In this document: positions 1 to 34,757 of the stretch, in pieces
How the letters are laid out: the number at the start of each line of letters is the position of its first letter
Position numbering within the stretch: the stretch's first letter is position 1
Origin: an uncultured Eubacteriales bacterium
GTDB lineage: Bacteria > Bacillota > Clostridia > Peptostreptococcales > Anaerovoracaceae
Assembly: GCA_900315485.1 (NCBI GenBank)
Contig: OMZI01000036.1
Location: 1 to 34,757, forward strand
Direction of reading: 5' to 3'
DNA length: 34,757 bases
Notes under the pieces: model-generated
Database searches by the model: none
What the model was told of the DNA's origin: nothing
What the model saw: the letters and a program-made list of their open reading frames with translations, nothing else
Position numbers and translations under genes: made by a program

Positions 1-1
1 T

Positions 2-127
2 GGAGACAACGTAGTAATGGAGATCGAGCTGATCACACCGATCGCTATTGAGGAAGGACTGAGATTCGCTATCAGAGAAGGCGGAAGAACAGTAGGTTCT
101 GGCGTTGTTACAGAGATCATCGAGTAA
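2..127 (+). CDS. tuf: Elongation factor Tu, C-terminal fragment
   Basis: Only the last 41 codons are in the window; the gene begins upstream. EF-Tu carries aminoacyl-tRNA to the ribosome in the cytosol. The fragment encodes the end of the third beta-barrel domain, with the recognisable stretch [20 protein letters not shown] and the near-universal ending [15 protein letters not shown]. It ends in TAA and is followed at once by a strong intrinsic terminator, so it is the last gene of its transcript. Confidence 0.95.
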
Positions 128-141
128 TCCTTGATTATTTT

Positions 142-173
142 CCCCGCAGCATTGTTGCTGCGGGGATTTTTTT
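142..173 (+). terminator. Intrinsic terminator of tuf
   Basis: A perfect 10-bp stem (CCCCGCAGCA / TGCTGCGGGG) with a TTGT loop is followed by A and seven T. It lies 14 bases after the tuf stop. Confidence 0.95.
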
Positions 174-295
174 CGTTTACGTACTATGGGTACGCGCACT
201 CAAAAAATCCCCTGGCGCCTCGCTGCGAGAAAAATTCTCTGCGGATTACTTACAAAAGCTCACGAAAGCTTCACTATTATGAAGCCTTGCATGTG

Positions 296-304
296 TGATA
301 TAAT
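296..304 (+). promoter_or_regulatory. Extended -10 promoter of trxA
   Basis: TGATATAAT fits the extended -10 form TGnTATAAT. No good -35 hexamer is seen 17 bp upstream, as is usual for this promoter class. Transcription would start near 311 and give a leader of about 58 bases. The 173-295 stretch upstream of it shows no gene. Confidence 0.6.
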
Positions 305-368
305 TTTCACTGGTTTAAAACGACTGAGGGGCAATATACAATCAGTTCAATAGCAGGAGGATATAAAC

Positions 369-671
369 ATGGTAAATGTTATTACACAGGATACTTATGA
401 ACAGGAAGTGATGAAGGCTGAGGGCACTGTACTCGTAGATTTCTACGCTGACTGGTGCGGCCCTTGCAAGATGCAGGCACCTATCGTTGAGATGCTGAGC
501 GAAGAGAGAAGCGACGTCAAGTTCTGCAAGCTGAATGTCGATGACGCACCGGCTATCGCTATCCAGCTCGGAATCAGCAGCATCCCTACCATCATGGTAG
601 TAAAGAACGGAGAGATCACTTATAAGGAGCCTGGTCTCATGCAGAAGTCTGATCTTGAGGCTCTTCTGTAG
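369..671 (+). CDS. trxA: Thioredoxin
   Basis: A 100-aa cytosolic thioredoxin, close to the usual 100-108 aa. It reduces protein disulfides and is itself reduced by thioredoxin reductase. The active site WCGPC is complete (Cys30 and Cys33), and the cis-proline loop SSIPTI places Pro73 opposite it. The start is set by AGCAGGAGG eight bases upstream of the ATG. It stands alone between two terminators with its own extended -10 promoter, so it is probably monocistronic. The C-terminal helix is a little short but all core elements are present. Confidence 0.95.
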   Translation: MVNVITQDTYEQEVMKAEGTVLVDFYADWCGPCKMQAPIVEMLSEERSDVKFCKLNVDDAPAIAIQLGISSIPTIMVVKNGEITYKEPGLMQKSDLEALL

Positions 672-685
672 GATTTTACAAAAAG

Positions 686-724
686 AAAAGATGACAGCGG
701 AATGATTCTGTTGTCATCTTTTTT
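686..724 (+). terminator. Intrinsic terminator of trxA
   Basis: AAAAGATGACA (686-696) pairs with TGTCATCTTTT (712-722), followed by more T. The A-run before and T-run after would also let it work on the minus strand. Confidence 0.85.
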
Positions 725-760
725 GCACATAAAAGACGTATATGGGAAAGGATAGAATCA

Positions 761-1741
761 ATGCTGCTTCTCAATAAAGAAGATATCCGCAAGGTGTTCT
801 CCATGAAGGATGCCATTGAGACGGACAAGGAATGTTACAGGCTGTTCAGTGAGGGGCGTTTTGACGTTCCGCTGAGAGCTGTTATAAACGGAAGCCACGG
901 CAATTTTCTCTTCATGCCTGCATACTGTGAGGATATGGGAGCTGCAGGGCTCAAGATAGTCAACATTATGCCGGGCAACCCTGAGAAGGGTCTGCCAGCT
1001 TCGATCGGACAGGTGCTGCTCATCGATGGCGAGACCGGAGTTGTCAAAGCGATGATGGATGGAACGCATGTTACGGCCCTGCGTACTGCTGCAGCAAGCG
1101 GAGCTGCTTTTGACCTGTTCGGAAGGAAGGACGCACAGACAGGTGCTATGATCGGGACAGGCAGCCAGGCGATGTGCCAGCTCGAGGCGATGCTGACTGC
1201 AAGACCTCTCCGCGAGGTAAGAGTTGCTGCCAGAAACTTTGAGAAGACGAAGGCTTTCGTTAAAAAGGCGAGAGAGGAACTGTCGTCATACGGAGCAGAG
1301 ATAATCGCATGCGAGGATACCAACGCTGCTGTTGACGATGCGGATCTGGTCATTCTTGTTACGGTTTCGGGTACTCCTGTATGCAGTGCGGAATACTTCA
1401 AACCGGGATGCACGATCAGTGCTGTAGGCGCTTATACTTACGACATGCAGGAACTGGATCCAGCTGTATTTGATAAGTGCGGCAAAATCTATTTTGATTC
1501 AGTCGATGCAGTACTGTCTGAGTCCGGAGATATCCTGAGGCCTCTTGACGAAGGAACGCTCACAAAAGATCAGTTCACCGGAGATATAGGTGAATACATT
1601 CTCGGAAGGATCCCGGGCAGGGAAAGCGATGATGAGATCATAGTATTTGAGAATGTTGGAATAGGAGCCCTCGACCTGATGACTGCTGCGAAAGTATATG
1701 ATAAAGCAACTTCAGAAGGCATAGGAATGATCTGGGAATAA
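761..1741 (+). CDS. Ornithine cyclodeaminase / mu-crystallin family NAD(P)-dependent enzyme
   Basis: A 326-aa cytosolic protein of the ornithine cyclodeaminase / mu-crystallin family. It has the family's N-terminal substrate part, the central Rossmann segment with IGTGSQA near residue 131, and the closing FENVGIGALDLMTA motif near 299-312. Family members include ornithine cyclodeaminase, ketimine reductase, alanine dehydrogenase and pyrroline-2-carboxylate reductase. The exact substrate cannot be read from the sequence. The ATG at 761 follows GGAAAGGA. It is flanked by terminators on both sides and looks monocistronic. No obvious own promoter is seen in the short gap after trxA. Confidence 0.85.
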   Translation: MLLLNKEDIRKVFSMKDAIETDKECYRLFSEGRFDVPLRAVINGSHGNFLFMPAYCEDMGAAGLKIVNIMPGNPEKGLPASIGQVLLIDGETGVVKAMMDGTHVTALRTAAASGAAFDLFGRKDAQTGAMIGTGSQAMCQLEAMLTARPLREVRVAARNFEKTKAFVKKAREELSSYGAEIIACEDTNAAVDDADLVILVTVSGTPVCSAEYFKPGCTISAVGAYTYDMQELDPAVFDKCGKIYFDSVDAVLSESGDILRPLDEGTLTKDQFTGDIGEYILGRIPGRESDDEIIVFENVGIGALDLMTAAKVYDKATSEGIGMIWE

Positions 1742-1803
1742 TGGTTTATTCAGGAGAAGTGTACAAGGCTGAATAACATAATAACAGTATAAGAGACAGG
1801 AGG

Positions 1804-1826
1804 CCGGCCGCTCAGGCCGGTCTTTT
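1804..1826 (+). terminator. Intrinsic terminator after the cyclodeaminase-family gene
   Basis: CCGGCC (1804-1809) pairs with GGCCGG (1815-1820) around GCTCA, followed by TCTTTTC. The stem is GC-rich but the T tract is short. Confidence 0.75.
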
Positions 1827-1923
1827 CGTGTGGGGAATTGTAGGGATATGAAGAAATTTCGACGCATTCTTGATATGTACAACAATTAAACCAAAATAAT
1901 GTTGTGAAATTTCATAAAAACCA

Positions 1924-1952
1924 TTGACCAATCAATATGACAATAGTAGAAT
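1924..1952 (+). promoter_or_regulatory. Sigma-A promoter upstream of the ECF module
   Basis: TTGACC, a spacer of exactly 17 bp, then TAGAAT. Transcription would begin near 1959, about 160 bases before ecfA1, so a long leader is expected. Confidence 0.75.
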
Positions 1953-1958
1953 ACATCC

Positions 1959-2066
1959 GAAGCAAAAGGGTTAACATAAAGAATATTCGATCCGTTAAGG
2001 AGTTAGGGGACCTTCGCGAATAGGATGTTCGACGTTTTGCGGATGAGCCGGTTCAACCGGCTTTTT
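1959..2066 (+). promoter_or_regulatory. Structured leader with terminator ahead of ecfA1 (riboswitch candidate)
   Basis: Between the promoter at 1924-1952 and the terminator at 2046-2066 the RNA can fold as a three-way junction. ATCCG (1990-1994) pairs with CGGAT (2040-2044), enclosing AAGG/CCTT (1997-2000 / 2011-2014) and CGAA/TTCG (2017-2020 / 2028-2031). A terminator just downstream is the layout of a transcriptional riboswitch or of a short independent RNA. I do not recognise a known class. The pairing is hand-drawn and the short helices may be chance. Confidence 0.35.
2046..2066 (+). terminator. Intrinsic terminator inside the ecfA1 leader
   Basis: AGCCGGT (2046-2052) pairs with ACCGGCT (2056-2062) around a TCA loop, followed by a T run. 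It sits 53 bases before the ecfA1 start codon, so it must be bypassed, regulated or re-initiated past for expression. Confidence 0.85.
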
Positions 2067-2082
2067 CTGTTGCCTGTGATTA

Positions 2083-2111
2083 TTGCGATTGCAGGATTGG
2101 TAGGGTATACT
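2083..2111 (+). promoter_or_regulatory. Possible second promoter close to ecfA1 start
   Basis: TTGCGA, 17 bp, then TATACT, placed after the leader terminator. The predicted start point (about 2118) is almost at the ATG at 2120, so a transcript from here would be nearly leaderless. Confidence 0.4.
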
Positions 2112-2119
2112 ATTTCAGT

Positions 2120-2974
2120 ATGGCTTTTATAGAAATAAGAGATCTCACAGTTGAATTCACACGCATAGCAGAGGATGGCAGCGAGGTGCCCGGAACAAGG
2201 GCAATCGATGGCATCAGCCTTGATATAGAACAGGGCAGCTTTGTATCCGTTACAGGCATGAACGGGTCGGGCAAGTCGACTCTTGCAAAGTGCCTCAACG
2301 GTCTTTTATTGCCTACATCCGGCAGTGTTTATGTTGACGGAATGAACACAAGAGATGACGATAAGCTGTGGGATATCCGTAGCAGAGTCGGAATGGTTTT
2401 CCAGAATCCGGACAACCAGATAGTCTCTTCCATAGTTGAGGACGACGTAGCCTTTGGTCCTGAGAACCTGGGGATACCGCCGCTTGAAATAAGAAAGCGG
2501 GTAGACGAAGCTCTGAAACAGGTCGGAATGTATGAGCACAGACTTAAGGGCGCTCACATGCTGTCCGGGGGGCAGAAACAGAGAGTTGCCATAGCAGGCG
2601 CGATAGCAATGAGACCTGAATGCATCGTATTCGATGAGCCTACAGCCATGCTTGACCCTATGGGCAGGGAGGCTGTAATGAAGATGATACTCGAGCTTAA
2701 TGCGGAGGGGATCACGACCATACTCATTACGCACTTCATGAATGAAGCTGCTCAGGCAGACAGGATGATCGTTATGCAGAAGGGCAAGGTGCTTGCTGAC
2801 GGAGCGCCTTCAGATATATTCTCCGATCTTGAAATGATAGACCGCGCCGGACTGGAGCTGCCTCCTCTGATCGAGCTGAGGGAAAAGGCAGGACTGCCCG
2901 GATGCATCATGACAGCCGAAGACATGGCTGCCGAACTGAAGCGTATGAAAGACCGGCAGGATCCCGGTATTTAA
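2120..2974 (+). CDS. ecfA1: Energy-coupling factor transporter ATPase EcfA1
   Basis: A 284-aa ABC ATPase. In ECF vitamin/metal importers it pairs with EcfA2 on the cytosolic face and drives EcfT plus interchangeable substrate-binding S proteins. Visible motifs are Walker A GMNGSGKST near 49-57, Q-loop VFQNPDNQIV near 93-102, the signature MLSGGQKQRVAIA near 147-159 and Walker B CIVFDEPTAMLDP near 168-180. The C-terminal helical extension is typical of EcfA. No Shine-Dalgarno lies at normal spacing before the ATG at 2120, and no in-frame alternative start lies nearby. ecfA2 begins five bases after the stop. Confidence 0.92.
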   Translation: MAFIEIRDLTVEFTRIAEDGSEVPGTRAIDGISLDIEQGSFVSVTGMNGSGKSTLAKCLNGLLLPTSGSVYVDGMNTRDDDKLWDIRSRVGMVFQNPDNQIVSSIVEDDVAFGPENLGIPPLEIRKRVDEALKQVGMYEHRLKGAHMLSGGQKQRVAIAGAIAMRPECIVFDEPTAMLDPMGREAVMKMILELNAEGITTILITHFMNEAAQADRMIVMQKGKVLADGAPSDIFSDLEMIDRAGLELPPLIELREKAGLPGCIMTAEDMAAELKRMKDRQDPGI

Positions 2975-2979
2975 GATAC

Positions 2980-3834
2980 ATGTCGATAGAAGTAAAGAAC
3001 CTGAAATATACATACAATCCGGGGATGCCGGGAGAAACACTCGCACTTGACGATGTGTCCTTTGAGGTGCATGACGGCGAGACGATAGGCATTATCGGGC
3101 ATACAGGTTCGGGCAAATCGACCCTTCTCCAGCATCTGAACGGTCTGATCAGGCCCGATTCAGGTGAAGTCTGGGTCGACGGCCAGTGCATAACAGACAA
3201 AAGCGCTAAGCTTGTTGACGTGAGACGCAAGGTCGGCCTCGTGTTCCAGTATCCTGAATACCAGCTGTTCGAGGAGACCGTTGCAAAAGACATAGCATTC
3301 GGACCGCGCAACACGGGCATCCCGGAGGACCAGATGGAGAAAAGAGTCAGAGCCGCGATGAGTATCGTCGGACTTGACTATGATGAGATAGCGGAATCCT
3401 CACCGTTCGAGCTTTCGGGAGGACAGAAGAGAAGAGTCGCTATCGCAGGCGTGGTCGCGATGAGACCTTCAGTCCTCATCCTTGATGAGCCGACGGCAGG
3501 ACTTGACCCTGCGGCTCACGATGAAGTGCTCGCTATGATAGAGACGATCAATGCGTCTATGAACATGATAGTCATTTTCGTCTCCCACAACATGGCGGAT
3601 GTTGCAAGGCTTTCCGACCGCGTACTGGTAATGGACAAGGGAAAGATAGCAATGCAGGGCACGCCGAGGGAGGTCTTCTCGCATGAAGATGAGCTGAGCT
3701 CGATGGGACTCGGAGTACCTCCTGTGAGAGATATACTCAAGAAGATAAAAGAAGCGGTGCCGGGGTTTGAAAGCGACGCGCTGACGACGGATGAAGCCGC
3801 GGAAGACATACGGAAATATTTTGGCCTGAAATAA
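2980..3834 (+). CDS. ecfA2: Energy-coupling factor transporter ATPase EcfA2
   Basis: A 284-aa ABC ATPase, the second nucleotide-binding subunit of the ECF module. Motifs are Walker A GHTGSGKST, Q-loop VFQYPEYQLFEET, signature ELSGGQKRRVAIA and Walker B LILDEPTAGLDP. The Q-loop YPEYQLF is characteristic of EcfA2. The frame is open further upstream, but homology begins at MSIEVKNLKY, so I take the ATG at 2980, five bases after the ecfA1 stop. No clear Shine-Dalgarno is seen there, so translation is probably coupled to ecfA1. Confidence 0.92.
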   Translation: MSIEVKNLKYTYNPGMPGETLALDDVSFEVHDGETIGIIGHTGSGKSTLLQHLNGLIRPDSGEVWVDGQCITDKSAKLVDVRRKVGLVFQYPEYQLFEETVAKDIAFGPRNTGIPEDQMEKRVRAAMSIVGLDYDEIAESSPFELSGGQKRRVAIAGVVAMRPSVLILDEPTAGLDPAAHDEVLAMIETINASMNMIVIFVSHNMADVARLSDRVLVMDKGKIAMQGTPREVFSHEDELSSMGLGVPPVRDILKKIKEAVPGFESDALTTDEAAEDIRKYFGLK

Positions 3835-3852
3835 CAGGCATAAAACGGGAAG

Positions 3853-4665
3853 ATGATCAGAGATATCACGCTGGGCCAGTACTATCCGGGAAACTCCGTG
3901 ATACACAGGCTGGACGCAAGGACCAAAATAATCGCTACACTGCTCTATATAATAGAGCTGTTTATAGTGAATAATTTCTGGGGATTCCTGATCGCAGGGG
4001 CAGCTCTGGCCGCTGTCATAGCACTGTCCAGAGTGCCGGCCAGGTTCATATTCAGAGGGCTCACAGCGGTATTTCTTATTATCGCTTTTACCGTCATACT
4101 CAATCTGTTCATGGTTGACGGAAGAGTTTTGTGGCAGTGGAAGTTCCTGAAAATCACATATGAGGGCATATGGAGGGCCGCGTTCATGGGCGTGAGACTG
4201 GTGCTTCTTATCATTGGCACATCCATGATGACGCTGACGACCAAGCCGGTCGAACTGACTGACGGCCTCGAAAAACTCATGAGCCCGCTGAGTAAGATAG
4301 GGGTCCCGAGCCACGAGATCGCTCTCATGATGACGATCGCACTGAGGTTCATCCCGACCCTCATGGAGGAAACGGACAAGATAATCAAGGCACAGCAGGC
4401 GAGAGGCGCGGACTTTGAATCGGGCAACCTCTTCCAGAGAGCTGCCAAGCTGATACCTATCCTGATCCCGCTTTTCATAAGCTCGTTCCGCATAGCACAG
4501 GAGCTCGCACTTGCCATGGAAGCGAGATGCTATCACGGCGGCAAGGGCAGGACGAGGATGAATGAGATCCACTTCCACAGGGGAGACGCGATCGCTGCAG
4601 TACTGATGGTCATCTATCTTGCGGTGATAATCGGGTCGAGATTCATAACATTCAATCCATTCTAG
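3853..4665 (+). CDS. ecfT: Energy-coupling factor transporter transmembrane protein EcfT
   Basis: A 270-aa membrane protein that links the two EcfA ATPases to S components. The opening GQYYPGNSVIHRLDARTKI is typical of EcfT. It is followed by about five hydrophobic helices (near 25-45, 47-80, 105-125, then C-terminal segments around 195-215 and 240-262). The coupling helices carry the AQQARGADF motif and a second copy that reads MEARCY, where MxARGY is more common. No S component gene is adjacent, so this is a group II, shared-module arrangement. It starts 18 bases after ecfA2. Confidence 0.92.
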   Translation: MIRDITLGQYYPGNSVIHRLDARTKIIATLLYIIELFIVNNFWGFLIAGAALAAVIALSRVPARFIFRGLTAVFLIIAFTVILNLFMVDGRVLWQWKFLKITYEGIWRAAFMGVRLVLLIIGTSMMTLTTKPVELTDGLEKLMSPLSKIGVPSHEIALMMTIALRFIPTLMEETDKIIKAQQARGADFESGNLFQRAAKLIPILIPLFISSFRIAQELALAMEARCYHGGKGRTRMNEIHFHRGDAIAAVLMVIYLAVIIGSRFITFNPF

Positions 4666-4667
4666 AC

Positions 4668-4702
4668 AAGGAGTGCCCGCGCGTGAGCCGGGCTTAAATA
4701 TG
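4668..4702 (+). promoter_or_regulatory. Ribosome site separated from the trmB start by a hairpin
   Basis: AAGGAG (4668-4673) lies 26 bases before the likely ATG at 4700. Between them GCCCG (4675-4679) pairs with CGGGC (4689-4693), with an inner GC/GC pair closing a GTGA loop. If folded, the effective gap is TTTAAAT, seven bases, which is ideal. The GTG at 4673 overlaps the AAGGAG and is a poor start. Confidence 0.5.
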
Positions 4703-6661
4703 AGACAGCGCAAAGTCAAGAATTTAGAAACCAAATACGAAGATTACAATGACATCCTGGTGAGAGAGCCTGCCTCCATGCACGGAAAATGGGCAGAGCG
4801 TGCATCGGGACGTCCCGTGTATCTTGAGATAGGATGCGGCAAGGGCAAGTTCATAAGCGAGATGGCTGAGAGAGAACCCGGCCGCTATTTCGTTGCAGTT
4901 GAAGGCAATCAGAGCGTAATGCTGAGGGCGATGGAGAAGGTAAGGGCAAAATCCCTGGATAACGTCGCATTCGTTCCTGAGTTTGCGGAGGATCTCTCGG
5001 ACTGGTTCTCGGACGGAGAGGTGACCGGGATATATCTCAATTTCAGCGATCCTCTTCCGAAGAACTACTGGTACCGCAGGAGACTGACATACAGAGAGAG
5101 GCTCAAGTCATACTTCCGCGTGCTGGCCGAAGATGGAACGGTGACATTCAAGACCGACAACACAGGACTCTTCGAGTGGACCATCCCTGAGATCATGGCT
5201 GCGGACCTTAAGATACTGGATATAACAAGGGATCTTCACGCAGAGGCTGCCTCAATTGAGGACCCTGCAGAAAGAGCTGCATTCAACATCGAGACTGAAT
5301 ATGAGGCCAAGTTCAGCGGGCTCGGTGAGAAAATCAAGAGAGTCGTGATCGGAAGAGGCCCGGAGAGGACTTCAGCAGAACAGCATACAGATACAGAAAC
5401 TGACAAGGGAGAGCCTGAAATGAAGATAACATCAATGGCTGCATTCAACGGCAGAGACATACCGGAGAGAGACAGGAATTTTACCGCAGTAGGCAACGCC
5501 AAGGCTGCGATAGCAAAGAAGGGCAAGGAAGCAGTAGTAAATGCCACGGTAGGAGCACTTTACGATGACGATGCCAATCTTGTTGTCCTTGATTCTGTCG
5601 CAAGAACATTCAGAGAACTGTCCGGAACGGATTTTGCCGAATATGCACCTATAGCCGGAACTCCGGGCTTCAGAGAAGCTGTCAGGAAAGCTGCGTTCGG
5701 GTCATATGAGCCGAAGAGCTATGTCGGTATAGTAGCTACTCCGGGCGGCACGGGATCGATCAGCAATGCTGTGGACAACTATTCCTGCCCGGGCGACAGG
5801 ATCCTCACACACAACTGGTACTGGGGTCCGTACGGTAACATAGCTTCGGAGCAGGGCAAGTCTCTTGAGACTTTTGAGATGTTCGATGAAGAGGGACGCT
5901 TCAATATCGCAGACTTTGAGTACAAGGTCAGCAAGCTGCTGAGGAACCAGGAATACCTGGTAATCATACTCAACACGCCTGCAAGCAATCCTACCGGATA
6001 CTCGCTTTCTCTTGATGACTGGTATGGTGTCAAGAGGGTGCTTGACGGAGTCGATCTGGAAAAGAAGGTAACGCTGATCATCGACGCAGCTTACATAGAT
6101 TTTGCCGGAGAGATGGATGAGGTAAGGGCATTCCTTCCTGTGATCGACAATCTCCGAGGGAATATTTTGCCTGTTATCGCATACAGCGCATCCAAGACAT
6201 TCACTATGTACGGCGCAAGATGTGCGGCGATGCTCTGCCTTGCGCACACACCTGAAGTTGCGGCAGAGTTTGAGAAAGTCTGCTCCTTCTTCGCAAGGAC
6301 TGCGTGGTCCAACTCCCCGAGAGCTCCTCAGACCGTCATTGAGAAGATATACAGCGACCCTGAGCTCCTGAAGGAGACAGATGACGAGCGCAGGCACTGG
6401 AGAGACATGCTTCGTGCAAGAGGCCATGCCTTCGAGAATGCAGCTGCTGAGTGCGGACTTGAGATAGTTCCGTTCAGAGCCGGATTCTTCGTCACGATAC
6501 CGTACAAGGATCCGGACGCACTGATCAACGCTCTCGGTAAGAAAGACATCTTCCTCATCCCTGTGAACGGCGGAGTGAGAGTCTCTGTTGCAGCAGTAGC
6601 AGAGGACAAGTGCAGGAAGCTGCCTGCCGTGATCAAAGACACTATCGCAGAGATCGGATAG
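4700..6661 (+). CDS. trmB: TrmB tRNA (guanine-N7)-methyltransferase joined in frame to a class I aminotransferase
   Basis: A 653-aa reading frame covering two unrelated enzymes. Residues 1-220 are TrmB, which makes m7G46 in tRNA: SAM motif EIGCGKGKF at 43-51, then NFSDPLPKNYWYRRRLT at 114-130. Most TrmB have DPWPKxxHxxRR here, so Trp and His are replaced. A hydrophilic linker (221-240) leads to a 413-aa PLP-dependent aminotransferase with NPTGY, DAAY and the PLP lysine in SASKTF (Lys499). Its relatives are aspartate/aromatic aminotransferases, which would suit the aromatic cluster downstream. Met241 (5420) has its own Shine-Dalgarno, so the enzyme may also be made separately. The longer GTG start at 4673 is unlikely because TrmB normally begins MRxR. 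The frame follows ecfT closely. Confidence 0.85.
   Translation: MRQRKVKNLETKYEDYNDILVREPASMHGKWAERASGRPVYLEIGCGKGKFISEMAEREPGRYFVAVEGNQSVMLRAMEKVRAKSLDNVAFVPEFAEDLSDWFSDGEVTGIYLNFSDPLPKNYWYRRRLTYRERLKSYFRVLAEDGTVTFKTDNTGLFEWTIPEIMAADLKILDITRDLHAEAASIEDPAERAAFNIETEYEAKFSGLGEKIKRVVIGRGPERTSAEQHTDTETDKGEPEMKITSMAAFNGRDIPERDRNFTAVGNAKAAIAKKGKEAVVNATVGALYDDDANLVVLDSVARTFRELSGTDFAEYAPIAGTPGFREAVRKAAFGSYEPKSYVGIVATPGGTGSISNAVDNYSCPGDRILTHNWYWGPYGNIASEQGKSLETFEMFDEEGRFNIADFEYKVSKLLRNQEYLVIILNTPASNPTGYSLSLDDWYGVKRVLDGVDLEKKVTLIIDAAYIDFAGEMDEVRAFLPVIDNLRGNILPVIAYSASKTFTMYGARCAAMLCLAHTPEVAAEFEKVCSFFARTAWSNSPRAPQTVIEKIYSDPELLKETDDERRHWRDMLRARGHAFENAAAECGLEIVPFRAGFFVTIPYKDPDALINALGKKDIFLIPVNGGVRVSVAAVAEDKCRKLPAVIKDTIAEIG
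5405..5422 (+). promoter_or_regulatory. Internal ribosome site and ATG for the aminotransferase half
   Basis: AAGGGAGAG (5405-5413) lies six bases before the ATG at 5420, in the same frame as trmB and exactly where aminotransferase homology begins (MKITSMAAF). This supports a free 413-aa aminotransferase in addition to, or instead of, the fused form. Confidence 0.55.
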
Positions 6662-6706
6662 GCGAGAAAAGAGTTTCAATCACTTTGAAAATGAGTTATA
6701 CTTATC

Positions 6707-6728
6707 GTGCGCTTCAGAAGGAGCGCAC
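6707..6728 (+). other. Hairpin in the 5' leader of the tRNA
   Basis: GTGCGCT (6707-6713) and AGCGCAC (6722-6728) form a perfect 7-bp stem that ends five bases before the mature tRNA. It may help 5' processing. A TATACT hexamer at 6697-6702 could be the -10 of the tRNA promoter. Confidence 0.45.
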
Positions 6729-6733
6729 AATAT

Positions 6734-6807
6734 GCGGGTGTAGTTTAATGGCAAAACTTGAGCTTCCCAAGCTTACGTCGAGGGTTCGATTCCCTTCACC
6801 CGCTCCA
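6734..6807 (+). tRNA. tRNA-Gly (anticodon CCC)
   Basis: The cloverleaf is complete. Acceptor GCGGGTG pairs with CACCCGC; the D arm is GTTTAATGGCAAAAC; the anticodon arm is TGAGC-TTCCCAA-GCTTA; the T arm is GAGGG-TTCGATT-CCCTT. Loop bases 34-36 are CCC, reading GGG glycine codons. CCA is encoded. Its 3' end and following terminator are copied at the borders of the island at 19586 and 34486, so it is a likely integration target. Confidence 0.95.
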
Positions 6808-6813
6808 TAAATC

Positions 6814-6848
6814 GGGCTCCGAGACATACCCACGGAGTCCTTTATTTT
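6814..6848 (+). terminator. Terminator of tRNA-Gly
   Basis: GGGCTCCG (6814-6821) pairs with CGGAGTCC (6833-6840), followed by TTTATTTT. The same hairpin recurs at 19605 and 34505; in the last copy the G-T pair is replaced by A-T, a compensatory change that keeps the stem. Confidence 0.85.
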
Positions 6849-7068
6849 GCTTAGATTCCTTGATTTTGCTGTATTTGAGAGTTTCGAGGAAAGTCCACCG
6901 AAGTCCATAAAAGTCTATACTGGTCCATGCCGTTGGGGTAAAAATGGTGGGATGTCCCGTGCGGGTCTACAGAAGCGAAGTTATATTTCGCTCATTTTTA
7001 AGAATGCCTGTTTTTCAAGGGGTAAGGATCAACTTCGATTCCCTTAAAGAGACTAGGGAATCGAACCC
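6849..7068 (+). repeat. Non-coding tail with tRNA T-arm inverted repeat
   Basis: No gene is supported here. Bases about 6890-6960 resemble 19681-19735: both contain AAAGTCCAC, a CATAAA stretch and GGTGGGATGT. At 7034-7044 and 7055-7065 TTCGATTCCCT and AGGGAATCGAA form a perfect 11-bp inverted repeat. The block at 7055-7068 is a perfect 14-base inverted copy of the tRNA-Gly T arm (6782-6795). This looks like debris of past integration at the tRNA. Confidence 0.6.
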
Positions 7069-7106
7069 ACAGGATCTTTACGACTTCGAAATAAATCAGC
7101 TATAAG

Positions 7107-7265
7107 ATGCTGGGCAAAGAAAAGACATATCCTATCATTGCCAAAGGTGAGTATGACGCTGCCGAGAAATACAGGAACGTTGTAGCTGATTTCCCTGAAG
7201 TCGAAGAAGTGATGAACGATGAAGTGCATCATGGAGACGCTGTGATGGGGCTTCTCAAAAAATGA
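7107..7265 (+). pseudogene. 52-codon remnant, possibly a ferritin-like C-terminus
   Basis: An open frame from ATG at 7107 to TGA at 7265 encodes a 52-aa acidic, helical peptide with EYDAAEKYRNV and EVMNDEVHHGDAVMGLL. The E..H spacing recalls the last helix of rubrerythrin/ferritin-like proteins, but the match is weak. There is no Shine-Dalgarno before the ATG, and the frame is open for four codons before it, as expected for the tail of a truncated gene. It lies next to tRNA-derived repeats. It could instead be a small unknown protein. Confidence 0.35.
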
Positions 7266-7298
7266 TCTTCCGGAATAGAGATAAAGCAAAACAATACA

Positions 7299-7326
7299 AA
7301 GACCGCTGCCATTTGGCGGCGGTCTT
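7299..7326 (-). terminator. Terminator shared by trpB and the upstream fragment
   Basis: AAGACCGCTGCC (7299-7310) pairs with GGCGGCGGTCTT (7315-7326) around ATTT. On the minus strand it is followed by TTTGTATTGTTTTG, so it best serves trpB, which ends 48 bases away; it may act in both directions. Confidence 0.8.
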
Positions 7327-7373
7327 CGTTTCTGCGCCTATTGAGATTAATTAGGAGAAGCTGATTTAATGGC

Positions 7374-8759
7374 TTATTCCTCTGGCTGTGGCGGTACGAA
7401 CGCGAGGCCCGCTTCGAGGTCTTCGTCCGTAGGGATATAATCCGTCATAGTGCCGTCATTGAACTGCTGATAAGCTACAAGGTCGAAGTATCCCGTGCCG
7501 GTGAGACCGAAGACGATGTTCTTTTCTTCGCCCGTCTCCTTGCACTTCAGAGCCTCATCAATGGCTGCCTTTATGGCGTGGCTGCTCTCAGGAGCCGGGA
7601 GTATGCCCTCGACTCTGGCGAACATTTCTGCTGCTTCGAATACTTCGGTCTGCTCATAAGATACTGCTTCCATAAGGCCCTGATCATACAGTTCCGAAAG
7701 GGCAGGGCTCATTCCGTGGAATCTGAGTCCGCCGGCGTGGATAGGCGATGGCATGAATCCGTTGCCGAGTGTGTACATCTTGGCGAGAGGGCACACCTTG
7801 CCGGTGTCGCAGAAATCGTAGAGATATTTGCCTCTTGTAAAGCTTGGGCATGAAGCCGGCTCTACAGCGACGATCCGGTAATCCTTTTCTCCCCTGAGCT
7901 TTTCACCCATGAACGGCGCGATCAGTCCTCCGAGATTGGAGCCGCCGCCGGCGCATCCGATGATGATGTCAGGAGTTACGCCGATCTTTTCGAACGCTTT
8001 GTGTGTTTCAAGTCCGATGACGCTCTGGTGGAGCAGCACCTGGTTAAGAACGCTTCCGAGAACGTATCTGTATCCTTCTCTGGTAACAGCCGCTTCGACG
8101 GCCTCTGATATCGCGCAGCCAAGGCTTCCTCCGGTGCCCGGGAATTCCTCGAGCAGTTTGCGTCCTACTTCGGTAGTATCCGAAGGCGATGCAGTGACTT
8201 CTGCTCCGTATGTCCTCATTACTTCGCGGCGGAACGGTTTCTGCTCATATGATGTTTTTACCATGAACACCTTACAGTCGAGTCCGAAATAAGAGCAAGC
8301 CATCGAGAGGGCTGTTCCCCATTGCCCGGCGCCTGTCTCTGTAGTGACACCCTTGAGGCCCTGGTTCTTGGCGTAGTATGCCTGAGTGGCAGCAGAATTG
8401 AGTTTGTGGCTTCCGCTGGTGTTGTTGCCCTCGTATTTGTAATAGATCTTTGCAGGTGTATCTAGCTTCTTCTCCAGGCAATATGCTCTTACAAGCGGAG
8501 AAGGTCTGTACATGCGATAGAAACTTCTGATCTCTTCAGGTATATCGATATATGGAGTTGTATCATCAAGTTCCTGCTGCACGAGCTCGCTGCAGAATAC
8601 GCCTTCGAGTTCTTCTGCTGTCATAGGCTTAAGAGTGCCGGGATTGACCAGCGGAGCAGGCTTTTTCTTCATATCCGCGCGAACGTTGTACCACTGCTTT
8701 GGCATCTCTTCTTCAGTCAGATATGTCTTGTAAGGGATCGTTGTAACATCTTTAGCCAT
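7374..8759 (-). CDS. trpB: Tryptophan synthase beta chain, TrpB2-type
   Basis: A 461-aa PLP enzyme that joins indole and serine to make tryptophan. It is the longer TrpB2 (TrpEb_2) form, which is usually found without a neighbouring trpA, as here. The PLP lysine is in NNTSGSHKLNSA (Lys119), the phosphate-binding loop is GCAGGGSNLGG and the family motif ETGAGQWGTAL is complete. The frame is open further upstream, but the ATG at 8759 has AAGGAGG eight bases before it and follows the T-box terminator. A likely role is indole salvage. It is transcribed divergently from the aromatic cluster and is controlled by a Trp T-box. Confidence 0.93.
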   Translation of the reverse strand: MAKDVTTIPYKTYLTEEEMPKQWYNVRADMKKKPAPLVNPGTLKPMTAEELEGVFCSELVQQELDDTTPYIDIPEEIRSFYRMYRPSPLVRAYCLEKKLDTPAKIYYKYEGNNTSGSHKLNSAATQAYYAKNQGLKGVTTETGAGQWGTALSMACSYFGLDCKVFMVKTSYEQKPFRREVMRTYGAEVTASPSDTTEVGRKLLEEFPGTGGSLGCAISEAVEAAVTREGYRYVLGSVLNQVLLHQSVIGLETHKAFEKIGVTPDIIIGCAGGGSNLGGLIAPFMGEKLRGEKDYRIVAVEPASCPSFTRGKYLYDFCDTGKVCPLAKMYTLGNGFMPSPIHAGGLRFHGMSPALSELYDQGLMEAVSYEQTEVFEAAEMFARVEGILPAPESSHAIKAAIDEALKCKETGEEKNIVFGLTGTGYFDLVAYQQFNDGTMTDYIPTDEDLEAGLAFVPPQPEE

Positions 8760-8831
8760 TTTCCTGTTCCTCCTTTTTGAACACTGTTCTCCCGATGGCT
8801 CTACTTTCGCAACCTTTTTCCGGCAGTCGGT

Positions 8832-8875
8832 TAAATAAAAAACTCCTGTCCCAGAAATACTGCTGGGACAGGAGT
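8832..8875 (-). terminator. T-box regulated terminator
   Basis: ACTCCTGTCCCA and TGGGACAGGAGT form a perfect 12-bp stem followed by TTTTTTATTT on the minus strand. The 5' part overlaps the region that would form the T-box antiterminator. Confidence 0.93.
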
Positions 8876-9105
8876 ATAAATATCTCCTGCGGTGCCACCC
8901 GGCTTGACAGAGTCGCCTCTGCCCACTCACTGCGTACCAACATACGCATCATTTGTTAACGAAGTTTTCTCTCCGTCTCCCATACTCTCATGAGTCCATT
9001 CGGATCCGCCTCCGCATGCCGCGCTCTCACCATCCGCGGCTCGCTCATATGTAAGCATCGGAACCTACTCACTCTCATTCATAGGTTTGTTTGGTATTTA
9101 ATTTA
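8832..9105 (-). promoter_or_regulatory. Tryptophan T-box leader of trpB
   Basis: Read on the minus strand, the leader carries the T-box sequence GGGTGGCACCGCAGG (about 8886-8900), whose TGGC bulge matches a tRNA with discriminator G, as in tRNA-Trp. In the specifier region ATGAG (5' side) faces CTCAT, next to GAATGGA, which contains the Trp codon TGG (8998-8996). Uncharged tRNA-Trp binding would favour the antiterminator and allow trpB transcription. Confidence 0.93.
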
Positions 9106-9110
9106 GTCGT

Positions 9111-9139
9111 AATGTAGCACTATATTTGGGGCATGTCAA
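9111..9139 (-). promoter_or_regulatory. Sigma-A promoter of the trpB T-box transcript
   Basis: On the minus strand TTGACA (9139-9134), 17 bp, TACATT (9116-9111): near consensus. Start is expected near 9104, just before the T-box stem I. Confidence 0.8.
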
Positions 9140-9191
9140 TAAGAAAAATGTTATTTTTGTGATTATTCATATTTTATGCTCTACTATTGAG

Positions 9192-9200
9192 TGGTATACT
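9192..9200 (+). promoter_or_regulatory. Extended -10 promoter of the aromatic cluster
   Basis: TGGTATACT fits TGnTATAAT; the -35 region TTTTAT is weak. Start would be near 9207, giving a 33-base leader to the gene at 9240. It faces away from the T-box promoter. Confidence 0.5.
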
Positions 9201-9239
9201 TATTGCGTTCAACCAAAAACTAAGAAGCAGGGAAGATCT

Positions 9240-10241
9240 ATGATAGTAATACTCAGACACAATGTTACGGATGAAAAGCGCGATCAGCTGATCAATTGGT
9301 TCAAGTCGCAGGGCCTGGGCGTCGACGTGTCGAAGGGAGAGTATCAGACTATACTCGGCCTCATCGGCGATGTGCTAAGCCTCGACACCGACATGATCGA
9401 GAGCCTCGACATAGTGCAGGCTACTCGCAGGGTCACAGAGCCTTTCAAGCGCTGCAACCGCAAATTTCAGCCTGATGACACAATCGTTACTGTTGGAGGA
9501 GCGTCTATAGGCGGAGGCAACTTTGCCTTTATCGCGGGGCCTTCTTCTATAGAGAGCGAAGAACAGCTCCTGCAGGTGGCTGCCTCTGTTAAAGAGTCGG
9601 GCACCGACATACTTACCGGCGGGTCGATAAGCTCTAAGACGGCGAGACACAATCTTCAGAAAAAGAATCTTGCCGAGCTGGAGCATCTGAAGAAAGCGAA
9701 GCAAGATGTAGGCATGCCTGCCGGCAAGGAGCTCATTTCGGTAGAAGACATCCCGAATTATAAGGATCTGGATATCCTCATCATCGGTGAGCGCAATATG
9801 TGCAACTATCCGCTTCTCGCGGCTGCCGCGGAATCGGGCAAGACTATCATTCTCAAAAGATCCGTCTCGGCTACGTTGGAAGAACTCCTGATGTCTGCCG
9901 AATACATCATGGCGGGCGGAAATAAAGATATCATCCTCTGTGAGAGAGGACTTCGTACATTCACAAATGAGACTAAAGCCACGTTTGATATATCCGCGAT
10001 CCCTCTGCTCAAGGAGATGACGCATCTCCCTGTTATAGCGGATGTAAGTCGCAGCACAGGACTGAGCCGTCTCGTAAGGCCACTTTCACTGGCTGCATGC
10101 GCGGCAGGGGCAGACGGCTTGATGATAGACGTTCATAATGACCCGGGAAGCGCCAGACGTAACGGTGGTCAGGCCATTTCGACGGAGGCCTTCGGAACTT
10201 TGGCTCAGGAAGTGCGTAAACTAAGAGAGGCTATGAAATAA
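9240..10241 (+). CDS. DAHP synthase-like protein (AroF type I-beta) lacking metal-ligand residues
   Basis: A 333-aa protein with the layout of type I-beta DAHP synthases: an N-terminal ferredoxin-like regulatory domain (about 1-70), then a TIM barrel. Barrel landmarks IGERNMCNYPLL, IILCERGLRTF and THLPVIAD are clear. Key residues differ: GPCS is GPSS (Ser102), KPRTS reads SSKTA, DPSH is DVSR (Arg271), EVHP is DVHN (Asp297) and the DG of DGxQ is NG (Asn308). All four metal-ligand positions are thus altered, so normal catalysis is unlikely. An intact AroG-type enzyme lies at 16767. I infer a regulatory or changed role. The ATG at 9240 has AGGGA eight bases upstream; a longer open frame from 9126 lacks homology. 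It overlaps tyrA by one base. Confidence 0.85.
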   Translation: MIVILRHNVTDEKRDQLINWFKSQGLGVDVSKGEYQTILGLIGDVLSLDTDMIESLDIVQATRRVTEPFKRCNRKFQPDDTIVTVGGASIGGGNFAFIAGPSSIESEEQLLQVAASVKESGTDILTGGSISSKTARHNLQKKNLAELEHLKKAKQDVGMPAGKELISVEDIPNYKDLDILIIGERNMCNYPLLAAAAESGKTIILKRSVSATLEELLMSAEYIMAGGNKDIILCERGLRTFTNETKATFDISAIPLLKEMTHLPVIADVSRSTGLSRLVRPLSLAACAAGADGLMIDVHNDPGSARRNGGQAISTEAFGTLAQEVRKLREAMK

Positions 10242-11068
10242 TGACAGTAGGTGTTGTAGGACTCGGGCTTATAGGAGGCTCGATCGCGAAGGGCTATCAT
10301 GTGGCGGGGCACACCGTATACGCGTGGAACAGAACAGCAAGCACGCTTGGCTTTGCTCTCATAAGCGGTGATGTAGACGCTGAGCTTAATGAGAAAAACG
10401 TATCGGAGTGTGATCTGATCTTCGTATGCCTCTACCCTGAGGCTTCGATAGAATGGGTGAAGAATATGGCTCCGTACTTCGGAGAAAAGCCTTTGGTGAT
10501 GGATGCCTGCGGAACAAAACGCAACGTGTGCGAAGCCTGCTTCAAGCTGGCGGAGGAATACGGGTTCACATTTGTGGGCGGCCATCCAATGGGAGGCACC
10601 AAAGACAAGGGATACAAGTATTCAAAGGATGATATGTTCGTCGGCTGCCCAATGGTTATAGTCCCTCCGAGATATGACGATATAGAACTGTACGCAAGGA
10701 TCAAAGAACTGCTTGCTCCGCTCGGGTTTGGGCGATTCTCCATTACTACCGCTGAGGATCACGACAGCATGATCGCCTTTACATCACAGCTCTCGCACGT
10801 CATTGCCAGTTCATACATAAAGAGCCCTTCGGCAGAAAGACAGGGCGGATTCGCCGGAGGAACTTACAGAGACATGACTCGCGTGGCTTATCTGAACGCT
10901 CCGATGTGGTCCGAGATCTTCATCAGTAACAAGGATTGTCTTCTGGCTGAGATCGACTCCCTGATAGACAATATGAGCAAGTACCGAAAGGCTATCAGTG
11001 AAGAGAATGTGGACGAGCTTAGAGAACTTCTCGAAGAGGGATCCCGCAGAAAAGAAAAATTAGGCTGA
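10241..11068 (+). CDS. tyrA: Prephenate dehydrogenase
   Basis: A 275-aa NAD(P)-dependent enzyme that oxidatively decarboxylates prephenate to 4-hydroxyphenylpyruvate, the tyrosine precursor. The N-terminal Rossmann motif is GLGLIGGS (7-14), followed by GGHPMGGTKDKG and SQLSHVIASSY, the usual SQLPH segment with Pro changed to Ser. There is no C-terminal ACT domain, so the protein is of the short type. Its ATG overlaps the stop of the preceding gene (TAATG), implying coupled translation. The attenuator of the next operon segment follows the stop. Confidence 0.92.
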   Translation: MTVGVVGLGLIGGSIAKGYHVAGHTVYAWNRTASTLGFALISGDVDAELNEKNVSECDLIFVCLYPEASIEWVKNMAPYFGEKPLVMDACGTKRNVCEACFKLAEEYGFTFVGGHPMGGTKDKGYKYSKDDMFVGCPMVIVPPRYDDIELYARIKELLAPLGFGRFSITTAEDHDSMIAFTSQLSHVIASSYIKSPSAERQGGFAGGTYRDMTRVAYLNAPMWSEIFISNKDCLLAEIDSLIDNMSKYRKAISEENVDELRELLEEGSRRKEKLG

Positions 11069-11095
11069 TCAAGTATTGATAAGTGTTCAATTTGC

Positions 11096-11124
11096 TTGAC
11101 TTTAAGCCTGTATAGTGCTAAATT
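11096..11124 (+). promoter_or_regulatory. Promoter of the attenuated aromatic operon
   Basis: TTGACT, 17 bp, TAAATT. Start near 11131, about 27 bases ahead of the leader-peptide ribosome site. Genes from 11334 on could be transcribed from here independently of tyrA. Confidence 0.6.
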
Positions 11125-11167
11125 TCAGGCATTAAATTATCGGAAGTATCCGTCAACGGAGGATATT

Positions 11168-11239
11168 TTGAAAAAGACAGGGACAGTTAACGTATTTGGG
11201 TTTAAGGGCTATTTTGGAGGCTACTTTAAGGCCTTCTGA
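11168..11239 (+). CDS. Phe/Tyr-rich attenuator leader peptide
   Basis: A 23-codon reading frame starts with TTG at 11168, five bases after a perfect GGAGG (11158-11162), and stops at TGA 11239. The last fourteen residues include five Phe and two Tyr (FGFKGYFGGYFKAF). It has the size, codon content and position of leader peptides that sense charged tRNA-Phe and tRNA-Tyr, and mutually exclusive RNA stems follow it. It is too short for usual gene finders. Confidence 0.85.
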   Translation: MKKTGTVNVFGFKGYFGGYFKAF

Positions 11240-11311
11240 TTTTACTGTCCTTAGATCATATGATTAGGTTATCCAAGCCGGCTGTGTTCTAAAGGACGCA
11301 GCCGGTTTTTT
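11181..11311 (+). promoter_or_regulatory. Ribosome-mediated Phe/Tyr attenuator
   Basis: Segment 1 GGACAGT (11181-11187) pairs with segment 2 ACTGTCC (11244-11250), enclosing the aromatic codons. Segment 2 GTCCTTAGA (11247-11255) can instead pair with TCTAAAGGAC (11288-11297), which is part of the terminator hairpin. A ribosome stalled on Phe/Tyr codons would cover segment 1, free segment 2 and block termination; fast translation would allow it. This is the classic attenuation switch. Confidence 0.8.
11278..11311 (+). terminator. Attenuator terminator
   Basis: CCGGCTGTGTTC (11278-11289) pairs with GGACGCAGCCGG (11294-11305), with two G-T pairs, around TAAA and followed by six T. It lies 22 bases before the next start codon. 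Confidence 0.92.
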
Positions 11312-11333
11312 AGAAGTCAAAAAGAGGTGAACT

Positions 11334-12182
11334 ATGGAACTGAAAGATGCAAGGGAAACTATCAACAGGATAGACTCTGAGATGGCAAAACTGTTCGAGC
11401 AGAGAATGGACGCGGTCAGAGATGTCGCTGAATACAAGCGCGCTCGCGGCATCCCTGTTGAGGACAAGGAGAGAGAACAGAGCCTTATCGAGAACATGTC
11501 CGGAGAGATCAAAAGCGAGGACGTCAAACCGTTTTACGTCAGTTTCCTGCAGAGTACCATGAACATAAGCAAGAACTGGCAACACAGCCTCATAAACGGT
11601 ATCAAGATAGCCTGCTCCGAAGGGAAATATTCCGAGGATAAGCAGGCGGCTGAGAAAATATTCCCTAGTGAGGATATCGTGACTTATGAAAGCTATGCTG
11701 ACGCGTATAAAGCTGTCGAAGAAGGTGAGTGCGAGATCGCTGTATTGCCTCTTGAAAACAGTGACAGAGGAGATGTCGGTAAGGTTTATGACCTGCTGTA
11801 CGAAGGGACTCTCCACGTCAACAGCGTAAGGGCCGTCGAGACCGAAGGAAGTACTACCAGATACGTTGTGCTCTCAAGAGCTGCAAGCGAACCTGATACC
11901 ACAAAGGAGACAGAGTTCCTTATGGTGATGTTTACCGTGAAGGACGAAGTAGGCGGTCTGGCCAAGGCTATAAACGTCATCAGCGCTTATGGCTACAATA
12001 TGCATGGCCTCAGATCCAGACCGATCAAGGATGTTCCTTGGAATTACTATTTCTACGTTGAGCTCGAAGGAAAGAGCAGCGCAGACAGCGAGGAGAGAAT
12101 AGTCAGAGGCCTGAGCGCGGCTTGTCTTTCAGTCAAGATCGCAGGTCGTCTGACCGATGACACCTTCAGCACAGGGAGGTAA
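11334..12182 (+). CDS. Chorismate mutase with truncated prephenate dehydratase-like and ACT domains
   Basis: A 282-aa P-protein-like fusion. Residues 1-85 are an AroQ chorismate mutase (INRIDSEMAKLF, EYKRARGIPVEDKEREQ), converting chorismate to prephenate. Residues about 90-180 resemble the first lobe of prephenate dehydratase (SEGKYSE, AVLPLENSDRGDVGKVYDLL) but jump straight to TTRYVVLSR, so about 80-90 residues, the second lobe, are missing. An ACT domain follows (195-270, LRSRP). Full P-proteins have about 360 aa. Dehydratase activity is unlikely; the intact enzyme lies at 17795. The ACT domain could bind Phe and regulate the mutase. The ATG follows AAAGAGGTG and the attenuator. Confidence 0.85.
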   Translation: MELKDARETINRIDSEMAKLFEQRMDAVRDVAEYKRARGIPVEDKEREQSLIENMSGEIKSEDVKPFYVSFLQSTMNISKNWQHSLINGIKIACSEGKYSEDKQAAEKIFPSEDIVTYESYADAYKAVEEGECEIAVLPLENSDRGDVGKVYDLLYEGTLHVNSVRAVETEGSTTRYVVLSRAASEPDTTKETEFLMVMFTVKDEVGGLAKAINVISAYGYNMHGLRSRPIKDVPWNYYFYVELEGKSSADSEERIVRGLSAACLSVKIAGRLTDDTFSTGR

Positions 12183-12185
12183 GCT

Positions 12186-13193
12186 ATGGTACTGACCATA
12201 TCACCGGGCGGAAAAGAATATGACGTGACCGTCGAAGCCGGCTGCCTGAACAGAGCATCTGAACTGTTCGATCTCGGCAGAAAATGCCTGGTCGTGACCG
12301 ACGATGGAGTGCCGGGGAAGTATGCTGAGAAGATCGTCGCCCAATGTAAAGAACCGGTCCTTGTGACTCTGCATCAGGGTGAAGAATCCAAGAGCATGAA
12401 AAACTTGGAGAAACTTCTGACTGTGATGCTGAATCACAGTTTTACGAGGGGCGATTGCGCGGTTGCGGTTGGAGGCGGTATGCCGGGTGATCTTGCCGGA
12501 TTTGCTGCTGCGACTTATATGAGGGGCATCGATTTTTACAATGTACCTACGACTTTGCTCTCGCAGGCAGACAGCTCTATCGGAGGAAAGACAGCAGTCG
12601 ATCTCGGTGGAGTCAAAAATATCGTTGGCGCTTTCCATCAGCCGAGCGGCGTGCTGATAGATACAGACACATTAGAGACTTTGAGCGCAAGGCAACGAGC
12701 TGCCGGACTGGCCGAGATAATCAAATCAGGGCTTATAGCTGATGCAGATCTTTTCAGTTACATAGAAGAAAACATTGCAGGCGGGCTCGATATGGGGCGC
12801 ATTATTGAAGAGGCGCTTCAGGTAAAGAAAAAAGTCGTTGAGGAAGATGAGCGCGAAAGCGGACTCAGGAGGATACTCAACTTTGGTCACACCATAGGGC
12901 ATGGCATCGAGAGCGTGACAGGATTACTTCATGGTGAGTGCGTGGCTACAGGCATGATACCGATGTGCTCGCCGGAAGTCAGAGAAAGACTTGTCCCTGT
13001 GCTTGAAAGCGCGGGACTTCCGGTACAGGCTGAGTGCGATCCTGAGGCAGTGTTCGAGGCTGTGACACACGACAAAAAAGCAGCCGGCGGAATAATAAAG
13101 ACAGTATATGTCCCTGAGCCCGGCAAGGCGGAGATAATAGAGATGGGGCCTGAGGATCTCAGGATCAGGATAAACAGTATTTGTCATATATAG
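12186..13193 (+). CDS. aroB: 3-dehydroquinate synthase
   Basis: A 335-aa NAD- and metal-dependent enzyme that cyclises DAHP to 3-dehydroquinate, step two of the shikimate pathway. The NAD-binding GGGMPGDLAGFAA, the PTTLLSQADSSIGGKTAVD segment and the metal-site motifs AEIIKSG, FGHTIGHGIE and LHGEC are all present. Length is near the usual 340-360. The gene starts three bases after the chorismate mutase stop, with GGGAGG upstream of the ATG. Confidence 0.95.
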   Translation: MVLTISPGGKEYDVTVEAGCLNRASELFDLGRKCLVVTDDGVPGKYAEKIVAQCKEPVLVTLHQGEESKSMKNLEKLLTVMLNHSFTRGDCAVAVGGGMPGDLAGFAAATYMRGIDFYNVPTTLLSQADSSIGGKTAVDLGGVKNIVGAFHQPSGVLIDTDTLETLSARQRAAGLAEIIKSGLIADADLFSYIEENIAGGLDMGRIIEEALQVKKKVVEEDERESGLRRILNFGHTIGHGIESVTGLLHGECVATGMIPMCSPEVRERLVPVLESAGLPVQAECDPEAVFEAVTHDKKAAGGIIKTVYVPEPGKAEIIEMGPEDLRIRINSICHI

Positions 13194-13202
13194 AGGGTAG
13201 AT

Positions 13203-14303
13203 ATGAAGAATACATTTGGCACAAGTGTTGCGGTAACTATATTTGGAGAGAGCCACGGAGCTGCTGTGGGAGCAGTGGTCGATGGGCTTGCTCCCGGCAT
13301 CAAGATAGATGAGGACTTTATCAGAACGCGCCTTGAACTCAGAAAGCCATACGGCAGCATCTCAACACCTCGTCGAGAGAAGGATGATTTTCAGATCGTC
13401 AGCGGAGTGTTCGAGGGCAAGACGACAGGGACACCGGTCTGCATATTGATCCCGAATACATCGCAGAACAGCAAGGATTATGAGGCAGACAGACCTCTTG
13501 CCAGACCGGGCCACGCGGACTACACCGCTTACGTCAAATACCATGGCCACGAGGACTACAGAGGCGGAGGACATTTCTCAGGCAGAGTAACGGCTGCGCT
13601 GGTAGCTGCCGGAGCGATATGCCTTTCTGCGCTTTCTGCTAAAGGCATAGAGATAGGGACTCATATATCGCGCCTCGGAGGTATAAGTGACAGTGAGTTC
13701 AGCACAGATGAGGCTGAACTGGTATCCGAGATCAAGGCTCTTAACGGCAAGCGCTTTGCGGTGCTCGATGAACAAAAGGCAGAGACGATGCAGGAAGTGA
13801 TAAAAGAAGCTGCCGCAGACGGAGACAGCATAGGCGGCGTTCTTGAAACAGCTGTGACCGGATTGCCTGCCGGCGTTGGGGAGCCGTGGTTTGACACTCT
13901 TGAGGGTGTGCTGTCACACGCTTTATTCTCGATCCCGGGGATAAAGGGGGTGCAGTTTGGCGGTGGCTTTGATCTTGTTGACGCAAGAGGCAGCGAGTAC
14001 AATGATGCGTTCCGCATGGAAAGCGGCAGAGTCGTATCCAAGACCAATAACAATGGAGGGATCAACGGAGGCATCTCAAATGGCATGCCGATCCTGTTCC
14101 GCTGCGCGGTAAAGCCGACTCCTTCGATACACATCGCTCAGGAGACTGTCGATTTTGTCAAAAAAGAAGACGCTAAGATAGAGACGGGCGGAAGACATGA
14201 TCCTGCCATAATTCACAGGGCCAGGGCTGTAGTTGATTCGGTTGCTGCTTTGGCGCTCATCGATCAGCTGGCGCTGAGATACGGAACAGACTGGCTGGCA
14301 TAG
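13203..14303 (+). CDS. aroC: Chorismate synthase
   Basis: A 366-aa FMN-dependent lyase that converts EPSP to chorismate, the last common step. Family motifs FGESHGAAVG, RPGHADYT, RGGGHFSGRVTAALVAAGA and, near the C-terminus, GRHDPAIIHRA are seen. The ATG lies nine bases after the aroB stop, with GAGGGTAG upstream. It needs reduced FMN; no flavin reductase is encoded within the protein. Confidence 0.96.
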   Translation: MKNTFGTSVAVTIFGESHGAAVGAVVDGLAPGIKIDEDFIRTRLELRKPYGSISTPRREKDDFQIVSGVFEGKTTGTPVCILIPNTSQNSKDYEADRPLARPGHADYTAYVKYHGHEDYRGGGHFSGRVTAALVAAGAICLSALSAKGIEIGTHISRLGGISDSEFSTDEAELVSEIKALNGKRFAVLDEQKAETMQEVIKEAAADGDSIGGVLETAVTGLPAGVGEPWFDTLEGVLSHALFSIPGIKGVQFGGGFDLVDARGSEYNDAFRMESGRVVSKTNNNGGINGGISNGMPILFRCAVKPTPSIHIAQETVDFVKKEDAKIETGGRHDPAIIHRARAVVDSVAALALIDQLALRYGTDWLA

Positions 14304-14324
14304 TAAAGGATAAGGAAACAGGAT

Positions 14325-15566
14325 ATGAAATGCGGACTGATAGGCGAGAAACTGGGGCACAGTTTTTCAAAGGAGATCCATCAGAAGCTGGGTGATTATG
14401 AATATGACCTTATCGAACTGGCTCCTGACGAGCTGGAGGGCTTTATTCTGTCCGGCGATTTTGACGGGCTCAATGTGACGATCCCCTATAAACAGGCCGT
14501 GATGGGATATCTTGATGAGATAAGTGATCTGGCCCGCGAAGCCGGAGCGGTAAATACCGTAGTCAATAAAGATGGCAAGCTTGCCGGATACAACACGGAC
14601 TGCGGTGGCATGAAGATGCTGATCGAAAGGATGGGGATCGATCTTAAGGGAAAAAAGGCGTTCATAGCAGGTTCGGGCGGGACGAGCCGCACAGCAGCGG
14701 CTGTTTGCAAGAGCCTTGGAGCGTCAGAAGTGGTGCGAGCGAGCCGAAGCGGCAGAAACGGGGCCGTCACTTATGAAGAGGCTTACAGGGTCTGCGGCGA
14801 CGCGGCTCTTCTGATCAATACGACGCCTGCCGGGATGTACCCCGATACAGACAGCATGCCTTTTGACATCAGCCGTTTTGATCGTCCCGAAGGCGTGCTT
14901 GATGTGGTATACAACCCGCTGAATACACGTCTGATACAGGACGCGAGATCAAAAGGGATACGCGCCGAAAACGGGCTCTATATGCTTGTAGGACAGGCAG
15001 TTTTAGCATCGAGTCTGTTTATCGGTAGTGAGGCAAGTGAGTCTCAAGATATAACAGAAAGAATATATGCAGATCTGCTTAAGGAGAAGCGCAATATCGT
15101 ACTGACAGGTATGCCGGGAAGCGGCAAATCCACGCTTGGCAAGATGCTTGCAGAAAAGCTTGGCAGGGAAATGGTCGAGACAGATGAAATCATCTCAAAG
15201 GAAGCAGGCACATCCATTAAGGAGATCTTTGCAAACCACGGCGAGCAGCACTTCCGCGATCTCGAAAGCGAGGTCATAAAACGATTCTCGGTGAAGAGCG
15301 GACTTGTGATCTCTACAGGAGGCGGAGCCATACTTCGCGAAGAAAACATAAGTGCGCTTCGCCTAAACGGAGTTATCGTGTTCATCGACAGGCCTCTTGA
15401 CCAACTCAAGGCAACAGACAGCAGGCCGCTTTCAGACGATAGGGAAAAACTCGAAAGGCTCTATAAGGAGCGCTATGAGATATACAAGAATACAGCGGAT
15501 ATAGTCGTAAAGACCGGCGGCGCAAAGAAGGATTCGGCGAAGAAATTGTGGGAGACGCTGAAATGA
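14325..15566 (+). CDS. Bifunctional shikimate dehydrogenase / shikimate kinase
   Basis: A 413-aa fusion of AroE and AroK. Residues 1-245 are shikimate dehydrogenase: SFSKEIH substrate loop, catalytic Lys56 in VTIPYK, Asp92 in NTDCGG, NADP loop AGSGGTSRTAA and the C-terminal GLYMLVGQA. Residues 255-413 are shikimate kinase: Walker A GMPGSGKST (262-270), ETDEII, shikimate-binding HFRDLE, GGG at 332-334, and the lid DSRPL. The protein thus makes shikimate and phosphorylates it, two consecutive steps. AroE usually has about 270-290 aa and AroK 165-170, so both halves are near full size. The last four bases overlap aroA. Confidence 0.93.
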   Translation: MKCGLIGEKLGHSFSKEIHQKLGDYEYDLIELAPDELEGFILSGDFDGLNVTIPYKQAVMGYLDEISDLAREAGAVNTVVNKDGKLAGYNTDCGGMKMLIERMGIDLKGKKAFIAGSGGTSRTAAAVCKSLGASEVVRASRSGRNGAVTYEEAYRVCGDAALLINTTPAGMYPDTDSMPFDISRFDRPEGVLDVVYNPLNTRLIQDARSKGIRAENGLYMLVGQAVLASSLFIGSEASESQDITERIYADLLKEKRNIVLTGMPGSGKSTLGKMLAEKLGREMVETDEIISKEAGTSIKEIFANHGEQHFRDLESEVIKRFSVKSGLVISTGGGAILREENISALRLNGVIVFIDRPLDQLKATDSRPLSDDREKLERLYKERYEIYKNTADIVVKTGGAKKDSAKKLWETLK

Positions 15567-16762
15567 AAGTAACGATAAACCCACAAGGCCATATCACCGG
15601 CACAGTGAAAGCGCCGCCTTCAAAGAGCATGGCTCACAGGGCACTTATATGCGCGGGACTGGCAGAAGGCAAAAGCGTTATCGATAATATAGCAGCTTCC
15701 GAAGACATACTCGCGACTATAGACTGCCTCAGGGCGCTGGGCGCTGAGATAAACTATGATACTGAGGCCATGCGCGCTGAGGTGAAAGGGACGGATCCCG
15801 CGTCAAGAGGGGAAGCGTCACTTCATTGCAGAGAAAGCGGAAGCACTTTGAGATTCATGTTGCCGCTATGCGCGCTCTCAGATGATCCTGCAGCACTGAC
15901 CGGAAGCAGGAGACTTATGGAAAGGCCTCTGACGATCTATGAGGATATATTCAGGTCTGAAGGTATAGACCTTGACAGATCCGGATCCTCGATACGAGTG
16001 AAGGGAAGATTGACCGGCGGAGACTTCGGTATGCCGGGAGATATAAGCAGCCAGTTTGTGAGTGGCCTATTATTCACGCTCCCGCTCTGTAAAGAGGACG
16101 GCCTGATTAGACTTGAAGGAAAAATCGAAAGCAGGCCATACATAGATATGACCATAAAGGCACTCAATGATTTCGGCATTGAGGTCGGATGGAAGAATGA
16201 GACGGATCTGGCTGTTCCGGGATCACAGAGGTATAAAGCTAACGACACGACCATCGAGGGAGACTGGTCTAACGCGGCCAACCTATTAGCTCTCGGGCTT
16301 GAAGTGACCGGAGTGGACCCGGATAGCTTACAGGGCGATAGGGTATGCCGCGAATACTTTGGTCAGCTTGACGAAGGCAGGGCTGAACTGGATATCGCCG
16401 ATTGCCCTGACCTTGGGCCGGTGCTTATGGCATATGCGGCCCTTAACCACGGTGCGACCCTGCTCGGTACGCGAAGGCTGAGATTCAAAGAATCTGACAG
16501 AGGCAACGTTATGCGGGAAGAACTCGCTAAATGCGGTGTTGATGTCAAGATGTCTGAGGATTCGATAACAGTAGGATGCGGAGTGAAGGCGCCGAGTCAA
16601 ATGCTGTCAGGACACAATGATCACCGCATCGTTATGGCGCTGGCGGCCATCTGCGCAAGGACAGGGGGAAGCATCGAAGGCGCCGAAGCTGTCAGCAAAA
16701 GCTTCCCGGATTATTTTGACAAACTTGAGGGTCTCGGCATAGAGATCAGAAAGGAGCAATAA
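15563..16762 (+). CDS. aroA: 5-enolpyruvylshikimate-3-phosphate synthase
   Basis: A 399-aa enzyme that adds enolpyruvate from PEP to shikimate-3-phosphate. Motifs are APPSKSMAHRAL (substrate-binding SKS), RESGSTLRFMLPL, GDISSQFVSGLLFTLPL, RLRFKESDR and GHNDHRIVMALA, all in the expected order. The frame is open from 15548, but homology and the GGGAG eight bases upstream favour the ATG at 15563, which overlaps the preceding stop (ATGA) and suggests translational coupling. It is slightly shorter than the common 420-430 aa. Confidence 0.94.
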   Translation: MKVTINPQGHITGTVKAPPSKSMAHRALICAGLAEGKSVIDNIAASEDILATIDCLRALGAEINYDTEAMRAEVKGTDPASRGEASLHCRESGSTLRFMLPLCALSDDPAALTGSRRLMERPLTIYEDIFRSEGIDLDRSGSSIRVKGRLTGGDFGMPGDISSQFVSGLLFTLPLCKEDGLIRLEGKIESRPYIDMTIKALNDFGIEVGWKNETDLAVPGSQRYKANDTTIEGDWSNAANLLALGLEVTGVDPDSLQGDRVCREYFGQLDEGRAELDIADCPDLGPVLMAYAALNHGATLLGTRRLRFKESDRGNVMREELAKCGVDVKMSEDSITVGCGVKAPSQMLSGHNDHRIVMALAAICARTGGSIEGAEAVSKSFPDYFDKLEGLGIEIRKEQ

Positions 16763-16766
16763 CCTG

Positions 16767-17795
16767 ATGAATATGGACTTTGTACGTAAACTTCCTCTGC
16801 CATCTGAGGTCAAGGAGATGTTCCCGCTGACCGCCGCGGAGAAAGAGATAGTGAAGCGAAAGACTGAAGAGCTTAAGGACATATTCTCGCATAAGAGTGA
16901 CAAGCTCGTTCTGATCATAGGGCCGTGCTCTGCCGATAACGGGGACAGCGTGCTTGACTACATCTCCAGACTTGCGGAGGTGCAGGAAAAAGTCAGCGAA
17001 AAGATAATGATAGTCCCTCGCGTTTATACCAATAAGCCAAGGACTACCGGTCAGGGGTACAAGGGATTCGTGCATCAGCCTGATCCTGATGAGAGCCCCG
17101 ATCTTTTCAAGGGCATCATGTTTACGCGCGAGATGCATATGAGAGCCGTGAAAGTGGCATGCTCGGTGTGCGCAGATGAGCTTTTGTACCCTGAGAACTA
17201 CAAGTATATAGATGATCTTCTCGGCTATGTAGCGATTGGAGCGAGAAGCGTCGAGGATCAACAGCACAGGATGACAGCGAGCGGCGCTGATTGCCCGGTA
17301 GGCATGAAGAACCCTACGAGCGGAGACCTTTCGGTCATGATGAATGCGATCACAGCAGCCCAAAGCGAGCACGACTTTATATACAGGGGCTGGGAAGGCC
17401 ATTCGCACGGCAATCCATACGCGCACGCTATACTGAGAGGCTATGTAAATACGCAGGGAGTCTCATACCCGAACTACCATTACGAAACGCTTCTGCATCT
17501 CTCTGAGCTCTATGCAAAGAGCGATCTGGTCAATCCGGGCGTCATAATCGACTGCAACCACGCCAACAGCGGCAAGGATCCGATGCAGCAGCCGAGGATC
17601 ATGAAGGATGTCCTTCTCTCGTGCAAATACAACGAAGACATAAATGATCTCGTAAGAGGTTTCATGGTCGAGAGCTATATCGAGGACGGCAATCAGCCTA
17701 TAGGCGGCGGCGTATACGGCAAGAGCATAACGGACGCCTGTCTCGGATGGGAAAAGACTGAGAAGATGATCTATGAGATAGCGGAGATATTGTGA
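16767..17795 (+). CDS. aroG: 3-deoxy-7-phosphoheptulonate synthase, AroG type (I-alpha)
   Basis: A 342-aa DAHP synthase of the AroG/F/H class that condenses PEP and erythrose-4-phosphate, the entry to the pathway. All catalytic features are intact: IIGPCSADNG (metal Cys), NKPRTT (PEP and E4P binding), CNHANSGK (metal His), MVESYIEDGNQP (metal Glu). This contrasts with the degenerate type I-beta copy at 9240. An AGGAG lies ten bases before the ATG. The overlap with pheA (TGATG) suggests coupled translation. The symbol follows E. coli usage for the family; feedback specificity cannot be assigned. Confidence 0.93.
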   Translation: MNMDFVRKLPLPSEVKEMFPLTAAEKEIVKRKTEELKDIFSHKSDKLVLIIGPCSADNGDSVLDYISRLAEVQEKVSEKIMIVPRVYTNKPRTTGQGYKGFVHQPDPDESPDLFKGIMFTREMHMRAVKVACSVCADELLYPENYKYIDDLLGYVAIGARSVEDQQHRMTASGADCPVGMKNPTSGDLSVMMNAITAAQSEHDFIYRGWEGHSHGNPYAHAILRGYVNTQGVSYPNYHYETLLHLSELYAKSDLVNPGVIIDCNHANSGKDPMQQPRIMKDVLLSCKYNEDINDLVRGFMVESYIEDGNQPIGGGVYGKSITDACLGWEKTEKMIYEIAEIL

Positions 17796-18622
17796 TGATT
17801 ATAGGATACCAGGGCGTAAGCGGAGCATTCAGCGAGACCGCTGTAAGGAATCTCTTCGGAGATAAGGAATATGAGGACAGAGGATACAGCGACTTCATCT
17901 CGCTGCTCGGAGATGTTGAGAATGGGGTCGTAGACTATGCTGTCATACCTGTGGAGAACACGACTACAGGCATAATCGCGAGAACATATGACCACTTACA
18001 GAGTTACCGTATACACGCGGTGGGAGAGACAGTGGTCCCGATCAGGGAATGTCTGATCGCAAATCCGGGCTCAAAGATAGAGGATATCAGGGAAGTATAC
18101 AGCCACCCGGAAGCGCTTTCGCAGTGTCAGGAACTGTTCAAAGAATACCCGAACATGACTCCTCATGCCCACGAGGATACTGCGCTGAGCGTCAGCTACA
18201 TTAGGGACACCAAAGATCCTACCAAGGCCGCGCTCGCAAGCGAACTTGCGGCAGAGACTTACGGCATGGAGATCCTGCTTCCTAACGTCCAGGACAACAA
18301 CGTCAACATGACAAGATTCCTCTGCGTTACGGCAAGGGATGAACAGCCAAAGGACGCCAATAAGATCAGCCTCAGGATGGTGACATCGCATACTCCGGGA
18401 GCTCTTTTCAACGCCCTCGGGATATTCGCCTCGAAAAACATCAACGTGCTCAAACTTGAGAGCAGGCCTATCTTCGGCAGGGTATTCGAGTATTGCTTCT
18501 ATCTGGATTTTGCCGGCAACCTCAAAGACCCCGACGTGGCGGAGGCTCTAAGGAGGCTCGAGTACGATTGCACTGAACTGAACATTTTCGGAAATTATAA
18601 GGCTGCAGAGGAATACATGTGA
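17795..18622 (+). CDS. pheA: Prephenate dehydratase with ACT domain
   Basis: A 275-aa monofunctional enzyme that turns prephenate into phenylpyruvate. The full two-lobe catalytic domain is present: GYQGVSGAFSE, VIPVENTTTGIIARTYD, YSHPEALSQC, and the catalytic NMTRFLCV (Thr-Arg-Phe). The ACT domain (about 190-265) carries LESRPIFGRVFEYCFYLDF, typical of Phe feedback binding. No chorismate mutase domain is attached; that activity is at 11334. I take the ATG at 17795, with GGAG eight bases upstream, although a GTG one codon earlier is also possible. Confidence 0.93.
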   Translation: MIIGYQGVSGAFSETAVRNLFGDKEYEDRGYSDFISLLGDVENGVVDYAVIPVENTTTGIIARTYDHLQSYRIHAVGETVVPIRECLIANPGSKIEDIREVYSHPEALSQCQELFKEYPNMTPHAHEDTALSVSYIRDTKDPTKAALASELAAETYGMEILLPNVQDNNVNMTRFLCVTARDEQPKDANKISLRMVTSHTPGALFNALGIFASKNINVLKLESRPIFGRVFEYCFYLDFAGNLKDPDVAEALRRLEYDCTELNIFGNYKAAEEYM

Positions 18623-18648
18623 TCTGCAGCGGTAAAGGGCGAGAAAGA

Positions 18649-19416
18649 GTGAAAACGGTCAAAGTAAGAAATGTAATAATAGGTGAAGGGATCCCGAAGA
18701 TATGCGTCCCCATATTCGAAAGGACAGAAGAGGAGATCCTGAGCGAGGCGAAGCATGTAGCAAGTCTTGAGCCGGACGTAGTCGAGTTTCGCGCAGACAG
18801 ATTTGAGAATTACTGCGAGCATGACAGCATAAGGAATGTTCTGGCAGGACTAAGGGATATCCTTGGCGAGATACCGCTGCTGTTTACCCTCAGAACAAAG
18901 GATGAAGGGGGCGAAGCGGAAGTCGGAAGAACCGTTTATGCCGACCTTATAGTAAAAGCATGTGAAAGCGGGCTTGTCGATATGGCAGATGTGGAAGTCC
19001 TGAGGCAGGATGATGCTGAAACTATCATCGAAGCGGCCCACTCGTTCGGAGTAATAGTCGTAGCATCACACCACGATTTCGAAAAGACCCCTACAAAGGA
19101 TGAGATACTGAAAGACCTCAAGGAGATGCAGAAGACATCAGCAGACGTTCTGAAGATAGCCGTGATGCCTCAGGGCATCGGCGATGTGAAAGTGCTGATG
19201 GAAGCTGCGGAGGAAATGGTTAATGAACATGCGGACCGCCCGGTCATCGCTATATCCATGTCGGAGAAGGGGACGGTCAGCAGGATCGCAGCTGAAGCGT
19301 TTGGCTCGGCCATGACATTTGGCACTGCGTCCAAAGCATCGGCTCCCGGTCAGATCGGCGTGGAAGAACTGAGAGAATCTCTTGAAGATTTTCACGAAAC
19401 GATGGAAGCGGAATAA
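18649..19416 (+). CDS. aroD: 3-dehydroquinate dehydratase, type I
   Basis: A 255-aa Schiff-base dehydroquinase, the usual size. It dehydrates 3-dehydroquinate to 3-dehydroshikimate. Catalytic residues are visible: Glu46 in VEFRAD, Arg82 in LRTKDEGG, His142 in SHHDFEKTP and Lys169 in VLKIAVMPQ. The frame is open from 18619, but the family start MKTVKVRNV corresponds to the GTG at 18649, nine bases after AAAGGG. It is the last gene of the cluster; transcription probably ends at the hairpin at 19605. Confidence 0.94.
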   Translation: MKTVKVRNVIIGEGIPKICVPIFERTEEEILSEAKHVASLEPDVVEFRADRFENYCEHDSIRNVLAGLRDILGEIPLLFTLRTKDEGGEAEVGRTVYADLIVKACESGLVDMADVEVLRQDDAETIIEAAHSFGVIVVASHHDFEKTPTKDEILKDLKEMQKTSADVLKIAVMPQGIGDVKVLMEAAEEMVNEHADRPVIAISMSEKGTVSRIAAEAFGSAMTFGTASKASAPGQIGVEELRESLEDFHETMEAE

Positions 19417-19499
19417 TAGGGGTAACCTTTGCAAATACACATCGCTGTTATGTGAATCAATTGATGAAGAGAGCGGGAAGGAATCTAGATAAAACCCAT

Positions 19500-19649
19500 T
19501 GGAGGAAATCAGAAAAAGCTGAAGAAAACATGAACATTGACTTTGTGAGTGCTGCAATTACTAGTGTTTAGAGACAAGGAATCTGTTCATCCGCTCCATA
19601 ATTCGGGCTCCGAGGTATACCCACGGAGTCCTTTATTTTGCTCAGATTC
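19500..19649 (+). repeat. Left island border: copy of tRNA-Gly 3' end plus terminator
   Basis: TTCATCCGCTCCATAATTCG matches the tRNA 3' end and what follows, with one change in CACCCGC. The terminator hairpin and CTTTATTTTGCTCAGATTC continue the match to about 19649. The upstream part, from TGGAGGAAATC at 19500 through GCAATTACTAGTGTTTA, is not from the tRNA but is shared with the copy at 34401. It lies between the core aromatic cluster and the island. The 19417-19499 stretch shows no gene. Confidence 0.7.
19605..19638 (+). terminator. Terminator in the left border repeat, likely end of the aromatic operon
   Basis: GGGCTCCG (19605-19612) pairs with CGGAGTCC (19624-19631), followed by TTTATTTT. 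It is the first good terminator after aroD. Confidence 0.75.
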
Positions 19650-19736
19650 ACTTGCTTTGTTGCAACTGCGGGCTCCGGCAAAAGTCCACTCAGGTACATA
19701 AAGACCCATGCTGTTGGAGAAAAACGGTGGGATGTT

Positions 19737-19750
19737 AGGGAAGCGAACCC
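19737..19750 (-). repeat. Inverted copy of the tRNA-Gly T arm
   Basis: AGGGAAGCGAACCC is the reverse complement of the tRNA T arm (6782-6795) with one mismatch. It lies about 150 bases after the border tRNA tail, in the same relation as the copies at 7055 and 34659. Confidence 0.55.
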
Positions 19751-19774
19751 ACAACAGTAAAATAGCTGAAATGA

Positions 19775-19803
19775 TTGAATAATGATGTGATAAATGATAC
19801 GAT
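19775..19803 (+). promoter_or_regulatory. Weak promoter candidate for the defence operon
   Basis: TTGAAT, 17 bp, TACGAT just ahead of the gene at 19843. It overlaps a tandem repeat, so the match may be incidental. Confidence 0.3.
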
Positions 19804-19822
19804 AATGATGTGATAAATGATA
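19779..19822 (+). repeat. Two 21-bp direct repeats, 23-bp period
   Basis: ATAATGATGTGATAAATGATA occurs at 19779-19799 and again, unchanged, at 19802-19822. It resembles GATGCGATAAATGATGCGATAA inside the next gene (about 20941), which encodes the linker DAINDAIS. It may be a remnant of a related gene, or a binding site for the regulator. Confidence 0.8.
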
Positions 19823-19842
19823 GATGATTTGAGGACCTGATT

Positions 19843-21201
19843 ATGAAGGAAACAGAGCGGATCGAGTTTAAAAAGTCAACAAGTGAATTAAAGCCGGGCG
19901 TTATTTCGATTGCATCAATGCTTAATAAAAACGGCTACGGCGAGCTTTATTTCGGAATACGTAATGATGGCTCTGTTTGCGGACAGCAGATCGGAGAAAA
20001 AACAACCCGAGATGTTTCGGTTGCCATCAAGGATAATATAAAGCCGAATATAGTTCCGTCAATTGAAACGATAACGATGGATGACAAAGAAGTGATAAAG
20101 GTTGTATGCAGAGGCGAAGATACTCCTTACTCTGCATATAATCGATACTATATAAGATCTGATGACGAGGATCTGATAATGTCTACTGCCGATCTTGAAT
20201 CATTTCTTCTGAACAAGAATTACGACTATTCAAAGTGGGAGAAGAAGAGCAGCGGCTGTGGAATTGATTCTGTTGATGAGGATCTGCTTATTGAATATGT
20301 AAATGGAGGAAATGAATCCGGACGAATAGGGTTTATTTACAGAGACGCAAAAACTACCTTGGAGAAATTAAACCTGGTTGTTGCAGACGAATTAAATAAT
20401 GCCGGATATTACCTGTTCAGCAATCAGAAGCCTTTAACGCTGAAGCTTGCGATATATCCTACTGATGAAAGGCTTTCTTTTGTGGATATGAAGACTTATC
20501 AGGGCAATATATTTGAATGCATAAATGAAGCACTAAAGTATATTCAGAACAATATCCATTGGAAGGCGGAAATCGTTGGCGCCAAAAGAGTTGAAATCCC
20601 GGAGATTCCTGTAGAGGCGATACGTGAAATTGTTGTTAATAGCTTTGCACATATGCGTGTAAATGATTCATCGTCAAATGAGATCTACATAACACCAACC
20701 AGAGTGCATATTTATAATCCTGGACCAATGGTTCCGGGGACAACACCGGAAATGTTTGCTTCGGGAGAACAGGGGTCTATGATCCGAAACCCAATAATTG
20801 CTTCAGTACTGTATTATAATCACACGATTGATGCTTTCGGAACCGGTTTCGAGAGAGTTTTCCGTCTATGCAGGGATATTGATTATAGATACAGTAATAA
20901 TTCATTCGGTTTTACATTTGAGTTTTTAAGAAAACCATATGATGCGATAAATGATGCGATAAGTGAGACGATAACCACTGAACACGAAAGAAAGCTTTCA
21001 TCAATTGAGAAAAAACTTTACCAAATGATATCAACCGGAGAAAGGCATACGAAAAAGGAATATGCTGAAATGATAGAAATGTCAGTTGCAACTGTTGACA
21101 GAGCAATAAAGAAACTGACAGAGGCAGGCCTGATCAGACGCGTAGGTGCAAATCGCAATGGCAGCTGGGAAATAACAGATCCGCAGCAGAGAACCGTATA
21201 G
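19843..21201 (+). CDS. AlbA_2 / Schlafen-type ATP-binding transcriptional regulator-like protein
   Basis: A 452-aa cytosolic protein. Residues 1-120 form an AlbA_2 (Schlafen AAA_4) domain, with RIEFKKST at the start and GELYFGIRNDGSVCGQQIG. Residues about 260-350 match the GHKL-like ATPase domain common in this family (AIREIVVNSFAHM, VHIYNPGPMVPG). A repetitive linker (DAINDAISETI) leads to a C-terminal winged helix (KEYAEMIEMSVATVDRAIKKL). Such proteins are called ATP-dependent DNA helicase RecG-related or putative regulators; no enzymatic activity is established. The ATG follows GAGGA. jetA starts 20 bases after the stop, so it is likely the first gene of the Wadjet operon. Codons are visibly more AT-rich than in the aromatic cluster. 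Confidence 0.82.
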   Translation: MKETERIEFKKSTSELKPGVISIASMLNKNGYGELYFGIRNDGSVCGQQIGEKTTRDVSVAIKDNIKPNIVPSIETITMDDKEVIKVVCRGEDTPYSAYNRYYIRSDDEDLIMSTADLESFLLNKNYDYSKWEKKSSGCGIDSVDEDLLIEYVNGGNESGRIGFIYRDAKTTLEKLNLVVADELNNAGYYLFSNQKPLTLKLAIYPTDERLSFVDMKTYQGNIFECINEALKYIQNNIHWKAEIVGAKRVEIPEIPVEAIREIVVNSFAHMRVNDSSSNEIYITPTRVHIYNPGPMVPGTTPEMFASGEQGSMIRNPIIASVLYYNHTIDAFGTGFERVFRLCRDIDYRYSNNSFGFTFEFLRKPYDAINDAISETITTEHERKLSSIEKKLYQMISTGERHTKKEYAEMIEMSVATVDRAIKKLTEAGLIRRVGANRNGSWEITDPQQRTV

Positions 21202-21221
21202 CAAAGCAGGTAGTTATTATT

Positions 21222-22619
21222 ATGCTTTATGATATAGTGCCTGATAATTTCTTCAGCCCGCTTTCGTCACCAGGGAGAACGGTGTACTGGGAGTGTATAA
21301 AGAGGCTGTTTGCAATCACAAGCAGACAGCTTTCTTTTGGTGTGGAGAGAGATGTTCTTGTCGATGATTTGGATTTTTATTTTGAATTCGATTTCGCGGC
21401 GGATATCCGTGACCTCAGCGATATGCAGCAGGGAGAGCAGCCGGGTTCATCGAGCAGAGACAAAGCAAATCAGATGCTGCGCCGGCTAGAAAGCTGCGGA
21501 TGGATATATACAGAAGTGGATTACAGCTATGTCCAAAGAGTAAATTTCAGGGATTATGCTGTACAGATCATCCGCACACTGAAGCAGATAGAGACGGCAA
21601 AGACCACGGAGTATCAGGGCTACATCTATACGATCTACAATCTGTCCCGAGCCAAAGGAAATCCGGGTCTGGCTCTAACGCAGATCGTTGAGAATACTGA
21701 TTTACTTATCACCGGTCTCAAGAGCCTCAATGCGAATATCAAGAAATACATCGATGATCTGACAAAGCACAGCACGGTATCGGAGATTCTCGATGCGCTT
21801 CTCAACGATTATTATACGAATGTGGTCGATAAGGCTTACCACAGGCTGATGACCTCTGATAATGTGTCGAAGTTCAGACCTGAAATAATCAGCAATCTCG
21901 AAGCGAACTCGCAGAACGGCAGATACCTGAATTCCGCGGCTAGGGAGCTGGCGGAAATGATGGAACAGTCCGAAGAAGAAGCAAAACAGACAGCGCTTAA
22001 TATGCTGCATAATGTGATCGAAGCATTCCGGCAGATGGATGACATCCTCGAGCAGATCAATGACAAGAATTCCAGATATCAGAAAGCCGCGGTGGGAAGA
22101 GCGAGATTCCTTCTGTCATCAGCGGATGATATCCGCGGGCAACTGAAAAGCATCATCTGCACGCTTAACGATGCTTTCAACGAGGATGGGTATACCGATT
22201 ACAATACGGTATATGAGCTTGCAGAGACGGATAGTCTGATCCGGCTGTTCTCGTGGGATTATCTGGATATGGATTCTCTGTATGCACCGAGACAGGGCAG
22301 GAGCGAATTCATACCGCAGGATATGGAGTCTCATCGGGTAAGTGAGGCTGAAAGACGCAGGCGCAGAGCGGAGTTTGAAGAAAGAATCAAAAACGTTCTC
22401 AGTGCGCCGAGAATAAACGAGTATGTAATGGAGCTGCTTGGCGCGGACGATGCGCTCCTCGCGTCGGAACTGCCTCTCGGTGAAGGCGATACATTCATTA
22501 AGCTGATATATATAAGACTGTATGGAAGTCGCAAGCTGATGGGCTATACCGTGGAGCCGGGAAGGATAATCGAGAAAGACGGCTTCAGGTTCCGCGATTT
22601 CATAATACGCAGGAGGTAG
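21222..22619 (+). CDS. jetA: Wadjet defence protein JetA (MukF/kleisin-like)
   Basis: A 465-aa protein with the opening LYDIVPDNFFSPLSSPGRTVYW typical of Firmicute JetA (DUF5716-type, from memory). JetA is the kleisin-like subunit that bridges the SMC-like JetC heads. It is rich in charged helices with coiled-coil potential around 225-310. It is the first of four contiguous jet genes in the order A-B-C-D, which senses and cleaves small circular DNA such as plasmids. Only a weak GCAGGTAG precedes the ATG, so translation may be coupled to the preceding gene. jetB follows six bases after the stop. Confidence 0.85.
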   Translation: MLYDIVPDNFFSPLSSPGRTVYWECIKRLFAITSRQLSFGVERDVLVDDLDFYFEFDFAADIRDLSDMQQGEQPGSSSRDKANQMLRRLESCGWIYTEVDYSYVQRVNFRDYAVQIIRTLKQIETAKTTEYQGYIYTIYNLSRAKGNPGLALTQIVENTDLLITGLKSLNANIKKYIDDLTKHSTVSEILDALLNDYYTNVVDKAYHRLMTSDNVSKFRPEIISNLEANSQNGRYLNSAARELAEMMEQSEEEAKQTALNMLHNVIEAFRQMDDILEQINDKNSRYQKAAVGRARFLLSSADDIRGQLKSIICTLNDAFNEDGYTDYNTVYELAETDSLIRLFSWDYLDMDSLYAPRQGRSEFIPQDMESHRVSEAERRRRRAEFEERIKNVLSAPRINEYVMELLGADDALLASELPLGEGDTFIKLIYIRLYGSRKLMGYTVEPGRIIEKDGFRFRDFIIRRR

Positions 22620-22625
22620 TAAAAA

Positions 22626-23291
22626 ATGGATCTCTTCGAGGGTATGATCCAGAAGGATCAGGATGAATTCAGGAAGATCATGAACCGTCTGATGAGCACG
22701 GGTTTCATTCTTCGCAGGAAAGAACAGACAAAGAGTGATTACTATTTCATTCTGAGACACCGCAGCGTGTTTGAGAGATATCTTGATGTGCTCAGCTATC
22801 AGATAGATATCAACGAGGAATACGGCGTGATCCAGCTGCTGAACCGTGAAAATTACAACCATCTGCAGCTTACAATGCATGAGTCGATCATCCTGCTGAT
22901 ACTGCGCATATTGTTCGATGAGAAAAAGCGCGAGCTGTCTCTGACAGATGTAGTGGTCAATATGGGCGATATCCAGGAGAAATACCTGTCGATGCAGATA
23001 CGAAGCGAGCAGATCGGCAAGACCGTGATGGGGAATGCCCTGAAAAAATTCAGGAGATACAGCCTCGTTGAATTGCTGGACGGGAACAATATCCGTGAAG
23101 AATCCAGGGTGCTGATCTATGACTCCATCATGATGGCTGTTAGAGTTGATGACATTAAACGGGTGAGCGAGCTTCTGGAGAGATACCGTAAAGACGGGAA
23201 GATCACAGAGGGTGAGGACAACAATACCTGTGAAGGTGATGATACTGAGATATATGAAGCCGACGCCGAGCTTATGGAGGAGGAGCTGTAA
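22626..23291 (+). CDS. jetB: Wadjet defence protein JetB (MukE-like)
   Basis: A 221-aa protein, the MukE-like winged-helix subunit of the Wadjet complex. It starts MDLFEGMIQKDQDEFRKIMN and holds helices typical of a kleisin-associated wHTH protein, then a strongly acidic C-terminal tail (about 200-221). The ATG follows AGGAGG closely. The stop overlaps the jetC start by one base (TAATG). Its family (DUF6063- or DUF4194-like) is not settled by eye; its identity rests largely on place between jetA and the SMC gene. Confidence 0.8.
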   Translation: MDLFEGMIQKDQDEFRKIMNRLMSTGFILRRKEQTKSDYYFILRHRSVFERYLDVLSYQIDINEEYGVIQLLNRENYNHLQLTMHESIILLILRILFDEKKRELSLTDVVVNMGDIQEKYLSMQIRSEQIGKTVMGNALKKFRRYSLVELLDGNNIREESRVLIYDSIMMAVRVDDIKRVSELLERYRKDGKITEGEDNNTCEGDDTEIYEADAELMEEEL

Positions 23292-26200
23292 TGAAATCCA
23301 TGACGCGTGTCAGACTGATCAACTGGCACAGATTTGAGAATGAGACAATAGAATTTGCCGAGTCAGTCCTCCTGTCCGGTGAGAACGGTGCAGGTAAATC
23401 CACGATTCTGGACGCTATACAGTTCGTTCTGACCTGTACCACTGCGAATTTCAACAAGGCGGCGCATGAAAAAGGCGACCGTACTCTGGGAAGCTATGTA
23501 AGATGCAAGACCGGCAAGGAAGACAGACCATACGAGAGAAGCGGCAATATCTCTGCGCATATCGCGCTTGAATTTTTTGACGAAGAGAAAAGCCAGTATT
23601 TCATTACCGGAGCTGTGATGGATTCCTCAAATGAAGAAAAAGAGCCCGCAGTAAGATGGTATATCGCAGAGAACAGGGAGCTTGATGACGATCTGTTTTT
23701 CTCCGGGAATAAGGTCAAGAGCATATCCCAGTTCTTGTCGACCAACAAGGGCATCAGGGAAGATAAAACCAGGACCGGTGCGCGCAAAATGATAGCCAAC
23801 AGGTTCGGAAGGCTGGATGAAAAGAAATTCTGCTCTCTGATACCAAAAGCTCTGGCGTTCAGACCTATACACAACATCAAGGAATTCGTGTATACATATG
23901 TGCTTGATGAAAAGAAAGTCAATATAGATGCTCTCCGGGAGAATGTCCGCACCTTCCAGGAGTTTGAACGAATGCTCAGGGATGTGCGCCGCAGGATAGA
24001 GGAACTCGAGGAGATACTTGCCCGGAAAGCCGAGGTGGATAATTACGTACGTATAGACGGCCGTCACGAGTACTATCTGGCGAGGGTCGAGCAGGATATT
24101 CTGATTGAAGATTATGATGGTGCAAAGAACACGATCAGGCAGGCGAAGGGTAGCATCAGACAGCTGAAGAGCGAGGAGGCTAAACTTGATAAACTCCTTG
24201 CAAGTAAACAAGAGAGTATTATACAGCTGCGTCTTGAGCTTGAGAACGATGAGAAATTCCAGGCCAAGCTGGAGCTTGAGAAGCGCAGGCGCAATCTCGA
24301 GGATATGCTGGAAGCTGATAAGCTAAGAGTCAGCGAACTCTATGATGCTGCAAGCGAAGCTGCTTCAGGTGCAGAATCGCTTATTGCAGAACTGAAATAC
24401 GAAGCTGATACTCATGCCGACGGAGAGGTGCTCCGTATGCTTGCGGATTATGTCAAGGCACTTAAGGGCTTATCAGCTCTGGTTGATCTGACAATAGTAC
24501 ATATCGGACTTCAGGCGGTACAGGATTATAAGAAAGAGCACTATGATACCTATAACCGCAGACTCGCTGAATGCAGCCTGAGCATCGGAACTCTGGAGAA
24601 CGATCTCAAAGATCTGAACAGCCGCATCCGGATGCTTGAAGACAAAAAGCTGGTCTATCGCCCTGAGGTGGAAATGCTGCAGTCGGGAATCAGAGAGCAG
24701 CTGAGGAATGTCGGCAGGACCGGAGAAGTCAGGATATTATGCGAACTGCTGGAGATCACAAAGCCTGCGTGGCGCAATGCGGTCGAGGGCTATCTGAATA
24801 CGCAGAGATTCTACCTGATCACGGAACCGGAGGACTTCGATCTGGCGCTCAGTGTCTATGACAGATTAAGGCAGCAGAAGAAAATCTACGGAGTAGGTCT
24901 TGTCAACACAGCAAAGCTTTCGGAGTACGATGAAGCGCCGGAAGGAAGTCTCGCGGAATGCGTGACATCGAAGAATATCTGGGCCAGACGCTATGCCAAT
25001 ATGGTGCTTGGCAAAGTTCACTGTGCCGGAAGCTATCAGGAGCTAAAGCAGTATCCGGTCGCGATTACCCGGCAGTGCATGAGGTATCAGAATCATGTCG
25101 CTTCTGCGATCTCTCCGAAGATATACGAAAAGCCTTATATCGGAGCCGGAGCCGTTGCGGTGCAGCTCGAGCAGGCAAGGGAAGAGAAGAGAAAACTCGA
25201 GATCAGCATTGAGAACCACAGGAGCGAGCAGGCTCATCTTGACAGGATGACGAAGTGCCTGAATGCTGATATTGACAGAGAGGTCAGGTATAATCTTGCT
25301 TCACTGGAAGCCATGCGCGGCCATGAGACAGAGATGGAAAACTGCGACAGAGAGCTTGCGGAGATCAAAGCAAGCAGGACGATGATCCAGAAGCAGGACA
25401 GGCTCGAAGCTCTGGAAAGCGAGAAGAGTGAGCTGAGCAGCAGACTGAAGGAGACCAGCAGAAATATTGGAAATCTTGAAAATGTGATACGTAATACTGA
25501 AGAACAGATGGACAGATTGTTTTATAAGCAGATAAGGCAGAAGGAAATCGTGACTGAACTGTATAACCGGCTCGGAGATGATGCTGCCGACTGTGAAAAA
25601 GACTATATAAAGCAGACTTCGGAACATGACTATGAGAAGTATCGCCAGAATTATGAATCCGCGAGGAAGGGCAACCACACCAGACGGGAGAAGGCTGAAA
25701 GGATGATGGCAGAGGCGATGAGCAGATACAAATCCGCACATGACTTCGGAGCTGCAGATTCGATGGAGGGCTTCCCTGAATTCAACGCCGAATATGACAA
25801 ACTGAAGAACTCGCAGCTGCTCGAATACGAGGAGAAGGTGAGAAGTGCCCGGGAGAAGGCAGAGCAGGAATTCCGCGAACAGTTCCTGGCGCGTCTTCAG
25901 GAGAACATCAAACAGGCACAGAATGAATTCAAAAGCCTTAACAGGGCGCTCGCCGACATACATTTCAGCAATGAAAGATATGAATTCAGGCACGAGCCGA
26001 GAAAACATCTCAGGAAGTTTTACGATATGATCATGGACGATTTCAATATCCTGGGCGGTGAGAGCCTGTTCAACAGCTCATTCAATGAGACACACAGGGA
26101 GGCCATCGATGAGCTGTTCGAGAAGTTGGCTCTGGATGATGAAAGCAGTGAAAAGACACTTGAAGAATATACAGACTATCGTACATATATGGATTACGAC

Positions 26201-26563
26201 ATCCGCATCACATTTGATGATGGAAGCTATATGTTTTATTCCAAGGTCAGTCGTGAAAAGAGCGGGGGCGAGACTCAGACTCCATTCTATATCACGATCG
26301 CAGCATCGTTTATGCAGCTTTACCGCAGCGGCATAGGTGGAGACTCCATAGGGCTCGTTATGATGGATGAAGCATTCAATAATATGGATGATAGCCGCAT
26401 GTCGGGAGTCCTGTCATTTATGACAGGATCCAATCTGCAGACAATCATTGCCGCTCCGCCGGAGAAGATACAGTACATAGCGCCTTCGGTCGAAAGCGTA
26501 CTGCTGGTGCTCGCGGATGGAGATATGAGCTATGTAGAGGAATTCGACAGGCTGAAGGCATAA
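23291..26563 (+). CDS. jetC: Wadjet defence protein JetC (SMC/MukB-like ATPase)
   Basis: A 1090-aa SMC-family ATPase, the motor that extrudes DNA loops. Walker A is GENGAGKST at 30-38, near the N-terminus. Two long coiled-coil arms (about 235-345 and 640-900) flank a central hinge-like region (about 440-620). The C-terminal head has the signature KSGGETQTPF near 990 and Walker B GLVMMDEAFNNMDD near 1020. The length suits JetC and is well below the 1480 aa of MukB. GGAGGAG lies just upstream of the ATG. All catalytic motifs are intact, so the system looks functional. Confidence 0.92.
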   Translation: MKSMTRVRLINWHRFENETIEFAESVLLSGENGAGKSTILDAIQFVLTCTTANFNKAAHEKGDRTLGSYVRCKTGKEDRPYERSGNISAHIALEFFDEEKSQYFITGAVMDSSNEEKEPAVRWYIAENRELDDDLFFSGNKVKSISQFLSTNKGIREDKTRTGARKMIANRFGRLDEKKFCSLIPKALAFRPIHNIKEFVYTYVLDEKKVNIDALRENVRTFQEFERMLRDVRRRIEELEEILARKAEVDNYVRIDGRHEYYLARVEQDILIEDYDGAKNTIRQAKGSIRQLKSEEAKLDKLLASKQESIIQLRLELENDEKFQAKLELEKRRRNLEDMLEADKLRVSELYDAASEAASGAESLIAELKYEADTHADGEVLRMLADYVKALKGLSALVDLTIVHIGLQAVQDYKKEHYDTYNRRLAECSLSIGTLENDLKDLNSRIRMLEDKKLVYRPEVEMLQSGIREQLRNVGRTGEVRILCELLEITKPAWRNAVEGYLNTQRFYLITEPEDFDLALSVYDRLRQQKKIYGVGLVNTAKLSEYDEAPEGSLAECVTSKNIWARRYANMVLGKVHCAGSYQELKQYPVAITRQCMRYQNHVASAISPKIYEKPYIGAGAVAVQLEQAREEKRKLEISIENHRSEQAHLDRMTKCLNADIDREVRYNLASLEAMRGHETEMENCDRELAEIKASRTMIQKQDRLEALESEKSELSSRLKETSRNIGNLENVIRNTEEQMDRLFYKQIRQKEIVTELYNRLGDDAADCEKDYIKQTSEHDYEKYRQNYESARKGNHTRREKAERMMAEAMSRYKSAHDFGAADSMEGFPEFNAEYDKLKNSQLLEYEEKVRSAREKAEQEFREQFLARLQENIKQAQNEFKSLNRALADIHFSNERYEFRHEPRKHLRKFYDMIMDDFNILGGESLFNSSFNETHREAIDELFEKLALDDESSEKTLEEYTDYRTYMDYDIRITFDDGSYMFYSKVSREKSGGETQTPFYITIAASFMQLYRSGIGGDSIGLVMMDEAFNNMDDSRMSGVLSFMTGSNLQTIIAAPPEKIQYIAPSVESVLLVLADGDMSYVEEFDRLKA

Positions 26564-26592
26564 GAGCAATGTGGCAGATCCGAGAATAGAAT

Positions 26593-27990
26593 ATGAAGAG
26601 ATACGATAATATAGTCCTTAATAAGCTGCTTGACAGCTACGAAAAAAGTGCCGGGTATGCTGCTGAGCATTACACAGCCCGTAAATCTGATGATGCCTGC
26701 AAGGGAGATAAAATGCCGCAGGCTGCAAACACAGCTGCGCATCGTCGTGGAGTATTCTGCCATATAGACCGGAGAAGTTTTCCCGATTATTTTGACACAG
26801 CTTCCGGTGCATATGAGACACTGCATGAACAGCTGAGGGATCTGGAGCATAAAGGCCTGATCAGGCTGTACTGGAAGGGCGGTGCCCGGGACCACATTCT
26901 TGAGAAAGCAGGACTGGAAACAGATAATGCAGAAGCCTGTTACAGGTATCTGAGACGCACTCCAAGGTGGAAGAGGGAAGAAGAGCTGTATGCGATATGT
27001 ATCCGATATAAACAGAAAGCTGCTGAGATCAGTGACGCTGCCGGATGTGAGAAGTACGCTGAGGGCATAAGTGTGCTGGATTCTTTTCTGGACTGGCTGA
27101 TGGACAGTCTGGCATGCGGAGACAGAATCAGACCTTTGGCTGATATTGAAGATCCTGACGGCCTGGAGAGACTTTGCAGATTACTGCTTGCGATATTGAC
27201 TAATGAACAGGAAGTTTATCTGAGACAGTTCTCAACAACGGTTTTCAATGATTCCAAGATCGCAGAGAAGGAACTCGACAGAGCGGCAGCTGTGATAAGA
27301 AAGTTCGGTGTCAGCAATGATACCGATGACAGTGACGAGGTTCTCAGCACTGATGAGATAATGGAACTATACGGGATATACAGGAATCCCGTATGGATCT
27401 ATTTGAAAGGCTGCGCAGGCTTTCGCGTCAGTAATACCGGGGGTGGTGATCATGCTGATGAAAGCGGCAGACATGCAGCTGCTGCCATCGGGCTGCCTGC
27501 TCTTGAAACCGGCATAGGGATCACGGTGCGCGATCTTGAATTGCTGGAGCCTGATCCTGAAATAACGCCTGAGTGCATCCTGACCATAGAGAATCTGACA
27601 TCATATTATCAGCAGAATGCTGTTGTTAATGGAATGAATGCACTGGTTGTCTACATCGGAGGATATGCGGGGAGAAAGAAAAGGGAATTTCTGAAAAAAC
27701 TTGCGGAAGCGTATCCGGATGCATGTTTCATGCATTCCGGAGACATTGACTGCGGTGGCTTCATGATCTGGAAATCGCTTTGCGAGGGAACCGGGATACC
27801 TTTCGAAACATATAAAATGGATATAGCAACATTCGATCAGTTTCGGTACTCGGGAAAACCAATCACTGAGCATGACAGGATGAATCTGAACACAATGGAG
27901 GAAGATCCTTTTTTCTGCGGACAAAAGGACCTGTTTGACAAAATGCTGGAAACAGGGATAAAGATTGAACAGGAAAGCTTCGTGGGATGA
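26593..27990 (+). CDS. jetD: Wadjet defence nuclease JetD (Toprim)
   Basis: A 465-aa protein with a DNA-binding N-terminal half and a C-terminal Toprim domain related to topoisomerase VI/Spo11 A subunits. It is the nuclease that cuts circular DNA trapped by JetABC. Toprim residues are visible: Glu333 in ILTIENLTSYY and Asp384/Asp386 in HSGDIDCGGF. It starts 29 bases after jetC and is followed by a strong hairpin at 28082. The active site is complete. The type I, II or III assignment of the operon cannot be settled here; the JetA style points to the Firmicute type III group. Confidence 0.88.
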   Translation: MKRYDNIVLNKLLDSYEKSAGYAAEHYTARKSDDACKGDKMPQAANTAAHRRGVFCHIDRRSFPDYFDTASGAYETLHEQLRDLEHKGLIRLYWKGGARDHILEKAGLETDNAEACYRYLRRTPRWKREEELYAICIRYKQKAAEISDAAGCEKYAEGISVLDSFLDWLMDSLACGDRIRPLADIEDPDGLERLCRLLLAILTNEQEVYLRQFSTTVFNDSKIAEKELDRAAAVIRKFGVSNDTDDSDEVLSTDEIMELYGIYRNPVWIYLKGCAGFRVSNTGGGDHADESGRHAAAAIGLPALETGIGITVRDLELLEPDPEITPECILTIENLTSYYQQNAVVNGMNALVVYIGGYAGRKKREFLKKLAEAYPDACFMHSGDIDCGGFMIWKSLCEGTGIPFETYKMDIATFDQFRYSGKPITEHDRMNLNTMEEDPFFCGQKDLFDKMLETGIKIEQESFVG

Positions 27991-28081
27991 TGAGTAGTGA
28001 CTTTCTGCATCCGAGCTGGAGAAAACAGCGAACCCGTAACCGGCTGAAAATGCTGGCTTCCAGAAAAACGATGTTGGACTG

Positions 28082-28130
28082 AAAGCACCTACCCTATTCG
28101 GACACAAAAGTCCGAGTGGTAGGTGCTTTA
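28082..28130 (+). terminator. Terminator of the Wadjet operon
   Basis: AAAGCACCTACC (28082-28093) pairs with GGTAGGTGCTTT (28118-28129), and within it TCGGAC pairs with GTCCGA around ACAAAA. The T-run is formed by the stem end. It marks the end of a 19843-28130 transcript. Bases 27991-28081 and 28131-28248 show no gene. Confidence 0.8.
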
Positions 28131-28248
28131 TATTGCAATCAAAAAGACACAGGAGTTTTCTGTATCGGACTGAAATACAATTTGTTCAAAAAATATTGCT
28201 AATCTGTGGAAAAAGAAACATCTTCGAACTCAGATGTCCGATGCCGTA

Positions 28249-29391
28249 TTACTCTGAAGGCCTGTTTTTACTGAAGTATTCAGATTCTCTTTTAGCCGGA
28301 GTCCTGTATTGGAACATCTTTATTGGCCGCTCATTGTTATAGAACGACACATATTTTGATAGAGCTTCAAGGAATTCGCGCTCAGACCGGTAATCCTTTC
28401 TCTAAAGTTCTTCGCGCTTTAGAGTTGAGAAGAAAGATTCCATAACTGCGTTATCGTGAGGAGAATGAGGAGCAGAAAAGGAATGGAGAATATGCAGGCT
28501 GGCAATATATGATTTTACTGCTTCGCTTTGATAATTCATGCCCCTGTCGTTGTGAAGAATAAGGCCTTCGCCCGGATGACGATTCTCATAAGCTTCCTTG
28601 ATAGCCATCTTCACAAGTGCTGAACTGTTCCGCTTGCTAACTTTACAAGCAATTACCATTCTGGAGTACAGATCCAGGATAACGCAAATATAGTAATGTC
28701 TTCCCTTAAGCTTGTAATAGGTAACATCGCTGACCCAGACCTGATTTGGGGCATCAGGGTTGAACTGACGTCTTACTCTATTCTTATGACCTTTATTGTT
28801 CTTTTCATAAAATAGTTTGGAATCATTGCGTATACTGAACAGCCCTATTTCTCTTCCTAGCTCACGAACATATTTATTACTGACCTTGATGCCGCGAGAT
28901 CTGAGAACTGCAGCAATAGAATCGTATCCAAAACGTTGTTCGCTCTCATCGTATACTTCCTGAATGAGAGGCTTCAGCTCCTCGCGCCTTCGAACAAACC
29001 AGGCGTTATCGCCTTTTCGTCTTCGTATATGATTGTATAGCGTTCCTCTTGGAACATTCATGGCGTCACAAAGGACATGAACTGAATACTTACTATATAG
29101 ACGCTCCATCTCTGCGAGTTTTTCCTTAAGTGGTGCGTTCGGCGTGCAAGTTGTTTCTTTCAGACAGGAAATGACTTTCTCCATGTGCTCAGCATGATGC
29201 CTTAGCCGATGAAAGTTAACAGCGCTGAAATATGAGGCGTCGTTAGCAGAGGCCTCACGCTCAGTCTCTAGCCATCCATAGAAGGTGCTTCTGGGAATCC
29301 CGGTATCGTTAAGGATATCTGATACAGGTTCTTTGCTGACTGCATATCTGGCAATAACGGATTGCTTTTCTTCCTGTGTGTACTTACGCAT
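28249..29391 (-). pseudogene. IS3-family transposase interrupted by an amber codon
   Basis: Read on the minus strand from ATG 29391 (AAGGAGG upstream) the frame encodes a helix-turn-helix N-terminus (MRKYTQEEKQSVIARYA), a middle region and the rve integrase core with the DDE triad: VSDVTYY, LHNDRGMNY and DNAVMESFF. After STLKREEL it meets TAG (28404-28402), where relatives usually have Tyr. The same frame then continues for 50 more codons (RKDYRSEREF... FYNNERP... QYRTPAKRES) to TAA at 28249, the normal IS3-family ending. OrfA- and OrfB-like parts are in one frame. Thus a single nonsense change most likely inactivates it. Confidence 0.85.
28249..29391 (-). mobile_element. IS3-family insertion sequence, minimum extent
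   Basis: The element is defined only by its transposase frame. I searched 28130-28248 and 29392-29520 for terminal inverted repeats and target duplications and found no convincing pair, so the true ends lie somewhere in those stretches. It separates jetD from the primase-helicase gene. Confidence 0.6.
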
Positions 29392-29524
29392 ATTACTTTT
29401 CCTCCTTATTATGTGCAATGGATAAGTAGACTTGTAATGATATGGTATTATAGTCTTGACGATGATGAAACGAGTGGATTGTACAAGTAAGTTGCTGAAA
29501 GTACTGAGATATGGAGAATAACTC

Positions 29525-32509
29525 ATGAATGTAGAAGCTTATGATCTGGACTCCCTCAGAAAAATAATTAGAGACCTGCAGGAAGAAAACAGAAATCTTA
29601 AGGACCAGCTTAAGACAGTGGGGATTGCTTTCAGCGAGCAAAATCATTTTTCTGATGGAATCGAGGAGATAGAAGACTATGACCCGGATCAGGGTGCCAG
29701 AATAATCCGTCCGTTTATTACGATAGATCTTGCGCGGGATTTCTACCGCATGTTCCATGGAAGGTGGGATGTATTTGCGAGAAGAGGCAGAAAAGGAGGC
29801 TACTTCCCGCAATGTGCAAACAGATGGAATAATTATGTCTGCCCCAAGCAGCACGGGGAGAAAATGTTTTGCGATGAATGTGAATTCTGTCAATGGATAT
29901 CACTAAGTGCGGAAACAATAATGAATCATCTGATAGGCTATAAAGAAGATGGCACGGATGTCATAGGCATCTATCCGCTTTTTCCTGATGGCACATGCAG
30001 ATTTCTGGTATTCGATTTTGATAACCATGCCAAAGGAGCCGAGAGTACTGACTTTGCCAATGATGATGATGAATGGCATGAGGAAGTAGATGCTTTGAGG
30101 TACATGTGTGAGAAAAACGGAGTGACTCCTTTAGTGGAGAGATCAAGATCCGGAAGAGGTGCACATGTGTGGATATTCTTCGAAAAGCCTGTTCAGGCAT
30201 CTCTTGCGAGGAACTTCGGATTCATGCTGCTTGACAGAGGCGCAGCAATGATAAATATGAAGTCATTTCACTACTATGATCGAATGTATCCGTCCCAGGA
30301 TGCTGCAAGCAGACTTGGCAATCTGATAGCATTGCCGCTACAAGGCAGGGCACTAAATGATGGAAACAGCGCTTTCGTTGACAAAAACTGGAATGCGTAT
30401 CCTGATCAGTGGGATATACTTGTTAACCATACGCCTAAGATATCTCAGCGCGATATGGAAGCTATGATGATCAGATGGCAGAGAGAGACCGCCCCTTCCT
30501 CTCTGGAGCAAACTGCGTTATCTTCTGCCGAACGTCTTAAGCCATGGAAAAAGAGTGAGCAGTTTTCCCGAAGTGATGTTATTGGTTTATTACACATAGT
30601 TCTGGCTGACGGAATATATGTGGATGCCTTGAATCTGATGCCTAGGCTGCAAAACCTTATAAGAAGGATGTCTGCTTTTGATAATCCAATATTCCAGAGG
30701 AGAAAACAACTTGGATTCTCAAATTACTACAACTTCAGTGCAGTATATTTGGGAAAGGATATTGACGGATACATCAGGATCCCCCGCGGACTTCTGGAAG
30801 AACTGACCAAAGAATGCAGCAAAGCAAACATCCCATATGATATTACTGACAGCAGGGAAAAAGGCAGGCCGATTAGAGTTAGGTTCAAGGGAACACTTAA
30901 GCAGCAGCAGGATCTTGCTGCTCAGAAGATGCTCGAATATGATAATGGCATTTTAAGCGCGGCGACAGCCTTTGGTAAAACTGTCGTTTGCAGTTATCTG
31001 ATAGCTGAGAGAAAGGTAAATTGCCTGATTCTGCTTCAGAGCAAAGATCTTCTGGAACAGTGGGTAGAGGAACTTGGTAAATTTCTGGATATTGATGAGG
31101 AACCACCGGAATATACAACCAAGACAGGAAGAGTTAAGAGGCGTGACAGCGTAATAGGCGTTCTGCATGGATCCAAGAAAGCCTTGACGGGTATAGTTGA
31201 TATTGCAATGATCGGATCTGTTTATGCCAAAGGTGAATTCAACGAGATGATAAATTCGTACGGAATGGTCATCATGGATGAATGCCATCACGCTGCCGCA
31301 AATACAGCAGCAGAGGTTTTGCAGAAAATAAACGCAAGATACGTATATGGGGTATCAGCCACGCTAAAGAGAAGCGATGATATGGATAAAGTGATCCCTA
31401 TGCTCATAGGGCCGATGCGTCACAGCTACACTGCGAAAGAACGGGCAGCGGCTCAGGGAATCGGTCATTATGTTTTCCCGCGTTACACCAGAACGATCGA
31501 TACATTCGAGAGCAGGAACAATATAAATCAGGCTTTTGCACTCATAAGCAAAAGTGCCGACAGAAATCAGATGATAATGACTGATATACATGAGTGCATA
31601 TCACTTGACAAGACACCGGTGATCCTCACAAGGTATAAGGAACATGCGAAATATCTGCATGATAATCTGCAGGGCGAAGCTGATCATATATTCCTGATGT
31701 ATGGAGACAACTCGGACAAAGAAAACCGTAAGATTCGAAAACAACTTAAGAGTGTTCCTGCTGAAGAATCCATGATACTCATCGCTACAGGGCAGAAGAT
31801 AGGGGAAGGTTTTGACTTCCCGAGACTGGATACATTGATGTTGGCTTCACCTGTTTCTTCCTCCGGAACGCTTGAGCAGTTTGTCGGCAGACTCAATCGG
31901 GATTATGCAGGGAAGAAGGAAGTTGTTGTCTATGATTACATCGACTCGCATATTAAGGTGTTCAACAATATGTATGCCAGGAGGCTGAAGACATATAAGA
32001 ATATCGGATTCAGCGTGATTGGTTGGATGGGTCAGGAAAAACAACAGACCAGAACGATTTTCGATGCCGGTAATTATTCCGATACTTTTGAGAGAGACAT
32101 TATTGAGGCAGATAAAACGATCATCATATCCAGTCCGGAACTACTGCGTGAGAAAGTCACTCGCTTCCTGTTTATCATCAAATCGAGGCAGGAAGCCGGT
32201 GTAAAGGTAACTGTGATTACCACTGATCCGGATCGAGTAATGGACAGCTCCTCGGGTTATTACATGGAGCTAATAAGCTCAATGACAAATGCCGGCATAA
32301 ATGTAATTGCAAGGAATGAGGTGCTGGAACACTTTGCCGTAATCGATGATGACATTGTCTGGCATGGCGGGGTCAATCTTCTCGGTCACGATGATATATG
32401 GGACAATCTCATGCGGATTAAATCACCAATAGTTGCAGCGGAGCTAATGGATATATCACTTGGAGATGATAGGTTGGAGACTTGGGATTATGAGAAAGTT
32501 AGGGATTGA
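29525..32509 (+). CDS. Primase-helicase-PLD protein of the TOTE conflict-system type
   Basis: A 994-aa multidomain protein. A short coiled coil (8-32) is followed by a cysteine-rich segment (Cys97, 106, 116, 119, 122), likely zinc-binding. An archaeo-eukaryotic primase domain shows FDFD at 163-166 and SRSGRGAHVWIF (His214). A superfamily 2 helicase follows: AFGKT (482-486), DECHH (585-589), SAT (611-613), GEGFDFP, and QFVGRLNR near 795. The C-terminus (about 860-970) resembles a phospholipase D domain, with HFAVIDD and WHGGVNLLG, but the usual HxK lysine is Ala, so PLD nuclease activity is doubtful. Such proteins occur in mobile and defence islands; a role in DNA-targeting conflict is inferred. 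GGAG precedes the ATG. Confidence 0.8.
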   Translation: MNVEAYDLDSLRKIIRDLQEENRNLKDQLKTVGIAFSEQNHFSDGIEEIEDYDPDQGARIIRPFITIDLARDFYRMFHGRWDVFARRGRKGGYFPQCANRWNNYVCPKQHGEKMFCDECEFCQWISLSAETIMNHLIGYKEDGTDVIGIYPLFPDGTCRFLVFDFDNHAKGAESTDFANDDDEWHEEVDALRYMCEKNGVTPLVERSRSGRGAHVWIFFEKPVQASLARNFGFMLLDRGAAMINMKSFHYYDRMYPSQDAASRLGNLIALPLQGRALNDGNSAFVDKNWNAYPDQWDILVNHTPKISQRDMEAMMIRWQRETAPSSLEQTALSSAERLKPWKKSEQFSRSDVIGLLHIVLADGIYVDALNLMPRLQNLIRRMSAFDNPIFQRRKQLGFSNYYNFSAVYLGKDIDGYIRIPRGLLEELTKECSKANIPYDITDSREKGRPIRVRFKGTLKQQQDLAAQKMLEYDNGILSAATAFGKTVVCSYLIAERKVNCLILLQSKDLLEQWVEELGKFLDIDEEPPEYTTKTGRVKRRDSVIGVLHGSKKALTGIVDIAMIGSVYAKGEFNEMINSYGMVIMDECHHAAANTAAEVLQKINARYVYGVSATLKRSDDMDKVIPMLIGPMRHSYTAKERAAAQGIGHYVFPRYTRTIDTFESRNNINQAFALISKSADRNQMIMTDIHECISLDKTPVILTRYKEHAKYLHDNLQGEADHIFLMYGDNSDKENRKIRKQLKSVPAEESMILIATGQKIGEGFDFPRLDTLMLASPVSSSGTLEQFVGRLNRDYAGKKEVVVYDYIDSHIKVFNNMYARRLKTYKNIGFSVIGWMGQEKQQTRTIFDAGNYSDTFERDIIEADKTIIISSPELLREKVTRFLFIIKSRQEAGVKVTVITTDPDRVMDSSSGYYMELISSMTNAGINVIARNEVLEHFAVIDDDIVWHGGVNLLGHDDIWDNLMRIKSPIVAAELMDISLGDDRLETWDYEKVRD

Positions 32510-32537
32510 TTGACATTTCTTGATTATTTGCTATACT
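32510..32537 (+). promoter_or_regulatory. Sigma-A promoter of the DUF3800 RNA/gene unit
   Basis: TTGACA, 16 bp, TATACT directly after the previous stop. Start near 32545, at the first bases of the structured RNA. Confidence 0.8.
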
Positions 32538-32547
32538 AATCATAGTA

Positions 32548-32609
32548 CTTGGGCTGGTCGCTGACCTGGGTCCAACCTACTCGGCGTGGGAAACTCCCCG
32601 CCATTTTTT
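32548..32609 (+). ncRNA. Structured RNA upstream of a DUF3800 gene (DUF3800-type motif)
   Basis: The leader has a first hairpin region (GGTCGCTGACC, 32556-32566) and a second stem GGCG-T-GGGA / TCCC-CGCC (32583-32602) that closes on AAC and is followed by ATTTTTT. Comparative work has described conserved DUF3800 RNA motifs upstream of such genes, and the position, size and two-hairpin layout here agree; I match it by layout from memory, not by a covariance search. The second stem plus T-run may act as a terminator that regulates the gene. Confidence 0.65.
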
Positions 32610-32632
32610 ATACCTGAAAAGGAGCAAGAATC

Positions 32633-33325
32633 ATGCGCGAAATAAGTATTTTTGTAGACGAGTCAGGTGATTTCGGGGAATATGAAAAGCATTCTCCGTA
32701 TTATATTGTCACGATGGTTTTCCATGATCAGAGCAAAGATATCAGTCAGGATATTATAAAGTTGGATAGGGAACTGAGAAATATAGGTTATAACAATCCT
32801 GTAATACATACTGAGCCGTTAATCAGGAAAGAAGAGGATTATGCGAATCTGAAACCGAATGAACGGCGTGCAATACTGTCGAGACTATTCTTTTTTACAA
32901 TGCATGCAGACATTTCGTTTAAGACATTCCTTTATGATAAGAGAGAATTTGATACTATTCTGAAACTGGAGGCAAGAATGGCCAGAGATCTCTCGCAGTT
33001 TCTCAGGTCGAATCTGGAATACATGCAGTCCTTTGATCATGTTATTTTGTATTATGATAATGGGCAAAGAGAACTGACCCGGATCCTAAACGTGGCTCTT
33101 GCTACAGAACTGTCAAATTATGATGTCAGGAGGGTCTTTCCATGGGAATATAAACTGTTCCAGGTTGCTGATTTGATATGTACATTAAAACTCACAGAGA
33201 AAAAGGTTGAACAGCAGGGCCTGTCGCGCTCTGAACAGTATATTTTCCATTCGAAAAGAGATTTGTACAAAGACTTCTTAAAACCAATCTCTCGCAAAGA
33301 GTGGGATAGCATAAAACATACGTAG
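32633..33325 (+). CDS. DUF3800 domain protein
   Basis: A 230-aa protein of the DUF3800 family, defined by an N-terminal FVDESGDFG (Asp9, Glu10), a central YYDNGQ and a C-terminal QVADLICTLK. The conserved acidic residues have led to the suggestion of an RNase H-like fold and nuclease activity; this is unproven. The family is frequent in mobile elements and defence islands. AAGGAG lies eight bases before the ATG. Its own promoter and structured leader make it an independent unit. Confidence 0.85.
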   Translation: MREISIFVDESGDFGEYEKHSPYYIVTMVFHDQSKDISQDIIKLDRELRNIGYNNPVIHTEPLIRKEEDYANLKPNERRAILSRLFFFTMHADISFKTFLYDKREFDTILKLEARMARDLSQFLRSNLEYMQSFDHVILYYDNGQRELTRILNVALATELSNYDVRRVFPWEYKLFQVADLICTLKLTEKKVEQQGLSRSEQYIFHSKRDLYKDFLKPISRKEWDSIKHT

Positions 33326-33373
33326 TAGGAAATATTTTCTTCAATCATATACTTTGATATGTCGGAAAAACGC

Positions 33374-33404
33374 TTGACCTTCAAGTCGCTTGATACTCTA
33401 TCAT
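33374..33404 (+). promoter_or_regulatory. MerR-type promoter/operator with 19-bp spacer
   Basis: TTGACC, a 19-bp spacer, TATCAT. The spacer contains the dyad TCAAG-TCG-CTTGA. An overlong spacer with a dyad in it is the hallmark of MerR-family activation, here likely autoregulation of the next gene. Confidence 0.75.
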
Positions 33405-33425
33405 AGGCTTGCAGGAGGAACCGTA

Positions 33426-34181
33426 ATGAAGATAAATGAAATAGAAAAACTGCTGGAGACACCGAAGGCAACCATCAGGTATTACGAAGAAGAAGGCTTG
33501 ATTAGGCCGGAAAGAACAGAAAAAGGATATAGAGAATATAATGAGGGTGATATAGAGACTCTTAAAATAATCATTATTCTCCGAAAAATGGGAATCTCTG
33601 TAGATGAAATTCGGAGAGTCATAAATGGCGAAGAATCTTTATATAGTGCTGCAGAGAGAAGCCGTGATGAGCTTCAGGCGCAGATCAAAGAACTGACTGG
33701 AGCAATCAGTCTTTGCAATCAGATCATTGCTGATGAATCTACAGTAGACAGTCTTAATACCAATGCTATCTGGGAGAGAATAAAAACTGATGAATCGAGA
33801 GGAATCGCATTTGCAAGTATATTAGATGATTATGCAGACTTCCAATCTGATATGTTTGGCTTTCCTGTGGAGAAGGAAGATTCATCGGCAAAGAAACTGA
33901 TCAGACTGGTTATCATACTCACATTGGTTGTGGTATGTTCTGTGGGATTAAGTTCATTGCTAGGGATAAGCTCTTTTTCAGATGGAATTAAAGAAAAAAT
34001 AACAGCTGTCACGGTTCTTACACTCATTTTTTCAGCAATATTCCTGATCAGTAGAAAGAATAAGAAAGCCGGTGATATAGCATTAAAAGTTGTCAGAATC
34101 GTATCGTTCGCAATTATTCTGATTGCAGTTCTCTTTCTCGCTGTTGCTTGGCTGAACAGCAAGCTTCATTTCTGGTTCTGA
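33426..34181 (+). CDS. MerR-family regulator with C-terminal membrane helices
   Basis: A 251-aa protein. Residues 1-70 are a MerR winged helix (KINEIEKLLETPKATIRYYEE, GYREYN, LRKMGISVDEIRRVI), then a dimerisation helix (75-102). Instead of a cytosolic effector domain it has about 50 linker residues and three hydrophobic segments near 158-179, 192-208 and 221-242, so it should be anchored in the membrane. The signal is unknown. The frame is open from 33390, but the ATG at 33426 has AGGAGG at ideal spacing and matches the MerR start. It is preceded by its own MerR-type promoter. Confidence 0.88.
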   Translation: MKINEIEKLLETPKATIRYYEEEGLIRPERTEKGYREYNEGDIETLKIIIILRKMGISVDEIRRVINGEESLYSAAERSRDELQAQIKELTGAISLCNQIIADESTVDSLNTNAIWERIKTDESRGIAFASILDDYADFQSDMFGFPVEKEDSSAKKLIRLVIILTLVVVCSVGLSSLLGISSFSDGIKEKITAVTVLTLIFSAIFLISRKNKKAGDIALKVVRIVSFAIILIAVLFLAVAWLNSKLHFWF

Positions 34182-34245
34182 TACTACATTAAGACTCGAT
34201 GCTATAACACATTATGAAATAACGGGAGATTTTGAAGCCAATTTC

Positions 34246-34326
34246 TGGAGGAAATCTGAACAGAGGCTCTGGAATCATTGAAATCACTGTCGTCTACAAA
34301 AGCAATTCTGTTCACCTGCTCCATTA
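34246..34326 (+). repeat. Degenerate border repeat, short copy
   Basis: From TGGAGGAAATC to TTCTGTTCACCTGCTCCATT this resembles the repeats at 19500 and 34401, but is about 20 bases shorter, and the terminator part is lost (only GGGCTTTCGG remains). Confidence 0.5.
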
Positions 34327-34400
34327 CATGGGCTTTCGGAAAAAAATCCGGGAGCTCATTTCATTTTCCTCCAACGAGCGAAACCGGATCAGCAATCAGT

Positions 34401-34541
34401 TGGAGGAAAACGAAAATAATTGGAGAAAACCCGAATATGCGTCTTGAAACCGTTGCAATTACTGGTGTTCAAAAAAGCGCTTCTGTTCACCCGCTCCATA
34501 GATCGGACTCCAGAGGCCATCTCCGGAGTCCTTTATTTTGC
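34401..34541 (+). repeat. Right island border: copy of tRNA-Gly 3' end plus terminator
   Basis: TTCACCCGCTCCATA (34486-34500) is identical to the tRNA-Gly 3' end. The terminator GGACTCC (34505-34511) / GGAGTCC (34525-34531) and CTTTATTTTGC follow. Upstream, TGGAGGAAA through GCAATTACTGGTGTTCA parallels 19500-19575. Small open frames across this repeat have no gene-like features. Confidence 0.7.
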
Positions 34542-34658
34542 CCGCAAACGTTGAAAATACGCCATTTGCATCCTCCGAAAACGACGCATATAAACTCACA
34601 AAAACGCATACAAACCTAAAGAATTGGAGATTTTTCTGGGGATGTCCCTTAACCCACT

Positions 34659-34671
34659 AAGGGAATCGAAC
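34659..34671 (-). repeat. Inverted copy of the tRNA-Gly T arm
   Basis: AAGGGAATCGAAC is the exact reverse complement of tRNA bases 6784-6796. It lies about 170 bases after the border tRNA tail. Just before it CCCTTA and TAAGGG form a small inverted repeat. I see no gene in 34542-34757. Confidence 0.55.
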
Positions 34672-34757
34672 TATATATAGATTAATACAATTGTTGATAC
34701 AGGCAAGTCAGCGATATTCTGTTAGACATCGACCGAGAAAATAAGTCAATGTTGACA

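Follow-up and report, generated by a model that had tools for sequence, protein, structure and literature searches.

The window, as we call the whole 34,757-nt stretch of DNA analysed, contains an aromatic amino acid operon whose genes encode, in order, a homologue of DAHP synthase (here pseudo-DAHPS), TyrA, a protein joining chorismate mutase, part of a prephenate dehydratase and an ACT domain, AroB, AroC, AroE-AroK, AroA, AroG, PheA and AroD. The pseudo-DAHPS gene (positions 9240-10241, plus strand) encodes 333 amino acids in a frame that is intact, as the initial annotation stated. Pfam and NCBIfam profiles assign its product to the type I DAHP synthases with an FXD (FL) domain, with PF18152 (FXD/FL) covering residues 1-67 (E = 2.3e-18) and PF00793 (DAHP synthetase I barrel) residues 87-332 (E = 1.1e-46). 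We treat residues 1-78 (9240-9473, plus strand) as the ferredoxin-like (FL) sensor domain and the remainder (9474-10238, plus strand) as the TIM-barrel domain. The nearest solved relative is the type I-beta DAHP synthase of Thermotoga maritima, which aligns over the full length (E = 2.8e-77). In an AlphaFold2 model (mean pLDDT 91.5), the strands and helices of the FL fold are seen, and the top fold matches are T. maritima enzymes (1rzm, 1vr6) and a chimera bearing the T. maritima FL. The two Pfam matches and the full-length homology bear out the fold landmarks and N-terminal ferredoxin-like domain that had been read from the sequence.

The window protein shares this FL-plus-barrel architecture with the T. 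maritima enzyme and differs from it at the active site. Alignment places serine, arginine, aspartate and asparagine at the four metal positions (C102S, H272R, E298D and D309N in T. maritima numbering, or CHED to SRDN), exactly the replacements first proposed for this gene. The codons concerned, all on the plus strand, are those of Ser102 (9543-9545, for Cys102), Arg271 (10050-10052, for His272), Asp297 (10128-10130, for Glu298) and Asn308 (10161-10163, for Asp309). The KPRTS motif, whose loss had also been claimed, reads SSKTA, and two residues of the PEP/E4P site are gone (R126 to T, K131 to S), while R186, K207 and R237 are retained; we take all five residues and the motif to have roles in the DAHP synthase active site. 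NCBIfam model NF006421 nevertheless accepts the protein (342.1 bits, cut-off 335), so the gene can be misread as a DAHP synthase. Within the FL domain, S31 is retained in all seven distinct pseudo-DAHPS sequences of the genus and H29 is replaced by aspartate. Both are presumably tyrosine-site residues of the T. maritima enzyme, and because H29 is replaced though S31 is kept, the ligand of this FL may differ from that of T. maritima. Aspartate at position 29 was considered as a hallmark of the pseudoenzyme and rejected, since it occurs in 13 of 168 aligned rows, seven pseudo-DAHPS and six others.

The tyrA gene begins within the end of the pseudo-DAHPS gene, the stop and start codons overlapping in TAATG (10239-10243, plus strand). 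Its product, the proposed partner of pseudo-DAHPS, is a prephenate dehydrogenase of 275 amino acids (10241-11068, plus strand) with no match to an ACT domain. The seventh gene after pseudo-DAHPS, as correctly counted in the initial annotation, encodes an intact-looking AroG-type (I-alpha) DAHP synthase (16767-17795, plus strand), the presumed catalytic supplier of the pathway. In alignments to solved I-alpha enzymes, its N-terminal extension is shorter by at least 7 residues and its beta-hairpin by about 5, and the first two alignments listed show an insertion of 6 residues shortly afterwards. We take the extension and hairpin to form the allosteric site of E. coli AroG and other I-alpha enzymes. 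No regulatory RNA was found upstream of the pseudo-DAHPS gene on the same strand.

Several other features were recorded, in the window and at related loci. The product of 11334-12182 combines chorismate mutase, part of a prephenate dehydratase (only profile positions 8-72 of 181 in Pfam) and an ACT domain, in an operon that also encodes an intact-looking PheA; like pseudo-DAHPS, it keeps a regulatory domain alongside a broken catalytic one. Relatives consisting of a half-deleted dehydratase and ACT domain, with and without chorismate mutase, occur at L126 (3717-4586) and L127 (3128-3733), downstream of a gene that by eye resembles an amino-acid dehydrogenase. In 16 genomes of the genus the best match is a half-deleted dehydratase-ACT form about 200 residues long, and a chorismate synthase match is found in none of those 16. 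A T-box leader on the minus strand (8861-9091), upstream of trpB, scores 71.7 bits, below its curated threshold of 93. Between the window (8987-17974) and L058 on contig C27 of G035, a genome classed as a different species, the aro operon is 99.96% identical, but identity falls abruptly to 85% in the 6 kb next to it; this suggests recent exchange or a chimeric assembly. Beyond the operon lie a Wadjet-type JetABCD set (21222-27990) and a region (29525-33325) that starts with a 994-aa protein having PrimPol and helicase-type PADLOC matches, followed by a DUF3800-XI RNA match (32550-32598) and an open reading frame without a PADLOC match.

Searching 349 genomes of the family with pseudo-DAHPS gave matches in 255. 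G009, G035 and G016 (on contig C131) carry the window gene without a single difference over 999 bases. C131 is 99.2% identical to the aro region of the window, and because G016 carries another aro operon (contig C21), C131 may be a contaminant there. A search for orthologues with the same substitutions, as suggested in the initial annotation, yielded seven distinct degenerate orthologues in the genus, all with intact frames and a shared loss of the metal site. Six of the seven read SRDN, with all four ligands changed, and the seventh, in G020, reads S, H, N, S, with three of four changed. KPRTS is altered in all seven, R186 and R237 are kept in all seven, K207 is kept in six, and the substitution A185E is common to all. 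By contrast, CHED is intact in each of the 20 best matches outside the genus (50-53% identity), as it is in a more distant copy (45%) in G005, a member of the same genus. Records with pseudo-DAHPS are metagenome-assembled genomes named uncultured Clostridiales bacterium (RUG series, which we take to be rumen genomes); G020 is Mogibacterium sp. RGIG5700 from sheep duodenum, and NCBI taxonomy places Mogibacterium within the Anaerovoracaceae.

We calculated dN/dS for pseudo-DAHPS by the Nei-Gojobori method, with measurable dS in four of eight pairs. Whole-gene values in these four are 0.051-0.056, and are rough because dS is 1.04 to 2.09. In the same pairs dN is 0.011-0.031 for the FL domain and 0.073-0.140 for the barrel, and no other operon gene compared has a whole-gene dN as low as that of FL; part of this low FL dN may not reflect selection on the protein, because FL dS is also lower than barrel dS. 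Purifying selection, proposed as a check on the gene's status, is thus borne out, and is tighter on FL than on the barrel. The alternative raised at the same time, that orthologues with intact ligands would reveal a copy in simple decay, finds no backing in the genus, where the orthologues are degenerate and dN/dS is about 0.05. Loss of catalytic residues together with purifying selection in several species supports classing the window protein as a pseudoenzyme, presumably inactive.

The contrast between the two domains is also seen in protein identity. FL is more conserved than the barrel in all 21 pairs of pseudo-DAHPS, in 138 of 140 comparisons of pseudo-DAHPS to intact enzymes and in 4 of 666 pairs among 37 intact enzymes, the pairs in each set not being independent. 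These comparisons left out the three identical copies of the window gene and five of 42 intact rows whose FL start is incomplete (L023, L026, L028-L030). With TyrA identity as the yardstick (74-89%), FL identity is 86-95% and barrel identity 59-81% in 15 pseudo-DAHPS pairs, against 78-91% and 84-96%, respectively, in 12 intact pairs of the same TyrA range. The FL domain has thus kept its old constraint, as in working enzymes, while the barrel, still constrained, has relaxed. This internal contrast between FL and barrel is the robust selection result. As a control, FL was compared with the other 78-codon windows of the operon in seven pairs (258 to 389 windows per pair); those as slow as FL or slower numbered 16 of 330, 5 of 379, 15 of 389, 0 of 378, 1 of 260, 31 of 347 and 9 of 258, mostly in AroG and TyrA among those listed. 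FL is therefore among the slowest stretches of the operon, and the control rules out that it is the single slowest.

To place these losses in a wider context, we read the ligand positions of 167 sequences beside T. maritima (147 from the family and 20 from other families of the order), the sequences fetched representing a subset of the 255 genomes with a match. CHED is present in 156, ten are degenerate, and one is truncated before the last ligand. Seven of the degenerate ten belong to the window's genus; the others come from a second genus of the family (G072, CFED; G073, PQED; G074, ANED). In a phylogenetic tree, the two groups fall in separate supported clades (100/100 and 99/98), the seven sitting on a long stem branch. 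The substituted ligands are thus more than a chance pattern; judged from this tree, the second clade is a case of degradation independent of the window's genus. There too FL is more conserved than the barrel among degenerate members (3 of 3 pairs, with the FL of G072 cut to 40 codons by a contig end), compared with 1 of 78 intact pairs of that genus. In the comparisons listed between its degenerate and intact members, FL is less conserved than the barrel.

Degeneration coincides with the presence of AroG. All ten genomes with a degenerate I-beta sequence have an AroG match. Among the 147 family sequences, 10 of the 20 from AroG-bearing genomes are degenerate, compared with 0 of 127 from genomes without AroG (Fisher p = 1.9e-10, a value that ignores kinship and in which the origins number two). 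The other ten of the 20 are still CHED. Beyond the 147, AroG-bearing genomes with an I-beta match are G261, G273, G345 and G271, of which G271 was read and is likewise CHED; ligand loss is thus not immediate after AroG. Many of these genomes are incomplete metagenome assemblies, in which single absences are weak evidence. Two further loci were recorded in this survey. L291 (G096), in a genome without an AroG match, has intact ligands and two in-frame stop codons, which suggest decay or sequencing error. At L282 (G732), AroG is followed by TyrA, with an intact-looking I-beta DAHP synthase about 1.2 kb beyond a PheA-like gene, possibly an intermediate stage of replacement.

In all ten degenerate cases, tyrA lies directly downstream. 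The stop/start overlap of the window recurs at the five orthologous junctions listed (six genus junctions in all), and about 59 bases separate the two genes in G073. The pair stays together even where its surroundings differ. In G008 it is oriented divergently from the aro genes beside it, and in G020 it lies at the end of the cluster, so the description of this gene as heading the aromatic operon holds for the window and fails in these two genomes. The arrangement is older than these losses: within the fetched stretch, a DAHP synthase lies upstream of tyrA at all 26 best-matching family TyrA loci examined (L224-L249) and at 20 of 25 TyrA loci from a search around Lachnospiraceae strain LC2019 (L195-L219), the remaining five having AroG upstream in two and neither in three. 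Because DAHP synthase-tyrA adjacency is ancestral, the linkage alone could be inherited.

AroG is present without pseudo-DAHPS or this tyrA in G028, a 77% complete genome, and in the C21 operon of G016, although G016 also holds pseudo-DAHPS on the possible contaminant C131. We examined for TyrA 20 of the 24 AroG-bearing genomes without an I-beta match. In these 20 family genomes, a distant TyrA (28-33% identity) is present in 14 and none in four; the remaining two, G063 and G215, carry TyrA of this kind (42-44%) but no FL match. TyrA of this kind also occurs apparently without FL in G537, G557 and G497. A strict requirement of this TyrA for FL is ruled out by G215 and G063.

A scan of genome contigs found five loci (L178-L182) that match only residues 1-75 or 1-80 of pseudo-DAHPS. 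At these loci, in Lachnospiraceae strain LC2019 and four metagenome-assembled genomes, all clostridial, FL runs directly into a prephenate dehydrogenase. By Pfam, FXD, PDH_N and PDH_C lie in one chain in the four full-length fusions; the remaining frame (L180) stops early. Each of the five genomes matches AroG, two of them partially, and matches pseudo-DAHPS nowhere but in the FL segment, with no I-beta barrel found. The position of H29 is occupied by glutamine in the fusion. Modelled with AlphaFold2, the fusion has two folded domains and, between them, a low-confidence linker (residues 71-84); the fold matches of the model are prephenate dehydrogenases, and it gives no indication of how FL would act on TyrA. 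A TyrA tree separates the fusions, the window's genus and the second degenerate group into three clades, each strongly supported. The fusions cluster with TyrA genes retrieved in the LC2019 search, including two with an intact DAHP synthase upstream (L196, L197) and one with none (L195).

Together, these findings suggest that a conserved sensor, always found beside tyrA, now controls TyrA. We consider it probable, though by no means assured, that pseudo-DAHPS is catalytically dead and kept as a regulatory (allosteric) subunit of TyrA, the choice of partner following from the linkage to tyrA and the natural FL-TyrA fusions. From these gene comparisons we infer the absence of activity, the order of events, a physical complex, the identity of its ligand and the direction of its effect. 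The lineage would have gained an I-alpha AroG, which would have made DAHP synthesis independent of the I-beta barrel. The barrel would then have shed its metal site and become a relaxed scaffold, with FL, the amino-acid sensor of the parent enzyme, held under its old constraint because it was also acting on TyrA. By binding tyrosine (or phenylalanine) and passing the signal to TyrA within the complex, FL may place under feedback control a TyrA that itself gave no ACT match.

The initial annotation envisaged a pseudoenzyme kept as an allosteric partner. The pseudoenzyme part agrees with the shared losses among orthologues, the purifying selection and the better conservation of FL than of the barrel; the implied partner, AroG, is not favoured. 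Pseudo-DAHPS would in that case join the I-alpha enzyme in a mixed assembly and bring it under feedback control, which we regard as unlikely. AroG is indeed present in every genome found with a degenerate I-beta protein, and the window AroG lacks part of the extension and hairpin described above. However, the places where AroG is found and the pseudoenzyme is not, namely G028 and the C21 operon of G016, also lack this TyrA; FL is fused to TyrA rather than to AroG; and in G072-G074 AroG sits on another contig. We know of no mixed I-alpha/I-beta DAHP synthase assembly.

New chemistry, the other possibility raised at the outset, would make the protein a metal-free aldolase or give it another PEP- or phosphate-binding activity. 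The uniform retention of the phosphate-site residues R186 and R237, the near-uniform retention of K207 and the shared A185E would fit such an activity, and an arginine at the histidine position could conceivably replace the metal. However, the ligand positions differ within one clade (SRDN, SHNS) and again in the second (CFED, PQED, ANED), R126 and K131 are lost, and relaxation has affected the barrel rather than FL. With no common replacement set that could form a shared new active site, we judge new chemistry very unlikely. Still less probable is that the gene persists solely to lead translation into the overlapping tyrA start, whatever protein it encodes: the stop/start overlaps at the genus junctions fit this idea, but selection at the amino-acid level is strong, FL is in frame in the fusions and the genes of G073 are separated. 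Least probable of all is a decaying gene awaiting loss, as the faster evolution of the barrel than in intact enzymes might suggest, given that none of the ten degenerate frames has a stop codon, dN/dS is low and the seven genus sequences form one supported clade on a long stem.

The proposed regulation of TyrA by pseudo-DAHPS has partial parallels in known systems. The chimera 4grs, which places the T. maritima FL on another barrel and reportedly responds to tyrosine, shows FL to be a movable module; it is engineered and still has a DAHP synthase barrel, whereas here FL is joined to TyrA in nature. In Mycobacterium tuberculosis, chorismate mutase is insensitive by itself, and Tyr/Phe feedback appears only once it has bound DAHP synthase (PMC4281200), so the lending of control by a DAHP synthase to another pathway enzyme is already known. 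That synthase is of type II (PMC5526877), and the pair consists of an active DAHP synthase and chorismate mutase, as opposed to a putatively dead type I-beta protein and TyrA in a proposed complex. A 2005 TyrA survey describes fusions of TyrA to ACT, REG and other domains (PMC1173090). These resemble the present fusions in adding a regulatory domain to TyrA and differ in that the domain is C-terminal there and an N-terminal DAHP synthase-type FL here. The same survey describes a Shewanella oneidensis aroQ-pheA with an attached aroA-I-beta pseudogene (PMC1173090), another I-beta remnant on a pathway enzyme; it is called a pseudogene there, whereas the frames here are open and under selection in two clades. 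Archaeal TyrA can be fused to chorismate mutase/prephenate dehydratase, and FL is not mentioned in the part of that report available (PMC11237513). Literature searches, with subscription journals mostly outside full-text reach, found no DAHP synthase (DAH7PS) pseudoenzyme; by title, nothing on a dead DAHP synthase appeared in the literature on shikimate pathway pseudoenzymes and no FL-TyrA fusion in searches on TyrA and DAHP synthase fusions. The present case would be one of cross-enzyme allostery exercised by a pseudoenzyme.

More tentatively, and with somewhat less confidence than in the regulatory role itself, we propose that the I-beta DAHP synthase of these Clostridia may have had two jobs: DAHP synthesis, and control of TyrA by FL in a complex of the first and last enzymes. 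Takeover of catalysis by AroG could then expose the second job, in the form of a dead DAHP synthase (with at least two origins) or of a barrel-deleted FL-TyrA fusion. If so, the sensor of a first enzyme would regulate a terminal-branch enzyme, a mode of tyrosine synthesis control, and these lineages would offer a repeated natural experiment in the change from enzyme to regulator. Because the fused form occurs in a named strain, Lachnospiraceae LC2019, the idea is open to study on a single recombinant protein.
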